A stretch of 64,000 nucleotides of DNA, from contig JANQQK010000002.1 of assembly GCA_028289375.1 (NCBI GenBank), positions 1 to 64,000 of the forward strand, written 5' to 3'. The stretch is from Phycisphaerae bacterium (GTDB lineage: Bacteria; Planctomycetota; Phycisphaerae; UBA1845). Of the stretch, positions 1 to 64,000 are shown piece after piece (positions within the stretch are counted from its first letter, which is position 1; every line of letters begins with the position of its first letter). Both the position numbers and the translations under genes were made by a program. Under the pieces are notes generated by a model, which saw only the letters and a list, made by a program, of their open reading frames with translations, was not told the origin of the DNA and did no database searches.

Positions 1-1
1 C

Positions 2-529
2 ATGTGGTCGAAGGTGGTGGTGCTCATGAAGCTCGTGACGTCCGCACTGACGGGGAGCATCTCGTTGCTGCTCGGCAAACTGGCCATCTTCATCGGGATC
101 CTGGCGATCGTCGGCTTCCTGTTCGATCAGATCGTCAAACTGTTCGTGCCCGGCCTCGAGGAGATCGACGAGGAAATCCAGAAGATCACCGACGACGTCA
201 AGAATATGGAGGATGGCCTCGACTCGGCGACGGGCAGCATGAAAGAATTCGGCACGACCGGTGTGCGGCTCTTCAAGCGGCTGCGTCAGGAAGCGCAGAA
301 CTTTGCAGAAAATCTGAATCCAACTGCCGGAAGTCTCTATCAATTCGCCGCACCCATCACGACCAGTGTTGGCTTCACCGGTGAGCCATCTTTGCTTGGC
401 CCGCGTAGTACGTCGCCCGGGGAGTCAGGCAATGGCATCCAAGCCGAGATCCGTGCGCTCCGCGAGGACATGTCCGAGCACATGAAGGGCGTGTCGTCAG
501 CGGTGGAGTCATCAGGGGCTCTACGATGA
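2..529 (+). CDS. Phage tail protein, probable C-terminal part of a tape measure protein (5' truncated)
   Basis: The frame is open to the left edge, so the true start is outside. A long hydrophobic stretch at about residues 12-50 contains Gly/Ser-rich and Ile/Leu-rich segments. An acidic helical part follows (EEIDEEIQKITDDV), and the tail is Pro/Gly-rich with a last predicted helix. Hydrophobic helices followed by coiled coil, directly upstream of tail-type genes, are typical of the end of a tape measure protein, which sets tail length and helps DNA passage through the membrane. No specific motif proves it. The stop overlaps the next start (ATGA), so translation is probably coupled. Confidence 0.5.
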   Translation: MWSKVVVLMKLVTSALTGSISLLLGKLAIFIGILAIVGFLFDQIVKLFVPGLEEIDEEIQKITDDVKNMEDGLDSATGSMKEFGTTGVRLFKRLRQEAQNFAENLNPTAGSLYQFAAPITTSVGFTGEPSLLGPRSTSPGESGNGIQAEIRALREDMSEHMKGVSSAVESSGALR

Positions 530-1374
530 TTTCCGCGGAAAACGTAAGTGTCAGGGAATATCACATATCGCAGAATCTACAGGCGGGCTTGTATGCCGAC
601 TGGCATTTGAAGGCCGTTCATCTGGTGAGCCTGAATCCAGACGTCAACACGTTCATCGCCCCTTCGGCAGTCTTCAGTGCCAACCTATCATTCCCTGTGA
701 CGGGGTTCAACACGTCGTTCCAACTGACCCGTGGAACCGAACACCCCGGCATGTATTTAGCCGCCAACAGCAACGGACACATGCAGCAAGATACGCTGAT
801 GCGGCTCATGCATGTCGGGTTGGACTATCATCGCGGGCAGAACCGTGTCATTCAGGTCAACACATCATGGCGGGCATTCCCAGACCCCAACTCGTGGGTC
901 TGGGAGAAAGACTTCTCGCTCGTCGGCGAACAAACCCGGTTCGATGTGAATGGCAACGAGATCATCATCTGCGGAAAGGCCCAGGCGGTTGATACTCGGT
1001 TCGCCGAGGAGTCGCTGCGTGGCATCCGTCGGTATGTCGACCCCGCTGACAACGATATCGAAGCAGTGGCAACGCAACTGCGAAACCGCATCAACTCAGA
1101 AGTGTTCTTCGGTAGGCCACCCGAATACTGGCTGTGTACCGGACCAAGGGTGACGCCGGTCGACGATGTGCATGTGGATATCGATGTGGGGTTCGTTGGG
1201 CGAGAGAAGGGATGGAACCCCGTCTTCCCGTGTCCCGGCCCCAATGACGGTGGCGGCGAAGGCGAGGGTGGTGAGGGTGGCCAGTCGGGCGGAGGTGGCC
1301 AGTCTCCGGCAGACGCGACCCTTGTCCAACTTCATCACGCCGCGGACTTCAACATACTGCTGGGCACACCATGA
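526..1374 (+). CDS. Phage virion/tail-associated protein, family not recognised
   Basis: This is a 282-residue protein with no signal peptide and no membrane segment. The N-terminal 230 residues read as a mixed beta-rich fold. Near the C-terminus is a Gly/Glu/Ser-rich low-complexity linker (GGEGEGGEGGQSGGGG) followed by a short tail. It starts inside the stop of the preceding tail gene and its own stop overlaps the next start (ATGA on both sides), so it belongs to one structural operon. Position after the tape-measure-like gene suggests a distal tail or baseplate component, but this is context only. Confidence 0.55.
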   Translation: MISAENVSVREYHISQNLQAGLYADWHLKAVHLVSLNPDVNTFIAPSAVFSANLSFPVTGFNTSFQLTRGTEHPGMYLAANSNGHMQQDTLMRLMHVGLDYHRGQNRVIQVNTSWRAFPDPNSWVWEKDFSLVGEQTRFDVNGNEIIICGKAQAVDTRFAEESLRGIRRYVDPADNDIEAVATQLRNRINSEVFFGRPPEYWLCTGPRVTPVDDVHVDIDVGFVGREKGWNPVFPCPGPNDGGGEGEGGEGGQSGGGGQSPADATLVQLHHAADFNILLGTP

Positions 1375-2645
1375 ACGAATTCAAGCGAGGTCAACGGCCG
1401 AATCTGAGGGCGATGAACGACATCGTCAACGAAATTCGGCGCAACAAGGTGCACGCCGGCGGGCAGGGTTCCATCGCGCCGGGCATCGGTGGCACCAGTG
1501 TGCTGATGCCACAGCAGACCTTGAGAAGTGTCTACGTCATTCGCGCATCGGAATCCGGCATCGTTGCCAAGGAAGCTATCTTCGCAACAGATCGGTGGTC
1601 GGTGCGGAGCGGTACCGAGTTCGAGTTTTTCGCTGACCCCTTCCCAGGGTACACGTTTCGGGACTTCGAGCGTTTCGTGATCGCGGACCCCGACGATCCG
1701 GAAGAGGATGAGAAGAGCTGCCTGCTGCTTGATGACAACCGCATCATGCCGCCGGCACTGGCTCAGGAAGGTCCTGCGGCGAACTTATGGCATGGGCGCA
1801 TCATTGCCATCAATCTGTTCCAGCAGTTGGCGGTTGTTGCTCCGGTCAACCCTGGCGTTAACCCAACGAACACCAGCGAATGGCTGAATGACGAGAATTT
1901 CAATGTCACCCAGTCGCGCTGCTGCTGGACTCAGGGGTTCACCGGATTAAGCGTCGACATGCCCGCCGTGGTCACTCAGTCAGGCAACGCACAGGACTTG
2001 CCGTGGATTGCGCAGTCGCTGCAGATCACGCGTTCCGACCTTGAGCAGTTCTGTGGTCCGCAGGGTCCAGTTGCACCGCTTGTGTCGCAGGTGTGCACAC
2101 CGCCGCCCAATGATCCAGTCTGTGAGATCGGCGCTTGTTGCGTTGATGGTGAGTGCACATCGACAACCAGCGTCGCATGTGAAGACCTGGGTGGGACGTT
2201 CTACGAAGGATTGAGCTGTACGCAGGCCGCACAGCAGCATCCAGACGACTGCTCAACCGAGGAGACCGCTGCGTGCTGTTTGCCCGACGGCAGTTGTTTC
2301 GAGGGCACAATGGGCGAGTGCAATGCTGCTGAGGGCACGTGGCAGCAGGGCATGGATTGTGGAGCCGCCGATTGTCAGCCGGCCCCCGTTGTGCCGTGCT
2401 GCGTTGCCGGAAACTGTATCGAGTACGCGAGCCCAGGTGAGTGTTTGCAGGCAGGCGGCACCATTCAGGCGGGTGATTCGTGCAACGGTGTTGTGTGCGA
2501 AGAGCCGGTCGGCTGTTGCGTGTCTATTGCCGGAACAACGGCAAGTGTGACGGAAGCTGTCTGCAACGCGCTTGGTGGTTCGAACATCTGGCTGCCATGC
2601 GATTGCAGTGAAATTGAAGACCCATTCAACCCGATTTGCCCGTAG
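1371..2645 (+). CDS. Phage structural protein with C-terminal Cys-rich ACC-DG repeats
   Basis: The protein has 424 residues. The first ~245 form a non-repetitive domain that looks like a tail or baseplate protein. From about residue 250 to the end there are four Cys-rich units of ~35-45 residues, each opening with a CC pair (GACCVDGEC, AACCLPDGSC, VPCCVAGNC, VGCCVSIAG) followed by a central Cys, usually a Gly-Gly or similar turn (DLGGTF, QAGGTI), and a closing Cys. The same unit occurs in the host secreted protein at 61013-64000. No signal peptide is seen, so if the cysteines pair, disulfides would form after lysis or at the cell surface. It may be a receptor-binding or decoration protein; function is inferred. 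Confidence 0.65.
   Translation: MNEFKRGQRPNLRAMNDIVNEIRRNKVHAGGQGSIAPGIGGTSVLMPQQTLRSVYVIRASESGIVAKEAIFATDRWSVRSGTEFEFFADPFPGYTFRDFERFVIADPDDPEEDEKSCLLLDDNRIMPPALAQEGPAANLWHGRIIAINLFQQLAVVAPVNPGVNPTNTSEWLNDENFNVTQSRCCWTQGFTGLSVDMPAVVTQSGNAQDLPWIAQSLQITRSDLEQFCGPQGPVAPLVSQVCTPPPNDPVCEIGACCVDGECTSTTSVACEDLGGTFYEGLSCTQAAQQHPDDCSTEETAACCLPDGSCFEGTMGECNAAEGTWQQGMDCGAADCQPAPVVPCCVAGNCIEYASPGECLQAGGTIQAGDSCNGVVCEEPVGCCVSIAGTTASVTEAVCNALGGSNIWLPCDCSEIEDPFNPICP
2121..2640 (+). repeat. Four tandem Cys-rich coding repeats (ACC-DG type)
   Basis: The DNA encodes four imperfect units of about 105-135 bases in one frame. Each begins with a Cys-Cys pair; in the first two a short DG loop follows, as in the host protein ending at 61013. 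They are diverged at the nucleotide level, so this is an old protein repeat and not a recent tandem duplication. Confidence 0.6.
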
Positions 2646-2652
2646 GTGATCG

Positions 2653-4722
2653 ATGGTTCTTGGCAGTTACACAGAAGCGACCGAATCAGACTGGCCATGG
2701 GAAAAGCATGTTGGCCAAGCCGATCCATGCATGCAAGCCTTCATGTTCCCCGCTGGGTACTGCGACGAGAACCAGAAGATCATACCCACAGAGGGACCGC
2801 TCGCGATCGATTTCAATGTGGCGCCGGTTCCGGGACCGTCGCCATACGGCGGCATCATCGGCGGCGTGTCCGACAAGATCGCCCAGCCGTTCAGGTTCAA
2901 CCAGCTTATTGAGCAAATCCTATTCTCGAATCGTCGCGGCCTTGGCTACTTCATGCACGCTGGCGACACGCCATACGGGCAGCTGGTAAAGCTCCAGGCG
3001 GGCACGGCGTGTGACAAGGTCGGCGATGTCAGCGACAACGCAATACCGCTGTGCGGCACACCTTCTGGTGTCCCTGGTGGTGAGGGCTACTGTGAGTTCA
3101 CGCACGCAACATCGTTTCAGGAAGAAGACACACCGTACGGGAAGCGGATACGGTTTGCTGGGTCGGCGGGCTGCGGCGCACACACGGGCGGCATAACCGA
3201 CCCGTTGGCAGGCATGCGCGACGAGCCATACCACACGCAGGTGTTTGGCGTCGATTGCTACTTCTGCCGGTTCTTGTTGTGGACAGCGGAGGCGCCGTGC
3301 TTGGGCTGTAAGTGGGACTACTACTTTGCGCCGGCGGGGATCAATTGCGGCCCAAACGATGACAACTGCACAACCGGTGCAGATTTCCCAAGCTGCCCGA
3401 CGCCGGATCACCCGACCGATGATGATGTCGAGTGTATCGCACGCCTGCCTGGCGTCGAAAACTGGCGATACGGGTGCGCAGTTTCAGATGACGGTAGCTG
3501 CACGCCTGACCCTGTGCACAACTGTCCGGACTGTCAGGAAAAGCGCATGGTCGGGCTCTTGGCCGGGATCGTGATTGAGACGACTGACGCACTCAAGCGA
3601 ATTCCGTTGGAACCGATCATCAACGACCAGGAGTACGGGTGCGGTACGTTCGGGTGGCGCAACGAGGGGATCAAGCTCGACGAGCTGGGGATAGCCGCAG
3701 AAGACACAGAGATCGACGAGCAATGCGGGTGCATTAGCCCGATCTGCTTTCAAACGACACCTGCGCAAGCATGCGAACCTCGGTCGGTCGTGTGGTGGGA
3801 TACCAACCGCAACACACGGATTGATCTCGCGAGCATCAAATTCAGTGAGCGCGAGATTTGTGACTCCAGCGACGGTCCTTGCAGTTCGGCGCCATGCCAA
3901 CCGAATTGCGACCCAGACGACTACTACACACCGTCGAGCCAGATGGTGTTGTGGTGCGAGGCCATCATCCGCATCATCATCCCATACGCATACGCCAATG
4001 GACTAGATATCACGTCATCACAGGATGCTTGCTGCGAATACCTGCTTACTGGTGGAAGCTCAGGTGTTCCGAACCAAGATCGCGTCGCGATCATCACCGG
4101 AACGTACGATGGCCCGATGTTGTTCGGAAACCGGATTGGGCCGGGCTGGTTCGGCTACCGCGAGAACGATGGCGGAACCGACTACATCGATTTCGGTATA
4201 CAGTCGGGTGGTTGCCAGTCTGACCCTGATGGCCAACCGCCACTCGGCGCGTGCATGAATCCATTCGTGAACCATGGCCGTATCGACGATTGGTTCATTG
4301 GCGATACTGGCGTGCCATTCTTCACGAAGCCTCCCAAGCAGTGCCCATCCCACATCATCGACGACACGGGTGGCGATCGATTTTTCTGCCCGCCGAAGTT
4401 GGAGTGGGACATGGTTCTGAGGCGGACGGTTTTTCCGGGCGAGCCTCCAACCAATTTCCCATTGGCGCTGAAAGACACTCGGAATCAGTGCTGGGATGTC
4501 GAACCACTTCGCAACAAGAACACGTGTATCGATGGCACGTTCTCCCAAGACCCGACGGCGGTGACAAATTCCGGGCGATACGAGTGCACGCCGATCGAGT
4601 GCCGAAAGGGGTGCAACATCCTGAACCCAAGTGTCGACTTGGACGGAAATTGCAATCGATTCCAACCGTGTGAAGAACAATTCGGCCCCAGGCCGTGGAG
4701 CTGCGGACAATGCAAAGACTAG
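2653..4722 (+). CDS. Large Cys-rich phage structural protein, family not recognised
   Basis: This 689-residue protein has dozens of cysteines spread over the whole length, often as C-x2-C or C-x3-C (for example CPDCQEK, CGCISPIC, CSSAPCQPNC). No signal peptide or membrane segment is visible. It lacks the ordered ACC-DG repeat of its upstream neighbour, but its composition is similar and suggests a disulfide-stabilised or metal-binding virion protein. ATG 2653 lies 7 bases after the stop of the preceding gene, with a weak GGTG-type ribosome site. By position it is probably a tail fibre, baseplate or decoration protein. No enzymatic motif was recognised. Confidence 0.55.
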   Translation: MVLGSYTEATESDWPWEKHVGQADPCMQAFMFPAGYCDENQKIIPTEGPLAIDFNVAPVPGPSPYGGIIGGVSDKIAQPFRFNQLIEQILFSNRRGLGYFMHAGDTPYGQLVKLQAGTACDKVGDVSDNAIPLCGTPSGVPGGEGYCEFTHATSFQEEDTPYGKRIRFAGSAGCGAHTGGITDPLAGMRDEPYHTQVFGVDCYFCRFLLWTAEAPCLGCKWDYYFAPAGINCGPNDDNCTTGADFPSCPTPDHPTDDDVECIARLPGVENWRYGCAVSDDGSCTPDPVHNCPDCQEKRMVGLLAGIVIETTDALKRIPLEPIINDQEYGCGTFGWRNEGIKLDELGIAAEDTEIDEQCGCISPICFQTTPAQACEPRSVVWWDTNRNTRIDLASIKFSEREICDSSDGPCSSAPCQPNCDPDDYYTPSSQMVLWCEAIIRIIIPYAYANGLDITSSQDACCEYLLTGGSSGVPNQDRVAIITGTYDGPMLFGNRIGPGWFGYRENDGGTDYIDFGIQSGGCQSDPDGQPPLGACMNPFVNHGRIDDWFIGDTGVPFFTKPPKQCPSHIIDDTGGDRFFCPPKLEWDMVLRRTVFPGEPPTNFPLALKDTRNQCWDVEPLRNKNTCIDGTFSQDPTAVTNSGRYECTPIECRKGCNILNPSVDLDGNCNRFQPCEEQFGPRPWSCGQCKD

Positions 4723-5456
4723 ACGAGCAACCAGTACAGCAAACAGACGAGCAACCGGAGTTCGCATCGCCACGTGTTCCGCACACGATGCACGAGCAGG
4801 AGCCGTACACAATCGACGGCAAGACGTTTACTGTCCTGCCCAGGGAGCAGCTGTTCGAGTTGCTCAAAGCGATTCACCCTGGTGGGTACAGTATTGGCCA
4901 CTGGGCGACCATGGCGCACGCTGAGCAAAAGAAGCTGGCGGCACAGTATCGCGCGCGGATGAAGCACGCGGCGAGTGCCGTCGCGGCGGCGCCATCGCAG
5001 AACAACGGAAGCGAGTCCGCTCAATTTGACAAGCCTAAGAACATCGCCGGCATGGCTCTTCAGTATATGAAGGCCAAGGGCGAGAAGATGATAAATGGCC
5101 AAATCAGCGATGAAGATGCCGCGACGAGGTTGAGCATGTGCAGGCATGGCGGCGTCCGGTGTGCCAGTTGTGGCGCCCCGGCTGCATTGGATCACGAGTC
5201 AATGGAATGGTATTGCGACCCCCAACTTTACAAGACCGCCAAGGGCTGCGACTGGCGAATGTCACACGCTGACGCGGTCGAGTCGGGGGCACCCCCATGC
5301 CCCGGATACCAGAACAAGGGTGATCAGGGCGAGTTCTGCGGGCGATGCGGCTGTGGCCAGCGTGCCGACGCCGAGTTGAAAACAAAAACGACGATGCGTT
5401 TGGCGACTTGTCCACGCAGGCCGTCGCTATGGCCAACGATTAAGGAGACAAAGTGA
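4710..5456 (+). CDS. Phage protein with C-terminal zinc-ribbon-like cysteines
   Basis: I chose ATG 4710, inside the end of the preceding gene, because GGAG stands 9 bases upstream; a GTG at 4695 is possible but has no better site. The protein has 248 residues. The N-terminal half contains a short conserved-looking segment (YTIDGKTFTVLPREQLFELL). The C-terminal half carries CRHGGVRCASCGAP, then a Cys pair around CPGY and CGRCGCGQ, which looks like one or two zinc-binding knuckles. It sits in the structural operon and its stop overlaps the next start. Role unknown: an assembly factor or minor virion protein. Confidence 0.5.
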   Translation: MQRLDEQPVQQTDEQPEFASPRVPHTMHEQEPYTIDGKTFTVLPREQLFELLKAIHPGGYSIGHWATMAHAEQKKLAAQYRARMKHAASAVAAAPSQNNGSESAQFDKPKNIAGMALQYMKAKGEKMINGQISDEDAATRLSMCRHGGVRCASCGAPAALDHESMEWYCDPQLYKTAKGCDWRMSHADAVESGAPPCPGYQNKGDQGEFCGRCGCGQRADAELKTKTTMRLATCPRRPSLWPTIKETK

Positions 5457-6289
5457 TGCCGGCATTTGATACGCAATGGACGGGAACCACAGATGGCACT
5501 TGGGACACTACTGGCAATTGGTCGGGGGGTGAGCCAGTCAACAACAGCCGGGCGCTCATCGCGGCATCCAGCCAGTCGATCGTCGGATCCGACCAGTCAC
5601 TCGTCACGCTGAAGGAACTATCGCTGTGGTTCGGCAGCAGCCGATTCAACGGCAGCATTGGCTCTGACGGCAACCCTCTCCGAATCAACTCGGAGATCCT
5701 GCGGCTGGCTGGCAGCGGCGTGCACTCGGCATGGATCGACGGCGACTTCGATGAGATCCACGTCGACCTGGACACCCCAAAGGAATCGCACCTGATCCTC
5801 AACACCCTGGTCGCCGGCAAGACCGCCGGCCTACTCGTCGTCCATCGCGGAAAAGTGACACTCGGCGCGACGTGCACCGTGACGCGTATCGAGCTGCCCA
5901 ACGGCAACCCCGAGGAGGCAATCGTCATCGCGAGCAACGGCTCCACTATCGCCGGCGGCGAGCAGCGCGGTGGCGTCATCGAGAGCAGCGGAGACGTCAC
6001 AACCCTGCAGCGCACGGCGGGGCGATTCAAGTTACTCGCCGGCACACTTGCCGGGCTCAACAACAACGGCGGGAACTTCGAATGGTGGGGAGGGAATCTC
6101 GGCCTCGGGCATCATCGCGGCGGGACCTTCCGCGCGTATGGCGAAAACCCGAAAGTCATCACAGACAAGCTACACATGTACGAAGCGCCTGCCGATCTGC
6201 GAGACAAGGTCGGACGAGTCAGCGGCATCGTGCGTATCAACGGCAAGGCCTTCCCACAGGTCAACGCCGGCGTCGAAGTCACGCTGTGA
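5456..6289 (+). CDS. Beta-rich phage structural protein with a W-x-GNWSGG-x-P segment
   Basis: ATG 5456 is preceded by a good AAGGAGA ribosome site, so the GTG three bases earlier is unlikely. The protein has 277 residues and opens with TQWTGTTDGTWDTTGNWSGG, a motif seen at the start of autotransporter/PEP-CTERM-type beta-helix proteins of planctomycetes and related bacteria. The rest is a run of short beta strands with Asn/Gly turns, as in a beta-solenoid. A tail-spike or fibre-like role fits the position at the end of the structural operon. Family identity is inference. Confidence 0.5.
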   Translation: MPAFDTQWTGTTDGTWDTTGNWSGGEPVNNSRALIAASSQSIVGSDQSLVTLKELSLWFGSSRFNGSIGSDGNPLRINSEILRLAGSGVHSAWIDGDFDEIHVDLDTPKESHLILNTLVAGKTAGLLVVHRGKVTLGATCTVTRIELPNGNPEEAIVIASNGSTIAGGEQRGGVIESSGDVTTLQRTAGRFKLLAGTLAGLNNNGGNFEWWGGNLGLGHHRGGTFRAYGENPKVITDKLHMYEAPADLRDKVGRVSGIVRINGKAFPQVNAGVEVTL

Positions 6290-6657
6290 TCATCTACGAC
6301 TTCAATACGAAGATCGTTGAATCGGGCGTGCCGGTGCCGCTCTACGCTGGCCGAAAGCCGGAGTACGATCCGACCGATGGCAGCGACCAGCCTCACGATG
6401 CCGTCGTGGTCCTGATCACGGCACACAAGGACAACGTCGCTGACATTTATGTGGGAAATCGTGCAGTAAGCAACACTCCGGGAGCCGAGTCGGGCAAGCG
6501 GCTCAAGCCGGGGGATGAGTGTAGCCTGCCGCTGGTGTCGCTCCGTGAAGTCTATGTCGTCGGGCAGGCCAACGATTACGTGTTCGGCAAAGCGTTCGTT
6601 CGCGGGCCAGGGGAGGACTTGGCGACAGTCGCGCCGCTTGCTGCTCAAATACTCTGA
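6286..6657 (+). CDS. Small phage structural-operon protein
   Basis: The GTG start at 6286 overlaps the stop of the beta-rich protein (GTGA). The product has 123 residues (VIIYDFNTKIVESGVPVPLY...), is acidic and probably beta-rich, with an AVVVLITAHKDNVADIYVGN strand pattern resembling small sandwich domains of head-tail or fibre proteins. It ends the rightward structural operon; the next gene converges from the other strand 4 bases away. No family recognised. Confidence 0.5.
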   Translation: MIIYDFNTKIVESGVPVPLYAGRKPEYDPTDGSDQPHDAVVVLITAHKDNVADIYVGNRAVSNTPGAESGKRLKPGDECSLPLVSLREVYVVGQANDYVFGKAFVRGPGEDLATVAPLAAQIL

Positions 6658-6661
6658 TAGA

Positions 6662-7117
6662 TCAATGCCGCAGGAACCCAATCGGCGTGCCGCATTCCGG
6701 ACATCGGTTCATCACCCCGCGAAGGTCGTAGCCGCACTTCGGGCAGACGCCACGCGCCCGCCTTCGCATGGCGATCACGACGGGTCTAATCCAAAGCAGC
6801 ACGCCAAGGGTGAGGGCCACAAGCATCAGGACTGAAATCCGCGCGCCGACTCGCCACCGCAATACGTGTGAATGACTCATTGTTGCCTGTGCAATCTCAC
6901 TCGTCGTACGGGGGCGAAACTTCGTCGCCGGCGGCATCTTGGACTTCACTTTGAACTGCGACAGGTCAATGCGCCCGTCTCTGCAAGTAACGGTGATGGA
7001 GCTGCCGCCAGTTGTGATTTCGATTGGATCCAGGGTGCTCCAGTAGGAGAATATCCACAAAGCAAGTAGACTGACGACTAGGCCGAAGTAAGTGAGTTTA
7101 ACGATTCGGCGATTCAT
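6662..7117 (-). CDS. Membrane protein with C-terminal CGYDLRG zinc ribbon
   Basis: The 151-residue protein has a transmembrane helix near residues 8-26, a ~65-residue extracytoplasmic part, a second helix around 92-112 and a basic tail carrying CPKCGYDLRGVMNRCPECG. That zinc ribbon is typical of planctomycete membrane proteins and recurs in the host genes at 52964-54913. The start overlaps the stop of the upstream gene by one base (TAATG), so the two form an operon transcribed away from the kinase. Within a prophage this looks like cargo of host origin. Function unknown. Confidence 0.6.
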   Translation of the reverse strand: MNRRIVKLTYFGLVVSLLALWIFSYWSTLDPIEITTGGSSITVTCRDGRIDLSQFKVKSKMPPATKFRPRTTSEIAQATMSHSHVLRWRVGARISVLMLVALTLGVLLWIRPVVIAMRRRARGVCPKCGYDLRGVMNRCPECGTPIGFLRH

Positions 7118-8079
7118 TAGCCTGCCGCGCGTTTCCCATCGGCGTAGCCAAGTGTGTAGCCATCAGTCTTGCCTTTTTCGTAACCCTCCCCGTACCCCTT
7201 GTTGCGCCCCGACTTGTAACCGGCACGGCGGCCATCTGAATAGCCTTCCTCATGCCCCATCGCCCTTCCCTCCTTGATGGCGGCAGCACGGGCCGTATCA
7301 ATGCGACTGTCACACTCCTTGAGCCCTTCGCGTTTCCCTCGCTCAAGCCCCGTCTCTATTCCAACCTCCCGGCCATCGCTGAATCCTCCGCTGGCTTCGC
7401 CATCTGTGACGCCACGAGCGTATGCATCGTCCACCGCCTTCGACTTGTCTTCGAGGAGGGTCGCCCGCATTCTCGATTTTTCAGACTCACATAGTTGTTG
7501 CTGTTCTTGGGTCGCGGTGTCGAGGCCTTGTTGGTACCTGTCGTTCCGAGTTCGAGCTATGGATGTCGCATGCTCTTCTTCCATCTGCTTAATGTGGGCC
7601 TGGAAGTCTGCGATCGCCTTCTCATACGCCGCAAAGTCGGACGAGAATTTGGATTCAGCTTTTTCCTGCCCTGATTGCTCACCTGCCTTCTTCCCGGCTT
7701 GGATGCCTGCGGAATAGCCGGCGGACCGCCCCTCGCCATAGCCGATTTTCTGGCCAGCGAGCGACCCCGCCTCGTATCCTTTCTCGTACTCGTGTTGATC
7801 CGGAGGGTGGATCATGAGCCCCAAGGCCATTCCCACACCAAACGCCAGGACGACGAATATCACGCCACCGATCAATAGAAACTGCGACTTCGAAACGCCG
7901 TGGATCTGGGGGTTGGAGTCTGGGCTTGCGATTTCGACTGTATCGAGTGTCGGAGGCGCGGCTTGTTTCTCGGATTCTCCGATGCGAAATCGATAGCCGC
8001 ATGGGCATGTTCCCATCATGCCGACACTCTTGTCTGCGACGTGGTACTCTCGCCCACACTTGGGGCATTCGCCTACCAT
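7117..8079 (-). CDS. Zinc-ribbon, membrane-anchored protein with Gly-x3 helical repeats
   Basis: The 320-residue protein starts with a CPKCGREYHV...CPCGYRF zinc ribbon (residues 5-30). A transmembrane helix follows at about 67-90, then ~200 residues with Gly every four positions (GYEAGSLAGQKIGYGEGRSAG near 100-130 and again near 215-318). In between lies a charged coiled-coil part (about 135-205). Regular G-x3 helical repeats resemble the deca-GX3 motif of Yae1-type proteins and could pack as tight helices, but here they lie on the far side of a membrane anchor. It is the first gene of a two-gene leftward operon divergent from the kinase. No known function. Confidence 0.6.
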   Translation of the reverse strand: MVGECPKCGREYHVADKSVGMMGTCPCGYRFRIGESEKQAAPPTLDTVEIASPDSNPQIHGVSKSQFLLIGGVIFVVLAFGVGMALGLMIHPPDQHEYEKGYEAGSLAGQKIGYGEGRSAGYSAGIQAGKKAGEQSGQEKAESKFSSDFAAYEKAIADFQAHIKQMEEEHATSIARTRNDRYQQGLDTATQEQQQLCESEKSRMRATLLEDKSKAVDDAYARGVTDGEASGGFSDGREVGIETGLERGKREGLKECDSRIDTARAAAIKEGRAMGHEEGYSDGRRAGYKSGRNKGYGEGYEKGKTDGYTLGYADGKRAAG

Positions 8080-8404
8080 TTGATCACCTCAGTGAATTTT
8101 TAGTGTTCATCGATCCGGTTGCGCCCTTGATATGAAAATGCCACTGTGAATCGATATTGGGATATCACGGCCAAGCCTGTCAAGGCACGAAAGCGGGTGC
8201 GTTACACTGTTCGCGAAAACATGTTCGCATGTTGTGGGCATTCGCCGTGAATGGTCTAAATCGCAAATGACGGGGCGATGCGCTCGGAATCTTGGGGTTT
8301 ATTTCTTGGCGCAAAGCGTGGCTGAATCTGGGGCGGCTGCGGCATTTTCTTCACTTGAACGAGAATGGCGGATGCCTATGTTGGTGGTAGGTGGAGAAGC
8401 AGCG
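8080..8404. promoter_or_regulatory. Divergent control region between zinc-ribbon operon and kinase, with inverted repeat
   Basis: This 325-base stretch separates two divergent genes. It contains a perfect 6-4-6 inverted repeat AACATG-TTCG-CATGTT at 8218-8233, the palindrome TTCGCGAA at 8210-8217 and two copies of TGTTCGC 13 bases apart. On the minus strand the repeat gives CGAACATGTTTTCG, which matches the Gram-positive LexA box consensus at 12 of 14 positions; that may be chance. Part of the region may be coding if the kinase starts at GTG 8234. Confidence 0.35.
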
Positions 8405-10657
8405 ATGGTCGTGAAGGACCCACATCGACGCAGATTGGCACATCTTGCGATTCAAGACCGCCTCGATATTGAACGGTTGTTCCCGCAATATGAGCGGCCA
8501 GAGGTCCTCTCGCGCTCAAACAACACATGCGTTCTGAAGGTGTGGCACAGAGAGTCTCAGCGACGGGTGGTCATCAAGTGCATTGAGCGGCCCGAGCTCG
8601 AGAGCCCGGACACACTTCAGCAGTTTGCAGATGAAGCGGCGACCCTGTCTGCCTTGGATCATCCCGGCATTCCACAATTCATCGCCAGCGGGATCCGCGA
8701 TCACCGCCCGTTTGTGGCCTACGACTACATTGCCGGATCCACGCTCGATGCGCACGTGGAATCCAACGACCTCACGTTGAGACAGCGACTTGAGCTGATG
8801 GCCCGAGTCTGCGATACGGTCACGTACGCACACGATGAACGAATCGTCCATGCAGACATCAAACCAACCAACATTATTGCCAACGACGACGAGGAAGCGT
8901 GGCTGGTTGACTTTGGCCTGGCACGCAACCTGGATCGGCTCGAACTGCGAGATCGCTCGAGCTTCGCCCATAGGCCTCGCGGCACCTTCATGTACATGAG
9001 CCCTGAAGCGATGGAAGGAAATGGAATCGACTGCAGGTCGGACGTGTACTCGCTCGGCATGACGCTTTACGAGGTTGTGACGGGCAGCACACCCTTCGAT
9101 CACGGCGAGTACACGCACGGTCAGGCGATTGATCTCGTCCGCTATGAGCGCCCGAAGAATGCCACGACGAAGGGCCTATGTGCGAAGTACATGGTCGATC
9201 GATCGATGGCTGCCAGCGTCATCGCCATCATCGACAAGGCGACCGAGAAGAGTCCAGAGACTCGATACCAGAGCGTTGCCGACCTTCGACATGACCTGCA
9301 ACTCGTACTTGATGGACGATCGCCGAAGGCCCGCACATCTGCGTTTCGACGAAGAGCCAAGCGCGCGTGTGCGCGATGCTGGAAGCCGGTGTCTGCCTGC
9401 GCAACCCTGATCGTCGTTGTGCTTGTCACCGCCGCCATTTGCCTCGAGATGCGTCCCACTGCAGACGAGTTGTATCGCCGCCAAGTCGACGACATGATCG
9501 CCTCCTATGGCCAGGAAACTGCGGAGGCCTTTCTGGCGAAGTTTCCAGTGCCTGTTCGCGACCCGAACGCAGAGGTCGTCGTCGGCTCCGAATTCCCGGA
9601 GCTGTGCGTGCTACATCCGTCATCAACGGAATGGGCGGTCACCGATGATGATTGGTTCGAAGAGTATGGCGATGCTGTTGGCAGGTTCGTCACTGCGTTC
9701 GATGACAAGATCATTGGATTCAGGGTCGGCGACCTTTCAAGGAACATCGTCGATCTCGACCGTGAGTCGATGGCGCATGCCACGGGCATGTTTGAGGCAA
9801 CGATGCGGTCTGCCCGCGTGCTTCGCAGTCGCGGCAGGAATCAAGAAGCCGCTGACCATATCCGCGCCGCGATGAACATTCACACGGACATTGGGAATGC
9901 GTCTCCATCGCGGACTGGATTCGAGCGGCCTCACGTCATTCACATCTACACGATCCTCAGCAGATTTCTGAATGATCCGAATTGCACGAGCAAGGAGATT
10001 GCCATTTGGCGTACAGTGGCTCGCGAGTTGCCCGAAACAAAGTTCCGCCGTGAATCGTTTTACGTGAAGGCGGCCCAGATCAAAGCGCTAGCGTCTCGGG
10101 GTATGTCTGTTGATAGTGGTGGCGACGAGGTCATTGACCATGATCGGATCAACCTGCAAACCGGCGGGCAGTATGACCGACTCGATCCTGACTGGCGAGA
10201 ATACGCTCAGATGCAAGTTGAAGTTGCCACTGCGACAAGGATAACTGATGGTCTCGTACTCAAGATGCAGGATTGGGATGGACTGCGTGCGGACACGGCG
10301 TTGGCGTTGGCGGACGCCCATTGGATTGAGCTTCAGGCCGCACGCCGTGTGTATCCATTGCTCTATTCAGTTGGGAGCGAAATCAACCACATTCTTTCCG
10401 CCCACTGTAGTCGCATCATTCGGGAGGCGATCATCATTGGCGCGACAATCGCTGAGCCGGCGGATGACGTACAGGTTCTGCCTGGGGCAGATACCTACTT
10501 GGGCGGTGATCTTATCGTCGAGACCACCGGTGGCCGCGTCACCGTCGTTTCGTCGGTAATGACTGATGAAGTCGACCGGCGTGCAGTTTCTACTGCAGAG
10601 ATCCTTGGTGCCCGTGAAATTGACGGCCGGCTTCAGTATTACCCACTCTTTGAGTAA
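8405..10657 (+). CDS. Membrane-anchored Hanks-type Ser/Thr protein kinase
   Basis: I chose ATG 8405 because GGTGGAG lies 8 bases upstream; an in-frame GTG at 8234 would add 57 residues without a ribosome site. The 750-residue protein has a kinase domain at about 20-300: lysine 58 in VVIKC, catalytic loop HADIKPTN (149-156), VDFGLAR with DFG 169-171, and the GTFMYMSPEAM activation segment. The usual Arg of HRD is Ala, so it is not an RD kinase. One transmembrane helix lies near 333-352, followed by ~400 residues of unknown fold. It should phosphorylate host or phage proteins at the membrane. Its place in the prophage suggests a lysogenic-conversion or host-control role. Confidence 0.8.
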   Translation: MVVKDPHRRRLAHLAIQDRLDIERLFPQYERPEVLSRSNNTCVLKVWHRESQRRVVIKCIERPELESPDTLQQFADEAATLSALDHPGIPQFIASGIRDHRPFVAYDYIAGSTLDAHVESNDLTLRQRLELMARVCDTVTYAHDERIVHADIKPTNIIANDDEEAWLVDFGLARNLDRLELRDRSSFAHRPRGTFMYMSPEAMEGNGIDCRSDVYSLGMTLYEVVTGSTPFDHGEYTHGQAIDLVRYERPKNATTKGLCAKYMVDRSMAASVIAIIDKATEKSPETRYQSVADLRHDLQLVLDGRSPKARTSAFRRRAKRACARCWKPVSACATLIVVVLVTAAICLEMRPTADELYRRQVDDMIASYGQETAEAFLAKFPVPVRDPNAEVVVGSEFPELCVLHPSSTEWAVTDDDWFEEYGDAVGRFVTAFDDKIIGFRVGDLSRNIVDLDRESMAHATGMFEATMRSARVLRSRGRNQEAADHIRAAMNIHTDIGNASPSRTGFERPHVIHIYTILSRFLNDPNCTSKEIAIWRTVARELPETKFRRESFYVKAAQIKALASRGMSVDSGGDEVIDHDRINLQTGGQYDRLDPDWREYAQMQVEVATATRITDGLVLKMQDWDGLRADTALALADAHWIELQAARRVYPLLYSVGSEINHILSAHCSRIIREAIIIGATIAEPADDVQVLPGADTYLGGDLIVETTGGRVTVVSSVMTDEVDRRAVSTAEILGAREIDGRLQYYPLFE

Positions 10658-10660
10658 CTG

Positions 10661-11308
10661 CTATGGACAGCTCGTCGGCGTGCATGGACATGATGTTGAG
10701 CTACCTGCTGGACATGAAATCTCTGCGACCGTAGTGCACGAGCCCGAATCACAGCAGCACGTGTCATCGAGCACGTAGTTCGCCCACACGACGCCGACGC
10801 CGAATGTTGTCTCGATGTCGTCCCATTCCAGCTCGTCGACGGTGTCGACTTTGCCGTCTTTGTTGATGTCGAAGTTCGTGGACTTTGATCCACCGCTGAC
10901 CGCATTTGCCAGAATGGTTTCGTCGTTGCTGTCCGTATCACCGTCGCCGTCGAAGTCGCCGGGATAGAACTTCACGACAACGATGTCGCCGTCGATGTCG
11001 ACGGTCAGTTCCATTCCAGGTGTCATGTTGCTTGTGAAGTGGATCACGTGCGTCGTCCCGGTGCCCGTCACAGAATCAACGTCCGGGCAATTCGACTGGT
11101 TGCAGGAGAGATCCACATCTGCCGCGTCGAGTGTTCGTGACGCCGTGTACTGGACGGTCATCTGCCGAGGGCCGAGCACCTTGTCGTTGTGGTCAAGCTG
11201 GGCATCGGCGATGACTTTGCCAGCTGATGGATCGGTCCATGCGATACCCGCAAACGAATTGGTTGCCATGGCGCAGATTGCAGTGATCAGTGTGCTTCTA
11301 AGAATCAT
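10661..11308 (-). CDS. Secreted dockerin-type (EF-hand-like) calcium-binding protein
   Basis: The 215-residue protein opens with a signal peptide (MILRSTLITAICAMATNSFA). A beta-rich domain to about residue 110 follows, then a dockerin-like pair of Ca-binding loops, DFDGDGDTDSND and DINKDGKVDTVD (about 117-160), and a short Cys-rich tail (CCCDSGSC). Dockerin domains bind cohesin modules on the cell surface; a cohesin-like domain is visible in the host protein ending at 61013. The gene converges on the kinase gene (3 bases apart) and shares a divergent promoter region with the sigma-like gene. As prophage cargo it could alter the lysogen's surface. The domain call is confident; the role is inference. 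Confidence 0.65.
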   Translation of the reverse strand: MILRSTLITAICAMATNSFAGIAWTDPSAGKVIADAQLDHNDKVLGPRQMTVQYTASRTLDAADVDLSCNQSNCPDVDSVTGTGTTHVIHFTSNMTPGMELTVDIDGDIVVVKFYPGDFDGDGDTDSNDETILANAVSGGSKSTNFDINKDGKVDTVDELEWDDIETTFGVGVVWANYVLDDTCCCDSGSCTTVAEISCPAGSSTSCPCTPTSCP

Positions 11309-11385
11309 CGGAATTGTCCTTTCGAAACGTGACAGTGGACTCCGTTCCCACTTTGTATGAATCGGCGCAGCGGCCCTGATCTCTT

Positions 11386-11400
11386 GAATCGCCGCGATTC
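11386..11400. promoter_or_regulatory. Perfect 15-bp inverted repeat, probable operator
   Basis: GAATCGC-C-GCGATTC is a perfect 7-1-7 inverted repeat in the 110-base gap between the divergent dockerin gene and the sigma-like gene, 19 bases before ATG 11419. A similar half-site (GAATCGGCGC) starts at 11359. The placement suits an operator for an autoregulated gene, but no regulator has been tied to it. Confidence 0.35.
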
Positions 11401-11418
11401 ACTTGGTATTTTGTTGAC

Positions 11419-12249
11419 ATGGCCTCCACCTCAAAGCTCTTTGAACGCATGGTCTCGTCGGGCACGCGCCGCGATTTGATGCGACTTCGGCGGCTAGCAT
11501 GGCAGTTGTGCAAAAACCGCGAGCTGCGATTCCGGACTGATTCGTTCATGGAGATCTGCTCGGAACGTGCGTTCGCCATGCTGCGTGAATACCGCAGCGC
11601 GTTTGCGGACGATGGCGCGAAAATCCTCGCCATGAAGGCGTGCATCGCTGAGGTTGTGGAAGACGAGATTGCACGCAATTGTCCGGCTCTCGTGGTTCGC
11701 CAGGAACTGTGGGACCTCCGACGGAAGGCAGCGAAGATAACGGATCACGGGCTCGTCGATGCCATTCTTCGCCGTGTGGCGGCAAAGGAGATGGACAGGG
11801 CAACTTCGGAGCTGTTTGTCAGGGTTGACCTGGATAACGAGCGCCCGGCCAAGGCGGCCGAGGCAATGGGCTTGGATGATGCAGACTATTCAAGATTGAT
11901 CGACGAAGCGCGGGTTATCGCGTGTCATCACCTGCGTATTTTTCTGCCGGCCACGATCTCGACCACCGCGGTCAAATTTATGTCGGGTATCACAGAATCT
12001 CTGCATTCAGACGTGGAGATGCCGGATCTGGGCGACGCCCTAGATATGTCAAAACGACAGGCGATCAGGCTGATTTTGGAGGCTCCTGAGAGCCTGGTTT
12101 CGGCTGTGAACGCTTTTCTGCTTCAATCCGCTCATAGATCTCCCAAAGCTCTTTTTCGGCCGCTGCCCGCTCCGGAGTCATGGGAGAGTTATCCAGAAGC
12201 TCCCGACCAATCAGACGAGCCCCCTCGCTCGACGCATCCTCAAACGTAA
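11419..12249 (+). CDS. Possible sigma-70/ECF-like regulator (weak similarity)
   Basis: This 276-residue protein is helical and rich in Arg/Ala, with no membrane segment. Residues about 145-180 (RPAKAAEAMGLDDADYSRLIDEARVIA...) have the spacing of a region-4-type helix-turn-helix, and the preceding helices could be a diverged region 2. That is the only ground for a sigma-like call. The C-terminal ~60 codons run through the end of the oppositely oriented repressor gene (185-base tail-to-tail overlap) and turn Pro/Ser-rich, so that end may be non-conserved. No ribosome site is visible before ATG 11419. It could equally be an unrelated phage regulator. Confidence 0.45.
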   Translation: MASTSKLFERMVSSGTRRDLMRLRRLAWQLCKNRELRFRTDSFMEICSERAFAMLREYRSAFADDGAKILAMKACIAEVVEDEIARNCPALVVRQELWDLRRKAAKITDHGLVDAILRRVAAKEMDRATSELFVRVDLDNERPAKAAEAMGLDDADYSRLIDEARVIACHHLRIFLPATISTTAVKFMSGITESLHSDVEMPDLGDALDMSKRQAIRLILEAPESLVSAVNAFLLQSAHRSPKALFRPLPAPESWESYPEAPDQSDEPPRSTHPQT

Positions 12250-12769
12250 TCGCGCCACGCTCGATCTGTGCGGCCAGCGCGATGAAGCGTCGCGCTGTGT
12301 CGGGATGATGTGACGAGACAAGCAACAGTCCGCCGCTGACGATGCGATTCTGTGGGATCGCCGAGATCATCTCGTATTTGCGCAAGAACCTCTCGAATAC
12401 TTCGGCCAACTCCCACTCGTCAGAGTGAACTGGCTTCTCGCCCTCGCCTGCCTTCGGTGGCGACTCTGGCGGCCACGGGCGAGTGTCATCGAAGAGCCAG
12501 TTTGCTGAAACACCCAGAACGTTCGCCAATGCTGCGCCCCGATCAGATAGGGGCACTGAACCTCGATTGAGGGCGTTCGTGAGCGAGTTCGTGGTCCATC
12601 CTGCGTCACGCTCGACGTCTGCGTTCTTCCTGCTCCCTATCAGGCGTTCCGCTTTTTCGACCCACCCCGGCTTCGGACTATCGGCTTCTTTGGCCATAAC
12701 TCCCTGAGAGTACTGGCTTTGGCGGGGCTTCCAAGCCTTGCTAAGATTTCTCACCTTTTGATTTGACAT
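12065..12769 (-). CDS. Phage repressor-like HTH protein
   Basis: I chose ATG 12769 (AGGTGG just upstream) rather than longer versions, because the upstream residues look non-coding. The 234-residue protein has an HTH-like segment near residues 45-85 (DVERDAGWTTNSLTNALNRG...LANVLGVSANWLFDD), of the Cro/CI type that ends in the usual 'V..NWLF/Y'. The rest is acidic and helical, and no S24 peptidase Ser/Lys pair was seen. It lies divergent from the small early gene at 12826, the classic lysogeny-switch arrangement. It probably represses the rightward early operon. Confidence 0.65.
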   Translation of the reverse strand: MSNQKVRNLSKAWKPRQSQYSQGVMAKEADSPKPGWVEKAERLIGSRKNADVERDAGWTTNSLTNALNRGSVPLSDRGAALANVLGVSANWLFDDTRPWPPESPPKAGEGEKPVHSDEWELAEVFERFLRKYEMISAIPQNRIVSGGLLLVSSHHPDTARRFIALAAQIERGAITFEDASSEGARLIGRELLDNSPMTPERAAAEKELWEIYERIEAEKRSQPKPGSQEPPKSA

Positions 12770-12825
12770 GATTAACCCACCTGAGTAGATTCTAGCCCAA
12801 TGATGAGAAATGGAGGCCAGCTGAG
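12770..12825. promoter_or_regulatory. Lysogeny-switch intergenic region
   Basis: This 56-base gap lies between the divergent repressor and the first early gene. It contains the palindrome TAGA-T-TCTA at 12786-12794 and, on each side, good ribosome sites (AGGTGG leftward, GGAGG rightward). It must hold both promoters and probably the operators, but no convincing -35/-10 pair could be assigned by eye. Confidence 0.4.
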
Positions 12826-13032
12826 ATGAACAAACGAGGAAAACGGCGCGGTGCTCTGGCGTACATCTACACGCGGGACCGTGAACGACTGGAGAGGCTT
12901 GGCGAACGGGAGTCCCGGAATTGGAAGGACCAGCTTTCGCTAGCGGTGGATGAGTATTGCGACCACAGAGGGCTCGATCGTGAAACGCAACAACCAGTCC
13001 CTCGTTCGTCTCGGAAGAAGCAGCCTGCATAA
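12826..13032 (+). CDS. Small basic early phage protein
   Basis: ATG 12826 is preceded by GGAGG at 9 bases. The 68-residue product is highly charged (MNKRGKRRGALAYIYTRDRERLERLGERESRNWKDQLSLAVDEY...) and could be a ribbon-helix-helix or similar DNA-binding protein, as expected opposite a repressor (Cro-like position). No family was recognised with confidence. Confidence 0.5.
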   Translation: MNKRGKRRGALAYIYTRDRERLERLGERESRNWKDQLSLAVDEYCDHRGLDRETQQPVPRSSRKKQPA

Positions 13033-13090
13033 GGACAACATACCGTGGCATGGACGCATGGAATAGACGTTGGATACGACCGGAACGGTG

Positions 13091-13375
13091 ATGTCAAAAC
13101 CGCCCGTGGCTGCACTCAGCCATCGGTTTCGCCGTGTCTGGCGACATGCAAGGTGGTTGGTCAATTCGATGGTTGGACATCTCAACATGAGTCAAGAGGA
13201 CGTCGGCAACGTATTGGAATGTGCGCCGAATCGCGCAAAGCTGGCGTCGGCGCCCGCGATCACAAAAGTCGCAAAGCTGATGCTCCACGATCTCGAACTC
13301 ACCGCCGAAGCGCTTGCGGCAGAAATGCAACAGCAGATTGTCGCCGAGATGCGAAAGCGCGGAGCTGTTGCGTAA
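13091..13375 (+). CDS. Small early phage protein, HTH possible
   Basis: The 94-residue protein is counted from ATG 13091; an in-frame TTG at 13070 would add seven residues and neither start has a strong ribosome site. A segment NMSQEDVGNVLECAPNRAK in the middle resembles an HTH region of CII/Cro-like phage regulators, and the C-terminus is helical. It follows the Cro-position gene, which supports an early regulatory role. Low similarity makes this tentative. Confidence 0.4.
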   Translation: MSKPPVAALSHRFRRVWRHARWLVNSMVGHLNMSQEDVGNVLECAPNRAKLASAPAITKVAKLMLHDLELTAEALAAEMQQQIVAEMRKRGAVA

Positions 13376-13566
13376 CGAGTCTTTCACCCGTCGAAGCCGG
13401 GGCGGTGCCGCCAACTCGCCGTCCCGGCTCACCCTTTCCCGAACGAGCGACGTCCACACCTGGAACGTCTTTCCCCCCTGCCGCCGGGAAACACTCCGGT
13501 CCACCCCACCGGCCCGGCGGCACTTCTTTGGATTTCACGGTGCGAACTGCATCGATGTTTGAGGTG

Positions 13567-13605
13567 TGGCGGGGCGGGCCTGGCGATTGCCGCCCCGCCA
13601 TTTTG
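13567..13605 (+). terminator. Rho-independent terminator-like hairpin
   Basis: TGGCGGGGCGG (13567-13577) pairs perfectly with CCGCCCCGCCA (13590-13600) and is followed by TTTTGTTTG. It would end transcription of the small early genes at 12826-13375. Confidence 0.7.
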
Positions 13606-13694
13606 TTTGTCACTCACCCCGGCGCGTTGCCGGGTGTCGGGCGCGGCTTGGGGGCGGTAATGCCGCTCCCATGTGGCAGACGTGCCCGACATAT

Positions 13695-13779
13695 GGCGGG
13701 GTAGAGCAGTCGGTCAGCTCGCCGGGCTCATAACCCGGAGGTCGCAGGTTCTCCCGGCGTGCCGGGACTGCCCCTGCTA
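13695..13779 (+). tRNA. tRNA-Met(CAT)-like sequence with over-long T arm, possibly degenerate
   Basis: The 5' part is a near-perfect initiator-type tRNA: GGCGGGG acceptor strand, D arm AGAGCAGTCGGTCAGCTC, anticodon arm CCGGG-CTCATAA-CCCGG (anticodon CAT) and AGGTC variable loop. The T arm starts GCAGGTTC but is interrupted by a self-complementary CCCGGCGTGCCGGG (13753-13766) before CTGCCCCTGCTA, making it about 11 bases too long. The acceptor 3' strand also has two or three mismatches. It may be a decayed phage tRNA, a tRNA mimic or an unusual functional one. Confidence 0.45.
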
Positions 13780-13805
13780 GTTGTTCATGATGGAGGACAC
13801 CAGCC

Positions 13806-14006
13806 ATGTGTATCGCGGAACTGGTCACCACCGAGACCGACGAAGTCGCCGAATTGGCGGAACCCTACTGCACGAAGTGCCGGCGGTACGTCGACATCGA
13901 CGAGCTGCGGACGGCCAACGGGCGATGCCCGGGATGCCGCAAACAGCCGCGCGTGGCGGTACCGCTGGTCGCACTGGGCAAGACGCCGATGCAGGTGGTG
14001 GGATGA
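13806..14006 (+). CDS. Small zinc-finger phage protein
   Basis: ATG 13806 has GGAGG nine bases upstream. The 66-residue product contains YCTKCRRYVDIDE...GRCPGCRKQP, two C-x2-C knuckles 20 residues apart, typical of a small zinc ribbon. It starts the rightward early operon and its stop overlaps the next start (ATGA). Probably DNA- or protein-binding. Confidence 0.6.
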   Translation: MCIAELVTTETDEVAELAEPYCTKCRRYVDIDELRTANGRCPGCRKQPRVAVPLVALGKTPMQVVG

Positions 14007-14245
14007 TCGGCAACCTGATGATCGTTGCCGTGTTCATCGCGATCGTCGGAGGGTTTCTCTGGTGGTGCTGGTGGTGTTTGGGCTGGGGCGGATTCGTGTT
14101 CGGCGTTGCCCTGCTGGCCTGGGTCTTCAAGTGGGCCGTCGCCAACATCGACCCGAACGTGCACAACCGGTCGGCGTTGAAGCGGTGGATCAAGCGGCAA
14201 CTCGTCGGCAATGACAACGACCGGCACTACACGGACAAGCGGTGA
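14003..14245 (+). CDS. Small membrane protein with Trp-rich helices
   Basis: ATG 14003 overlaps the preceding stop. The 80-residue protein has one long or two short hydrophobic helices (about 4-48, IVAVFIAIVGGFLWWCWWC...GVALLAWVFKWAV) and a basic, polar tail. It could be a phage membrane factor (exclusion, anchoring or a lysis helper). No family recognised. Confidence 0.5.
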   Translation: MIGNLMIVAVFIAIVGGFLWWCWWCLGWGGFVFGVALLAWVFKWAVANIDPNVHNRSALKRWIKRQLVGNDNDRHYTDKR

Positions 14246-14271
14246 CCGGCGACTGAATCGAGGGAGTGATC

Positions 14272-14631
14272 ATGGATCTTGAGCTGAGCCTGGAAACGAT
14301 CGGTGAGATGGACGGCGGTGAGCTTGGTCGGCGGTTCGATGAAGCCATCAAGGCTGCACACTCGGACTGCGAGAGACGGCCGTGGATGAAGAAGCCCCGC
14401 CACATCAAGCTCCAGGTTGAAATCGTCCCGGTCCGCAACAACGACGGGACGTTTAAGAGGTGCGCCTTCACCGCCAAGCTCGACCCGAAGGTTCCGCCAT
14501 ATCAGCCGCAGTATCCAGACTTGTGCAAGGCGTCGGCGAGCGGTGGGTTGCTGTTCGACCCCAATCCGCCGGACGACGATCGAGATGCCCCGGCGGAGCC
14601 AGTTAAGGGCAAGCTGAAGAAGACGGCGTAG
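14272..14631 (+). CDS. Conserved-looking phage protein, unknown function
   Basis: I chose ATG 14272 with GAGGGAG 7 bases upstream over GTG 14266. The 119-residue protein is acidic at the N-terminus and has a central strand (HIKLQVEIVPV...FTAKLDPKVPPY) and a Pro/Asp-rich end. The 'input helix plus beta pair' layout resembles small phage proteins annotated only as hypothetical. It lies in the early operon. Confidence 0.5.
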   Translation: MDLELSLETIGEMDGGELGRRFDEAIKAAHSDCERRPWMKKPRHIKLQVEIVPVRNNDGTFKRCAFTAKLDPKVPPYQPQYPDLCKASASGGLLFDPNPPDDDRDAPAEPVKGKLKKTA

Positions 14632-14633
14632 TC

Positions 14634-14858
14634 GTGCCGGCGGCATCGTCGGCCCACAAAGGCCCGACGGAGCGAGACGACCACGGGAACCTGCGGTGCC
14701 GCAAGTGCCACGGGTTCGTGCAGTGGGGCGAGGTGATCGAGATCAAGGACTCGAACTCGCCCGATGGCCGCAAGCCCGACAAGAAGCGAGGCGAACAGCG
14801 GTACGTGCTCCTGGACATGGACTACGTACCGCACGGCTGCCGGAAACGGGCGAAGTGA
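14634..14858 (+). CDS. Small phage protein with CRKC knuckle
   Basis: The GTG start at 14634 directly follows the stop of the upstream gene. The 74-residue product is very basic and contains CRKCHGFVQWGEV and a late HGC, which could bind one zinc. No better start is available. It lies in the early operon; role unknown. Confidence 0.45.
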   Translation: MPAASSAHKGPTERDDHGNLRCRKCHGFVQWGEVIEIKDSNSPDGRKPDKKRGEQRYVLLDMDYVPHGCRKRAK

Positions 14859-14942
14859 CGAAGCGGTTTTTACGTGTTGACGGAATGTGGAAAACCACGC
14901 GAACGCGAATGATGGATCAGGCCCCAAACAATCGAAGGACCG

Positions 14943-16124
14943 ATGGCAGCGGCGCTGAAGTACACGGACCGGGCGTTTCAGGAGCCGCAGGGCGGCAAGT
15001 TCCACAATCACCTGCCTCGCTGGATCGCACACAGCGAGGCGTACCACGCACTCAGCCGTGGTTGCAAGCAGACATTACAGGCGATCGCCAACAGCTGCGA
15101 TCGACCAGCAACCGCCGAGGACGACCTGTTGGGCGCCAGAGGCGGCACGTCGCTCGAACAACGAGCGGGCATCAGCACACGGACGTTCAAGCGTCACGTG
15201 AAGGAACTCGAGCAGTGCGGTTTCATTGTCGCCCTCAAGATCGGCGGCATTCACAGGGGCCGCACCACATCCAACGTCTATGGCGTCCCGGGGCAGCCGG
15301 GATCGCTCAATCGTTGGAAGCGTCGCCGACAGGCACGCATGATGGTCAAAGGCGAGGATGGCAAGTATCGGCCCGTGGTTCTCGAGCCCGGCGATCAAGT
15401 CACACTTTGGCCGACGCAGGATCTCACCCCGGAAGTTGTTAACAGGAATATCACAGAGAATGCAACAACCGAGGTGGCATCTAAGTGTTTTCCCAGTGAC
15501 AAAATGTCACACCGGGTGTGTCAAAATGTCACACTACCATCTCCTGTCCCATCAATGCGCTCTAAAGAGCATGCGCGCCCGAAGGCGAAGCGGTCGGGGT
15601 CTGCGCGGAGGTCGAGGCGGTGGATTGACCGGGTGCAGGTCGATGACCTTCGCTGCACAGAGCGGCTTCGGGCGTTGTTTGAGGAATGTCTGTGCCACGG
15701 TCTGGTCGTGGATACCGAGGACCAATGGTTCAGGTTCGTGGTGGCCGCTGAGCGGTGTCTCCAGATCGGACGCAAGAAGGGCGCCATGTTCGGCTCCATG
15801 GTCAGGAGCCGACAGCTTCACTTCGTTAGCCAGGAGGATGAGGAAAACGCGTGTAAGCGGTTACGCGCGTGGAAGAACCGTCTATCGCCTGCCAAAGGCT
15901 CTGGAGAGCCTTTGGCGTCTACTGGGGATTCTGAATCGGTTGATCTGTCTGAGGATGCTGTGTTCGTCCGTGCGGCCATCAAGGCAGGCCGTGCACGGGG
16001 AATACGCACCCACGATGCGTTGGTCAGACATCTGCACGCGGAAGACCGCACGTGGACGCGGGAGCGCTGGGATAAGGCGATTCGGGAACTCGAGCAGGCA
16101 CGGGTGGAGAGGTTGAGTCGGTGA
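14943..16124 (+). CDS. Phage replication-initiation-like protein with winged-helix N-terminus
   Basis: The 393-residue protein has an N-terminal region (about 30-115) with LSRGCKQTLQAIANSC...TSLEQRAGISTRTFKRHVKELEQCGFI, a clear winged-helix pattern of the kind found in phage/plasmid replication initiators (helix_turn_helix_36 type). The middle is basic and low-complexity (RSKEHARPKAKRSGSARRSRR). The C-terminal ~150 residues are helical. Its position before RusA and the absence of other replication genes make it the best candidate initiator. The stop overlaps the next start (GTGA). Confidence 0.55.
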   Translation: MAAALKYTDRAFQEPQGGKFHNHLPRWIAHSEAYHALSRGCKQTLQAIANSCDRPATAEDDLLGARGGTSLEQRAGISTRTFKRHVKELEQCGFIVALKIGGIHRGRTTSNVYGVPGQPGSLNRWKRRRQARMMVKGEDGKYRPVVLEPGDQVTLWPTQDLTPEVVNRNITENATTEVASKCFPSDKMSHRVCQNVTLPSPVPSMRSKEHARPKAKRSGSARRSRRWIDRVQVDDLRCTERLRALFEECLCHGLVVDTEDQWFRFVVAAERCLQIGRKKGAMFGSMVRSRQLHFVSQEDEENACKRLRAWKNRLSPAKGSGEPLASTGDSESVDLSEDAVFVRAAIKAGRARGIRTHDALVRHLHAEDRTWTRERWDKAIRELEQARVERLSR

Positions 16125-16810
16125 TCGCTGAACGACCCATCACGGTTCCCGCGAGCCTGTGGCATGCCATGGTTGAGCATCTCTGTAGCCACTCGGCAGA
16201 GATCAAGGCGATCGAGAATCGGCTGAGTGACCCAAGGTACGACCACGCAATTATCCAGTCCGAGCTGTCGTGGTCTATGGCGGTGACGATGTGGGAGCAG
16301 GCTATGGGCGCTCCCATTGAGGGTGAAGTCGGTCGTCGGGTGTTCTCGAAGGATCCCGCGACAGATCGCTACTCGTGTCGGCTGAAGGACGAACCCGAAC
16401 ACGCCAGCTTGCTCATCGAATTCGAGATCCCGATGGCTCCGAGGCCCAAGCAGTCCTTCAAGAAGGGCCAGCGGGGCGGATACACACGTAAGGAGATACG
16501 CCAGAACGCCGAGGCCCTCTGTGCGTACATGTTGCCCCACCGCCCGGCTGTGCCGCTCGAGGGACCGGTTGAGATCGACATCGAGGTGCACTGGGAGTGG
16601 CGCAAGTCCGAACCGCTTCGGAACCGTACGAGGCCCAGGCGAAGGGACACTGTCCCTGATCACGACAACCTTTCGAAGCAAGTCTGCGACGCCATGCAGA
16701 AAACCGGATTCTTCAAGAAGGGCGACCAGCAGATCAGCGACTCGCACTGCCGCAAGCGCTGGGCCGACGAGGACAAGACCATCATCCACGTCTGGGAGGT
16801 CGCCGCATGA
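16121..16810 (+). CDS. rusA: RusA-family Holliday junction resolvase
   Basis: The C-terminal ~125 residues carry the RusA signature: PDHDN (179-183), the helix LSKQVCDAMQKTGFF and the DQQISD segment followed by a basic strand, with the acidic triad that binds magnesium. RusA cuts four-way junctions during phage recombination and before packaging. The N-terminal ~95 residues are an extra domain not present in the ~120-residue E. coli enzyme. Its GTG start overlaps the replication gene and its stop overlaps the small ORF at 16807. Confidence 0.75.
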   Translation: MIAERPITVPASLWHAMVEHLCSHSAEIKAIENRLSDPRYDHAIIQSELSWSMAVTMWEQAMGAPIEGEVGRRVFSKDPATDRYSCRLKDEPEHASLLIEFEIPMAPRPKQSFKKGQRGGYTRKEIRQNAEALCAYMLPHRPAVPLEGPVEIDIEVHWEWRKSEPLRNRTRPRRRDTVPDHDNLSKQVCDAMQKTGFFKKGDQQISDSHCRKRWADEDKTIIHVWEVAA

Positions 16811-16962
16811 AACGAAACGTCAAGCCCGTGTTCCAAGCACGAGAGGAGGGGTTGAGTTGGGCGCTTGTCCCGAGGGAGTGCCAACGCCACGTGTCTGATA
16901 TGCCCCGAACCCGCGAGATCACGAACGCGGGGCGGGCGAGGGGTGGTTATGTCCAAGATTGA
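16807..16962 (+). CDS. Small coupled phage ORF (51 residues)
   Basis: ATG 16807 overlaps the RusA stop (ATGA), and the frame runs to TGA 16960-16962, overlapping the start of the next gene by 14 bases. The product is basic (MKRNVKPVFQAREEGLSWAL...). The neat coupling on the left argues that it is translated; composition alone does not prove it. Confidence 0.4.
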   Translation: MKRNVKPVFQAREEGLSWALVPRECQRHVSDMPRTREITNAGRARGGYVQD

Positions 16963-17833
16963 GTGGACACAACAGACGTGGAACCCGGTCACCGGGTGCA
17001 CGGCCGTCAGCGAGGGCTGTCGCCACTGCTACGCGGCGGCCATGTCAAAGCGGCTGGCGGCGATGGGGCACGAAGACAAGTACGGCGGGCTGATCAACAG
17101 CGACGGGCACTTCAATGGCAAGGTCAAGCTGCACGATGATGTCCTGGAAAGGCCGATCCGCCGCGGCAAGCCGACCATGTACTTCGTCAACTCGATGAGC
17201 GATCTGTTCCATCAGCGCGTCCCGTTTGATTTCATCGACAAGGTCTGGGCGACCATGGCCTGGTGCAGCCAGCATACATTCCAGGTGTTGACCAAGCGGC
17301 CTGCTCGAGCGGCCGAGTACATGTCGCGATTCCCGGATTGTGCCGTGGACATGGCGCGGAGCGTTGCGGGTCTCAACAAGCCGAACTTCAGCATGCTCGC
17401 GTCGGTGATTCAGATATACATCCGAAACCAACCAGACGGGGCGTTCCCCAATATCTGGTTCGGCACGTCTGTCGAGGATTCGGACGTGCTGCACCGCATC
17501 GAGCAGCTGAAGCAATCGCCCGCCGCCGTGCGGTTCCTGTCGTGCGAGCCGCTGATCGGCCCCATCGACCTGGCAGGCAAGCTGGACGGTATCGACTGGG
17601 TGATCGTCGGCGGAGAGAGCGGCCCGAAAGCGAGGCCCTGCGATTTGACGTGGATTCACTCGATCGTCCGCGACTGCACCAATGCCGGCGTGCCGGTGTT
17701 CGTGAAGCAACTGGGATCCCGTCCGGTTCACCTGGGCGAGCGGATGAAGTTCAAAGCCCGCAAAGGGAATGAGCTCGACGAGTGGGCGGATTATCTGCAA
17801 CGACGCGAAATGCCGGAGGTGACGGCATGCTAG
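16949..17833 (+). CDS. Phage Gp37/Gp68 family protein (DUF5131)
   Basis: I chose ATG 16949 (MSKIEWTQQTWNPVTGC...), because that opening is the hallmark of the family; the frame is open further upstream. The 294-residue protein has CTAVSEGCRHCYA near the N-terminus, a three-Cys cluster resembling radical-SAM or iron-sulfur ligands. Later come FVNSMSDLFH, TKRPARAAEYM, PNIWFGTSVED and the C-terminal GGESGPKARP...VFVKQLG, all family motifs. The family occurs in phages and mobile elements; its reaction is not established to my knowledge, so only the family is claimed. Confidence 0.8.
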   Translation: MSKIEWTQQTWNPVTGCTAVSEGCRHCYAAAMSKRLAAMGHEDKYGGLINSDGHFNGKVKLHDDVLERPIRRGKPTMYFVNSMSDLFHQRVPFDFIDKVWATMAWCSQHTFQVLTKRPARAAEYMSRFPDCAVDMARSVAGLNKPNFSMLASVIQIYIRNQPDGAFPNIWFGTSVEDSDVLHRIEQLKQSPAAVRFLSCEPLIGPIDLAGKLDGIDWVIVGGESGPKARPCDLTWIHSIVRDCTNAGVPVFVKQLGSRPVHLGERMKFKARKGNELDEWADYLQRREMPEVTAC

Positions 17834-18498
17834 TCGAATCGATGCTCGACGCTGTGGACCGCTGGGCCACTGGGTATTGGATGCTACGGGAGACCGGAAT
17901 TCCGTTTCCGCATGCCGGGAGAATCGATGCGCTGTTGATCCCGTGCAGCTATGAAGCTGGATGCATGAAGAAGAACACCAAAGACTGGTTCTTCGATCGC
18001 GTTCGCCTGCTCGGCGTTGAAGTGAAACGCACCCGCGAAGATTTCAATCGCGGACTGAGGACTGGGCAGTACGAGAAATACGACGAGTTCCTATCTGGTT
18101 TGTACGTCGCAACACCCAAAGGACTGATCAAATCTGGCGAACTGCCGGATGGTGTTGGTCACTTAGTATGCCGTTGGTCACCACGCGATCGCACGAGACG
18201 GAAGCGATGGTACTTCAACCCCGAGGGTGTATCGCAGATCTGCAGGTGCACCTGTCGCAAGGCCCCAATGATCAAGGACAAACTGCCGGAGCACTATGTT
18301 GCCTGGCGACTGATGTTTGAGCTGTATCGACAACATTCGGACGAGATCGCCCGCATCAGATGCCGAACCAACGAGGCACTGCAGACCCTTGGGCACGTAG
18401 TCGGCCACACAGTGATGCCATGTTTGCGTGAAGGTGTCGACCAAATCATTGAGCAAATCGATCAAAAGCGACGCGAAGAGACCGAGGTGACCGCATGA
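17827..18498 (+). CDS. PD-(D/E)XK nuclease-like protein, MmcB type
   Basis: ATG 17827 lies inside the end of the preceding gene. The 223-residue protein has the restriction-nuclease core: RIDALL with an Asp, then VEVKRTREDF (E-x-K), followed by LYVATPKGLI and LPDGVGHLV. The order EVK-x-DF...YVA-P-GLI...LP-GVG matches MmcB-family DNA-repair nucleases. It probably acts on DNA. The C-terminus is helical. The stop overlaps the next start (ATGA). Confidence 0.6.
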   Translation: MLVESMLDAVDRWATGYWMLRETGIPFPHAGRIDALLIPCSYEAGCMKKNTKDWFFDRVRLLGVEVKRTREDFNRGLRTGQYEKYDEFLSGLYVATPKGLIKSGELPDGVGHLVCRWSPRDRTRRKRWYFNPEGVSQICRCTCRKAPMIKDKLPEHYVAWRLMFELYRQHSDEIARIRCRTNEALQTLGHVVGHTVMPCLREGVDQIIEQIDQKRREETEVTA

Positions 18499-18869
18499 GA
18501 GCGCTCACCATCCACCAGCCCTACGCCGACTTGATCGTCGACGGATTCAAGAAGATCGAAAACCGGACATGGAGAACGCACTATCGCGGACTGGTGGCGA
18601 TCCATGCGGGGAAGTCGCGGGCGCGGCTTGGTTCACGCTCTGGCTATCGGTACACGTTCGGTGCCATCGTCGGGATCGCAACGTTGCATGACTGCATCTC
18701 TTTCGATGCCGCGACGAGAGTCGATCCAGCATGGTCCGAGGGGCCAGAGTGCTGGCACTTCGTGGAGCCCCGGCGGATAGCCACGCCCATTTCAGTGAGC
18801 GGGAGTCAGGGCCTGTGGGTGTTGCCAGGCGATGTTCATGATGCCCTGTATGAACAGCTTGCAGGCTGA
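18495..18869 (+). CDS. ASCH-domain protein
   Basis: The 124-residue protein matches the ASCH pattern along its length: MRALTIHQPYADLIVDGFKKIENRTW, YRGLVAIHAGKS, GAIVGIATL and a closing GLWVLPG. ASCH domains form a beta-barrel that binds RNA or modified bases; some remove or recognise acylated cytidines. In phages such genes are often near base-modification or counter-defence functions. Substrate unknown. It is coupled to the nuclease gene by ATGA. Confidence 0.75.
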   Translation: MRALTIHQPYADLIVDGFKKIENRTWRTHYRGLVAIHAGKSRARLGSRSGYRYTFGAIVGIATLHDCISFDAATRVDPAWSEGPECWHFVEPRRIATPISVSGSQGLWVLPGDVHDALYEQLAG

Positions 18870-18880
18870 GAGGTGGTGTG

Positions 18881-19156
18881 ATGGCTCAAATGCAGCTTGT
18901 CAGTCAGGAAGAGCTGATCTTGGCAGCCAAGCTGCGGTGTTATGAGCGAATCTCGAAGCACTACCACGCAGACGACGAACAGTTTGACCCTTGGCGTGTC
19001 CTTATTGCTGCCGACAAACTTGCGCAGTCCCTACGGGAGTTTCTGCCGCCAACAACACCGAGCCAGGAAAGGGAAGCATGCTCAGTCCGAAGAACGAAAA
19101 CCGTGCCACGCGCGAAAGACCTGAAGCGTGGGGCGTCGATGACGACGGCAAATTGA
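18881..19156 (+). CDS. Small helical phage protein
   Basis: I chose ATG 18881 (GAGGTGG just upstream) over GTG 18878. The 91-residue product is helical and charged at the start (MAQMQLVSQEELILAAKLRCYERISKHY) with a basic low-complexity end. It lies in the early operon after the ASCH gene. No family recognised. Confidence 0.45.
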   Translation: MAQMQLVSQEELILAAKLRCYERISKHYHADDEQFDPWRVLIAADKLAQSLREFLPPTTPSQEREACSVRRTKTVPRAKDLKRGASMTTAN

Positions 19157-19184
19157 TTCAGTGGATCTGACGAAGGAAATCGCG

Positions 19185-20369
19185 ATGACCAAATGGAAGC
19201 TACTCGGAGCTGTCGCTGCTCTACTCGCAGCATTGCCCGTCCAGGCTGAGCCCTGGGTCGGCGTCTGGACTGGCATGACGCTCAACTACGTCAACGGCGA
19301 GAATTGCCAGTTAGCCGACAACGACCTCGGCATGACGTGCGACATCTACCCCACCGACGTGATCGTCCAAGGCTCCGATCGCCAGCTTGTCTACGTCGTC
19401 TCGACGTTCTACACCGGCATCCAGTTCAACGACGCCGTCGCGTTTCTCGAGGCCGTTAAAGCCCGTGGACGCGGCGACAAGGTGCTGTTCCTCACCAACT
19501 GGAACAACCCGCGCTTGCAACGCGAGATCACAACGCCCTACCGCCCCAATGGTGAGACATGGTCCGACGTCCCGGATCCCGGTGATCGGCAATGGTGGTA
19601 CGAACGGGTGGAGCTGCCCTTCCGACGCGTCGCGGCCCTGGCCGAGTGGTTTCCCGACACGGTGTTGGGCATGGGCGTCGATTTCGAGATGTACTTCTCG
19701 CAGCCGGGATCGCCGCACAAGTTCTATCAGCCGCACACCGGGACGCATCGCTGCCTGCCGTGGCTGCGGAAGGCGATGGAAGCCGTCAAGGAGTTTTCGC
19801 CCGACCTGGTATTCGCCATCGTCAACGCCGACGTCGGTGAGGCCCGCATCTACAAGACGCTGCACGTCTTCTCTGATTTGTCGTTGTCGGAGCGGTACTA
19901 CACGTTCGCCTACCTCGATCACGAGACGTGCGGCGGTCATCGACAGCCGGTGATGCGGCACATCGAGAAATGGGAAGACCTCTCCATAGTCGACGGAAAG
20001 ATGGTCATGGGCTTGCACGTCACGCGAATGGACTTCCTCGGCACGGATCGCGGTTACCACGACGTGCCGGGCATGCATCCGATCGTCCGCGTGCACATGC
20101 AGACCTTCCTCGAACAGGACGTGCCGATCTTCATCTACGCCGGCAAGCGCTTCAGGAAAGATCCCATCTGGGGCAGCGTCGGCCTGGAGGCCTCGCTACG
20201 TGAGCTGAAGTTGGGCGCGACGACGCCCCTCCACGATCGGTACGGGCGATACGTTGAACGCTATTCCTCGATGTCCCGTGAGTGCGACGGCGTGCAGCAG
20301 TTGCTTCGAGTCCAGGACATCGAACCAGGCAGCGGGATTCGGGTACCGGGGTCGAGGGCTCGAAGATAG
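19185..20369 (+). CDS. Secreted protein, possibly TIM-barrel glycosidase-like
   Basis: ATG 19185 is preceded by GAAGGA. The first 22 residues are a signal peptide (KWKLLGAVAALLAALPVQA). The ~370-residue mature part alternates strands and helices like a beta/alpha barrel: DKVLFLTNWNN, VLGMGVDFEMYF, LVFAIVNADVGE, MVMGLHVTRMDF, DVPIFIYAGKRF. Acidic residues at strand ends (DFE, NAD) are what a glycoside hydrolase would show, but no family motif was identified. As the only exported protein of the early operon it might be an envelope-degrading enzyme or conversion factor. Confidence 0.5.
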   Translation: MTKWKLLGAVAALLAALPVQAEPWVGVWTGMTLNYVNGENCQLADNDLGMTCDIYPTDVIVQGSDRQLVYVVSTFYTGIQFNDAVAFLEAVKARGRGDKVLFLTNWNNPRLQREITTPYRPNGETWSDVPDPGDRQWWYERVELPFRRVAALAEWFPDTVLGMGVDFEMYFSQPGSPHKFYQPHTGTHRCLPWLRKAMEAVKEFSPDLVFAIVNADVGEARIYKTLHVFSDLSLSERYYTFAYLDHETCGGHRQPVMRHIEKWEDLSIVDGKMVMGLHVTRMDFLGTDRGYHDVPGMHPIVRVHMQTFLEQDVPIFIYAGKRFRKDPIWGSVGLEASLRELKLGATTPLHDRYGRYVERYSSMSRECDGVQQLLRVQDIEPGSGIRVPGSRARR

Positions 20370-20382
20370 CGAGGAGGCGGTT

Positions 20383-20829
20383 GTGACAAAGAAGAGAAAA
20401 ACACCCACCCATCAGAGATTCGTTGGTAGTCGATGGTCGCAAATCGGCCACGTGTACTACCGGCTGTCAGACGAACGAAATATCTCTGTTGAATCAATCC
20501 TGTCACGCAATGGTCCCCACTTTGAGGAGGCCAGGCTGGTTCAAGTTGCTGAGAACGGCTGGATGAAGTTCAAGTGGATCGACGGAGGCGACTACTTCAA
20601 TGATCGCAATGGATGCAATTGGTGCTTCAGGAAGGTCGACGCACTCGTGAAGCTGCTGCGGCATCACATGACGAAACTGCGCGTCTACGAAGACGGACGC
20701 CCCATTGAGGATCCGAAGACACAAGAGCAATCACTGAGAGCTGCACACCGCCTATGCCGTCTCATCCAGCAAGCCACCGACGCGGAGTTGGGGGAAGCGC
20801 AGTGGAACAAAGCGGGAGGTTCACCATGA
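20383..20829 (+). CDS. Phage protein, unknown function
   Basis: GTG 20383 follows a perfect GAGGAGG. The 148-residue protein starts basic (TKKRKTPTHQ) and has a compact domain (VYYRLSDERNISVESILSRNG...WMKFKWIDGGDYF) with a few Cys/Trp (NGCNWCF). No family recognised. The stop overlaps the next start (ATGA). Confidence 0.5.
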   Translation: MTKKRKTPTHQRFVGSRWSQIGHVYYRLSDERNISVESILSRNGPHFEEARLVQVAENGWMKFKWIDGGDYFNDRNGCNWCFRKVDALVKLLRHHMTKLRVYEDGRPIEDPKTQEQSLRAAHRLCRLIQQATDAELGEAQWNKAGGSP

Positions 20830-21044
20830 AGACGTACGAACAAAAATACAAAGAGCTCCGGAAGGACGTCGAGGCGTTCATCGAGGCGACCGACAAAGCT
20901 GCCGTCGTGAACATGCAGATCAGCGAGCTTGATGAATCGGTGGACCCTGATGCGCTGTTGAAACAGCTCGACTTACACATGGATGAATCGAGAGAAGCAC
21001 AAGAGCGTATGCGAACGTTGCTCGATTTGCATGGGGATGGGTAG
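20826..21044 (+). CDS. Small coiled-coil phage protein
   Basis: ATG 20826 overlaps the preceding stop. The 72-residue product is acidic and almost wholly helical, with heptad-like Leu/Met spacing (YEQKYKELRKDVEAFIEATD...MRTLLDLHG). Probably a small accessory or dimerising protein; it is the last gene before the convergent integrase. Confidence 0.5.
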   Translation: MKTYEQKYKELRKDVEAFIEATDKAAVVNMQISELDESVDPDALLKQLDLHMDESREAQERMRTLLDLHGDG

Positions 21045-21086
21045 GGGACGCAAGCGTGGGCCTCAGTCGCAAACAAGCTCAGGCGC

Positions 21087-22112
21087 TCATTGAAGAGTTA
21101 GTTGGGCCACCTTCTCCCTTAGAGGTTGCCAGACTATACGGGCGTAGGTCAGGCTCACGCGCGATGGTACGTGACCTAGAAGGAGATCAATATCTTCCCG
21201 CCCTACCCCCGATTCATGAAGATGCGTCGCTGCGGAATGTCGCAGCTGACCAGGTCCGCCGCGAGAGGAATCGGCGCGCGTGGCAGCGCTATAGGAATCA
21301 AGGCGGGACCAGCGGCGGTGACACTTCTCAAGCCACTTCAAAGCCTCATTCGAAAACACAACGTGACGGCGCTGCCTAGTACGTGCATCCATCTTTCCCT
21401 TGTCCAGGACAAAGACCCCCTCTTCAGCCCATTCGCCCTGTTGATGCACAACGCGCACAACTTCGCTCGGTCGCATCAGACAGAGGTAGTTGATCGCCAA
21501 CCACGGGCGAACATCGTCGCTCGCTTCTTTCAGTATCCATTTGCGAATTGTCTTGTACGGGAGCGACTTGTCAGGCGGCGGGCCAAGTGGCAGAGACTTG
21601 ATACCACGCACTGGAATGGGTGGCATCATCTCCAACACCGAAGCCCATGTCACGAACGTCTTGATGCTCGTGACGTCGTGATTGATCGTCTTCGGGGCGT
21701 AACCGGACTGGAGCATGTCGTCTCGAAGTTTCATAATGTGAGCCGGACGAACGACCTCGAGGCGCGAGCGGCCGTACAGGCGAATGAATCGCGCGAGGTG
21801 CTTGCGATAGTACTCGCGTGCGTCGGGACCACGCTCGTTTTCCTTGAAGTGAAGAAACTGCTCGAACGCTTCAACAACCGTCGTCGTGTTGCGAATCGGC
21901 GGCAATCGTTGCGTGTTACGATGTGCTCGCCACGTTGCCCAATCCTGCAGGCTCGCGAGATATTCTTTTTCGGCATCGGCCTTGTTTTTGCCGAGATAGT
22001 GGTCTTTTCCGCCCCAGCGGACGAAGTAGTAGCCCTGTTTGTGGATCCTGAGTTTCGGGGGCTTCTGGTTCACACCCACACCGTAGCAAGTCGGCACGGG
22101 GGTGTAAAACAC
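21087..22112 (-). CDS. int: Tyrosine integrase of the prophage
   Basis: The 341-residue protein has an N-terminal arm-binding-like domain (residues 20-50), a SAM-like core-binding domain (about 75-180) and a catalytic domain. The catalytic domain carries Arg in LCLMRPSEV, Lys in LDKGKMD, Arg in QLRHSAATHL, the LLGH box and the nucleophile in SLTYARI. The usual His of HxxR is Gly here (GQLR), so box II is atypical. It integrates and excises the prophage. It reads leftward, away from the tRNA-Asn that is the probable target, as expected for an integrase at the att end. The exact start is uncertain: several GTG codons lie close together. Confidence 0.85.
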   Translation of the reverse strand: MFYTPVPTCYGVGVNQKPPKLRIHKQGYYFVRWGGKDHYLGKNKADAEKEYLASLQDWATWRAHRNTQRLPPIRNTTTVVEAFEQFLHFKENERGPDAREYYRKHLARFIRLYGRSRLEVVRPAHIMKLRDDMLQSGYAPKTINHDVTSIKTFVTWASVLEMMPPIPVRGIKSLPLGPPPDKSLPYKTIRKWILKEASDDVRPWLAINYLCLMRPSEVVRVVHQQGEWAEEGVFVLDKGKMDARTRQRRHVVFSNEALKWLEKCHRRWSRLDSYSAATRADSSRGGPGQLRHSAATHLHESGVGREDIDLLLGHVPSRVSLTYARIVWQPLREKVAQLTLQ

Positions 22113-22177
22113 GATGAGGGGGTGTAGCGATTCCGCAGCAACATTGCGTAAATGCTTATCGTTACAGGACTTGAAAA
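22113..22177. other. Probable attachment-site flank (attR side)
   Basis: This 65-base gap lies between the integrase start and the tRNA 3' end. Crossover is expected in the 3' part of the tRNA, which would be duplicated at the far, unseen end of the prophage. The core cannot be delimited because only one junction is present. Confidence 0.5.
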
Positions 22178-22250
22178 CTCCTCGACAAGGACTCGAACCT
22201 TGAACCTAGCGGTTAACAGCCGCTCGCTCTACCGATTGAGCTATCGAGGA
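22178..22250 (-). tRNA. tRNA-Asn(GTT)
   Basis: The minus strand gives a complete cloverleaf: acceptor TCCTCGA/TCGAGGA, D arm with AGCTCAATCGGTAGAGC, anticodon stem AGCGG/CCGCT around CTGTTAA (anticodon GTT), T arm with GGTTCGAGTCC, discriminator G. CCA is not encoded. Its 3' end points to the integrase, which makes it the likely prophage attachment gene; the copy here is intact. Confidence 0.95.
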
Positions 22251-22327
22251 TCTGGTCGCGGCGGTCACCCGCCACGCTCATCTCAAATGTAGCAACACGG
22301 TCGGCCAAGTCAAGACCGACAGAGGCG

Positions 22328-22873
22328 TCAGTAAATCACGTCGCTCCCGCCGAAGCTCCCCAACTCGCCCTCTTCCCAGCTCCGTCGCACCACGCCAAGG
22401 CCATGCGCACACACCTCAAAGTCGCGACTCAGCCGACGCAGCAGCCACCGCGGCGGCCTCGATTCCTCATCGGTCAGCTCCGACGCACGGGCGTACGACT
22501 CCTTGCCCTGATCCACGTAACTGAGAAGCTGATCCGGATTCACCCCGCGTCGCCGGCGAAGACCTTCCGGATAAACGCCCGTCCAGAAAAGCGCGAAATC
22601 CCCGATGTGACGGTACACGCCCAGCGGATCCGCCTGCCCGCCGCCCTGCTTCTCGCGCTCGGCTGCGGCGATCATGTCCACCACCGTCTGCACCTTTTGA
22701 CCCTGAGCATCGTGAATCCGATAAAGCCGATCCGAATGCACGAAGTCCAGCAGCAGATCGACGAGGTAGTCCGTCAGTCGCGGCTCGCAGACCCCGATCT
22801 CGACAAAGAACGCCTGCTCCACGAGACCGGAAAACAGCTTGCGAAGCGTCGGATGATCGTAATTTGGTTGCAT
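22328..22873 (-). CDS. Conserved-type planctomycete protein, unknown function
   Basis: I took ATG 22873 (MQPNYDHPTLRKLF); two upstream ATGs in frame (22885, 22903) are possible. The 181-residue protein is soluble and helical, with FVEIGVCEPRLTDYLVDLLLDFVHSDRLYRI in the first half. This is the first host gene past the tRNA. No family recognised and no partner in the neighbourhood. Confidence 0.55.
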   Translation of the reverse strand: MQPNYDHPTLRKLFSGLVEQAFFVEIGVCEPRLTDYLVDLLLDFVHSDRLYRIHDAQGQKVQTVVDMIAAAEREKQGGGQADPLGVYRHIGDFALFWTGVYPEGLRRRRGVNPDQLLSYVDQGKESYARASELTDEESRPPRWLLRRLSRDFEVCAHGLGVVRRSWEEGELGSFGGSDVIY

Positions 22874-23035
22874 GGCAAACAACATGCCCCCTGCAAATGG
22901 CACACTCTCACATGACGTCCATGTCGAACAGACTTGTCCCGTGACCCCGGTTCATTCTACGTTTTCAGACCTGGCCGGGGCAAACCAAAACACGGGAAAT
23001 GGGCACGTGCAAAGCGTTCATCGCGCAAAAGAAAC

Positions 23036-23060
23036 GGGCGACGTCGCCACGACGTCGCCC
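23036..23060 (-). terminator. Terminator-like hairpin downstream of secreted LTxxQ protein
   Basis: GGGCGACGTCG (23036-23046) and CGACGTCGCCC (23050-23060) form a perfect 11-bp stem with a 3-base loop. Reading leftward it is followed by GTTTCTTTTG. It sits about 35 bases past the stop of the leftward gene at 23095. Confidence 0.7.
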
Positions 23061-23094
23061 GATAACATGCCCACACGCTACGCGATGAGACCGA

Positions 23095-24144
23095 TCAATA
23101 TCCGCCGCTTTGTGAATCGCCGGCGGCTGCGGGTTTGACCTGTCGGCCGCCGCTCGCGTTGCGGCCATCGGGTTTGGGTTCGCTCTTTGCGCGGAAGCGT
23201 TCGAGCTGCGCCTTCTCCGGAATCGAATCCAGACGCTTCTTCAGTTCGGCAAAGAGATCATCGAGCGGCTGGGTCAGTTCCCGCTGCTGCTGCTTGAGAC
23301 TGCGCAGTTTCTTGAGATCCTTCTCCTTGGCAAGCCCTTCCTTGACCGCCGCGATTTCCTTCGCTTTGGCCTGCTCGTGGTTCTTCGCCCGACCTTCAAT
23401 CTCGCGGAGAATCGAATTGGCTGTTTCGATCTGGTCGGCCGTCAGCTCGTAGTCCTCAATGAACTGCTTGACGTACTGCGCGAAGTGCGACACCAAACGC
23501 ACCGGCTGATCCTGCGGCGCCTTGGTCGGGATACCGGCATCGGGTTTCGGTGGAGCACCCGGCTGCCGAACGCCTGTCGGCGGCGGCGGGAAGATGTTCG
23601 TCGACTTCGGGGTGCCGTCGCTCCACTGCGTGAAGTTCTGCCGCATCGCCGCGAACGTTTTGTCCATCTGGTTCATGTCGAAGTCATGAACCTTCTTCTG
23701 CTCGTCTGTCAGCGACTTTCGCCACTCCCTGTTTGACTCGTAAATCTCTTTCTTCGCTTCTTCGATAATCTTCAAGACGCGGGGACCGAGATCCTTGGCA
23801 ATGTCCGACGACGGTGGTTCACCCGTGCGCTGGTGGTACACGAGTTCACGAAGCAGCGGCCAGATTTCATCCTGGTGCTTTTCGAGGAACTGCGTCACCC
23901 GAGTCGTCATCATCTCGTTGGTGTACGCCTTCTGCTCATCGTTCAGGCTGTAACGCTTGGCGAGGTTGTTGACCGCAATCTCCATGATCTTGGCCGGATC
24001 CCAGAATTGCTTGATCTCGTCGGTCGAGTTCTTCTGGGTCGTCCTTGGCCGGCGCTCCGCGCGCCCCTGCCCCATCGCCGACGGCGCGATCACGACCGTC
24101 GACAGCCCAAACACACATGTTGCCAAAATCAACGAAGTTCGCAC
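23095..24144 (-). CDS. Secreted helical protein with Spy/CpxP-like LTxxQ segments
   Basis: The 349-residue protein begins with a signal peptide (LILATCVFGLSTVVIAPSAMG). The mature part is almost fully helical and charged. LTDEQKK and LTADQIE segments resemble the LTxxQ motif of Spy/CpxP periplasmic proteins, separated by a Pro-rich linker (NIFPPPPTGVRQPGAPPKPD). The C-terminus is disordered. It may be a periplasmic chaperone or stress-sensing protein; the family call is tentative. A strong terminator follows it. Confidence 0.55.
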   Translation of the reverse strand: MRTSLILATCVFGLSTVVIAPSAMGQGRAERRPRTTQKNSTDEIKQFWDPAKIMEIAVNNLAKRYSLNDEQKAYTNEMMTTRVTQFLEKHQDEIWPLLRELVYHQRTGEPPSSDIAKDLGPRVLKIIEEAKKEIYESNREWRKSLTDEQKKVHDFDMNQMDKTFAAMRQNFTQWSDGTPKSTNIFPPPPTGVRQPGAPPKPDAGIPTKAPQDQPVRLVSHFAQYVKQFIEDYELTADQIETANSILREIEGRAKNHEQAKAKEIAAVKEGLAKEKDLKKLRSLKQQQRELTQPLDDLFAELKKRLDSIPEKAQLERFRAKSEPKPDGRNASGGRQVKPAAAGDSQSGGY

Positions 24145-24322
24145 GGCACAGATTCTCCCTAATGACGCCTCGCGCTCGATTTCAGTTCCACTTCGCGCCC
24201 CGTACCTGACTTATATAGCCAAACCGGGTGTCCGGGTTGCATGCAAAAGCACCCAAGGCGGTCCAAACGACATTCAGCGACAGAACCACGCCAGCCATGA
24301 CAAGTTGCGACAATCGAACGTG

Positions 24323-25666
24323 TCAACCGCGTCCGAATAGCCGACCGATCGCAGCACCCACCCGGCCAAGCCGGTACTTCACGCGTGCCCGCCACATGCG
24401 CCGGCCCAGATGTTTGAGCAAAGAATTGTCCGGGTCAACCTTCAAACCGTGCAGGATCATCCCCTTCGCCTCGGGGAATCGCCCCAGCCGCTGATAGGCG
24501 AGCACCAGTTTCACAATCGCGAGGGTGTAATCAGGCCTCAGTTCCAACGCACGCTGGCAATGCCGGATGCCCTGCTCATGATCGTTGGTCAAAAAGCAAC
24601 AGACACCCAGATTGTGGTACACGTTCGGCAGCGAATTATCCAAGGCGATGATCCGCCGGAACTGATCCGCCGCCTTCTCCGGCCGCTGCAGCCACAGCAG
24701 GCAGTTGCCCAGCAGCATCAAGGCTTCCTTGTTCGTCGGCGATTCCTCGACCGCCAACTCCAGAAACGGCAACGCCTCGTCACGCTGACCGAGCTTCAGA
24801 TGCGCCGCGCCCTGACGCAATGCCAACCCCGGATATTCCTCGTCCAGTTCATGCAACGCGCTGAGCAGTTCGATCGCCTTGTCGGTCTTGTCCTGCGACA
24901 GCATGACCTCGGCGAGAGCAAAGTGGGCATCGACGTGGTCGGGCGAGAGTTCGAGCACTTGACGGAACTTGGTCGTCGCCCGCTCGAACTTGCCCTGCTC
25001 AAACAGCAGGTTGCCCATTTCAAACAGGAGATCGGTATCGCCGGGATCCTCGCGAACCGCCTTCAAGTACCAGTCATGCGCCGCGTCTGGGTCGCCCGCA
25101 GCCCGATGCGCCCGGGCCATCTGACCCCGCACGCCTTCAAAGGCAGCGTCAATATCCAACACGCGTTCCCAACAGTACAACGCCCGCTTGAACTCACCGC
25201 GCTCCGCCAGCGAAATACCCATGTGGTAGAAGCAGTTGGGACAATCCTCACGCAGATGCTGCGCGAGATAGAATAGCTCTTCAGCCTGATCGTGCTGTTC
25301 AAGTTCGGCACAGACCAGAATGCCGAAGCAGAAGCCCGGCTCGAAATCGGGATGGAACGCACGCAGTCGATCCAGGACCGCCGCCGATTCGGACAAACGC
25401 CCGACACGCTCAAGGTCAATCCCGAGCGCCAACAGCGTCTCGCGATCCTCAGGCTCGGCATCGAGCACATCGCGGTACGCCTCGATTGCCTCGTCGAATC
25501 GTTCAAGCTGGTCCAGCAGGAAACCACGCTGCGCCTGCCAGTTTACATTCGACGGATTGATGTCCAGCGCAGCATCAAGCTCAGCCAATGCCTCAGCCCA
25601 CCGGCGAGACTCGGTCAACTGCTGAGCACGCTCTGCCCGCTGTTCCGCATCGAACCATTCGTTCAT
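24323..25666 (-). CDS. TPR-repeat protein
   Basis: I chose ATG 25666 (MNEWFDAEQRAERAQQL). Nearly all of the 447 residues are tetratricopeptide repeats, roughly eleven to twelve, with the alternating W/A-x2-L-G-x2-Y...A...F...L...P pattern (for example ALLALGIDLERVG-type and EALPFLELAVEESP-type units). A basic C-terminus (LGRRMWRARVKYRLGRVG) ends the protein. No signal peptide or membrane segment. TPRs mediate protein-protein contacts; the partner is unknown. Confidence 0.8.
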   Translation of the reverse strand: MNEWFDAEQRAERAQQLTESRRWAEALAELDAALDINPSNVNWQAQRGFLLDQLERFDEAIEAYRDVLDAEPEDRETLLALGIDLERVGRLSESAAVLDRLRAFHPDFEPGFCFGILVCAELEQHDQAEELFYLAQHLREDCPNCFYHMGISLAERGEFKRALYCWERVLDIDAAFEGVRGQMARAHRAAGDPDAAHDWYLKAVREDPGDTDLLFEMGNLLFEQGKFERATTKFRQVLELSPDHVDAHFALAEVMLSQDKTDKAIELLSALHELDEEYPGLALRQGAAHLKLGQRDEALPFLELAVEESPTNKEALMLLGNCLLWLQRPEKAADQFRRIIALDNSLPNVYHNLGVCCFLTNDHEQGIRHCQRALELRPDYTLAIVKLVLAYQRLGRFPEAKGMILHGLKVDPDNSLLKHLGRRMWRARVKYRLGRVGAAIGRLFGRG

Positions 25667-25861
25667 GACGTCACATCCGTCCGCTGTCGTGTATGGACCC
25701 GTCCGCGTCGATTCTACCCCCCTTATCGGACAGCGGCAATGAGCCATCCAAATCGTTCGACAGCACCCAGTGACCTTTCAAGCCCCATTTCGACCACGTC
25801 ACGCCCGGTTGACCCGCCCCCCCACGCTCCTACAATCGCGCTCAAAACGAAGGACAACATC

Positions 25862-26926
25862 GTGAAAGCCGCCATCATCGGTCCCCCACAATCCGGAAAA
25901 TCCACCCTGCTCGGCGCCGCAACCGGCATCGCACCCGATCCCGCCGCCATGCCGCAGGTTCACCATGCCGTCGTCAAGGTCCCCGATGACCGGCTGGACA
26001 CCCTCGCCAAAATGTACAATCCAAAAAAGGTCACCGAAGCCACCATCGAGTTCGCCGATGTGCCCGGTCTCGCGTTATCGGAACCCAAAGGCCAAGAGGA
26101 TCTCAAACGCTACCTGCCCGACATCCGCCAATGTGAGCTGCTCGTGGCCGTCTTGCGGGACTTTGAAAACCCGTCCATTCCCGCGTACAAGAACCGCGTC
26201 GACGCCCAGGCCGACCTCCAGGAACTCCGCGACGAGCTCACCCTCGCCGACCTCGCCACCATCGAGACCCGCATCGAGCGCATCGAGACTGCCCTGAAGA
26301 AACCGACCAAAACCCACGAGCAGGAAAAGAGGGAACTCGCCATCCTCGAAACCGGCCGAGCCGCCCTGGAAGACCAGAAACCGTTATCGGAAGTCATCAC
26401 CAATGAAGAGGAACTGAAAGCGCTCGCCAGCTTCGGCTTCCTGACACTCAAGCCGATTCTCGCCGTCTTCAACGTCGGCGAAGACCGCGCCGCCTCGCCC
26501 GACCCCGAAACACCGCCGGGCACCGTCGGCGCGGTCAACGTCTGTGCCAGCGCGGAAATGGAAATCGCCGAACTCGACCCAGCCGACCGACCCGATTTCA
26601 TGGCTGAGTATGGACTGACCGAACCGGGCAAGAACCGCCTTGTCCGCAAGTGCTACGAATCGCTGGGACTGATCTCGTTTCTGACCGCCGGAGAACCTGA
26701 AGTTCGGGCATGGACCGTCCGCCGCGGCAGCGACGCCGTCGAAGCTGCCGGGCAGATCCACTCCGACATCGCCCGCGGTTTCATCCGCGCCGAGACCGTC
26801 GCCTACGACGACCTCACCGAAGCCGGCGACATGAAAAACGCCAAATCCGCCGGCAAGGTCCGTCAGGAAGGCAAGACGTACATCGTGGCCGACGGCGACG
26901 TGATCCATTTCAAGTTCAACGTCTGA
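25862..26926 (+). CDS. ychF: YchF/Obg-like P-loop NTPase (DUF933 type)
   Basis: I chose GTG 25862 because the P-loop GPPQSGKST then falls at residues 7-15, as in YchF proteins; the open frame extends far upstream but is not protein-like. The 354-residue length is normal (~363). FADVPGLA gives the G3 box. The G4 region is AVFNVGED instead of NKxD, as in YchF/OLA1, which prefer ATP. A coiled-coil arm lies at about 110-185 and the C-terminal TGS-like part ends YIVADGDVIHFKFNV. The P-loop 'PQSGKS' deviates from the family 'PNVGKS'. It may be a YchF paralogue, acting on ribosomes by analogy. It leads an operon with the next two genes. Confidence 0.75.
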   Translation: MKAAIIGPPQSGKSTLLGAATGIAPDPAAMPQVHHAVVKVPDDRLDTLAKMYNPKKVTEATIEFADVPGLALSEPKGQEDLKRYLPDIRQCELLVAVLRDFENPSIPAYKNRVDAQADLQELRDELTLADLATIETRIERIETALKKPTKTHEQEKRELAILETGRAALEDQKPLSEVITNEEELKALASFGFLTLKPILAVFNVGEDRAASPDPETPPGTVGAVNVCASAEMEIAELDPADRPDFMAEYGLTEPGKNRLVRKCYESLGLISFLTAGEPEVRAWTVRRGSDAVEAAGQIHSDIARGFIRAETVAYDDLTEAGDMKNAKSAGKVRQEGKTYIVADGDVIHFKFNV

Positions 26927-26944
26927 CCCCCGGGAGCTTTCGCC

Positions 26945-27259
26945 ATGTCCGTTCTGCTGGAATTCTCGATGTCACCGATGGACAAGGGCCCCTCGGTCGG
27001 CCAGTACGTCGCGCGCAGCCTCGACATCATCGACAAGAGCGGCGTCGACTACCGCCTCAACGCGATGGGCACCATCCTCGAGGGCGAATGGGACGCGTGC
27101 ATGAAGGTCGTCCGCGACTGCTACGAACGCATGTCGGCTGACTGCGAACGCATCACCTGCTCGATCAAGATCGACGCCCGCAAGGGCACGTCAGGCCGCC
27201 TCGATTCCAAGATCGCCAAAATCGAAAAGACCCTGGGCCGCCCCGTCAAGACATCCTAA
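26945..27259 (+). CDS. Thiamine-binding protein, MTH1187/YqgV (DUF77) family
   Basis: The 104-residue protein has the ferredoxin-like fold signature of this family: LLEFSMSPMDKGPSVGQYVA, the YRLNAMGTILEGEWD strand-turn (MGT-x-EG) and a late CSIKIDARKG strand. Members bind thiamine or related ligands as tetramers in the cytoplasm. It lies 18 bases after the YchF-like gene with GGGAG before its ATG, so is likely cotranscribed. Confidence 0.75.
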   Translation: MSVLLEFSMSPMDKGPSVGQYVARSLDIIDKSGVDYRLNAMGTILEGEWDACMKVVRDCYERMSADCERITCSIKIDARKGTSGRLDSKIAKIEKTLGRPVKTS

Positions 27260-27286
27260 TCGCAACCTTTACAGGGACTGACACGC

Positions 27287-27772
27287 ATGCCCGAACATGA
27301 TGAAAGAACCACCCATGCAGCAGCCGCCATGGGGCGTATTCCCAGCGGCGTGGCCATTCTGACCGCGTCACACGACGGCGATTCGACCGCGATGCTGGCC
27401 AGTTGGATCCAACAGGCGGCCATGGAACCGCTGATGCTGACCGTCGCGGTCAAGGCGGGCCGACACATCAACGACCTCATCACCACGTCGGGCCACTGCG
27501 TCCTCAACATCGTCGGCGAGGACGCGACCGCCATGTTCAAGCACTTCGGCAAGGGATTCGAACCGGGGGCGGACGCCTTCGTCGGACTCGACATCGAACG
27601 CACCGACGCCGGCATCCGGTTGGGCGACGCCATCGCGACGATCGATTGCGCCGTCGAGTCGTCTGTATCGGCGGGCGACCACATCGTGCACGTCGCCCGC
27701 GCGATCGACGGGTCGGGTGACGCATCACACGCACCTTTTGTGCATCTGCGAAAAACGGCGCTCGGCTACTGA
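27287..27772 (+). CDS. Flavin reductase-like (FMN split-barrel) protein
   Basis: The 161-residue protein fits the flavin_reduct fold: IPSGVAILTA near the start, ASWIQQAAMEPLMLTVAVKAG (the conserved 'S-x-SxxPP-x2'-type region), CVLNIVGEDA and a C-terminal VHVARAIDG...PFVHLRKTALGY. Such proteins bind FMN and reduce flavins with NAD(P)H or act as standalone flavoproteins. It is the third gene of the YchF-like operon. Confidence 0.75.
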   Translation: MPEHDERTTHAAAAMGRIPSGVAILTASHDGDSTAMLASWIQQAAMEPLMLTVAVKAGRHINDLITTSGHCVLNIVGEDATAMFKHFGKGFEPGADAFVGLDIERTDAGIRLGDAIATIDCAVESSVSAGDHIVHVARAIDGSGDASHAPFVHLRKTALGY

Positions 27773-28304
27773 CCCGGCGCGATCATTAGAATCGGTCCGG
27801 TGAACATCGCGCGAAGTTCTGGTGTTTTGTTAAGTCTGTAAAAAGGGCGTGCGGCACCCCGTGTGTATTGGCGCGGTCAAAGGGTGCCGCAGCGAGTGGA
27901 AGACTAAATTTTTTGTTAGCGAGTCCTGCAACTCGGAAGTGAGCAGCTAGATCGCTTGCACGGCGATCGTCGCAATACATCGCCCACTTTTCATTATACC
28001 GAAGGCGTTTGGAATTTCCAGCGCGAAGTGAGACAATTTCGGGCCTTCTTTCCGTACGCTTCCGATCGCTCCTTCCAGCACCTTTTCATCGGACACATCC
28101 GAACCGACAGACAAGCCGAAATCAGCGCGCGAAGACTTTTTCACGATGATCGTCTGACGGCGCGGCCGGTGATTTCATCACGACCGAAACCATCGAACAT
28201 TATCGGGCGTGCACGCGCAACGCAGCCACGATCATCTGCGTCCGACTAACTGCTTTCGACCACGCCAATGTCCGATGACTCACAAGACATCGGGGGCCAA
28301 TCGC
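27773..28304. other. 530-base intergenic stretch
   Basis: No convincing gene: the short frames here lack codon bias. It contains a stem TGCGGCACCC (27850-27859) / GGGTGCCGCA (27882-27891) and a later T run (27908-27913). The rest, and the promoter of the HD-GYP gene, are not resolved. Confidence 0.5.
27850..27891 (+). terminator. Long hairpin after flavin reductase operon (terminator or structured RNA)
   Basis: A perfect 10-bp stem encloses a 22-base loop. AAATTTTTTGT follows 14 bases later, too far for a textbook terminator, so a structured RNA element is an alternative. Confidence 0.4.
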
Positions 28305-29948
28305 ATGGCGCATCTGGAGAACGGAAACGGGAGGTCGGACCGGGCGGACGCCCGCGTGCTGCTCGTTGATGACGACGAGAAGCTCACCTTCATTCTCTGC
28401 GCCCACCTGAAGCGTGCCGGCTTCGAGCCTCTTGCCTGTGGCTCCGCCGAGGAAGCACTCGCACAGATCGGCGAGTTCAAACCCGACGTCGTCGTCATGG
28501 ACCACACGCTGCCCGGCATGGACGGCATCGAGGCCATCCGCCTCATCATGAGCAACCCCGATACCTCCGACCTGGCCATCATCATGCTGACCGCCCGCTC
28601 GGACACCGAGAATGTCGTACTCGCCCTCGAGGTCGGCGCCCAGGAATACGTGGTCAAGCCATTCGAAGTCTCAGAGCTATTGGCCCGGATTCAGTCCGCG
28701 CATCGCCTGCGTGAAGCTCAGCTTCAACTGCACAAACTCAACGGTAAGCTGTCTCAGACGGTTGAGCACCGGACGCGACGACTACGCGTGCTCTACAACT
28801 TCACGCGTGACCTTAACGAAGCCGCCACGCAGGACGCAATCCTCGATCTCGTTGTCGACACCGTCAAAAAGGTGACCGGTTGCAAGCGTGTGTCCATCCT
28901 GCTCAAGAACAACGATGGGCAATCGCTGGCATGCGCGAAAGCCATCGGCATCCCCGAAGACGTCGCGTCGACGATCTCCGTCGGCAGCGGGGAGGGAATC
29001 GCCGGCAAGGTGTTCGAGTCCGGCAGAACCTACATCGCAAGCACCGTCAGCGACGCCTGCGACGAACGCCGCTACAACAGTGACTCCTTCATCAGCACAC
29101 CGCTGATCGCAGCCTCGCTGATGACACAGCAGGAGAGACTCGGCGTCCTCAGCATCACCGACAAGGGCGACCAAAATCCATTCACACCGGACGAGATCGA
29201 ATGCATCCGCTCCATCGCCGATTCCGGTGCCATCGCCCTCAACAACCAGATTCACTACGAACGGCTGCAACGCTCGGTCAACGCCCTGCTGCTCACCGTC
29301 GGCCAATTGGCGGAATACCGCGATAACGAAACCAGCAACCACCTCAACCGCGTGAGCCAGTATGCCCGCATTCTGGCCATCGAAATGCAACACACGCCCG
29401 AGTTCGAGGGAATCGTGACCGACGAGTTCGTGGACCATCTTCACAGAGCAGCCCCAATGCACGACATTGGCAAGGTTGGCGTCCCCGACGTGATCCTCTG
29501 CAAGCCCGACAAGCTCACAGAAGAGGAATTCGCCCAGATGAAAGAGCACTGCCGCATTGGGCGCGACGTGCTCCAGTCCGCCATTGCCCAGACCGGCCCC
29601 GTGCCGATCCTCCAGATGTGCCTCGACATCGCCTACTGCCACCACGAGCGCTACAACGGCAGCGGGTATCCGCGGGGCATCTCGGGCACGGATATTCCGT
29701 TGGCCGCCCGCGTCATCGCACTCGTCGACGCTTACGATGCCATCACCAGCCGCCGCCGCTACAAGCCGGCGATCCCGCACGATCGCGCGGTCACCATCAT
29801 CCGGGAAGAACGCGGCAAGCACTTCGACCCTGCCATCGTGGACCAATTCCTCCATTGCGAAGCGGAATTCAATCGCGTTCGCGAGGAATACGTCGACGAG
29901 TGGCCAGACGATGAGCCCGCCCCAATGAAAATCGCCACCCAGGCCTGA
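28305..29948 (+). CDS. Response regulator with GAF and HD-GYP domains (c-di-GMP phosphodiesterase)
   Basis: I chose ATG 28305 (GGGGG eight bases upstream); ATG 28275 is an alternative. The 547-residue protein has a receiver domain (about 13-130; LLVDDDE, phospho-acceptor in VVVMDHTLPGMDG, Lys in YVVKPFE), a coiled linker, a GAF domain (about 155-310) and HD-GYP (about 325-510). HD is at 386-387 in MHDIGKVGVPD and GYP at 454-456 in CHHERYNGSGYPRG. HD-GYP proteins hydrolyse cyclic di-GMP. No kinase gene is adjacent, so its input is unknown. Confidence 0.9.
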   Translation: MAHLENGNGRSDRADARVLLVDDDEKLTFILCAHLKRAGFEPLACGSAEEALAQIGEFKPDVVVMDHTLPGMDGIEAIRLIMSNPDTSDLAIIMLTARSDTENVVLALEVGAQEYVVKPFEVSELLARIQSAHRLREAQLQLHKLNGKLSQTVEHRTRRLRVLYNFTRDLNEAATQDAILDLVVDTVKKVTGCKRVSILLKNNDGQSLACAKAIGIPEDVASTISVGSGEGIAGKVFESGRTYIASTVSDACDERRYNSDSFISTPLIAASLMTQQERLGVLSITDKGDQNPFTPDEIECIRSIADSGAIALNNQIHYERLQRSVNALLLTVGQLAEYRDNETSNHLNRVSQYARILAIEMQHTPEFEGIVTDEFVDHLHRAAPMHDIGKVGVPDVILCKPDKLTEEEFAQMKEHCRIGRDVLQSAIAQTGPVPILQMCLDIAYCHHERYNGSGYPRGISGTDIPLAARVIALVDAYDAITSRRRYKPAIPHDRAVTIIREERGKHFDPAIVDQFLHCEAEFNRVREEYVDEWPDDEPAPMKIATQA

Positions 29949-29964
29949 CACCCGGGTGGCGATT
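29930..29964. terminator. Bidirectional terminator-like hairpin
   Basis: AATCGCCACCC (29930-29940) pairs with GGGTGGCGATT (29954-29964), overlapping the HD-GYP stop codon and lying between two convergent operons. It can end transcription from both sides. Confidence 0.65.
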
Positions 29965-29997
29965 GTTCGTATCGAATTCTGATTGCGAAATGGCGGC

Positions 29998-31020
29998 CTA
30001 GTCGACCGTCCAGACATCGCCCCGCTCGAACAGGGCGGCGATCTCACCGACGCCCTTGGCTTCCTTGGCAGCCTTGACCTGCTGATCGAGCATTTCCTCG
30101 TACGTCGGCTTCTCGACCGCACGGAAGACGCCGATCGGCTCGGGGAACTCGGGATGATACAGACGGGCCAGCATGTGCGCCAGCGTCGGCTCATGGGCCC
30201 GCTCGTCGTGGAAGAGCAAGTCGTCTTCCTTGATCCCGTCGCCAAGCGTCACGACCTCGGGATTGAGACCGTTCAGCCGGATTCCCTTCTTCTTGTCAGC
30301 CCCGAACAGCAACGGCTTGCCATGTTCGAGAATGAGCGTCGCGTCGGCTTTGGTGTCCTTGCCGGTGGCGTACTCGAAGGCCTTGTCATTGAAGATGTTG
30401 CAGTTCTGGTAGATCTCGACGAACGACGTGCCCTTGTGCGCGGCCGCCCGCTTGAGCACCTCACCAAGGTGCTTGATGTTCACGTCGTGCGACCGAGCCA
30501 CAAACGTCGCCTCCGCGGCAAGCGCCACCGAAAGCGGATGCAGCGGGAAGTCGATCGACCCTGCCGGCGTCGACTTGGTCTTCTTGCCAAGCTCGGACGT
30601 CGGCGAATACTGCCCCTTGGTCAACCCGTAGATTCGGTTGTTGAACAGCAGCACGTTGATGTCGACGTTACGCCGGATCGCATGCAGCAGGTGGTTCCCA
30701 CCGATACTCAACCCGTCGCCATCGCCCGTCACCACCCACACATTCAGGTCCGGACGGGCCGCCTTCACACCGGTCGCAACCGCAAGTGCGCGTCCGTGAA
30801 TGCTGTGGAATCCGTACGATTCGACGTAGTACGGGAATCGACTCGAACAGCCGATACCCGACACGAACACGATCTTCTCGCGCGGAATGCCAAGCTCGGG
30901 CAGGACCTTCTTGACCTGCGCCAAAATCGCGTAATCCCCACAACCCGGACACCAGCGAATATCCTGATCGCTGGCGAAATCCTTGGCTGTCAACTGCTCG
31001 ACGGCGACATCCACCGACAT
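29998..31020 (-). CDS. korB: 2-oxoacid:ferredoxin oxidoreductase, beta subunit
   Basis: The 340-residue protein binds thiamine diphosphate: WCPGCGDYAIL near the N-terminus (iron-sulfur/TPP region), GIGCSSRFPYYVESYG, and the TPP motif GDGDGLSIGGNHLLHAIRRN...LLFNN. Together with the next gene it converts 2-oxoglutarate (or pyruvate) plus CoA to the acyl-CoA with reduction of ferredoxin. It starts 6 bases after the stop of the alpha subunit gene. The pair's length and layout fit the 2-oxoglutarate type (KorAB), but the substrate is not proven. Confidence 0.85.
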   Translation of the reverse strand: MSVDVAVEQLTAKDFASDQDIRWCPGCGDYAILAQVKKVLPELGIPREKIVFVSGIGCSSRFPYYVESYGFHSIHGRALAVATGVKAARPDLNVWVVTGDGDGLSIGGNHLLHAIRRNVDINVLLFNNRIYGLTKGQYSPTSELGKKTKSTPAGSIDFPLHPLSVALAAEATFVARSHDVNIKHLGEVLKRAAAHKGTSFVEIYQNCNIFNDKAFEYATGKDTKADATLILEHGKPLLFGADKKKGIRLNGLNPEVVTLGDGIKEDDLLFHDERAHEPTLAHMLARLYHPEFPEPIGVFRAVEKPTYEEMLDQQVKAAKEAKGVGEIAALFERGDVWTVD

Positions 31021-31026
31021 GAGTCT

Positions 31027-32925
31027 TTATCCTTCCAGAAGCTCTTCAATCTTGTCCACAACCTCTTGGATGCGGAATGGTTTGCCCTGAATCTTGTTGA
31101 ACCCGATCGCGTCGATCAGGTATCTCGAGCGGATCATCACCAGCAATTGCCCCATGTTCATCTCGGGAATCACAACCCGCTTGAACGACCGGAGCACGTC
31201 ACCGAGATTGCTCGGGAACGGATGCAGGTACTTAATGTGTGCCGATGCAACCTTCTTGCCCGTCTCGCGAACCTGATCCACGGCTGAGACAATCGCACCA
31301 TACGTGCTGCCCCAACCCAACACGAGAAGATCGGCATCCACGTCACCGTGAATTTCGACCGGGGGCACATCCTTGGCGATCCCATCCACCTTGGCGGCCC
31401 GCAGCCGCACCATGGATTCATGATTCTCCGGATCGTAGGAGACGTTGCCGGTCAGGTTGGCTTTTTCCAATCCGCCAATGCGGTGCTCCAGCCCCTTCGT
31501 GCCAGGTACCGCCCACGGACGAGCGTTCACCTCATCGCGATCGTACGGCAGGAATTCCTTACCGTTGGCCTGCGGGTGATTCACCGTCAGGTCCGGCAGC
31601 TCGCTCATCTCCGGCAGTCGCCAAGGCTCGGCGCCGTTGGCCAGGTATCCATCGGTCAGGAACATGACCGGCGTCATGTACTTCGCTGCGATGCGGAACG
31701 CCTCAATCGCCATCCAGAAGCAGTCGCCCGGCGTCGCAGCCGCGATCACCGGAATCGGGCACTCACCATTGCGGCCATAGACAGCCTGCATCAGGTCGGC
31801 CTGCTCTGTCTTGGTCGGCAAGCCCGTGCTCGGACCGCCACGCTGCACGTTCACGATCACCATCGGCAATTCGGTCATCACCGCGAGGCCCAACGCTTCG
31901 CCCTTCAACGCGACGCCCGGACCGCTCGTGCCCGTCGAGGCGAACTCACCAGCAAACGCCGCCCCCAGCGCCGACGTCACCGCAGCGATCTCATCCTCGG
32001 CCTGAAACGTCTTCACATCGTAGTTGGCGTGCTTGGATAACTCGTGCAGGATGTCACTGGCCGGCGTAATCGGGTAACTGCCGTAAAAGAGCGTCTTTTT
32101 CGCGAGCTTCGCAGCCGTGATCATGCCCATGGCCACCGCTTCGTTGCCCGTCAGCTTGCAGTATCGCCCTGGGGGAATGACGGCACGGTTCACTCGGTAG
32201 CGCGTCTGAAACGCCTCGGTCGTCTCACCGTAATAAAAGCCCGCCCGCAATGCCCTGAGGTTCGCTTCCGCCACAGCGGGAACCTTCGCGAACTTCGTGC
32301 TGATCCAGCCTTCGGTCGTGTCGAGCGGTCGATCGTAAAGCCAATAAACGAGGCCCAGCGCGAAGAAGTTTTTCGTTCGCAGGATGGCCTTGTTGCCCAG
32401 ACCGGTATCCTTGGTCGCCTCGGTGATGAGCTTCTCAATCTGCACCTTGTACACGGCGTACTTGGACAGCGAGCCATCCTCGAGCGGATTCTCGTCGCAG
32501 CCGGCCTTTTGCAGATTGTTCTTCGTGAACGCATCGACGTTGACAATCACCGTGCCGCCTTCGGCCAAGTCGGCGATGTTGGTCTTCAGGGCAGCCGGGT
32601 TCATCGCGACCAGTACGTCGCATCCGTCGCCGGGCGTGTGCACCATGCGCTCGCTGAAGTTCAACTGAAAACCACTGACACCCGCCAGCGAGCCGGCGGG
32701 AGCGCGAATCTCGGCGGGGAAGTCCGGCAACGTGCTGATGTCGTTGCCGACCGCAGCCGACGTGTTCGTCAGCTGTGTCCCGGCCAACTGCATTCCGTCT
32801 CCGGAGTCGCCCGCGAACCGGACCACAACGTGGTCCAATTCCTTTACCGGTACCTGACGTGTACTGCCTGCCGTCGGCGTGGCTGTGCCCGCCCCCGTGC
32901 CCGTTTCTGAACTACTCATTGCCAT
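31027..32925 (-). CDS. korA: 2-oxoacid:ferredoxin oxidoreductase, fused gamma-alpha subunit
   Basis: In this 632-residue fusion, residues ~30-215 are the gamma domain ([31 protein letters not shown]...SGFQLNF). Residues ~255 onwards are the alpha/pyrimidine-binding domain ([44 protein letters not shown]-like [12 protein letters not shown]). The short Gly/Thr-rich N-terminus is a linker. With korB it forms an oxygen-sensitive enzyme of an oxidative or reductive TCA branch. First gene of a two-gene operon. Confidence 0.9.
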
Positions 32926-33383
32926 GATGCTCCGGAATCGGTTGACCCCTACGGATCAACCAAAGGTGCTGTGTGGCCCCTGTCCTCTAGGATTCGCAGG
33001 CCCTTACCCACTTACCCCAAGTTCACTGTCAAGCCCTTCTGACACCTGTCTAGCCGCTTTTGATCACCCCAGTTGTCCAAATCACCGGCCCGGTAAGAGA
33101 ATAAGCCCACCATCGCGGAAAAACAAGTTCACACGGCGATCAGTTTCATGATATCGGTCAATCCGTCCCGTCTCCACAAGTCCTGCGTCGCGATTTGCGC
33201 GCGCCTTCGTCGCGATCCTCCCATGCCCCCGCCTGACGCCCGTGTCAATTCGTGACATGACCGTATTCCCGAGCTGCTTGAACAATCCGGTCATCCTCCG
33301 TACACCCCATGTCGGGGACGCGTCACTCTGCTGGATCGGTCGAATCAACGGTGATTCAGCCGGCTCCGATAACCACTCACGGA
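32926..33383. other. 450-base intergenic stretch
   Basis: It separates korA (leftward) from a rightward regulator-like gene. Both promoters must be here, but no motif stands out and short frames look non-coding. Confidence 0.5.
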
Positions 33384-34007
33384 ATGGACATGCCCTATCG
33401 CGTCGCCGTCATTGGATCCCGCTCCTGGCTCGCTTCATCGAGCATCCGACGCCTGCTGCGTCTGCCCACCTTCATCCCACACACGCTCAACACCACACCG
33501 CCCAAACGGGTGGCAGACGTCTCGGTGGTGCAATGGCCCAGAAGCTGCGCAAACACGCGACGGCGACGGCTTGAACAGGCCCGCAAGTCTGCACGACACT
33601 GGCTGGTCGTCGCGACCGCTCCGGACGATGACACCCATGCGACTTGCGTCCGCGCTCAGGCGTGGGGCTGCATCGACCAGTCGACCAACCCCGGTCGCTT
33701 CGCATCCGCCGTCATGGACATCGCCCGTGGCAGGCTCGTCTACCCCCCGCGCATTCTCGACCGCATCCACTCGACGGGCGGGCAACTCACGCTAGCCAAG
33801 GAGCCGGCAGATCTTCGCCACAGACTGACGAACGACCAGACTGCGTTCCTGCGATCCCTGGCCAGCGGAGCCACGCTGGAAGCGTCCGCAGGAGAGGCCC
33901 GCATCCACCGATCGCACCTTCAAGCGTTCCTTCGCAGCCTGCAACACGCAACGCACGTGAGCGGCCGATCGGAATGGCGGAAGCTGGCCCATCGTCTCGA
34001 TCTGTAG
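33384..34007 (+). CDS. LuxR/NarL-like regulator, degenerate
   Basis: Counted from ATG 33384 (MDMPYRVAVIG), 207 residues. The first ~115 resemble a receiver fold without the usual Asp triad (RVAVIGSRSWLASSSIRRLL, WLVVATAPDDD). The last ~65 (RLTNDQTAFLRSLASGATLEASAGEARIHRSH...) have the shape of a GerE-type helix-turn-helix. It could be a phosphorylation-independent DNA-binding protein. An ATG six bases downstream is also possible. Confidence 0.5.
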   Translation: MDMPYRVAVIGSRSWLASSSIRRLLRLPTFIPHTLNTTPPKRVADVSVVQWPRSCANTRRRRLEQARKSARHWLVVATAPDDDTHATCVRAQAWGCIDQSTNPGRFASAVMDIARGRLVYPPRILDRIHSTGGQLTLAKEPADLRHRLTNDQTAFLRSLASGATLEASAGEARIHRSHLQAFLRSLQHATHVSGRSEWRKLAHRLDL

Positions 34008-34059
34008 AAACACCGCGGCTTGAAGGATGGCTCTCTGCGTTGGAGATACGCGCAGAAGA

Positions 34060-34090
34060 ACGCCCGCTTCGCTGACCACGAAACGGGCGT
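34060..34090. terminator. Bidirectional terminator-like hairpin between convergent genes
   Basis: ACGCCCG-C-TTCG (34060-34071) pairs with CGAAA-CGGGCGT (34079-34090) with one internal mismatch. It lies between the convergent regulator-like and SurA/PpiD-like genes. Confidence 0.6.
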
Positions 34091-34133
34091 CGTTGGATTA
34101 AATCGCAGATGCGTGCGAGACGACCGCAGCTGA

Positions 34134-36116
34134 CTATTGCACTTCGACCATCTCGAAGGCGTGCCGTTCACGGATACGCTGCGGGCTGAACCACTCAGTC
34201 ATCACGCGCGACTGCAGCGTCCGCCGGGCAGAATTCACGATGCGGGCACGTTCCTTCTCGTAGTCCGGCTTGTACATCGGAGCAAGTTCCGCCCATTCGA
34301 TCACAGTGATGGCACCAAGCTCGGGAACCTCGCGGACAGCACGGCGTTCGCCGGCGGGCTTTGATCCGAGCGCGAAGCAATCTTCGATGAACTCGCGCTC
34401 TACTTGTCCCACGCCGTTGACAAACTGCTTGAATCCGACGCGATCGGTGCCGGCACTGAATGCCGGTACCCGGCCAAACGGACGCGAAGCATAGTAACCG
34501 CTGCTCTGCCCCATCGACGCTGGCTTGGTGATCGCCGATACCACGGCCTTGATCTCCTCGTCCGCGTCGTACGCAGCCTTGAGACCATCACCCGCGGCGG
34601 CGAGGACACGCTCGGCGTGCCCCTTGCAGCGCTCGTAGGCACGCATCAGTCGAACACCGTCGATCACCTTTTCGCGGACGTCGGCCAATTCTTCCGCAGG
34701 TCCGGGCGGCTTCACGTCCGTGATGCGATATACGTAGTAATTGCCGACGTTGTCGCGCAGCGGGAAAACGCAGGACTGACCAACGGCCAGGAAGAGCGAT
34801 GTGTTCACTCTTCGGCTCTCGGTTGGTACCGTCTCGATCCCCTGAACCAAAAACGCCAGATCGCGGAACCGACGGCTGCTCATCGCCGCATTGGCCACGC
34901 GGGCATCGCCAATGTCTTCCACGAGGATGGCCTCTTCCTTGTCGAACCAGTCGGTTTCGTGAATGGTCACCGCCCCGCCGAACTGCAGGTTCGACGGCAT
35001 CCCCTCGAGCACCTTGCTGTAGTAGGTCCGCGGCATCACGCCGTCGGGGGCGGGCTTGTATCCGTCGTCATCCGTCTCGCGATCGAACCACGGGACGGCC
35101 AACTCGCGCGTCAGCCAGTCGGCGACGTCCTGAATCTTCTTGCGGGCCTCATCGCGCTTGACGATTTGGATGGCTGCATCCCGCGCATCGTCGAACGTCT
35201 CGAAATGGGTGGCGACTTTATCGTCAGCGTCGTCATTCCAGTCGCCGGATGCCTTCAGCTCATCGATAACAGCTTTGTCCATCGCCACATCTTCAAGCGG
35301 CCGGGCAAATGCACTGTCCTCGGGATTCTGGCGCCAGAACTCCCGGGCTTTCCGTTCGAGCGTCTGCTCGCGCAGGACAACGTTTTCGGCGACCTTGTCG
35401 ATGTCCACCTTCAAGTACTGAACCTTCACGCGGGCAGGACGGTAGTAGCCGAACTGGATGCCGGGGCCCGGTTGCGTCTCACGGTACTCCTGGAAGTGGG
35501 CCTGGATATCCGCGTCGGTGACCGTTTCCTCGTCATTGACGAAGTCCGCCGCCTTGAGCGACACGAGGTTGACCGTCGCCTTTTCCAATTCCTGCTCAGC
35601 CATCGTCCGAATCGAGGCTTCACTGATGCTGGCGGACGGCATGGTGCTTGCGGCAAGCATGGCCACGCCCCGGTACTTGGCCACCGTCTCGAAAATCAGT
35701 TCCGGCTTGACCCGACGCTGATTGGCCATGTCGTAGATCATGCTGAGCGGTCTGCCGATACCGCTGAGAAACTGCTCCACTTCAACCTGCTGCGGGATCA
35801 TGCCGGCCCGCTCAGCCTCGCGTGTGAGCAGAATCCACTCCATGATGCTGATCGGTTCTGTGGCGACGTACGCATTGGCTGCAAACGCCGGCAGTTGCCA
35901 CTGCAATCCCAGACTGCTGAGGATATCCGTCTCGAAGGAAGCCCGCTTCTTGTCCCCCTCGACGATGTCACCAATGGATGTCTTGGCAACCAGGATCCCG
36001 GAGAAATCAGGGGCCAGGAAGCTCGTCAGGGCACTTCCGCCAAGCCACACGACGAGGAGCAGAGACATGGCCACGGCGAGGATGGCCTTGTTGTGTTTTC
36101 GCAGAAATTTGTTCAT
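34134..36116 (-). CDS. PpiD/SurA-like periplasmic folding factor
   Basis: I chose ATG 36116 because it places an uncleaved membrane anchor at residues 10-33 (KAILAVAMSLLLVVWLGG), as in PpiD. The 660-residue protein has an N-terminal SurA_N-like helical region (about 60-200, with ILLTREAERAGMIPQQ). Two later sections could be diverged peptidyl-prolyl isomerase modules. The canonical parvulin motif is not obvious, so it may be a chaperone only. It probably helps fold secreted or outer-membrane proteins. Preceded by a 269-base gap shared with topA. Confidence 0.6.
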   Translation of the reverse strand: MNKFLRKHNKAILAVAMSLLLVVWLGGSALTSFLAPDFSGILVAKTSIGDIVEGDKKRASFETDILSSLGLQWQLPAFAANAYVATEPISIMEWILLTREAERAGMIPQQVEVEQFLSGIGRPLSMIYDMANQRRVKPELIFETVAKYRGVAMLAASTMPSASISEASIRTMAEQELEKATVNLVSLKAADFVNDEETVTDADIQAHFQEYRETQPGPGIQFGYYRPARVKVQYLKVDIDKVAENVVLREQTLERKAREFWRQNPEDSAFARPLEDVAMDKAVIDELKASGDWNDDADDKVATHFETFDDARDAAIQIVKRDEARKKIQDVADWLTRELAVPWFDRETDDDGYKPAPDGVMPRTYYSKVLEGMPSNLQFGGAVTIHETDWFDKEEAILVEDIGDARVANAAMSSRRFRDLAFLVQGIETVPTESRRVNTSLFLAVGQSCVFPLRDNVGNYYVYRITDVKPPGPAEELADVREKVIDGVRLMRAYERCKGHAERVLAAAGDGLKAAYDADEEIKAVVSAITKPASMGQSSGYYASRPFGRVPAFSAGTDRVGFKQFVNGVGQVEREFIEDCFALGSKPAGERRAVREVPELGAITVIEWAELAPMYKPDYEKERARIVNSARRTLQSRVMTEWFSPQRIRERHAFEMVEVQ

Positions 36117-36385
36117 GGGGCCGCAAACCCTTGTAATACAGAGACTTATACATCGTCCATTCGAACGCACCAGTATAGTGGGTTTCTCGGAAAACACAAC
36201 AGACCTGAAATACAGGACTATGATCTGGCGCTTGGCCGATTTGACAGAGACTGCGGAGTCTGCTAACTGCCCCCGGTTGACGGGGCTCAAGAGGCGGATT
36301 CCGGTCGGTCGAAGAAAATCGTTGCCACCGTCCGATAGGCAGGACAGCGGCACGACGGCCAACATCGGATCGAAGGAAACGCATC

Positions 36386-39457
<3,072 letters not shown>

Positions 39458-39642
39458 ACGTCACTCTCATTATCACTCGTGCTCGGCCCCCTTTCCAGCA
39501 GCACTTCATTTCGGCATTTTCACTCGCAAAGCTGATTCGCTTCCGCTAGCTTTCCTGCATCTCGTTTGAATTCCAGCATAACTTGCGTTATATTAGGTTT
39601 GTGTTAGGTAGCGGCTCCTGCATGACTTGAAGGTAGATCAAC

Positions 39643-41022
39643 TTGCCGTTTTCGAAGGTTATTCGAGATCCGATTCATAATCTGATCACGCTGGAAGGTG
39701 ATGAGGGACGAATGGTCCTCGATCTCATCGACGTGCCGGCGTTTCAACGATTGCGCCGAATCCGCCAGCTGGGCCTCGCCAATTTGACATTTCCTGGGGC
39801 TGAACACAGTCGCTGGGCTCACAGCCTTGGAGTGTTCCATATCGCTCAGCGTATGCTCGACCGATTGAAGCGACGAGGTGATTCGGCTGATCATGATTAT
39901 TCATCGCTGGAGCCAATGCGAAAACAGATTCTTGCTGCCGCATTGCTCCACGATGTCGGTCACGGGCCTTTTTCGCACGTGTTTGAGCGTGCTGCACCCA
40001 GCCCCAATAATCCACCAGATGACTATCCGAAGAAGCATGAAGGTTGGTCAGAGAAGATCATCCGTGAGAAATTCGGCGAAGTGCTGAGCAACCACGAAGT
40101 TGATCCAGAGGAAGTGGTAGGCTTGATTAGCAAGGATGACAGGAGCAACTTGCTGGCCAAGGACTTTATCAGCAGCCAAATTGACGCTGATCGCATGGAC
40201 TATTTGCTGCGTGACAGTTATTGCACCGGAACAGGATACGGCGAATTCGATCTGGACTGGTTGCTGCATTCGCTTAGGGTCGGAGTCACACAGATCAGGG
40301 GCAGTGACGCTCAGATTCCACGACTGTGTTTTGAGAGCGGAAAGGCAATCTACGCAGTCGAGGAATACATTCAGGCACGCGAGTTTATGTATACTCAAGT
40401 ATACGTGCACAAGACGACACGGGCTTTCGAGGCACTGCTCACAAACATAATCAGGCTTGCGAGCCATATCTGTGATGACAATCCGGAGTCAGCACCAGAA
40501 CCATGCCCAGACGCATTTGCCAAGTTTCTCGCTCGCAACCCTCTTGACGTTGACGACTACTTGCTTTTTGACGATTTTCGACTCTGGTCGGTCATCCAAG
40601 ATTGGGCGCAACTGAATCCAGGAAACGACGAACGACTGACATTGCTCACGCAAATGTGCCGCGGGCTGATCCAAAGGGGGAGACCTTATCGTACAATAGT
40701 GCTTGATACTCCGGACAAGACCACTCACGCAATTGAGTTGCGCGTGGCACATAGAGACGATCTAAGCGGTTTCCGCTTTGCACACGACACTTTCCACGAC
40801 CTGGCATACAAGAATTCGTTCTACAGAAAGAGCATCGACGACGAAGAACAAGAAGATCGCGTAATCTATCTCATCGAGAACGATACTGCGAAGCCTGCAG
40901 AGACTCTCTCCGAAGTAATTGATGCGATATCACGTATTCCAGTACACATCGAACGGCTCTTTTTTGATAATGATGACACCGGGCTTGTCGCGGAGATAAG
41001 GGCAAGGGGACTAATCAGCTGA
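39643..41022 (+). CDS. HD-domain phosphohydrolase, SAMHD1/YwfO-like (probable dNTPase)
   Basis: The TTG start is supported by GAAGG upstream and by the family-typical N-terminus VIRDPIHNLI. The 459-residue protein carries FQRLRRIRQLG, PGAEHSRWAHSLG (first His ~55), LLHDVGHGPFSH (HD 103-104) and DADRMDYLLRDS (distal Asp). This is the H-HD-D metal site of SAMHD1-like dNTP triphosphohydrolases. Third positions are A/T-richer than in neighbouring genes, so it may be acquired. The YwgA-like gene follows 22 bases later. Confidence 0.8.
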   Translation: MPFSKVIRDPIHNLITLEGDEGRMVLDLIDVPAFQRLRRIRQLGLANLTFPGAEHSRWAHSLGVFHIAQRMLDRLKRRGDSADHDYSSLEPMRKQILAAALLHDVGHGPFSHVFERAAPSPNNPPDDYPKKHEGWSEKIIREKFGEVLSNHEVDPEEVVGLISKDDRSNLLAKDFISSQIDADRMDYLLRDSYCTGTGYGEFDLDWLLHSLRVGVTQIRGSDAQIPRLCFESGKAIYAVEEYIQAREFMYTQVYVHKTTRAFEALLTNIIRLASHICDDNPESAPEPCPDAFAKFLARNPLDVDDYLLFDDFRLWSVIQDWAQLNPGNDERLTLLTQMCRGLIQRGRPYRTIVLDTPDKTTHAIELRVAHRDDLSGFRFAHDTFHDLAYKNSFYRKSIDDEEQEDRVIYLIENDTAKPAETLSEVIDAISRIPVHIERLFFDNDDTGLVAEIRARGLIS

Positions 41023-41044
41023 TTCGCAAGCAAGGAGGCCTGTC

Positions 41045-41593
41045 ATGAGTGAACACGATGAACTATTGCTGGCGCGAGTCATTGATGCGTGTGGCGATAT
41101 CGATGGCCGTGTCAAGATGCAGAAAATAGTGTATCTTCTTTCGGAGATGGGCTTTGTTACTCCATTCCAAGACTTCACAATCCGACAGTTTGGCCCTTTC
41201 TCGCGTTCTGTTGCGTACACAACAGACGTACTCAGAGACTCCGGTGTCATTGTGGAGGATATTCAGGCCCTCAATGAAGACGCCGGCCCAGAGAGTGGAA
41301 GCCAGTACTTCTATCGAGTCTCCAATGAGCTGAAGGACCTCATACACAACAATTTCCAACTTTCTTGCAAACGAATGAATCGCTCGCTCGAAGAAGCCTG
41401 CTCAATTCTCAGGAACGAGGATCGAGGCGTTCTCGAAGTAGCAGCAACAAGGTTGTTCCTTGAGCGGCGATCGATTCACCGTCCTGACTCGGTTGAGGAA
41501 GAACTAGGACACATGAAAGGCCATCTAAGGTCGTACTTTGATCGTGCAAACGCGTTGGTTGAAGAACTTCGTCAAGACGGCTGGTTGAATTAG
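41045..41593 (+). CDS. YwgA-like protein
   Basis: The 182-residue protein has the fold pattern GRVKMQKIVYLLSEMGF...DFTIRQFGPFSRSVAYTTDVLRDSGVI, which matches YwgA (and, more distantly, Panacea-type antitoxin domains). The C-terminal half is helical. AGGAGG stands 7 bases before ATG. It follows the HD phosphohydrolase 22 bases downstream, and in Bacillus subtilis ywgA lies close to the HD gene ywfO, so the two may work together. It shares the A/T-rich codon use of its partner. Confidence 0.65.
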   Translation: MSEHDELLLARVIDACGDIDGRVKMQKIVYLLSEMGFVTPFQDFTIRQFGPFSRSVAYTTDVLRDSGVIVEDIQALNEDAGPESGSQYFYRVSNELKDLIHNNFQLSCKRMNRSLEEACSILRNEDRGVLEVAATRLFLERRSIHRPDSVEEELGHMKGHLRSYFDRANALVEELRQDGWLN

Positions 41594-41598
41594 GCGTG

Positions 41599-43272
41599 CT
41601 ATTTCGCGGCGTTTTTGACGGCGCTGCGGATTTCGCCGATGAGCTGGTCGACTTTGAAGGGTTTGAAGAGGACGGCGGCGAGGCCTTCGCGTCTTGCGCG
41701 GACAATGGCGTGGTTGGGGTCGTAACCGAAGCCAGTCATAAGAATGACGGGGGTGGCGACGTTGGCGTCCTTGGCAGCGGCGAACACTTCGTATCCGTTG
41801 CGGTCGGGCATGCGGATATCGCTGAGCACGAGGTCGAACGGCTTCTCGGCGAGGTGGTCGATGGCTTCCTGGCCACAACACGCCGTGACGACCTTGCAGC
41901 CGACGCCGGTGAGCACATCTTTGACGGTGTCGCGGATCATGGATTCGTCGTCGGCGATGAGGATGTGCTTGCCACCGAGAATGGGGTCGTTGCGTGTGGG
42001 CCCGACACCGCGACCAATGATCGCGCGTTTCGAACTGGTGACGTTCTTGATTGAGTCTCTGATGGTCGTGGCGTACTCGGCGATTTTGTTGAGGCGCAAG
42101 CGGAGGTCGTCGTGGCCTATGTAGTCTTCGATGAGGTTTTCGACGTCGGTGAGGATGTCGTTGAGCGGGGCAGTGATTTCGGCTTTGACGTCGCTGCCGA
42201 GTTGGCCTCGGATGGTGTGCCGTTCTGTCACCATCAGATCGAGCATGTGCAGGGCAGTGGCGATGTCGCGGCCGAACCGTTCGGCGAGTTGCTGATCCTC
42301 TTCGTCGAAGGCGTCCTTGGTCATGCTCTCGACATTCAACACACCGATGAGTTGATCATTCAGACGAAGCGGGACGGTGAGTGAACTGGCGGCTTCGTCG
42401 AGTCCGCGAAGGTAATGCGGGTCGTTGGTGACATCGCGGCAGACGTAACTCTTGCCGGTGGATGCCACGTAGCCGGAGGTGCCATTGCCTTCGGCGGAGG
42501 CGTAGAGATCGAAGTCCTCCACGGTGTCGGGCAGGCCGCTGGTGACAGCGAGGCGAAGCTTGTTGGACTTCTGGTCGAGCACGTGGATGGTGAAATTGTC
42601 GAAATGCATGAGTTCGTGCAGGTAATGCACGATCTTCTGCTCGAGCAACGCGAGTCTCTCTGGCACGTCGAGCTTGGCGATCTGCTCGGTGTCGAGCTTG
42701 ATGAGTTCGCGGCCTGCCGAGTCGATGGCGGCGAGTTGCTGCTGTCGTTGGCGAGCGCGGGTGACATCCCAGATGACGCCGACGACCTGAGTGATCTCGT
42801 GGTCGATGTCGATGATCGGTGTGGTCGTTAATTCGAAAACGCGATCCTCGCTGGACATGAAGCAGACGCGGCGGGATGTCTGATCCGGCTTTAGGCCACC
42901 GTCCACGTTCGTGTCGAAGGCGTTGCCACACTCCCTGCGCAGGAAGCCTTTTACCTCGTCCGAGAAACCGATCAGCCGCGGGTTGGCCCAGACAAGCTCG
43001 CCGCGCTGGTCGACGATGCCGATGCCCTCGGTGACGGCTTCGACCCATTCGGGGTTGGCCTGGACCATTTCGGCGCGTTCGAGCGTGTGGATGGATTCGG
43101 GTTCGGCGAGGATGAAGTCGTAGATGTCGGCGGCGAGCATGTGGTGGGCTTGATCGAAGGTGTCGGCGTAGACGACGTCGACATGGTCTCCAAAGAAGGA
43201 GTCCGTGCCGGCTAGCGGTTGGCCCGCTTGTCGGATGCGCAGAATCTTGACTGTGCGTTGCGCCTGACTCAT
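41599..43272 (-). CDS. PAS-GAF-receiver signalling protein
   Basis: In this 557-residue protein, residues ~10-65 look like a pseudo-receiver and ~75-175 are a PAS domain (AVTEGIGIVDQRGELVWANP). A GAF domain (about 200-350) follows, then a helical DHp-like part (about 360-415) without an ATPase domain. A C-terminal receiver is at about 430-555 (LIADDES, Asp in LVLSDIRMPDRNG, Lys in LFKPFK). The kinase catalytic domain is missing, so it probably receives phosphate from elsewhere and senses a ligand via PAS/GAF. Convergent with the YwgA-like gene. Confidence 0.8.
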   Translation of the reverse strand: MSQAQRTVKILRIRQAGQPLAGTDSFFGDHVDVVYADTFDQAHHMLAADIYDFILAEPESIHTLERAEMVQANPEWVEAVTEGIGIVDQRGELVWANPRLIGFSDEVKGFLRRECGNAFDTNVDGGLKPDQTSRRVCFMSSEDRVFELTTTPIIDIDHEITQVVGVIWDVTRARQRQQQLAAIDSAGRELIKLDTEQIAKLDVPERLALLEQKIVHYLHELMHFDNFTIHVLDQKSNKLRLAVTSGLPDTVEDFDLYASAEGNGTSGYVASTGKSYVCRDVTNDPHYLRGLDEAASSLTVPLRLNDQLIGVLNVESMTKDAFDEEDQQLAERFGRDIATALHMLDLMVTERHTIRGQLGSDVKAEITAPLNDILTDVENLIEDYIGHDDLRLRLNKIAEYATTIRDSIKNVTSSKRAIIGRGVGPTRNDPILGGKHILIADDESMIRDTVKDVLTGVGCKVVTACCGQEAIDHLAEKPFDLVLSDIRMPDRNGYEVFAAAKDANVATPVILMTGFGYDPNHAIVRARREGLAAVLFKPFKVDQLIGEIRSAVKNAAK

Positions 43273-43451
43273 CGCCGTACCTGCACCGTGTCACGACACC
43301 GTTTATGCACGAACCGTATTCTAGCGACGCGATCGCCATATGTCCGTGGATTGCCAGCCCGCTGGCACTGTATCATGATCGCACGTTCACACTCAAGTGC
43401 TTGAATTGTTCCCGGACGAAAAGACGCGAAATCGATTTCGTGTATTGCGCG

Positions 43452-44597
43452 TCAGGCAAGCTCGTCGTAAAGCTCGATCACCTGGTGTACGTGTCGGGCC
43501 ATGGTGACCTCGTCGGCCAACGGGGAGAGGTTGTCGCGCATGGTTTGCCGCGTTTCACAGTCACACATCGCGTCGATGGCGGCGGCGAGACTGTCCCCGG
43601 TGGGTTCATCGAGAATGTACGCATTGGACTGGTGTTGAAGAATGTCGGTGCTGCCGTCGTAGCGGGTGGCGATGGCGGGCAGTTGGCAGGCGACAGCTTC
43701 GAGGAGGACGCGGCTGCATGGGTCATAGAAGGTGGGGTGGATGAGTAGGTCTGCGGCTGCGTAGAGGGCGGTGACGTTGTCGGTCGGACCGATAAAACGG
43801 ATCGTCTGGTCGAGGCCTGCACGTTTCGCGCGCGACGTCCAAAAACGTTGATCGCCATTGCCGGCAACGACGACGTGGAGCGCGTCGTTCGGTCGGCGGG
43901 CGAGGGCGTCGATCAAAACGTGCACGCCTTTGAGTTTGAAATTGTGGCAGACTTGGAGACCAAGCACTGCATCTCGTGGGATGTTGAACTCGTTTCGGAT
44001 TCGGGCGCGGTCGACCGGGTCAATATCAGGCGGGTTGACGCCGTTGAAAATGCGGCGGATGTGGTTGTCGTCGAGATGGTAATGGTTGCGGAGTTGACGG
44101 GTAACGTAGTTTGAGAGGGCGATAACGATTGGGGGATTTGGGCCGGCAAGCCAGTCGCGTTCGCGATTGTGGACGAGGCGCTGGCGGGCGTTGAGGGACA
44201 TCATCCAGCGTTTGAACCGGCGGGCGATGGGATTGGGTCGTGTGGCGGCGGTGCGGATGATCGTTTCGGGAACAGTGCCGCCGCGGGGTTGATAGATGTC
44301 AGCGCCGCGGACCGGGACGAATGTGTGGGTGAGGTCGCACTTGGCGTCGGCCACCCATTTTTCGGCGGCGTCGAGGAATTGCTGAGTCTTGCCGTGGCGC
44401 CCAGTGGCGGGGGTGTCGATGGTGTGTACCGTCACGCCAGGCTGCGGGGGGAGTTGGCTGCGGGTGAGGATATCGAGTTGGATGCCGCCGGGCAGGGATC
44501 GTCCCTGATCGAGGAGGCCGTCGATGAACTGGCGGGTGGAGGTTTCGGCGCCGCCTCGGGCGGTGTCGAGCCATTCGACGATGATGCCGATGTTCAT
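43452..44597 (-). CDS. waaG: Glycosyltransferase family 4, WaaG (LPS glucosyltransferase I) type
   Basis: The 381-residue GT-B protein starts MNIGIIVEWLDTARGGAETSTRQF, has RIFNGVNP and LVCHN-type Rossmann strands, and FYDPCSRVLLEAVACQLPAIAT with the donor-binding Glu region. Similarity is to WaaG/RfaG, which adds glucose to LPS-core heptose. Its start overlaps the stop of the waaP-like gene (ATGA), completing the order waaF-waaP-waaG. Acts at the cytoplasmic face of the membrane. Confidence 0.75.
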   Translation of the reverse strand: MNIGIIVEWLDTARGGAETSTRQFIDGLLDQGRSLPGGIQLDILTRSQLPPQPGVTVHTIDTPATGRHGKTQQFLDAAEKWVADAKCDLTHTFVPVRGADIYQPRGGTVPETIIRTAATRPNPIARRFKRWMMSLNARQRLVHNRERDWLAGPNPPIVIALSNYVTRQLRNHYHLDDNHIRRIFNGVNPPDIDPVDRARIRNEFNIPRDAVLGLQVCHNFKLKGVHVLIDALARRPNDALHVVVAGNGDQRFWTSRAKRAGLDQTIRFIGPTDNVTALYAAADLLIHPTFYDPCSRVLLEAVACQLPAIATRYDGSTDILQHQSNAYILDEPTGDSLAAAIDAMCDCETRQTMRDNLSPLADEVTMARHVHQVIELYDELA

Positions 44598-45454
44598 GGT
44601 CGCGACTCCGAAGCGAGTCGGGCGTTGCGGCGTTGATCGTGGCGGGCGATGCGGGCGGTTTTGGCGGCGATCTTGCGAATGAGCGACTTGGCTGGGCGAT
44701 TGAGTCTGGGAATTCGAAGGTGTCGGCGGACGAAGCGGACGCGGGCGACGCGGGTGGCGGTGTGGGACGGTGTTGAGTAGTTGAGGGCGGCGAGGTCCTT
44801 GACGAGCCAGCGGGTCTTGAAGAATCGCGGTTCGATCATGCGTTGCAGGTCGATCAGGTGGAAGCGGTCGGTCGGGGCGGCGGATTCATCCACGAAGATA
44901 TGGCAGATGTACAGGTCGCGGTGGTAGAAGCCGTGCGCGTGGAGGTCGGCGACGAGGTCGGCCACCTGATCAATCCACTCGCGCGGGGCGGGGCTGGTGT
45001 GGGTGGCGGCCCACGTTTCGAGCGAGATGCCGGGGACGGCGGCGGTGAGGATGGCGCTGGCGGTTTCGCGACGACTTTCGACCTGTTGGCCGTAGGCGAT
45101 GGGTTTGACGGCGGGGATCTTCTTGTCGGCCAGCCGCGACATCCACATCCATTCGTGCCATGCGGTGCCGTGATGGGGGTGGCCTTGGGCGATGCGGTTA
45201 CGTTGTTCGCGGGGTGGCGGGTTGCGGTAGCGTTTGAGGAAGAGGGTGTGGGTTTGGCCGTGGGTGTCGATGAGTTCGAGTTTGGATCGGTCCCGCCATT
45301 CGGGGAGGCCTGGTTTGTTCATGGGTTGGGCGAGGTTGGTGGTCATGAGTTGCTCGAGGGTGGTGAGGTTGTGGGCGTGGAGGAGTTCGAGGTGGGCTTT
45401 GGCGACGGTGAGGTCGTTGAGGGTGACGTAGTCGGGATGGTTGACGAGTTGCAT
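44594..45454 (-). CDS. waaP: LPS-core kinase, WaaP/InaA family
   Basis: The 286-residue protein has the kinase-like core LFLKRYRNPP, HEWMWMSRLADKKIPAVKPIAYG and the diagnostic HRDLYICHIFVD with a downstream LIDLQRM. WaaP phosphorylates heptose I of the inner core, with ATP. The very basic C-terminus (about 230-286) is an addition. It stands between the heptosyltransferase (24 bases upstream) and the GT4 gene. Confidence 0.8.
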   Translation of the reverse strand: MQLVNHPDYVTLNDLTVAKAHLELLHAHNLTTLEQLMTTNLAQPMNKPGLPEWRDRSKLELIDTHGQTHTLFLKRYRNPPPREQRNRIAQGHPHHGTAWHEWMWMSRLADKKIPAVKPIAYGQQVESRRETASAILTAAVPGISLETWAATHTSPAPREWIDQVADLVADLHAHGFYHRDLYICHIFVDESAAPTDRFHLIDLQRMIEPRFFKTRWLVKDLAALNYSTPSHTATRVARVRFVRRHLRIPRLNRPAKSLIRKIAAKTARIARHDQRRNARLASESRP

Positions 45455-45478
45455 GGCGGCAATTGTTGCCTTTGACGT

Positions 45479-46636
45479 TCAAGACTGTGAACGGAGGTCC
45501 TGCTTTGTGGAGCCCTTGGCGCTCCCGCCACCCACAAGGGGTGGCGCTACAGAATGTGTCGTGTCCAAGTCCGGGTTTATGCCTGCTTTGCTGAGCAAGT
45601 CTTCGCATTGGAGGTGGACCATGTCAACGGTGAGGCCGGTCATGCACTTGTGGTGGCCTTGGGGGCAGACCTTCTGTTGGCAGGGGCCGCAGTCGACGGG
45701 GATGCTGACCTTGCGTTCGCGGGGATAGTTGGTGTCGGTCCATTCCTGGTGGGTGGGGCCGAAGATGGTGACGACGGGGAGGTTGAAGGCTTTGCCGATG
45801 TGGCGGGTGCCGGAGTCGGTGCAGAGGAGGAGCTGGGATTGGCTGATGAGGGATTTGAGTTCGGCCAATGTGATGTGCGGGTTGTTGACGACGTGGGCGG
45901 TGGTGGTCATGCGGGTGGCGATTTCGGCGGCGATGGCGTCCTCGGATGGGGCGCAGGTGATGAGGGTGACGGCGTTGTGTTGGGTGGCGAGACGGTCGGC
46001 GAGTTCGGCGAAGCGTTCGGGCAGCCAGAGTTTGCTGGCACCGAAGCTGGCACCGGGGCTGATGATGATTTTGGGCTGGTCTTTCGGGATGTTGAAGTCG
46101 GCGAGTCGCTGTGTGATGGTGGCGTCGTCGCGGGGGTTGGTGGTGAGGGTGAGTTGGTCGCCGGGGTGGTCGCAGCCGAGGGTGGTGGCGAGTCTTGCGT
46201 AGTAGTCGCAGATGGGGTGGATGGAGGGTCGGCCATCGGTTCTGGGGACGGTGAGTTTGTGGGTGAGAAGGAATCCTCGGCCGTCGCGGTTGTAGCCTAT
46301 GCGTTGTTTGCAGCCGGCGAGTCTTGCGACGAGGGCGGATCGGAAGCTGTTTTGGAAGAGGATGGCGAGGTCGAAACGTTGTTGGCGGAGCAAGGCGATG
46401 GTGGCGGGCAGTTCGATGGGGCGTTTCTTTGCGGGCCAGGTGATGATGTGGTCCTGCCATGGTTCGTCGCGGATGAGTGATTTGAGGAGTGGCATGGCGA
46501 GGGCGGTGATTTCGGCGTTTGGGAAGCGGTTGCGGATGGCGTTGAGGGTGGGCGTGGCCATGACGCAGTCGCCGACCCATGTTGGTAGGACGAGGAGGAT
46601 GCGATCAGGGTTCGTTGCTTTGAAATGGACCGACAT
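45479..46636 (-). CDS. waaF: Lipopolysaccharide heptosyltransferase II-type GT9
   Basis: The 385-residue protein begins ILLVLPTWVGDCVMATPTL, the GT9 signature. It carries SPGASFGASKLWLPERFAELAD, CTDSGTRHIGKAFNLPVVTIFGPT and the cysteine cluster CGPCQQKVCPQGHHKCM near the end, all as in WaaF. It transfers ADP-heptose to the LPS core. It overlaps the upstream gene by 32 bases. Its presence implies an LPS-bearing outer membrane. Confidence 0.85.
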   Translation of the reverse strand: MSVHFKATNPDRILLVLPTWVGDCVMATPTLNAIRNRFPNAEITALAMPLLKSLIRDEPWQDHIITWPAKKRPIELPATIALLRQQRFDLAILFQNSFRSALVARLAGCKQRIGYNRDGRGFLLTHKLTVPRTDGRPSIHPICDYYARLATTLGCDHPGDQLTLTTNPRDDATITQRLADFNIPKDQPKIIISPGASFGASKLWLPERFAELADRLATQHNAVTLITCAPSEDAIAAEIATRMTTTAHVVNNPHITLAELKSLISQSQLLLCTDSGTRHIGKAFNLPVVTIFGPTHQEWTDTNYPRERKVSIPVDCGPCQQKVCPQGHHKCMTGLTVDMVHLQCEDLLSKAGINPDLDTTHSVAPPLVGGGSAKGSTKQDLRSQS

Positions 46637-48092
46637 AGACGAATTCTAGGCGTCCGTGCCGTGGGCTACAAACATCGCTCATGGAGATTGGTCTCTCATC
46701 GAGACGGCATTCGGAAGGCCGGGGGTCGTTTTCTTCCAGCCACTCTAACCACATCTTGGTGAAGCGGGGGGTCATGATTTCATTCCGTAGCACATGCCGA
46801 TCGATGAAATGGGTGCATGCGAATTTCCGGATGATTGCGACGGCGAACCCGACGACGGTTTGGTCGCGGTAATAGGGCTCGGTATTTTCGAGATAGCGAT
46901 GGAGCGCCGGGATCAGACGACGCAGGTAGTCCCAACGCAGCGGATGGCTGTGACTCGCTTGATTCAGTAGTAGTCGGCGATAGCTCTCTTTGTCGTTGCC
47001 CTGTTTTGCGAAGTACTCCGCGTTTTGCCCGAACATGCTGCACACGATCTTGTCGATCGAGTCTGTCGCGTCGTCGTGAAGAACGTAGTACTTGAGTGCC
47101 GCAGCCTGCCACACACCGTAGGGCGATTCGAACCACTTGTCAGCGACATGCTTATCCGCGGTCGTGGCATTGATCAGAAACGCAGTCACGACATAAGGAT
47201 CATAATTCTGGAGAAAAACGTCGCTGTGAGGATGATCCGGCTGACCGAATCCGAGGAATTCCCGCGCGTACTGATCGGCAACCCGGCTACCTGTTCGAGC
47301 CAAAGCGACAAGAATGGAACCGTGAATGGCCCCTCCGTGAATCTCGCGATACTCGGGCGTGAACAGTGCCTCGAGCGCGTTCTGAAGTCGATGCGCTCCA
47401 ACCCTTGGGGGACTCTCGGTGAAACGCATAAGGATGCACTTGCGATCATCGTCTGACAACTCCGGCCAGCGATCGGTGAGCGGTTCGACGTCGAGGACGA
47501 TTCCCCAGCCAGCCAGGGTGACGAGTGCGTACAATCGTGTCATAGGGTCTGCTTCTCGCAATTGCCTTGCCGCTGCCGAAATCGTCATAAGACCCGTGTT
47601 TGGCGTAGAACAACACTTCGGCGTACACAAGTCGTTTGGACAATACGGATCCGCGTATGGCGTGAATTGGGGCGACGCACACGCTCGCTGACTTAAGGAA
47701 GCCTTGAGGACTTCGATGTCCGGGTAAATGGGTGTCTCACGCCGAAGCGCCAAGCCACCCAAGTCCTTAAGCTGCCACACCTCATCGGGATTCCAGTGTT
47801 CGTAGCGTAGAAGTCCCCACATGGCCTGCAAAGCGATGTGATAGTGATGTGTGTTTTCCAGAATCCTCAGCAAGGACTGTTCAAACTCAGGCTTCGGCCA
47901 AGATGACGCGATCGAAAAGTCCCTGCGTGCCAATTGAAAGTCATCGTCGTCGAACTCCAAGTACTCGATCGGCTGTTTGAGCGTATTTTCGACTTCGCGG
48001 GCGAGGGCGTTGAGTTCGTCGGCGTAGTCGATCATGGGATCGGCTGATTGGGTGGGCATGAGTGTGGCTGCGATGGCGATGCAGGTGAGCAT
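46605..48092 (-). CDS. Secreted HEAT-like helical protein, function unknown
   Basis: I chose ATG 48092 (GAGAGG upstream) because it gives a short signal sequence (LTCIAIAATLMPTQS). The mature ~480 residues are helical with repeated helix pairs (LLRILENTHHYHIALQAMWGLLRYEHW; ALVTLAGWGIVLD; HGSILVALARTG), like HEAT/ARM repeats, and a small Cys patch (CPNDLCTPKCC). The end overlaps the waaF start by 32 bases, so it may be cotranscribed with the LPS-core genes. No family recognised. Confidence 0.55.
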   Translation of the reverse strand: MLTCIAIAATLMPTQSADPMIDYADELNALAREVENTLKQPIEYLEFDDDDFQLARRDFSIASSWPKPEFEQSLLRILENTHHYHIALQAMWGLLRYEHWNPDEVWQLKDLGGLALRRETPIYPDIEVLKASLSQRACASPQFTPYADPYCPNDLCTPKCCSTPNTGLMTISAAARQLREADPMTRLYALVTLAGWGIVLDVEPLTDRWPELSDDDRKCILMRFTESPPRVGAHRLQNALEALFTPEYREIHGGAIHGSILVALARTGSRVADQYAREFLGFGQPDHPHSDVFLQNYDPYVVTAFLINATTADKHVADKWFESPYGVWQAAALKYYVLHDDATDSIDKIVCSMFGQNAEYFAKQGNDKESYRRLLLNQASHSHPLRWDYLRRLIPALHRYLENTEPYYRDQTVVGFAVAIIRKFACTHFIDRHVLRNEIMTPRFTKMWLEWLEENDPRPSECRLDERPISMSDVCSPRHGRLEFVYVGPFQSNEP

Positions 48093-48357
48093 GGTATGGC
48101 CTCTCGCTGTCTTGGGCTGTTTGTTCAGCACCCAATGTACCACATCGCCATCGGTGTCTCACATGGAACATTGTCAGGAGTTTGTAAAACGTCGGTGTCG
48201 CGGGGGTTTCCTTAATGCTTCGGGGGCGGCGTTTGGGTGTCGGCGTGCTCATGGGATGGTCGGTCGGCAAGATTTGCGGGCATGTCGGGGCGGGGGTTGG
48301 TGGTTATCATACCGGCAGGCGAGATGATGTTTGTGGCTGGGCTGGAGGTTGTCGGTG

Positions 48358-48624
48358 ATGTTGGCGAAGTTGTCGTTGGTGTTGAGCGTGCTGGTACCGG
48401 TTTGCGGGGTGGGGATTTTGTGGGTGGTGGCGGATGTATGATGCACGCCTTTTCGAACGCTCGGTCAGGGCGTGATATTGGCGGGCGTGCCGGGGGCGTT
48501 CGGGGTGTCGTACTATGCGTATCGGGTGGCGTCTGCGAGTGCGTGGGCGCTGGCGGGGCTGGTGCTGTCGTCGGTTGAGTTGACGGTATTGATCGCGATT
48601 ATGTTGGCGGGGCGGATCTCTTAG
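48358..48624 (+). pseudogene. Small membrane protein interrupted by in-frame TGA
   Basis: ATG 48358 follows GGAGG by 6 bases and reads MLAKLSLVLSVLVPVCGVG... to TGA 48439-48441. The same frame continues after TGA to TAG 48622-48624 with two more hydrophobic helices (VILAGVPGAFGVSYYAYRV, WALAGLVLSSVELTVLIAI). Codon bias (third-position G/C) is strong on both sides, so the simplest reading is an ~88-residue membrane protein with a nonsense mutation or sequencing error. A stem CACGCC/GGCGTG (48444-48449 and 48469-48474) starts 2 bases after the TGA. The second half could also start at GTG 48472. Confidence 0.4.
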
Positions 48625-48738
48625 TTCGTCGGCTGGCGATGTTCATTTCCATCTGATCTTTCGATTGCATGATCGCGCGTTGCCCGGTTGCGATCGGGTC
48701 GCGCATTCGTCTAGCATGCCTCGGCGGAGGTATGCTTT

Positions 48739-49782
48739 GTGGGCGCGCATTCGGACATCAGGGTGACATGCAGCAATGTGGAGCCGGCAGGGGTGCCGGT
48801 ATGCGACATTGTCCATCTTCGCAGTTTTCGAATCGGGACGGTCTTGGCATGGGGGTTTGTTGGGGTCATACCAGCGTTCATCGTGATGATGGTTTGCTTC
48901 GCGCTGTATGAAGCCGCGAAGACCATCATTCTGCCGCTTGGGTTGCTGGGGGTCGTGGGCGTGCTTGTCGGCTTGGCTATGCACCGTGCCCGAGTCGAGC
49001 GAAAGGAAGAAATTCGCGGGGCGTTCGTCGATTCGAGCACGCCCAGCGAAGTGATGGCATCGATGATGAGCATGTTGCGAGAGCATGAATGGATGCGATC
49101 ATCAAGTTTCGATGCGACGGTAGCGGAAGCGATTTGGGAGGGCGGTGCTCGTGGGATCATTGTGCGAGCAGTGACAAAGCGTGAACTCTGGAACATCGAT
49201 CCGATTGCGAATTGGTTTGAGGCAGCGGAATTGGACGAGGCGTCACCAGGGTTTGATGTGCTGGCGGGTGTGGAGCGGGAGGCTGACGATGCGGATGAGG
49301 TGAGTGGGGCGATGGGGGATCGGGTTGTTCCGCGGCGCATGATGCGCAACGTACGGATGGCGGGCGGGTGGGTATCGTTTGTCATTCCTGGGTTGTTTTT
49401 TGTTCGTGAGCTTGTCGAGTGCGTGCAGACCAGGCAAGCAACGGTGATGCTTGCGGTCTTTGGCTTGCTTTCGCTATTGACGATTTTTGGTGGACGGTTT
49501 TCGACGCTCTATCCAGAGCAATGGCTGGTCGTGCCGGGTGGAATTTTGTTGCGCAGACCTGCACGTGGTCGCGAAAGCTGGATGATTGCTCGGCTTGTGC
49601 GAGATGAATGTGTGTTGTTCGCGCGCCAAACAGATGGGCAGTCGTGGATCGTTTACGTCAGCGATGGCCAAGAAACACACGAAGAGCACGTGACCGAAGA
49701 GGAAGTGAAAGTGCTGTTGCGGGCGTGGACGAGTCCGCATGAGCCGCCGGCGTTGGAGCGGTTGAGTGATCTGGCGGGGTGA
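48739..49782 (+). CDS. Tandem paralog 1: membrane protein with C-terminal LLRAWTSP motif
   Basis: GTG 48739 with GGAGG 8 bases upstream. The 347-residue protein has an N-terminal transmembrane pair (about 30-85) and a soluble ~120-residue domain containing SPGFDVLAGVEREADD. A second transmembrane pair (about 205-255) and a beta-rich end follow: VVPGGILLRRPA, VKVLLRAWTSPHEPPALERLSDLAG. Genes 2-4 repeat the same layout and the same C-terminal motif. No known family; the beta-rich end loosely recalls bacterial PH-like domains. First of four genes in a row. Confidence 0.7.
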   Translation: MGAHSDIRVTCSNVEPAGVPVCDIVHLRSFRIGTVLAWGFVGVIPAFIVMMVCFALYEAAKTIILPLGLLGVVGVLVGLAMHRARVERKEEIRGAFVDSSTPSEVMASMMSMLREHEWMRSSSFDATVAEAIWEGGARGIIVRAVTKRELWNIDPIANWFEAAELDEASPGFDVLAGVEREADDADEVSGAMGDRVVPRRMMRNVRMAGGWVSFVIPGLFFVRELVECVQTRQATVMLAVFGLLSLLTIFGGRFSTLYPEQWLVVPGGILLRRPARGRESWMIARLVRDECVLFARQTDGQSWIVYVSDGQETHEEHVTEEEVKVLLRAWTSPHEPPALERLSDLAG

Positions 49783-49788
49783 TTGGGT

Positions 49789-50793
49789 ATGGCAAATGGA
49801 ACCGACCACAGGGAAGCGGCGGAGTTGGTCGATGTGCGGATCCCGCTGCCTTCGCACTGGCAGTTGTGGTGCGTCTACGCGCCATTGATTGGCGCTGCCG
49901 GGGCGATCTTCGTGTGGCTCATGAGTTCCATCGCATTAAGCCCGTTGGTGGAAGCAGTGCCGTTTGGAATCGTTCTGCTGGTGTTGGTGGTGATTGCGAT
50001 CTGGCTTGTCTGGGCAATTGGCCGGATCGATGCCTTGGCGGAAGAAGTCGCGACGGCTGGGAATCCTGCGGCGCGTCGGGCCGTTCTCGAACGTGTTGCG
50101 ACCACGGACAAGTATCTGTTCAACTCGTGGGCGGCGAAGCGTTGGGCGAATCGACTATCGGGATACGCGCTTGGAGGATTGTCGGTGCGTGTGTCATGGA
50201 GTCGGCAGCCTGTGAAACCAATCGTGGTACATCCGCACTGGTTTGAGCCGCAGGAGATTGATGATCGATCGGCTGGGTTCGACGCGCTTCGGTCGCTGAA
50301 CGAAGAGGCTGACAGCAGCAGTGGTCAACGCAAGCGGCGGCACATGTCGAGGCGGAGACTTGTGACCTTCGCGGCAGTCGGCATTGCTGCGAACCTCCTG
50401 TTCCTGGCCAGCTTTGTGATGATGGCGATGTTTGGATCGTCCTTCTCGTGGATGGAGATCGCCTTCGTGTTTCCTGCATACTTGGCCGGGCTGTTCGCGA
50501 TGAGTCGGCAGTTCGGCTGGTTGCAAAAGCAGTGGCTGATGGTTCCGGGCGGTGTGGTGGTGCGACGACCTCAATCATTCGGTGAGGGTTGGTCAGGGCA
50601 ATTGTATCGGCGTCCTTCTAGCGTGATGGTATTGATCGGCGTCGGCCGTCAGATGCCGATGGTGGCGATAGCAGACGATGCAGGCAAGGCATCGCGGTCG
50701 TTGACCATTGGTGAGGCGGAGAAGTTTCTGGCGGGGTGGCTGAGTCAGCATGAGCCCCCGGATGCGGAGCGGTTGGGGGAGTTGCTGTCGTAG
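49789..50793 (+). CDS. Tandem paralog 2: membrane protein, most diverged copy
   Basis: I chose ATG 49789 over TTG 49783. The 334-residue protein keeps the layout: transmembrane pair (about 30-85), soluble domain ending SAGFDALRSLNEEAD, second pair (about 190-245), then MVPGGVVVRRPQ and FLAGWLSQHEPPDAERLGELLS. The terminal motif is altered from LLRAWTSP to FLAGWLSQ, and a basic GQRKRRHMSRRR precedes the second pair. It begins 6 bases after the previous stop, so the four genes are likely one transcript. Confidence 0.7.
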   Translation: MANGTDHREAAELVDVRIPLPSHWQLWCVYAPLIGAAGAIFVWLMSSIALSPLVEAVPFGIVLLVLVVIAIWLVWAIGRIDALAEEVATAGNPAARRAVLERVATTDKYLFNSWAAKRWANRLSGYALGGLSVRVSWSRQPVKPIVVHPHWFEPQEIDDRSAGFDALRSLNEEADSSSGQRKRRHMSRRRLVTFAAVGIAANLLFLASFVMMAMFGSSFSWMEIAFVFPAYLAGLFAMSRQFGWLQKQWLMVPGGVVVRRPQSFGEGWSGQLYRRPSSVMVLIGVGRQMPMVAIADDAGKASRSLTIGEAEKFLAGWLSQHEPPDAERLGELLS

Positions 50794-50813
50794 GCAAGAC
50801 AGGCGTTGACGTC

Positions 50814-51851
50814 ATGAAAACGGGACCGGACCAACTTGATGGGCATCGCGAGAAGGCGACTGTCGTGGACGTGTTGCTTTCGGGGGCGCCTTGGCCTCGG
50901 ACGGTGGTGGCGGCGATATTCGCGGTGCCGGTGGTTGTCATCGCGCTGGTTGTCGCGAATCACTTTCTGTTTCAGATTGGTGTCGGTTCGCGTGCGAAGT
51001 GGACGATCGTCGTCATTGGGATTGTCGGGCTTTTTGTCGGAGTCACCCTGATCATGCGTGCGGACAGGCGGCGGACGTTGTCTGTACTGGCGGCGAATTT
51101 CGATCCCGAGACATTTGTGGCTGACGCGCGGCGAGAGTACTACAACGGGACGATCGAGCGATTCGTCATACACGATTTGCATTTCGCAAGGAAACTCGTT
51201 CACCACGGGCATGTGAACACAGTCATTCGATTCTCGGGTGTGGACTTCACTGCGATCCATCCCGTCGAGCACACGTTTGAAGCGTTGTCGCTCGACGAAG
51301 GGAATGATCGGCTGGCGGACTTTGAATGGAACGCTGATGCTCGCGTTGATGGTAAGAAGTCATCCATGAACGAGAATCCGCGCGCGGGCCTGCCGGGCGG
51401 TGTTCGGCGTGTCGGAAAGTTCCTTGGTGGTTGGAGCACGATTTTGGTTGTTGCGATCGTTCCAGCCATGCAGATCGTGCAGAACTGGAGCAGTGGTGGA
51501 ATCCTGCTCGCTCTTCCACTGGTTCTTCTTGGCGGATTTTTCTTGTTGGGGTTGTATCGATTGGCCGGTTCGCTGGTCGCGAAGCAGATGTTCGCGGTTC
51601 CGGGCGGGCTGATCATGCGACGCGCGGGCTGGTGGGATCGTCAGTGGCGTGTGTCGTTGTTTCGCCGGACGGAGAGCGTCTTGCTGGCTGCGCCCACGTC
51701 AACGCCGGAAGTGTGGTGCGTGGCCGTGGCAGACACAACGCGTGCCGACACGTTTTTTGCAACGGATCGGGAGGTGCACGTGCTGCTTCGGGCGTGGACA
51801 AGTCCGCTTGAGCCGCCGAGCGTCGATCGGCTGGGGGACCTTGAGTCGTAA
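50814..51851 (+). CDS. Tandem paralog 3: membrane protein with LLRAWTSPLEPPS motif
   Basis: The 345-residue protein has VVDVLLSGAPWPRTVVAAIF at the first transmembrane pair and a soluble domain (FDPETFVADARREYYNGTIERFV..., FEALSLDEGNDRLADFEWNADA). The second pair (about 205-250) is followed by AVPGGLIMRRAGWWDRQWRVSLFRRTESVLL and VHVLLRAWTSPLEPPSVDRLGDLES. It is closest to paralog 4. Twenty bases separate it from paralog 2. Confidence 0.7.
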   Translation: MKTGPDQLDGHREKATVVDVLLSGAPWPRTVVAAIFAVPVVVIALVVANHFLFQIGVGSRAKWTIVVIGIVGLFVGVTLIMRADRRRTLSVLAANFDPETFVADARREYYNGTIERFVIHDLHFARKLVHHGHVNTVIRFSGVDFTAIHPVEHTFEALSLDEGNDRLADFEWNADARVDGKKSSMNENPRAGLPGGVRRVGKFLGGWSTILVVAIVPAMQIVQNWSSGGILLALPLVLLGGFFLLGLYRLAGSLVAKQMFAVPGGLIMRRAGWWDRQWRVSLFRRTESVLLAAPTSTPEVWCVAVADTTRADTFFATDREVHVLLRAWTSPLEPPSVDRLGDLES

Positions 51852-51853
51852 AT

Positions 51854-52930
51854 ATGGCGGTTAGACCGATGGAACGTGGACACAACAGGAAGCCAGTTTG
51901 GCGATGCGGTCGGGCGTTGATCGTGGATGTTCAGCTGAGCGGTCCGCCTTTCTTTCGGGCGTTTATCTTTGCGCCCGTGATCTTGGCGCTCATCTTGTTG
52001 GTCACGTTCTTCATTCTGACGCTGCAAACAGAACTGATGTTGTCGGGGACGGTAACAGGCGGACTGTGGATCGGAATCACCGGTGTCCTCGGCCTTGTTC
52101 TATTCGTGGCGATTCGAAGTGACTCGAGACGTCAGATTGATCAGTTGGTGCACGGGGCAAAGCCCAGCGAGCTGGTAAATTCGTTCCCGCGGGCCTACTA
52201 CAGATCGTTTCCGGGATCTCCGGACTACGACTTGCGTTCGCTGGCGCGGGGCGTTCTTGAGAGTAGTGGTCCGGGCACGGTCATTCGCGTGACGCAAAGC
52301 GATTGCACTTCGATTGCTCCGTTTCAATGTGCGTTTGAGGCTCAGCCGCTTGACGAGGGTGAGGCGGGGTTTGTGGGGCTGGAACAGAGCGCAGACGCCC
52401 GACCGAAGAGCGACGCTGAGGCAAATGGGGCGAATCGAACGGACAGACTTCCGCCCCATCAAGCCTCGACTTTCAATCGGTTGCTGCGCAATGTGAAGCT
52501 GAACGGCGGATGGGTCATTGTGCTCATCGTTTTCTTGAACCTGGTGGTGCAACTGGTTGCGTCATGGAATCTGGGATACCTGACGACATCGACGAAGGTA
52601 TTGATCGCTCTGGTTGTCGTCGCGTTTATTGGAACTGAGAACAGTATCCGGATTTCACAGCGAGAGTTGTTCATTGTCCCGGGCGGATTGCTGGTACGAC
52701 GGGCGCGGCGTTGGAGTCAACGGTGGGAAGTGACCGTGTTCGCGTGCAGTGCATCGGTCATGGTCTGTCGTGAACCACCGACGCGTGCGGCGTGGCGCGT
52801 GGCCGTGGCGACGCGTGATTGTGCGGAGGTGTTTCCAGCAACAGAGCGTGAGGTCTCGTTGCTGCTTCGGGCGTGGACGAGTCCGCTTGAGCCGCCGAGC
52901 ATCGATCGGCTGGGCGATCTGGTGGGGTGA
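51854..52930 (+). CDS. Tandem paralog 4: membrane protein with LLRAWTSPLEPPS motif
   Basis: The 358-residue protein starts 2 bases after the previous stop. It has VDVQLSGPPFFRAF before the first pair, FPRAYYRSF and QPLDEGEAGFVGLEQSADARP in the soluble part, and a second pair (about 220-270). The end carries IVPGGLLVRRARRWSQRWEVTVF and VSLLLRAWTSPLEPPSIDRLGDLVG, nearly identical in the last 20 residues to paralog 3. This points to duplication with selection on the C-terminus. Function unknown. Confidence 0.7.
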   Translation: MAVRPMERGHNRKPVWRCGRALIVDVQLSGPPFFRAFIFAPVILALILLVTFFILTLQTELMLSGTVTGGLWIGITGVLGLVLFVAIRSDSRRQIDQLVHGAKPSELVNSFPRAYYRSFPGSPDYDLRSLARGVLESSGPGTVIRVTQSDCTSIAPFQCAFEAQPLDEGEAGFVGLEQSADARPKSDAEANGANRTDRLPPHQASTFNRLLRNVKLNGGWVIVLIVFLNLVVQLVASWNLGYLTTSTKVLIALVVVAFIGTENSIRISQRELFIVPGGLLVRRARRWSQRWEVTVFACSASVMVCREPPTRAAWRVAVATRDCAEVFPATEREVSLLLRAWTSPLEPPSIDRLGDLVG

Positions 52931-52963
52931 GACAACAACGAATCGGTCGCGGCGTATGATTCG

Positions 52964-53929
52964 CTACGCGTCTGTCGTCGACGCGGCGAGGCGGTCGGCT
53001 TGCGTGATGGCGATTTTGAGTGCGCTTCGGTATCGCAGGATGAGAATAATCCCGAGCAGGAACGTCACAATTCCGAGGCAATTGGTGAAGTTCGACGCGA
53101 ACGAACGGTTTCCAACTGCAGCGGCAGCACCCGCACCAGGCGGTGTACTGAAGTCGAACATGGCCGCAAGAGACAGCAAAGCACTCAGCCCGAAGATGAT
53201 GACGGTTGCCCATTTGACGATGACGCTGAGCCGAACGAGCTTCGGATTGGGGACGCGTATTGCCAATTGGGTAATGTAGGACAAAACGGAGTAATAAAGT
53301 CCTACGATGACACACCTCCCACAGAACCACAGGATCGCATGCACAAGCCAGTTCTGCTTTGTCGACGGCAGGCAATAAACCGCGGCGACAATGACGATCC
53401 ACATGACCACAAAGACCCGTGTCATGCGACGCCATGATCTACTCGATTCGGTCAGATAGTCGCGTGGTTCAACCGCTGTGATGCTCAGTAATGCCCACAA
53501 CCATGCTCCGTAACCGCCAATTGCAAGTCCCCATCCAAGAATCGAAAGAACGACTGACGGGATCGCGGCAAACAGCGTGACCAATGTCAGCCTGGAGATG
53601 ACGCCAAGCAGCATCAGAATGACCACAAGATCGAATCCGAATTTGACCTTTCTCAGCCACGCGGGATTGGCGAAACGGAGCAAATTGGAATTGTGCGACA
53701 GGGAGATATCGGTCCTGCAATTGGGGCATTGGCCGGCAGGTGACAGTCCGCACAGATCATGGCCACACTTGGTGCAGAGCACATCGGACACCTGCAGGAA
53801 GTCGGCATGGTGCGAGATGGCGATATCGGTGTTGCATTCCGGGCAGCGACCGGACTCGCGGAGGCCGCGCAGGTTGTAGCCGCACTGAATGCAACTGACG
53901 TCTTCGTTGATTGTAAGTGAATCGGTCAT
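52964..53929 (-). CDS. Multi-pass membrane protein with two N-terminal zinc ribbons
   Basis: I chose ATG 53929 (MTDSLTINEDV). The first ~70 residues hold two zinc ribbons in tandem: CIQCGYNLRG...CPEC and CTKCGHDLCG...CPNC. About six transmembrane helices follow (from ~85 on), with a polar YLTESSRSWRRMTR loop and a final YRSALKIAITQ. It is a paralog of the next leftward gene, with the first ribbon duplicated. It converges with the four-paralog block 33 bases away. Function unknown. Confidence 0.65.
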   Translation of the reverse strand: MTDSLTINEDVSCIQCGYNLRGLRESGRCPECNTDIAISHHADFLQVSDVLCTKCGHDLCGLSPAGQCPNCRTDISLSHNSNLLRFANPAWLRKVKFGFDLVVILMLLGVISRLTLVTLFAAIPSVVLSILGWGLAIGGYGAWLWALLSITAVEPRDYLTESSRSWRRMTRVFVVMWIVIVAAVYCLPSTKQNWLVHAILWFCGRCVIVGLYYSVLSYITQLAIRVPNPKLVRLSVIVKWATVIIFGLSALLSLAAMFDFSTPPGAGAAAAVGNRSFASNFTNCLGIVTFLLGIILILRYRSALKIAITQADRLAASTTDA

Positions 53930-54001
53930 GAGCGGCTGTCGGCGACGATGGAAGCAGCCCATTCGCCTCGGCCATTCCGCCTCGCGATTCTCGCGCGGCC
54001 T

Positions 54002-54913
54002 TCAGGTTAGCGGTGCGACGGGCGGATGGCCGGTGTCGTAGCTCTCTGCTTCTTTGAGTGCCCTGCCGATGGCGCTGCGGTACCTGAAGAACAGGACAAT
54101 GCCAAGAATGAAGACGGCGAAGCCCAGGACACCGACGAAGCAACTCACTCCTGCGACGACAGCACCCGCAGCAGGTCCCGGTCCTCCACCGCCAGCCGGA
54201 GGGGCTGCACCAGGCGCTGCACCGAATCCGCCCAATCCAACTCCGGCCATGACAAGAAACACAACTGCGAACACAACCAGGAGCACCATCATGATCATGA
54301 TTGCCCATTTCATGGTCGCGGTGTTCTTCGCCAGCTTCGGATCGGGCACGCGTTCTGCGAGCGTTTGAAGGTAAGATAATCCGCAGAAGATGAGTCCGAG
54401 TTGAATGAGGTTTGCAACAACGCCGATGGCCATGAAGGCGATCATGGAAGCGAATTCTTGTGCCAAAAGCCCCGCGGCGAAACACGCGAACCCTGCCAGA
54501 ATGAACATGCGCGTCAACCGACGCCACGATCGGGGGGACTCGGTGACGGACTGCCGTGGATCCGGCGCGGTGATGAGAAAGATAGCCCAGATGTAAACGA
54601 GTTGACTGATGAGCCCGATCACGTTGCTAGCGGCGAAAAACGATCCGCCCACCACCGGTGCTCCCCCGCCGGCTGAAACGCCAACAGCAACTCCCAGGAG
54701 TAAGTTCATGACGAAAATGAAAATGACCAGATTGAATCCGCGCCTGATATTTCGGAGCCAATCCGGGCTTGCAAATCTCAGAATGGATGTCTGAAGGGAT
54801 CGTTCAATAGGCATCCCACATTCGGGGCAGGCGCCGGACGGATCGAGATTGCGCAGGTTGTAGCCACAGCCAATGCAATAGATGTCTCGCGTGATCACGT
54901 GTTCATCGGACAT
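54002..54913 (-). CDS. Multi-pass membrane protein with one zinc ribbon, paralog of neighbour
   Basis: The 303-residue protein has a single ribbon CIGCGYNLRNLDPSGACPECGMP, then LRFASPDWLRNIRRGFNLV, which aligns with LRFANPAWLRKVKFGFDLV of the neighbour. The matching SVTESPRSWRRLTRMF loop, about six helices and the end LFFRYRSAIGRALKEAES complete the similarity. A Gly/Pro/Ala-rich insert (PGAAPPAGGGGPGP) lies before the last helices. Clearly a duplicated pair; the two genes are 72 bases apart on the same strand. Confidence 0.65.
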   Translation of the reverse strand: MSDEHVITRDIYCIGCGYNLRNLDPSGACPECGMPIERSLQTSILRFASPDWLRNIRRGFNLVIFIFVMNLLLGVAVGVSAGGGAPVVGGSFFAASNVIGLISQLVYIWAIFLITAPDPRQSVTESPRSWRRLTRMFILAGFACFAAGLLAQEFASMIAFMAIGVVANLIQLGLIFCGLSYLQTLAERVPDPKLAKNTATMKWAIMIMMVLLVVFAVVFLVMAGVGLGGFGAAPGAAPPAGGGGPGPAAGAVVAGVSCFVGVLGFAVFILGIVLFFRYRSAIGRALKEAESYDTGHPPVAPLT

Positions 54914-55064
54914 GGATGCTGCTCCCCTGTCAGACTTGTGTCAATTCAACAACGTGAGTCACAGTTTAGTGGGGACTCTGTGAGTACTGCAAGTGTGCAT
55001 ACCGCGAGCGGAAGGATCCGATTCAGGGTCAGAACGGTTTCCGTTGCACGCGTCGCCGTTGCGA

Positions 55065-55865
55065 TCAGCCGTCTTTGTTGTCCATTTCCTTGGATTCGCG
55101 GAGTTTGGCGGCGGCGGCGGTGTCGCCGGTTTTTTCGAGAACGGCGATGTAGGCTTCGCGGACGTCGTCACGCAAGGTCATTGGGTCGTCGTCGACCAGT
55201 GTGTTCCATGCGGCGGCCAGGTGTTCGGCGGCTTCCTTGTAGGGACCGGTGACGGAAAGCGCTTTGCCGACGATGACGTTCGAACGCACGAAGCCGGTGC
55301 GCAGCCGCAATCGGCCATTGAGATTGACGGCCTGCTTGGCGACCTGGGCGGCTTCCTGATGCTTGCCCTGCTTGAGCAGGTTCTGGGCGATGCCGGTCTG
55401 GTACATGGCCACGCCCCACGCGTCCTGAAGCACGTTGGCGAGCGCGAAGGACTCCTCGAGCAATTCAATGGCGGCGGCGGGATCTTCGGTCTTGCTGGCT
55501 TGCTTGAAATTGGCTTGGCCTTTGCGGAAGTCCTTTTGTTCCTGCGGGCTCCAGCTTCCGAATGCGGCGGCGTAATTACCGAAGATCTCCTCGCCAAATG
55601 CCTGGTCGGCCAACTCGGCAAACTGCAAGCCCTTGCGCATGCTTTCGTGGGCTTTGTCGGAACCGCCGCCATCTTCGATGATCTTCAGGCCGCCTTCGAG
55701 GTATTGGTCGATGAATGGGAGCGTTTCGGATGGATGGCGTCGGAAGGTCTGGATGATCCAGCGGTCATCGCCGTTCTTCAGCATGTTTTCCATGCGTTTG
55801 GGTTCGAGGGCATCGTCGGCGGTGACGGTCGTGAACAGGAGCATTTGCAGAGCGGTGGTAAGCAT
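55065..55865 (-). CDS. TPR-like helical protein, probably exported
   Basis: The 266-residue protein has a short hydrophobic N-terminus (LTTALQMLLFTTVTA) that may be a signal peptide. Helical pairs with TPR-like spacing follow (AAIELLEESFALANVLQDAWGVAMYQTGIAQNLLKQGKHQEAAQVAKQA, EAAEHLAAAWNTLVDDDP). No catalytic residues recognised. It lies alone between the zinc-ribbon pair and the glycan cassette. Confidence 0.6.
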   Translation of the reverse strand: MLTTALQMLLFTTVTADDALEPKRMENMLKNGDDRWIIQTFRRHPSETLPFIDQYLEGGLKIIEDGGGSDKAHESMRKGLQFAELADQAFGEEIFGNYAAAFGSWSPQEQKDFRKGQANFKQASKTEDPAAAIELLEESFALANVLQDAWGVAMYQTGIAQNLLKQGKHQEAAQVAKQAVNLNGRLRLRTGFVRSNVIVGKALSVTGPYKEAAEHLAAAWNTLVDDDPMTLRDDVREAYIAVLEKTGDTAAAAKLRESKEMDNKDG

Positions 55866-56033
55866 GGTCGTGTTCCCTGAGTTCGTGGTGTTGCGATTTC
55901 TTGAAACCCCGTCCGTGGGCGAGCACTTTAGCGAATCGTGGGGAGGGCGTCCAACGCCGGGAAACGGGTGCCATGACCCAATGACCGGGGCTTCGAAAGC
56001 TGGGTGCGATGGTTGTCGGGCGGCGTGCGTGGA

Positions 56034-57392
56034 TCAGTCGATTGTCGACGGCTCGCGGTCGGTGACCGACGCAACGGGCTTGCTGATCATACCGTCCGTC
56101 AGATTTTCCAGTATGCCCGCAAGCTGGCCGGCTTGTTGGCGACGAGTGTACGGAATCAAACGCTCGTCGTTCAAGTGACTTGTACCACTGTTGGCCGAGG
56201 CGTTTTTGAATACGTCTGCCAACGCACCACCAATCTCATGCTCGGTCGGCGGCACGACCAGGCCCCTGCCAACGTCCGCAAAGACGCGGGCGACGGCGGA
56301 ATCGGCAGCGCCGACGTGGACGACGGGATGGCCGGTCATCAGGTACTCGAAGATTTTGGCGGGGACGATGGAATCGCCATTGCGGCCTGTGGTCGTATTG
56401 CCGGAGATGAGACAGTCCGCGGCGACCATTTCGCGGATGGCATCGACGTGCGAGACATACCCGGTACGGCTCACGCGAATACCGGAATCGCTTAGCAGGC
56501 GGTCCATGTCGGACGGGACCCAGCCGACAATGCGCAATTCGACGTGGCGGTCGCCGAGGAGCGTTCGCTGCACGCGGCGAAGACCCGCGATGATGGCCGG
56601 CGCCTCGGCGGTTTGCACGAAACTGCCGACGAAGGAGACGATGCATCGATCCTGACAGATGCCACGCGCGTTCCGTGCCGACGTGCGATCGAGGTCTGCG
56701 AAGTCCGCCGAATCAACGCCATTGTAGATGGTTACAAACTTGTCGGACTGTTCGGGCAAGTGTCGGGCGAGGATGGCGGACTGTTCGACGGTTACGCCGA
56801 CAACGGTATCGGCTGCGGTGAGAAACTGCTGCTCCATGTGTCGGAGCCTGTGACGGTGCCATGGTGTGGGCGGGGTGAAGTCGTAGTTGTCGGTCCAGAG
56901 ATCGCGAAAGTCTGCGACCCACGGCAGTCCGGTGGCTTTCTTGACCCGCCACGCCAGCCAATGGTTTGAAGCGGGCGAGTGCGTCGAGTAGATGGCGTCG
57001 ATTGGCTCGTCGCGAATCAACCTCAGGACATCGGGCAGTGATCGCTTGGCCCACGTGATGCAGTCATCGGGGATGGACCATCGTCGCAGGGTGTCATTCA
57101 TTTTCTGCAGTCGCCAATGCATGCCTTTGCGGGCAACTGGGCTTGGACTGGCCACTTTCGAGAAGATGCGGCGGTCGAACGTATTGGGGAGTTCATTCAG
57201 CAGCGCCTCGTCTCGAGGCAGACCTTCAGCCAAGGGTGCACACCAGACAGTGGGTGACCATCCAGACTGAGGCAAGTACCGCGCAAACTTGGCTGTGCGC
57301 TGCACGCCCGATCCGCCTGTCGGGGGGAAGGCGTGGGCGATCATCAGCAGCCGCTTCGGCGGGGTAGATCCATGATGACCGTTCTCGGACAT
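56034..57392 (-). CDS. Glycosyltransferase family 4
   Basis: Counted from ATG 57392 (MSENGHHGSTPPKRLLMIAHAFPPTGG), 452 residues; the frame is open further upstream. GT-B features: AHAFPPTGGSGVQRTAKFARYL (acceptor side), ATGLPWVADFRDLW, IYNGVDSADF, VSFVGSF, and the donor-site VPAKIFEYLMTGHPVVHVG. It resembles WcaI/PglA-like sugar transferases of surface-polysaccharide pathways. It reads away from the kamA-like gene with a 149-base shared promoter region, so it may be controlled with the cassette. Donor and acceptor unknown. Confidence 0.75.
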   Translation of the reverse strand: MSENGHHGSTPPKRLLMIAHAFPPTGGSGVQRTAKFARYLPQSGWSPTVWCAPLAEGLPRDEALLNELPNTFDRRIFSKVASPSPVARKGMHWRLQKMNDTLRRWSIPDDCITWAKRSLPDVLRLIRDEPIDAIYSTHSPASNHWLAWRVKKATGLPWVADFRDLWTDNYDFTPPTPWHRHRLRHMEQQFLTAADTVVGVTVEQSAILARHLPEQSDKFVTIYNGVDSADFADLDRTSARNARGICQDRCIVSFVGSFVQTAEAPAIIAGLRRVQRTLLGDRHVELRIVGWVPSDMDRLLSDSGIRVSRTGYVSHVDAIREMVAADCLISGNTTTGRNGDSIVPAKIFEYLMTGHPVVHVGAADSAVARVFADVGRGLVVPPTEHEIGGALADVFKNASANSGTSHLNDERLIPYTRRQQAGQLAGILENLTDGMISKPVASVTDREPSTID

Positions 57393-57541
57393 TCGTGTGA
57401 TATCGGTCGTTGGCAGCCGGCGGTCCATGCAGGTCGATTCATGATGCATCGCGTCTGAGCCGATACCATCGCGCGGACAGGACACGACGTGCTCACTGGT
57501 CGCCTGTTTCACGTCGTCGCACGTGTGTTTTTCCGCCGGCA

Positions 57542-58771
57542 ATGATTATGGACCAACTGTTCCACGAAAAAGTGACGCCCTTTCTGCGGCAGAAGATGGC
57601 CGAGGTGCGGTCGACTTCCGGCCCGCGATCAACGGCATATCTCGCGCTGCATCGGCAATATTTGCGCGATCGCCGTGAGAACGGTTTGGTGCGCGGGCGT
57701 GATGCGGCACCCCCCGCCGTGCTACTCTCGGACGACGGCGAGCCGGTTGTCGGCATTCAACGGCTTCATCGATGCGTGGCGACGCTGCGTCTGACAGGGC
57801 AGTGTGCCGCCCATTGTCGCTGGTGCTTCGCCCCTTCCCATCGCGACGATGCATTGTCCGCGTGGGCGGTCGAGCGTGCGGCGCGCTACTTGGGTTCTGA
57901 GCGGTGCCAGGATGTTCGTGAACTGGTTGTTCATGGCGGCGACCCGCTGACGGAACCTGCCACCCTGGCCGACGCGCTGCACGCCGTTGCAACGCAGGCT
58001 TTGAACATCAACGTCGTGCGCGTCCATACCCGACTGCCCGTGGTGGACCCGACAGTGATCGACTGGCGGTTCCTCGACGTCGCCACGACAAGCCCGAACC
58101 TGCGGTGCGAAGTGGGGCTGCAGGTCAACCACGCTGTCGAGCTTTGGCCTGAGACCGTCGCGGCGATTCGTCGCATGCAGCGAAGCGGCATTATCGTCTA
58201 CAACCAACATGTGCTGCTCAAGGGCGTCAACGACTCGGCGGATGCGCTGACTGAATTGTATGACCGGCTGCGCGACATCGGCGTGGAAACGGATGTCGTG
58301 TACCACTGTGCGCCACACTGGGGGATGGACCACCACCGGACATCGCTCGCGCGAGGCTTGCAACTTCTCCAACGGTTGTCCCATCGCGGCGCGTTTTCCG
58401 GCCGATCGAATCCTACCCTCATCGCACAAACCGACCTCGGTGTTGTATCCCTCTCGTCAGATGCCGTGGTATCGCGCGATGAGCATGGCGAGGTGTTGTT
58501 GCAGACAGGGCACCAACTCGAGCAGCGCATGCAGTGGGATCCGGAGTTTCTCCTGCCAAGAAGCGTCGAGATCGATGACGACGGCTACCTGCGCGTGTGG
58601 TATCTCGATGGGACAGACGTGCCTTACGAATCCGTCCAGAAGCGCACGGCCCAGGAAATCGCGAAGACGCCGAAACCTCACGCGCATCACACGAATGGCC
58701 TCGATACCGAAGGCGTTGATGAGTCCGACGCAGACGGGTCAGCCCGCGCTCTGCAGCATCTCGCGCGTTGA
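57542..58771 (+). CDS. KamA-family radical SAM protein (lysine/amino acid 2,3-aminomutase-like)
   Basis: Counted from ATG 57542, 409 residues. The iron-sulfur motif is CAAHCRWC (Cys 88, 92, 95), as the C-x3-C-x2-C of radical SAM enzymes, followed by RELVVHGGDPLT, VRVHTRLPVVDP and NQHVLLKGVND, all as in lysine 2,3-aminomutases. Family members move the amino group of lysine or glutamate from C2 to C3 using PLP and SAM. EpmB (EF-P modification) is an alternative, but the long C-terminal extension and the glycan context argue against it. It converges on wbqC (33-base overlap). Confidence 0.75.
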   Translation: MIMDQLFHEKVTPFLRQKMAEVRSTSGPRSTAYLALHRQYLRDRRENGLVRGRDAAPPAVLLSDDGEPVVGIQRLHRCVATLRLTGQCAAHCRWCFAPSHRDDALSAWAVERAARYLGSERCQDVRELVVHGGDPLTEPATLADALHAVATQALNINVVRVHTRLPVVDPTVIDWRFLDVATTSPNLRCEVGLQVNHAVELWPETVAAIRRMQRSGIIVYNQHVLLKGVNDSADALTELYDRLRDIGVETDVVYHCAPHWGMDHHRTSLARGLQLLQRLSHRGAFSGRSNPTLIAQTDLGVVSLSSDAVVSRDEHGEVLLQTGHQLEQRMQWDPEFLLPRSVEIDDDGYLRVWYLDGTDVPYESVQKRTAQEIAKTPKPHAHHTNGLDTEGVDESDADGSARALQHLAR

Positions 58772-59494
58772 TGGACCGCAGCAGCAAAGCGCATCCAAAA
58801 TAGACAAACCGGGCATGAATTCGCCGTGCGGCTGGCGATAATGAGGCATCTCGACGTGCGCGTATTGCAAGTCGATTCCGCACACTGCGAACATCTCCTC
58901 GCTCATGTATTTGCGTGCGCCCTTGCCGGACAAGTAGCGCTGGCCGCCGACATGTCTGACGATGTCGATCAGCCGTTGCGTGGAACTCGACGCAATGTTC
59001 ATCGATGACGCCTTGACCATCGGCGTATTGATACCGAGGTAGCGGCACACGTGCTGGATGGTGGCGAATCCAACGTCCGCCAGCGACGTGCCAGAACGTG
59101 ATGCCAATGCCAAGACAGGGTCGATGACATTGTCCTGCACGTCATCGTGGTACGCACATCTGCCATAGGCGTGCTGCACCGACCGCTGGTGTTTCTCAAC
59201 CCAGCCCTGTCCGTGATCGGGCATGATCTCGTTGATGCACGCGTGGTAATGACCCTTGTTTCGCGTTGGAATCGTAAGCCACGAGACGCCCTGCGATGTC
59301 TTGATGCGATTGCGATGGATGAAGCCGCGTCGAACGAACTGCACATCATCGAGGACCACAAAGAGGTCGCACGAGGCGACCTTGTGGAAAAAGCCAAGCC
59401 ATCCAAAGTAGTTGGGTTGATGAATGGCGACCGTTGTCGGCGCGTGCACGGTCGCCGTGGTGGCTGGCTGCGATGAAAGAGACGCAGTCGTCAT
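58739..59494 (-). CDS. WbqC-family protein
   Basis: The 251-residue protein has the family opening VAIHQPNYFGWLGFFHKVASCDLFVVLDDVQFVRRGFIHRNRIKT. It continues LTIPTRNKGHYHACINEI and KYMSEEMFAVCGIDLQY. WbqC-like proteins occur in O-antigen and capsule clusters; the reaction is not firmly established. It is the last gene of a three-gene leftward operon with the methyltransferase and PIG-L genes. Confidence 0.8.
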   Translation of the reverse strand: MTTASLSSQPATTATVHAPTTVAIHQPNYFGWLGFFHKVASCDLFVVLDDVQFVRRGFIHRNRIKTSQGVSWLTIPTRNKGHYHACINEIMPDHGQGWVEKHQRSVQHAYGRCAYHDDVQDNVIDPVLALASRSGTSLADVGFATIQHVCRYLGINTPMVKASSMNIASSSTQRLIDIVRHVGGQRYLSGKGARKYMSEEMFAVCGIDLQYAHVEMPHYRQPHGEFMPGLSILDALCCCGPSTREMLQSAG

Positions 59495-59500
59495 GATCGA

Positions 59501-60127
59501 TCAGCGTTTGTAGACGAATACAGTGAAATCGTTGGTGCGGTAGTCGTGCCTCAGCATAAATGGCAAGCGATGCTTCTCGACGTGTGCGACGATTTCTGAT
59601 GGCAGCCAGTAGTGCACGTCCGGGTTGTCGTTGCCGCTGAGCTTGCTCACGAAGTTCATGGCCACGCCCTTCGCGGCGGCATCGAGCATGCGGTCGATGG
59701 TGTCGAAGGTGCGTTTGACCGTGTTGGGCGTCTTGAGGTTGAAGATGCCGGACTCAAAGACGTAGTCGAACTCGCCTTCCTTGAACGGGTTGCCGAGAAT
59801 ATCGCGGCACTGACAGTTGATTCCCGGGTACTTCTCCTGCGCGGCGTCGAGCATGTCGGGATTGATATCGATTCCGAGGTACGACCCGTACGAGATGCCG
59901 CGATTGGCAAGGTAGCGAGAGAAGTCTCCCAGACCACAGCCAACATCGAGGATGGAGGCACGGTTCAAGTCACCAACCTGCAGAAGCACTTCGAATCGCT
60001 GCTCCTGGGAGAACCGGCTATTCCAAATGACACGTGCGTCATCGCTGCCGTATTCGCGGAGCAGATGTGAATGGTAATTGATAATGACTTCGTCTGCCGG
60101 CGACAGGGCTGCTTCAGCGACGCTCAC
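59501..60127 (-). CDS. SAM-dependent methyltransferase, class I
   Basis: I chose GTG 60127 (GGAG seven bases upstream); the frame runs further upstream but the extra residues are basic and unlike a protein start. The 208-residue protein has ILDVGCGLGDFSRYLANRG (SAM motif I), YLGIDINPDML (acidic loop) and FDYVFESGIFNLK. It probably methylates a sugar or amino-sugar precursor of the cassette. Six bases separate its stop from the WbqC start. Confidence 0.75.
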   Translation of the reverse strand: MSVAEAALSPADEVIINYHSHLLREYGSDDARVIWNSRFSQEQRFEVLLQVGDLNRASILDVGCGLGDFSRYLANRGISYGSYLGIDINPDMLDAAQEKYPGINCQCRDILGNPFKEGEFDYVFESGIFNLKTPNTVKRTFDTIDRMLDAAAKGVAMNFVSKLSGNDNPDVHYWLPSEIVAHVEKHRLPFMLRHDYRTNDFTVFVYKR

Positions 60128-60159
60128 GGTCTTGCTCCTTCGTGCGAAAGACAACAGAG

Positions 60160-60801
60160 TCAATGATAAACGGTGCGAACAACGTCGAACGCTTCGGCGA
60201 ATTCCGTCCCGATCGCGACACCTCGCGTGCGGGCCAATCCCCGCGTAAAGCTCTCGGCCATGTAGGGACCGTCGCGCTGTGATTCGTAATGGGACAATGC
60301 ACACACTTTCCGCTCAATGTGCCGCTCGTGCAGATTGACGAACGCGGTTGTGCGGAAGGCAATGTTGTTCCATGGCATTTCGTAGGCGTAGATCGTCGTC
60401 CGCTTGAAAGCGCGGTGGCCTTCATGGGCGACGGTTGCGTGGTCCTGATGGAGGTCGTCGGTGGTGGGGAGAAAGACGAGATCGGGGTCCAGCTCGTTGT
60501 TGAGGCGAACGAGGTCGTCGAGAATCTCCTGCCGATACATCGCCAATCGCCGGACGGGGTAGCGGTAGATCAGAAGATGCGCCTGCGGGACCGGCAGCTC
60601 TTCGATGGCTTTGCGTGCTTCGACCTCACGGACGCCCTTCGGCCAGCCCGGTGGCAGCGAATCTTCGCAGAGACTGAACGTGGCAATGTAGACCTTGGCG
60701 CCCTGCTCGGTCAGCCTGGCGATGGTTCCGCCGCATCCCAACTCCGCGTCATCGGGGTGTGGGGCGAGCACGAGCACGTTGTGCGGTTTGCCGATCGTCA
60801 A
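60160..60801 (-). CDS. PIG-L-family deacetylase
   Basis: The 213-residue protein carries the family motif LAPHPDDAELGCGG (PHPDD at 14-18), a middle LVFLPTTDDLHQDHATVAHEGHRAF with the metal-binding HxDH, and a C-terminal fold typical of LmbE-like deacetylases. These are zinc enzymes that remove N-acetyl groups from amino sugars. It starts the operon with methyltransferase and WbqC (33 bases to the next gene), which suggests an amino-sugar substrate. Confidence 0.85.
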   Translation of the reverse strand: MTIGKPHNVLVLAPHPDDAELGCGGTIARLTEQGAKVYIATFSLCEDSLPPGWPKGVREVEARKAIEELPVPQAHLLIYRYPVRRLAMYRQEILDDLVRLNNELDPDLVFLPTTDDLHQDHATVAHEGHRAFKRTTIYAYEMPWNNIAFRTTAFVNLHERHIERKVCALSHYESQRDGPYMAESFTRGLARTRGVAIGTEFAEAFDVVRTVYH

Positions 60802-60967
60802 CCATTCTCTCCATTATCGGACCATTGCATACCGATAACCTCACCTAGTTTGTCGGCATCGACGCGATCTGAGTTGACGCATTCACGTGAGACAGGCGTG
60901 GCGCACAGAAAAGGCCGGCCTGCAGCCAGCTTGAAGCTGGCCACAGGCCGACCGAGATACGCGTTGG

Positions 60968-60998
60968 GTGTGGTCCGCCCGTCACGGACGGACCACAC
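60968..60998 (-). terminator. Terminator-like hairpin after the Cys-rich giant gene
   Basis: GTGTGGTCCG (60968-60977) and CGGACCACAC (60989-60998) form a perfect 10-bp stem with a small inner CCGT/ACGG stem in the loop. It lies 15 bases past the leftward stop at 61013. A second weaker hairpin (GCCAGCTT/AAGCTGGC near 60925-60942) follows. Confidence 0.6.
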
Positions 60999-61012
60999 GG
61001 ATGATCAATTCA

Positions 61013-64000
61013 CTAACGTTGCGAACGCTCCGACGAGACCACGATGACGGCCACGTCGTTTCCAGCCTGCACCGCCGTCTGAACGCTGCCGTCGGTCCAG
61101 AGACCCACGTGCTCGGTCATGGCGGAGAGGTTCACAACGCCGGTGGCGTCCTCGGGCACGCTGAACGAGAACGTTCCCACGTACGCCCGCTTGCCGGTTG
61201 CCACTTCGACGCCACTACCATGCAACGCGCCACCGACACGACCCAACTCGGAGTCAAGGGCCGGGAAGCTGTACATGCCGGCGAACACGTAGTCGCGGCG
61301 ATCGGTATCGACGCTGACCGCACTCAGAGCGAGTCTGGACGACGTCTTGCCAACCAGTGCTGCGTTCACGGCGTACTCGAAACCGATCACGCCGGCAGCA
61401 TCGGCCACGTAGACATCGACGACGACATTCTCGCCCGCACGGACCGAGCGTGAGCGCGGCACGATCTGGAATCGGGCGTTGCCGTTGCCATGCGTCGACG
61501 ACTTGGTTGAATCAAGGGCCGGTAGGTCATCCGAAGCAGCAGCCGGACCACAGCCACCCGCCGAAGGCGGCGGTGATGCGTCGCAGCCACCACCGGATGG
61601 TGGAACCGGACAGTTGAACGGATTGGCACCGCCGAACGCAGCCACGATACCGAGGATGTCATCGGTCGAAAGCGGGACACCGCTCGGGCCCTTGCAACTG
61701 CCCGGAGTTGCCACGGAGCAACCGGCAGCACCAGGATCCCAGATGTCCGCATTCGGGCATGCACAGTAGTTACCGAAACCTGCGACCGCACAGAGAATGT
61801 CGTCCGTCTGGACGAATCCTGAGAAGGACGAACAGGTGTTGCCATGCCGACGCTGGCAGGAGACGCACTGTCCGTTCTCACAGTAGTGGTAGTCGCAGAC
61901 ATCCGGCGGCGAGCCAAGCGCGATGCCATCGAGGTAGCAGTCGCAGTCACGCATACACGGAATGCCACCACCACACTGCGTGTTGGTGCAATCTGACCCC
62001 GGACCTTGCGGCGTACCACCAAGATCTGTACAGCAGCATGGGTCCAGATCCTCACACGTGCCATCCGGCAAGCAGCAGGCTTCGAGCGCACACTGCACCG
62101 AGATGTTCGCGCTGTAGTTCAGACCGCTCACGATCGCCAGCGTATCACGCAGATACACGTGCAACCGGTTCGTGCCGGAGTTCACCGTGATCGGTGCCGG
62201 GCCAAGGACGGTCTGAGCCCCGAATCCGCCACCGGCGAATCCTGGAACAGGCACACCGTTCATGTAGACACCGATCGGGTTCGGTCCGGCGGCGACGTCG
62301 CCGATCCGGTCATCTGCGGCGAACGCAAACTCGATGCGTGCAGCCAGCGGATCCGGACAGCAGACCTCGAACTCATGGCAGAACAACGCCGAACCAGCGG
62401 TCCGCGATGGCGTCAGGCCGATCCACTGCGCGGCTGGGTCAGCCAGCAGGACACCGAAGCTGCCCGGCAACCAGGCGGCGATCGGCGAGATGATCCGCGC
62501 CGGAGGCCCATCACAGGCAGCGGCGAAGTCGGCATTGTTAAATGCAGCCGCTGACAGCGGAGCAGCACCCGGACCGGTCAGCATGGTAATCTCCGCATCG
62601 GGAGCACCAACCAGACCATTGCCGCTTCGCAACGTGATGACGGTTCCGGCATCGTCGAGGTCGCAGTCGCAGACATCGTCAATACCGTTGCCGTTTGCAT
62701 CGCCCTGACAGTTCGTACCGGCACCCTGGAAATCGCCGTCAAGGTCCTCGCAGCACGTCGAGTCAGCCGAGATGCAGTCGTCGTTGACACCGTCCAGATC
62801 ACGGTCGATGCAGCACGCACCGGTTACACCACAGGTCGATCCCGGACCGGCGAACGAGCCGCCAAGTCCTTCGCAATCGCTCTGTGTGATGATCGAACAA
62901 CTCTCAGCCAATGTATCACCATCAGCATCGAAGCAGCACGCACCGATGACCGGCGGTTCCGCACATTCGCACGTCAGAACCGCACCTTCGAGGTTCGGAC
63001 TGACCGTCACCGTGCTCGAGCCGGTCGACACGCCGTTGGCATGGACCAGGCAATCGCCGGTCAACGGAGCCGGGCAAGCACCCGGACAGAAGACGACGTC
63101 AGCATCGACACCGATCGGACCACAGACATCCTCAGGATCGGCACACTCGCACTGCGTCACAACAGGGACGCCCATGACGATCGTGACGAACTTCGGACGG
63201 CAGCGTCCGTTCGTGCCCGGTTCCTGCTTGCAATCCGTCGCCTGCAACGCGGCACACGGGTCGACCGCCGGATCAAACGGCAGCGGACAGAGCGGCTCGC
63301 AGTCACAGCAGACAGTCACAGCACCGGTCACAGGATCAAACGATCGCGACTCGACACACGTCTCACCCGGTGGGCAGAAGCCCTCGCAGGTTGGCGACGT
63401 TGGCGGCTGCAGCGAACTTGGCACTGGCTGACACTCGTCCGGACTGCGGCAATCGCAATCCAGGACACGCGTGCCAAAGACCGGGTGCTGCTCGATGCAG
63501 CGTGGGATGCACACGTCCATCGGATCCGGACAAACCGTCTGCGTGCAGGCACTGTTGTCCGGCAGCGGTTCACATGCTTCCGGATCAGGCACGCAATCGC
63601 AGCAGATCTTCTCGATGCCGGTATTCGGATCGATGGAGACCGAACGCTGACACGTCTGTCCCGGCGGACAGTCATCCACACAGAACGGAGCCGTGCCATC
63701 AGCCGGCGCCTCGATGAAGCAATCGCCCTCACCGACACAATCGCAATCGATCGCATCGACCGCACCGGTCAACGGGTCGTACGAGACGCACTTGGTGCGA
63801 CACTCGTCCGTCGGATCCGGACAGGTTGTGGCATTGCAGAACGGCGTGCCTGGAATCGGCTCGCAGACCGGCAACGGTTCGCAGTCGCAGCAGAGCTTCT
63901 GCTGACCCGTCGCAGGATCGATCGACAGTGTTTCCACACACGTCTCGCCCGGTGGGCATTCACCCGTGCAGCGGAGCAATCCACCAACAACTTCCGGACG
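61013..64000 (-). CDS. Giant Cys-rich secreted protein with dockerin-like and cohesin-like C-terminal parts (N-terminus off window)
   Basis: The frame is open to the right edge, so at least the first residues are missing; 995 residues are seen. The first ~330 are tandem units of ~95 residues with CPPG(E/Q)TC, DP-x-TG and CCDC. Next come ACC-type units (GACCFDADGD, GACCIDRDLDG, EACCLPDGTC) with ~200-residue beta-rich sequence between the second and third. Two 'TDDIL..VA.FG' segments resemble the dockerin-like ends of planctomycete proteins. The last ~160 residues (about 835-995) look cohesin-like: VRAGENVVVDVYVADAAGVIGF...VGTFSFSVPEDATGVVNL. The whole is probably an exported surface or matrix protein held by disulfides. 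Confidence 0.75.
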   Translation of the reverse strand, partial: RPEVVGGLLRCTGECPPGETCVETLSIDPATGQQKLCCDCEPLPVCEPIPGTPFCNATTCPDPTDECRTKCVSYDPLTGAVDAIDCDCVGEGDCFIEAPADGTAPFCVDDCPPGQTCQRSVSIDPNTGIEKICCDCVPDPEACEPLPDNSACTQTVCPDPMDVCIPRCIEQHPVFGTRVLDCDCRSPDECQPVPSSLQPPTSPTCEGFCPPGETCVESRSFDPVTGAVTVCCDCEPLCPLPFDPAVDPCAALQATDCKQEPGTNGRCRPKFVTIVMGVPVVTQCECADPEDVCGPIGVDADVVFCPGACPAPLTGDCLVHANGVSTGSSTVTVSPNLEGAVLTCECAEPPVIGACCFDADGDTLAESCSIITQSDCEGLGGSFAGPGSTCGVTGACCIDRDLDGVNDDCISADSTCCEDLDGDFQGAGTNCQGDANGNGIDDVCDCDLDDAGTVITLRSGNGLVGAPDAEITMLTGPGAAPLSAAAFNNADFAAACDGPPARIISPIAAWLPGSFGVLLADPAAQWIGLTPSRTAGSALFCHEFEVCCPDPLAARIEFAFAADDRIGDVAAGPNPIGVYMNGVPVPGFAGGGFGAQTVLGPAPITVNSGTNRLHVYLRDTLAIVSGLNYSANISVQCALEACCLPDGTCEDLDPCCCTDLGGTPQGPGSDCTNTQCGGGIPCMRDCDCYLDGIALGSPPDVCDYHYCENGQCVSCQRRHGNTCSSFSGFVQTDDILCAVAGFGNYCACPNADIWDPGAAGCSVATPGSCKGPSGVPLSTDDILGIVAAFGGANPFNCPVPPSGGGCDASPPPSAGGCGPAAASDDLPALDSTKSSTHGNGNARFQIVPRSRSVRAGENVVVDVYVADAAGVIGFEYAVNAALVGKTSSRLALSAVSVDTDRRDYVFAGMYSFPALDSELGRVGGALHGSGVEVATGKRAYVGTFSFSVPEDATGVVNLSAMTEHVGLWTDGSVQTAVQAGNDVAVIVVSSERSQR
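62020..63970 (-). repeat. Cys-rich coding repeats in the giant secreted gene
   Basis: Two repeat types occur in one frame: about three units of ~95 codons with CPPGxTC...CCDC (about 63250-63970) and three ACC-type units (around 62930, 62820 and 62070). The ACC type matches the four units in the prophage gene at 1371-2645. Confidence 0.6.

Follow-up and report, generated by a model that had tools for sequence, protein, structure and literature searches.

A DUF5131, MmcB-like and ASCH gene cargo in an integrative element of a Phycisphaerae bacterium, possibly a swappable module for nucleobase processing

The closely packed genes around a RusA gene in a Phycisphaerae bacterium raise the question of whether they belong together, and of what they would do jointly. 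The window analyzed here is a whole stretch of 64,000 nucleotides from contig JANQQK010000002.1. The initial annotation described its genes as coupled by stop-to-start overlaps, and the sequence bears this out: RusA (16121-16810, plus strand), a putative 51-codon open reading frame (ORF; 16807-16962, plus), DUF5131 (16949-17833, plus), an MmcB-like protein (17827-18498, plus) and an ASCH protein of the ASC-1 type (18495-18869, plus) are linked by overlaps of 4-14 bp. The coupled chain starts one gene earlier than first stated, at an HTH/O-like gene (14943-16124, plus) with weak HTH and replication-initiation matches, whose stop codon overlaps the GTG start of RusA as GTGA. ATGA overlaps form the junctions of RusA with the 51-codon ORF and of the MmcB-like gene with ASCH; the 51-codon ORF and DUF5131 overlap by 14 bp, and DUF5131 and the MmcB-like gene, which starts at ATG 17827, by 7 bp. 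The longest DUF5131 frame runs from TTG 16865, with homology from ATG 16949. The 51-codon ORF showed no family match in profile searches and no relative among the ORFs of the pooled loci, the window excepted.

The chain lies in an integrative element that sits at a tRNA-Asn gene (22178-22250, minus strand, by ARAGORN) and carries a tyrosine integrase (21087-22112, minus; PF00589 at 6.3e-8, phrog_1 at 3e-27). At the 3' end of the tRNA, an attachment-site-like repeat (22174-22221) is identical over 48 bp to contig C37 near position 3576; ARAGORN found no tRNA at the C37 copies of the repeat. The contig begins inside the element. No phage structural gene (capsid, portal, terminase or tail) was recognized among 10 proteins chosen from positions 2-13051, and complete phage was dropped as a label for the element.

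A sibling element in the same genome separated backbone from cargo. It carries an HTH/O-like gene 49% identical to that of the window (contig C92), a RusA gene, and a 95% identical copy of the 394-aa protein that ends the cargo interval in the window (19185-20369, plus). DUF5131, the MmcB-like protein and ASCH are cargo between RusA and the 394-aa protein, and the sibling holds different cargo in the same interval. RusA itself is a secure assignment (PF05866 at 2.9e-16, 60.7 bits against a curated cut-off of 22.8). Its extra N-terminal stretch of about 95 residues, pointed out earlier, is present as open frame ahead of the RusA domain at residues 104-224; the extension has no relative among the ORFs of the pooled loci outside the window, and the sibling RusA begins at the domain itself. 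The earlier inclusion of RusA in the cassette did not hold, as the sibling pairs RusA with other cargo and DUF5131 was found within 4 kb of none of 80 viral RusA loci. RusA was therefore rejected as a member of the recurrent set and assigned, like the HTH/O-like gene, to the element backbone.

The window DUF5131 is a strong family member (PF07505 at 1.2e-82, 277.5 bits against a curated cut-off of 28.9). The family is common: among 392 genomes sampled across this phylum, 83 have a match above its cut-off, and 150 of 50,697 phage records carry it; a literature search on the name DUF5131 found no paper. The three-cysteine cluster singled out in the initial annotation proved invariant: C17, C24 and C27 are kept in all 13 aligned proteins, and the spacing CX6CX2C in 176 of 184 DUF5131 sequences. 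A GGES or GGPS motif is present in 172 of the 184; of the 21 linked viral loci listed, 6 have a DUF5131 frame without GGES. Canonical radical SAM enzymes space these cysteines as CX3CX2C, with exceptions. Because of its different spacing, DUF5131 is called radical-SAM-like here and is not counted among the canonical members. The protein also matches TIGR04471, radical SAM mobile pair protein A (7e-19), but at 68.2 bits it falls far under the equivalog cut-off of 355 bits.

The predicted structure of DUF5131 is a radical SAM barrel, and radical SAM enzymes match it best. Foldseek gave six matches below E 0.001, each of them spore photoproduct lyase. In the fold comparison this enzyme (PDB 4k9r, 4fhf, 4fhc) came first with Z 10.1, aligned across 190 residues (3.2 A, 10% identity); DUF5131 differs from it in its CX6CX2C spacing and has no sequence relative in the PDB. 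The cysteine loop is modeled less reliably than the rest (block means 73 and 58, residues 11-30). Kinship to a lesion-reversing enzyme raises the alternative of repair: DUF5131, like spore photoproduct lyase, would undo one particular kind of DNA lesion, the MmcB-like and ASCH proteins would assist in finding or processing damage, and the DNA of the element would be protected, not marked. The top fold match speaks for this. However, other radical SAM enzymes were tied within 1 Z (RlmN 9.8, viperin-like 9.5, lipoyl synthase 9.2). We regard repair as unlikely.

DUF5131 is often found beside another protein, TcmP. Among 185 DUF5131 loci, counted with hits above E 1e-20 and the duplicates L003, L011, L017, L156 and L157 left out, 104 lie beside TcmP and 81, including the window, do not. 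TcmP-DUF5131 is the PADLOC candidate defense pair PDC-M41: TcmP matches PDC-M41A, and the window DUF5131 matches the B component, PDC-M41B, at 2.7e-83. The passages covered of PMC12429752 and PMC12445080 each name TcmP once, in a table. The TcmP profile matched no window ORF of at least 50 aa, and for that reason the module was not classed as PDC-M41; unlike in PDC-M41, DUF5131 is partnered in the window by the MmcB-like protein and ASCH. Being half of a defense pair, a phage-type DUF5131 might act in counter-defense, neutralizing the TcmP-DUF5131 system or protecting against it by homology. The PDC-M41 matches, the frequency of TcmP and the DUF5131 tree, in which the nearest relative of the window protein (L076) is TcmP-paired, are consistent with such a role. 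Yet 62 of 80 TcmP-less DUF5131 proteins carry both enzyme motifs, unlike an inert decoy, and the recurrent partners of DUF5131 are ASCH and methyltransferases. Counter-defense by this route therefore appears improbable.

Two types of ASCH protein accompany DUF5131. The window protein exceeds the Pfam cut-off (PF04266, 28.2 bits against 21.2) and matches phrog_3193 at 6e-30. A profile of five window-type proteins (A5) matches the ASCH domain of ASC-1 (PDB 8yew, 2e5o) at 3.1e-18 over profile positions 3-137; in contrast to ASC-1, the window ASCH is a stand-alone protein that an integrative element carries among different partners. In Pfam searches of 145 neighbors, largely from 338 listed, ASCH appeared in only two, because Pfam misses the commoner type linked to DUF5131, phrog_874; a second structure prediction was therefore made. 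The phrog_874 model (mean pLDDT 74.8) gave no Foldseek match under E 0.001, and a PDB sequence search found no relative at a useful E-value. Kinship was settled by fold comparison, which placed E. coli YqfB, an ac4C amidohydrolase (PDB 9kyh), closest (Z 11.6, 101 residues, 2.3 A). The catalytic residues of YqfB, K..T.R with T24 as nucleophile, are described in PMC9599836, and K21, T24 and R26 are kept in 40 of 40 phrog_874 ASCH proteins. The window protein reads K..E.R instead (K19, E22, R24); it lacks the YqfB nucleophile because glutamate occupies the place of T24. Literature touching both ASCH and phage includes PMC13160076, PMC9599836 and PMC7641849.

The third cargo gene owes its name to a phrog_5429 match at 1.8e-6. 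Pfam gave no match to the window protein up to E 0.1, PF06319 included. It is 31% identical to a protein of locus L061 that does match PF06319 (MmcB-like) at 1.1e-6, and with this family match confined to the relative, the window protein is named MmcB-like only. D34, E65 and K67, a D and ExK pattern, are kept in both proteins of this two-sequence alignment, and the window protein probably has a PD-(D/E)XK nuclease-like fold, judging from sequence. That the nearest family name of this gene is a DNA repair protein would suit the repair alternative. A single-sequence search of viral contigs and phage records found no relatives; the MmcB alignment A3 matched in 9 of 392 genomes. The linkage of this gene to DUF5131, implied by the initial annotation, was seen in 2 of those 9 genomes, but the cases are few: in viral contigs MmcB-like genes lay near 4 of 80 window-type ASCH loci versus 0 of 80 RusA loci, which was not significant (p 0.12).

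The annotation had named an absence of recurrent linkage across phages as its refutation. DUF5131 and ASCH do recur together, and the refutation fails. In the 392 genomes, where 92 DUF5131 loci were fetched with sub-cut-off matches and further fragments of a locus left out, ASCH lay within 3 kb of 7 of 46 TcmP-less DUF5131 loci compared to 1 of 78 RusA loci (p 0.004). RusA-ASCH distances in these genomes were compared by eye; one RusA (G389) is 3.3 kb from an ASCH gene, and the control would be 2 of 78 at 4 kb. Viral samples were the best 80 among the matches listed, and the RusA control used a wider alignment built from three RusA proteins, since window-like RusA sequences found no locus. Of 80 YqfB-type ASCH loci, 16 had DUF5131 within 4 kb, as did 6 of the 80 window-type loci and none of the 80 RusA loci; the linked genes always lay on the same strand. 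These ASCH-based samples lean towards linkage, since they retain the loci closest to the query and since the query for the YqfB type came from DUF5131 neighbors. From the DUF5131 side, ASCH was near only 4 of 79 viral loci (p 0.06). Methyltransferase profiles, built from DUF5131 neighbors, had a match within 4 kb at 19 of the 79 viral DUF5131 loci compared to 1 of the 80 RusA loci; DNA methyltransferase profiles had no match in the window. Nearby DNA methyltransferases, together with YqfB-type partners that keep their catalytic residues, fit modification at least as well as repair.

These counts also bear on whether the genes cooperate at all, since separate accessory genes could simply gather in one hypervariable early region. 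Most DUF5131 genes stand without ASCH: no nearby ASCH gene was found at 39 of the 46 TcmP-less loci of the census or at 75 of the 79 viral loci. L061 and viral contig L448 share the full set of three cargo genes with the window, and gene order, ASCH type and third gene vary between instances. On the DUF5131 tree (FastTree, 71 of 180 inner branches open), the pairing changed 11 times, at least 7 of them forced by starred branches, and the ASCH label showed no more clustering than random shuffles did, of which 104 in 500 scored as low. A linkage above the RusA control and the same-strand, often overlapping placement of the genes argue against mere gathering, and a lack of any joint function seems to us a rather poor prospect.

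We favor, at about even odds (roughly 0.5), the reading that DUF5131, the MmcB-like protein and ASCH form a swappable cargo module for nucleobase processing. A base-related role fits because the radical-SAM-like fold is nearest a DNA repair lyase, because the ASCH proteins are related to YqfB or ASC-1, and because methyltransferases lie near viral DUF5131. From its fold and motifs, DUF5131 would bind a 4Fe-4S cluster through C17, C24 and C27 and carry out radical chemistry with S-adenosylmethionine. Kinship and context suggest that its substrate may be a nucleobase, in nucleic acid or in a nucleotide, that the window-type ASCH might bind the altered base and the YqfB type hydrolyze it, and that the MmcB-like protein could act on DNA. 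The net effect would most likely be nucleobase processing on the side of the element, either to mark its own DNA or to clear away marks or damage. Base modification and counter-defense, the functions first suggested for the coupled genes, are candidates by inference.

A narrower version is possible but doubtful. Phage DUF5131 may be a radical-chemistry base modifier that has exchanged TcmP, its partner in cells, for phage DNA methyltransferases and ASCH. A methyl or acyl group would mark a base, DUF5131 would rebuild the marked base through a carbon radical, and ASCH would read the base or, in the YqfB type, strip the mark. Literature searches on radical SAM with DNA hypermodification found no paper; if true, this would be a route of base hypermodification not found in the papers searched.

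TcmP-less DUF5131 copies have repeatedly gained ASCH partners, and phrog_874, listed as of unknown function, gains a structural name as a YqfB-like ASCH that retains catalytic K, T and R. Separating TcmP-paired from TcmP-less DUF5131, together with the radical-SAM-like fold, lets the family be approached with a testable question on phage nucleobase chemistry. Parts of the cargo block turn up again in unrelated viruses, a hint of a putative base-processing toolkit.

The initial annotation had placed RusA, a 51-codon ORF, DUF5131, an MmcB-like gene and ASCH in one overlapping cassette, and all were read from the sequence as such at 16121-18869. The chain begins with an HTH or O-like gene (14943-16124, forward strand, as are all that follow), which RusA (16121-16810) overlaps by 4 bp. 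The 51-codon ORF (16807-16962) overlaps RusA by 4 bp and DUF5131 (16949-17833) by 14 bp; the MmcB-like gene (17827-18498) overlaps DUF5131 by 7 bp and ASCH (18495-18869) by 4 bp. RusA and DUF5131 had strong family matches; ASCH scored above its cut-off, and the MmcB-like gene matched only weakly. No relative of the 51-codon ORF was found among ORFs of the pooled loci. The RusA domain spanned residues 104-224, and the extra N-terminal stretch is therefore real as an open frame.

A sibling element on contig C92 of the same genome (L051, 5487-10346) carries the HTH gene (49% identity), RusA (41-44%) and the gene of a 394-aa protein, and different genes fill the interval between the latter two. 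The genes in this interval are thus exchangeable cargo, and RusA, which the sibling keeps with other cargo, is part of the backbone. By eye, the sibling cargo is a tandem series of related frames whose C-terminus resembles a zinc ribbon. The 394-aa protein (19185-20369 in the window; no family match) is 95% identical in the two elements compared with 41-49% for the other genes, suggesting either recent exchange or a selected function.

A tyrosine integrase gene (21087-22112, reverse strand) adjoins a tRNA-Asn found by ARAGORN (22178-22250, reverse strand). The tRNA 3' end recurs as a 48-bp identical repeat on contig C37 of this genome, where ARAGORN sees no tRNA at the copy, as expected of an attachment site. 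On C37 this end is present in two att-like copies (3576-3598 and 3879-3901, locus L539), which share 48 and 31 identical bp with the window site and are separated by about 300 bp. Similar sequence follows both copies, with what by eye resembles a GIY-YIG-type frame; repeated integration may have left these traces. Ten proteins picked from 2-13051 included a protein kinase and a repressor-like protein, and none matched capsid, portal, terminase or tail; the contig starts within the element. A serine/threonine kinase gene inside the element (8234-10654) gave its best PADLOC kinase-model matches, PD-T4-6 and mad6, on the kinase domain, and matches of this sort are common to many kinases.

Linkage of DUF5131 with ASCH was first hinted at by neighbouring genes in prophages of the same phylum. 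A survey of 392 genomes of that phylum covered 92 DUF5131 loci, of which 46 had a TcmP gene and 46 lacked one. ASCH lay within 3 kb, on the same strand each time, at 7 of the 46 TcmP-less loci, compared with 1 of 78 control RusA matches, that one being the window (Fisher p = 0.004; tables compared by eye). One TcmP-paired locus (L048) also had a neighbouring ASCH gene, and in genome G389 the RusA-to-ASCH distance was 3.3 kb, narrowly beyond the limit. Six of ten genomes with a match to phrog_874, a YqfB-type ASCH family, had a DUF5131 match within ~1.1 kb, four of the six having contributed query-alignment rows. L057 of G389 retains only a remnant of DUF5131 (10184-10513); its neighbours are a Dcm-like gene and a phrog_874 gene that looks intact, and RusA lies upstream.

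The recurrence expected by the initial annotation was also found in viral contigs. Among the best 80 loci listed for each family, DUF5131 lay within 4 kb of 16 phrog_874-type and 6 window-type ASCH genes, always on the same strand, and of no RusA gene, where RusA flanks were ~10% shorter on average and the ASCH samples lean towards linkage because they consist of the loci closest to the query. With three copies of training rows removed, the phrog_874 count was 13/77 (p = 5e-5); for window-type ASCH p was 0.03. Counted from DUF5131, just 4 of 79 viral loci had an ASCH gene of either type (p = 0.06), and one of the four was a training row. The DUF5131 frame lacked GGES in 6 of the 21 linked viral loci listed. 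In a Thermoplasmata MAG (L149), a window-type ASCH gene overlaps the DUF5131 start. The literature searched, with subscription papers and preprints largely beyond its scope, held neither a report of this pairing nor DUF5131 by name.

On the DUF5131 tree, ASCH pairing required 11 changes, at least 7 of them forced by starred branches, and clustered no more than shuffled labels; the pairing has therefore been gained or lost many times. Such turnover would fit genes without a joint function, but the same-strand recurrence in excess of the RusA control speaks against that reading, which seems improbable.

Because Pfam does not recognise phrog_874, the more frequent ASCH partner, 40 viral sequences were used to predict its structure (mean pLDDT 74.8). 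Structural matches to the model were ASCH proteins, headed by E. coli YqfB (Z 11.6, 101 residues, 2.3 Å); Foldseek alone gave nothing under E 0.001. K21, T24 and R26, conserved in 40/40, correspond to YqfB residues described as catalytic in PMC9599836. The window ASCH differs from this type: it belongs to phrog_3193, with the motif K..E.R, and its profile matches ASC-1 (3.1e-18).

TcmP was present in the fetched stretch at 104 of 185 clear DUF5131 loci and absent at 81, a class in which short stretches may conceal some TcmP genes. TcmP was identified by TIGR04474 on one member (7.7e-66). In PADLOC it matches component A of the candidate PDC-M41, and DUF5131 matches component B. TcmP-paired DUF5131 proteins were mostly 237-282 residues, TcmP-less ones frequently longer, and the label clustered on the tree (23 changes vs 60 in shuffles). 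All 12 ASCH-paired loci fell with the window in a single starred set of 85 rows. The separation is incomplete: 23 rows of this set are TcmP-paired, and L076, the nearest relative of the window on the tree, also pairs with TcmP. Viral contigs also hold TcmP-paired copies (13 of 79 DUF5131 loci among the best matches listed). Counter-defence, argued by homology to this candidate defence pair, is an unlikely role for the module.

MmcB-like genes were rare, matching in 9 of 392 genomes, two of them beside DUF5131. Besides the window, they co-occurred with DUF5131 and ASCH in L061 (DUF5131, YqfB-type ASCH, MmcB-like, an HNH-like frame by eye, Dcm-like) and in viral contig L448 (DUF5131, ASCH, small ORF, MmcB-like). 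Near window-type ASCH, 4 of the best 80 viral loci listed had an MmcB-like gene vs 0/80 RusA loci, which was not significant. ASCH and MmcB-like genes stood together with no nearby DUF5131 match in L210 and viral contigs L219, L409, L416 and L426. Directly upstream of the L448 set, a frame at 2696-3235 resembles a PAPS-reductase-type protein by eye.

Three groups of DNA methyltransferase profiles, built from DUF5131 neighbours, matched within 4 kb at 19/79 DUF5131, 15/80 phrog_874, 11/80 window-type ASCH and 1/80 RusA viral loci (best listed), and nowhere in the window. Viral TcmP-less and TcmP-paired DUF5131 loci did not differ significantly (18/66 vs 1/13, p = 0.17). DUF4326-like genes, which form one neighbour cluster, occurred near DUF5131 in six loci (L009, L014, L015, L075, L122, L150); PF14216 matched one of the neighbours searched. 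In Petra (L073), the annotation places a DUF4326 gene close to ASCH.

Residues invariant across 13 aligned DUF5131 proteins included C17, C24, C27 and GGESG at 221-225. For the model predicted from this alignment (mean pLDDT 71.8; cysteine loop 73 at residues 11-20 and 58 at 21-30), Foldseek gave six matches under E 0.001, every one of them spore photoproduct lyase. VIA-align also ranked this enzyme first (Z 10.1, 190 residues, 3.2 Å), in effect tied with RlmN (9.8), a viperin-like enzyme (9.5) and lipoyl synthase (9.2). The predicted fold thus matches radical SAM enzymes. The window protein matches TIGR04471 (radical SAM mobile pair protein A), but far under the model's cut-off. We use the label radical-SAM-like because the cysteines are spaced CX6CX2C, not CX3CX2C; this spacing is kept in 176 of 184 sequences, and GGES or GGPS in 172. 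The name of the NCBI model had already hinted at this kinship, and each family of the module is already named.

Judging from its fold and cysteines, DUF5131 would hold a cluster and perform SAM chemistry. The MmcB-like protein would process DNA, given D34, E65 and K67 and its presumed kinship with nucleases. The DUF5131 substrate would be a nucleobase or nucleotide, since enzymes that act on DNA, RNA or nucleotides are among its nearest folds and PMC9599836 and PMC7641849 describe ASCH proteins as binding or hydrolysing modified bases; PMC13160076 adds a 5-hydroxymethylcytosine glycosylase whose predicted structure is ASCH-like. The module could also serve repair, a reading that we consider doubtful, if somewhat less so than counter-defence. 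The favoured reading, with a probability of about 0.5, is that the module is nucleobase-processing cargo of the element.

Follow-up and report, generated by a model that had tools for sequence, protein, structure and literature searches.

What are the four adjacent genes at positions 48739-52930 of a 64,000-nucleotide stretch from a Phycisphaerae bacterium (contig JANQQK010000002.1; hereafter the window), and what do their products have in common? The first-pass annotation, made from the sequence alone, described four tandem paralogs with a pair of transmembrane (TM) segments on either side of a soluble part. It proposed that a constant C-terminal tail acts as one docking surface for proteins whose variable, sensor-like middle parts receive different inputs. 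We analyzed the relationships, distribution, topology and predicted fold of these proteins to identify the kind of protein that the array encodes.

The four open reading frames, denoted g1 to g4, are intact, lie on one strand and are separated by gaps of 6, 20 and 2 bases (Table 1). For the BLASTP E-values, a nominal database of 5e7 residues was assumed. By this measure g3 and g4 matched with E about 1e-46 at 35% identity, g1 matched g4 and g2 with E about 4e-28 and about 1e-12, respectively, and the weakest pair, g2 and g4, had E about 1e-4. The genes are true paralogs, each homologous to the others; the coordinates and the BLASTP homology together bear out the tandem array as it was first described. 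Their GC content by codon position (about 0.61-0.64, 0.45-0.48 and 0.64-0.70) is similar to that of neighbouring genes. A search for sigma-70 promoters, terminators and Rfam matches found none above chance. The four genes are probably co-transcribed.

Table 1 The four paralogs and their predicted parts, in positions of the window.
Feature	Position	Strand	Details
g1, paralog 1	48739..49782	+	347 aa, GTG start; TM pair, cytosolic part (predicted), FEA strand, TM pair, predicted PH-like domain
g1 FEA..LDE motif, candidate beta1 of PH-like barrel, before second TM pair	49207..49233	+	structural alignments start here (half-model residues 26-30); family conservation
g1 TM3-TM4 hairpin, apparently between beta1 and beta2	49369..49494	+	hydropathy; helices 81-99 and 103-123 of half model
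g1 predicted PH-like core, beta2-beta7 and C-terminal helix (WLVVPGG..RR to LLRAW)	49519..49728	+	g1 half model, structural alignment
g1 tail, TSPHEPP and final short helix	49729..49779	+	half model, conservation
g2, most diverged paralog	49789..50793	+	334 aa from ATG; in-frame TTG at 49783 also possible
g2 predicted PH-like core	50527..50742	+	by alignment
g3, paralog 3	50814..51851	+	345 aa; AlphaFold model at full length
g3 candidate beta1 strand (HTFEALSL)	51270..51293	+	g3 model; structural alignment, range 153-333
g3 predicted PH-like core, beta2-beta7 and C-terminal helix	51582..51797	+	g3 model, pLDDT mostly 75-93
g4, paralog 4	51854..52930	+	358 aa; nearest kin are g3 and G001:C113:652-1716
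g4 predicted PH-like core	52661..52876	+	by alignment

To place the proteins, we compared g1-g4 and a set of 41 family members with curated libraries. No family in Pfam or NCBIfam covered them, in agreement with the first-pass annotation, which had recognised none. Those searches, and PADLOC run on single proteins and on the 41 members, returned only chance-level TM or low-score matches, and the sequence search of the PDB gave nothing beyond TM-driven noise. The family is nevertheless common among relatives. Whole-genome search found it in 29 of 60 related genomes; of 108 genomes searched in the window's order, 49 have it (35 of 65 among the high-quality ones). No convincing member was found beyond the order in samples of 198 genomes from across the class and 199 from across the phylum; matches outside the order covered TM columns only, at E 8e-6 or worse, and were rejected. 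Within the genomes sampled, the family is therefore confined to one order of planctomycetes.

An iterated search of the fetched loci yielded 62 ORFs, and a later search added more. The concern that the array might be absent from close relatives was not realised, as about a dozen genomes (G001, G192, G044, G017, G035, G059, G012, G021, G054, G056 and others) carry tandem arrays of two to four copies, including four in G192 (locus L035) and three in G044. We constructed a maximum-likelihood tree by a quick method, in which many forks stayed open. In this tree, g1 is sister to G001:C113:1713-2771 (99% support), and g4 is sister to the G001 gene listed with it in Table 1 (81%, within a g3/g4 group of 94%). 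Since g1 and g4 each pair with G001 genes, part of the array is probably older than the divergence of the window species from the G001 species. In G044, the three copies cluster in a separate clade (99%), which points to repeated local duplication. A fifth, distant paralog is present elsewhere in the window's genome (G000:C47:19530-20648; L037:7504-8724); most members of its subclade have an RLPHR-like motif, and an ortholog is present in G001. On the G001 contig, a g2-like copy (L038:92-709, G001:C113) ends after the FEP motif near the contig end and is either a broken gene or an assembly edge. In L057, L063 and L066, long extensions at the N-terminal end of the ORF contain no domain and are of low complexity; these were rejected as probably wrong starts.

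We then examined the genes surrounding family members. Among the 82 nearest neighbours there was no conserved operon partner that would point to a process, and all besides UvrC were scattered. A family gene adjoins uvrC in four genomes from two taxonomic families (L035, L043, L050 and L059), an adjacency that looks like an inherited position, not function. In the window, two adjacent paralogs encoding zinc-ribbon membrane proteins (CxxCGYxLR; 52964-53962 and 54002-54913, both on the minus strand) are convergent with the array, and in G017 a family member is adjoined by a protein of 1000 residues that shows repeated similarity to this pair (L076:1076-4078). Such zinc-ribbon membrane proteins were rejected as a partner, as the second of the pair has 19 matches in the window's genome. 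On the other side of the array, a minus-strand LPS-core gene cluster (41599-46636) encodes a GAF-response regulator, a glycosyltransferase, a Kdo/WaaP-type kinase and a GT9 heptosyltransferase. Between this cluster and the array lies a gene for a 512-residue protein without a Pfam match (46605-48143, minus strand). The LPS-core cluster also adjoins a family member in G012:C46 (L050), a single case and on the opposite flank.

Conservation in these proteins is highest in the tail. Mean identity over the last 19 aligned columns is 0.68 within the array, where all other segments have 0.12-0.33, and is 0.50 family-wide. The 21-residue tails of g1, g3 and g4 match one another at 14-18 positions, so the motif was rightly called almost invariant in three copies; against g2 they match at only 8-10 positions, and g2 has LAGWLSQHEPP in place of LLRAWTSPLEPP. 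A second conserved block, FEP..LDE, precedes the second membrane pair, with the F present in 95% and the E in 92% of the family. Along with these two residues, the W of the tail (63/63), the P and G of VPGG, and the S and P of the tail are conserved family-wide.

Hydropathy analysis found two plus two TM segments in g1, g3 and g4 and two hairpins in most family members. The layout first described thus stands, with the fourth segment of g2 borderline, falling below the threshold in one setting. The density of Lys and Arg next to the soluble parts, at 0.214 per residue, is double that of the hairpin loops (0.112). By this positive-inside bias, both soluble parts and the two ends of each chain are predicted to lie in the cytoplasm, and the variable part would then not face outwards as a sensor. 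A receptor would be expected to have a sizeable extracytoplasmic soluble domain, whereas here the hairpin loops are short and the soluble parts are on the Lys/Arg-rich side. Most members of a 13-row subclade are missing the first TM pair and keep the remainder, which marks the C-terminal half as the core of the family.

To characterize this core, we predicted structures with AlphaFold from shallow alignments of nine sequences, taken from the window proteins and the fetched related loci. The full-length g3 model had a mean pLDDT of 70, with higher values in most of the C-terminal strands and helix (Table 1). The C-terminal half of g1, predicted in a separate job in which only one of five models reached a mean pLDDT of 70, showed an identical order of elements, beta2-beta7 followed by a C-terminal helix. 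The pLDDT of these elements was mostly 73-93 over both models. When the g1 half was compared with the PDB using VIA-align 2, 50 of 50 rows among the matches listed were chains whose aligned range holds a PH-superfold domain. They included PH, PTB, FERM F3, GRAM, FACT and the bacterial protein 3dcx, entries that we take to be PH-superfold proteins. The best match (Z 7.1; 87 residues aligned at 3.2 A) is below Z 8, and the best Foldseek match was the bacterial PH protein 3dcx at E 0.16, with none below 0.001; a structural match that carries weight by itself would be expected to reach one of these two levels. Most structural-match rows for the full g3 model were likewise of the PH superfold.

The range aligned in the g1 half (27-204) includes the FEP strand. 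In both models, the aligned range begins at this strand, skips the hairpin and finishes with the LLRAW helix. As the aligned ranges start there, the FEP strand appears to be the missing seventh strand of the PH barrel; this pairing is read from the ranges, from which beta1 was assigned, while beta2-beta7 and the helix were assigned by DSSP. With beta1 before it and beta2-beta7 after it, the last TM pair seems to be an insertion that separates strand 1 of the barrel from strand 2. The seven strands in two sheets with a capping C-terminal helix that define the PH superfold are seen in the predicted models only. The PH-like assignment rests on the agreement of the two paralogs and the uniform match list, the scores being modest. 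We consider it quite likely that the proteins have a PH-like barrel on the cytoplasmic face of the membrane and two plus two TM segments. The first-pass annotation had found no known domain in the C-terminal part; at the level of sequence families this was correct, while the predicted fold is a known superfold. In the models, the PGG(L/I)xxRR strand and the tail belong to a single folding unit. As the tail forms the C-terminal helix of the barrel in both, its conservation may be explained at least partly by the packing of this capping helix.

These results could also be explained if the proteins were true members of the bPH_2/bPH_5 type (YdbS/YdbT-like) that have diverged beyond sequence recognition and keep the same role, in envelope stress or peptide export. 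The order of parts in bPH_2 (strand, TM hairpin, six strands, C-terminal helix), taken from 22 bPH_2 proteins of the order, is identical to that in the two models. In hhalign comparisons, the family aligned to bPH_5 in the expected register at E 0.0015, about equal to what bPH_2 and bPH_5 give with each other (E 0.0011); the reversed control had 0.45. This match is weak and below significance (probability 16%), lies mostly in the TM hairpin and beta2-beta3, and gave nothing when the PH region alone was used. However, the comparison with the bPH_2 profile was not significant, as its probability of 1.2% was exceeded by that of the reversed control (10.9%). No bPH family in Pfam matched g1-g4 at E up to 10, and the matches of the 41 members at E up to 1, of which 25 of 44 families were listed, included no bPH HMM among those listed. 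Separate, ordinary bPH_2 genes are present in the same genomes (36 of 40 sampled among relatives), and the additional N-terminal module is not seen in bPH_2. We therefore regard this explanation as unlikely.

The explanation first proposed, in which variable inputs are coupled to a constant LLRAWTSPLEPPS surface that recruits a shared partner, is quite improbable. It fits the tail being the most conserved segment both within the array and family-wide, and in the g1 half model SPxxPP and a final helix extend past the PH helix, so that this extension could be a docking site. But the tail is mostly the barrel-capping helix in both models, the Lys/Arg bias puts the variable part on the cytoplasmic side, no shared partner gene is found nearby, and the conservation of FEP..LDE and PGG is left unexplained. 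It is equally doubtful that the barrel is another small beta fold whose PH-like look comes from AlphaFold and the aligner only: although the scores are under the safe level of the tools and the alignment is shallow, the strand order agrees in two paralogs, the rows listed for the g1 half all belong to the PH superfold, and the FEP strand provides the first strand that would otherwise be missing.

The reading that we consider probable is that the array encodes an order-restricted family of membrane-anchored bacterial PH-like (PHb) proteins that probably oligomerise, perhaps as subunits of hetero-oligomers. Each chain would cross the inner membrane in two hairpins, with both termini and the middle part on the cytoplasmic side. 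Its C-terminal half would form the PH-like barrel, with the FEP..LDE strand before the second hairpin and six strands and the LLRAW helix after it, and this hairpin, placed in the beta1-beta2 loop, would keep the barrel close to the membrane. Closure of the barrel would fall to the conserved tail, which together with the SPxxPP extension may serve as an interface for oligomers or a partner. The diverged copies could then be subunits of mixed membrane complexes, such as YdbS/YdbT-like bPH_2 pairs may form. This proposal draws on an analogy with DdE and DdF, a bPH_2 pair of which both proteins are needed for the export of enterocin DD14 (PMC8657885). We hold a hetero-oligomeric function only tentatively, and a role in the envelope or in transport is conceivable. 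A more specific form, a lineage-specific inner-membrane pore or scaffold that is hetero-oligomeric and made of co-encoded, diverged PH-like subunits whose TM hairpins are each threaded through the PH barrel, seems improbable.

None of the curated libraries searched contains this family; the kind of protein is already known and poorly understood. Our analysis gives a predicted fold to a family that is widespread in one planctomycete order and unannotated, and provides a further PH barrel, unrelated in sequence, that a membrane hairpin seemingly splits after strand 1 and before strand 2. Membrane-hairpin families of bacterial PH proteins, namely DUF304 (bPH_2), DUF1200 and DUF2244, are predicted to be intracellular and have been proposed to oligomerise; the 2010 paper describes the hairpin families as without strand 1 (PMC2817789). 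The conserved strand 1 candidate before the hairpin offers a testable correction to that description, and the co-encoded paralogs offer a convenient handle on what membrane PHb proteins do.

We compared the family with the known PH-like systems. Eukaryotic PH/PTB domains (Exo84, BCR, ASAP1, CERT) share the seven strands and C-terminal helix, but identity is roughly 4-17%, they are without an inserted membrane hairpin, and the family is without a shown lipid-binding motif. bPH_1/DUF1696 (PF08000; 3dcx, 3hsa), whose member 3dcx tops the Foldseek list of the g1 half, has a PH-like fold but is soluble, without a membrane hairpin and without a sequence match to the family. DUF2244 was rejected as a relative, being nearly absent from these genomes. 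In bPH_5 (PF10882) and bPH_4/DUF1200 (PF06713), a TM hairpin is followed by a PH-like domain as in the family, but there is a single hairpin only; neither was detected in the sampled genomes of the order. The closest layout is that of bPH_2/DUF304 (PF03703; YdbS, YdbT). The bPH_2 proteins in the same genomes consist of E..LWxGRTxW, a TM pair, YRLTxQRLFIERG... and a C-terminal helix, and LWxGRTxW is in most order members a conserved strand-like segment right before the hairpin. An ordinary bPH_2 gene of the window's genome is found at L082 (G000:C23:118942-119160). The family differs from bPH_2 in its motifs (VPGG..RR and LLRAWxSPxxPP, against YxLTxxRL), in its additional N-terminal TM pair and helical module, and in the absence of a sequence match, and it occurs side by side with ordinary bPH_2 genes in the same genomes. 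Like bPH_2, it has a strand-like segment before a TM hairpin, then beta strands and a C-terminal helix, is predicted to be cytoplasmic, and is encoded by tandem or paired genes. Membership of a named family is thus unsupported by sequence, while in layout and predicted fold the proteins resemble membrane-anchored bacterial PH proteins.
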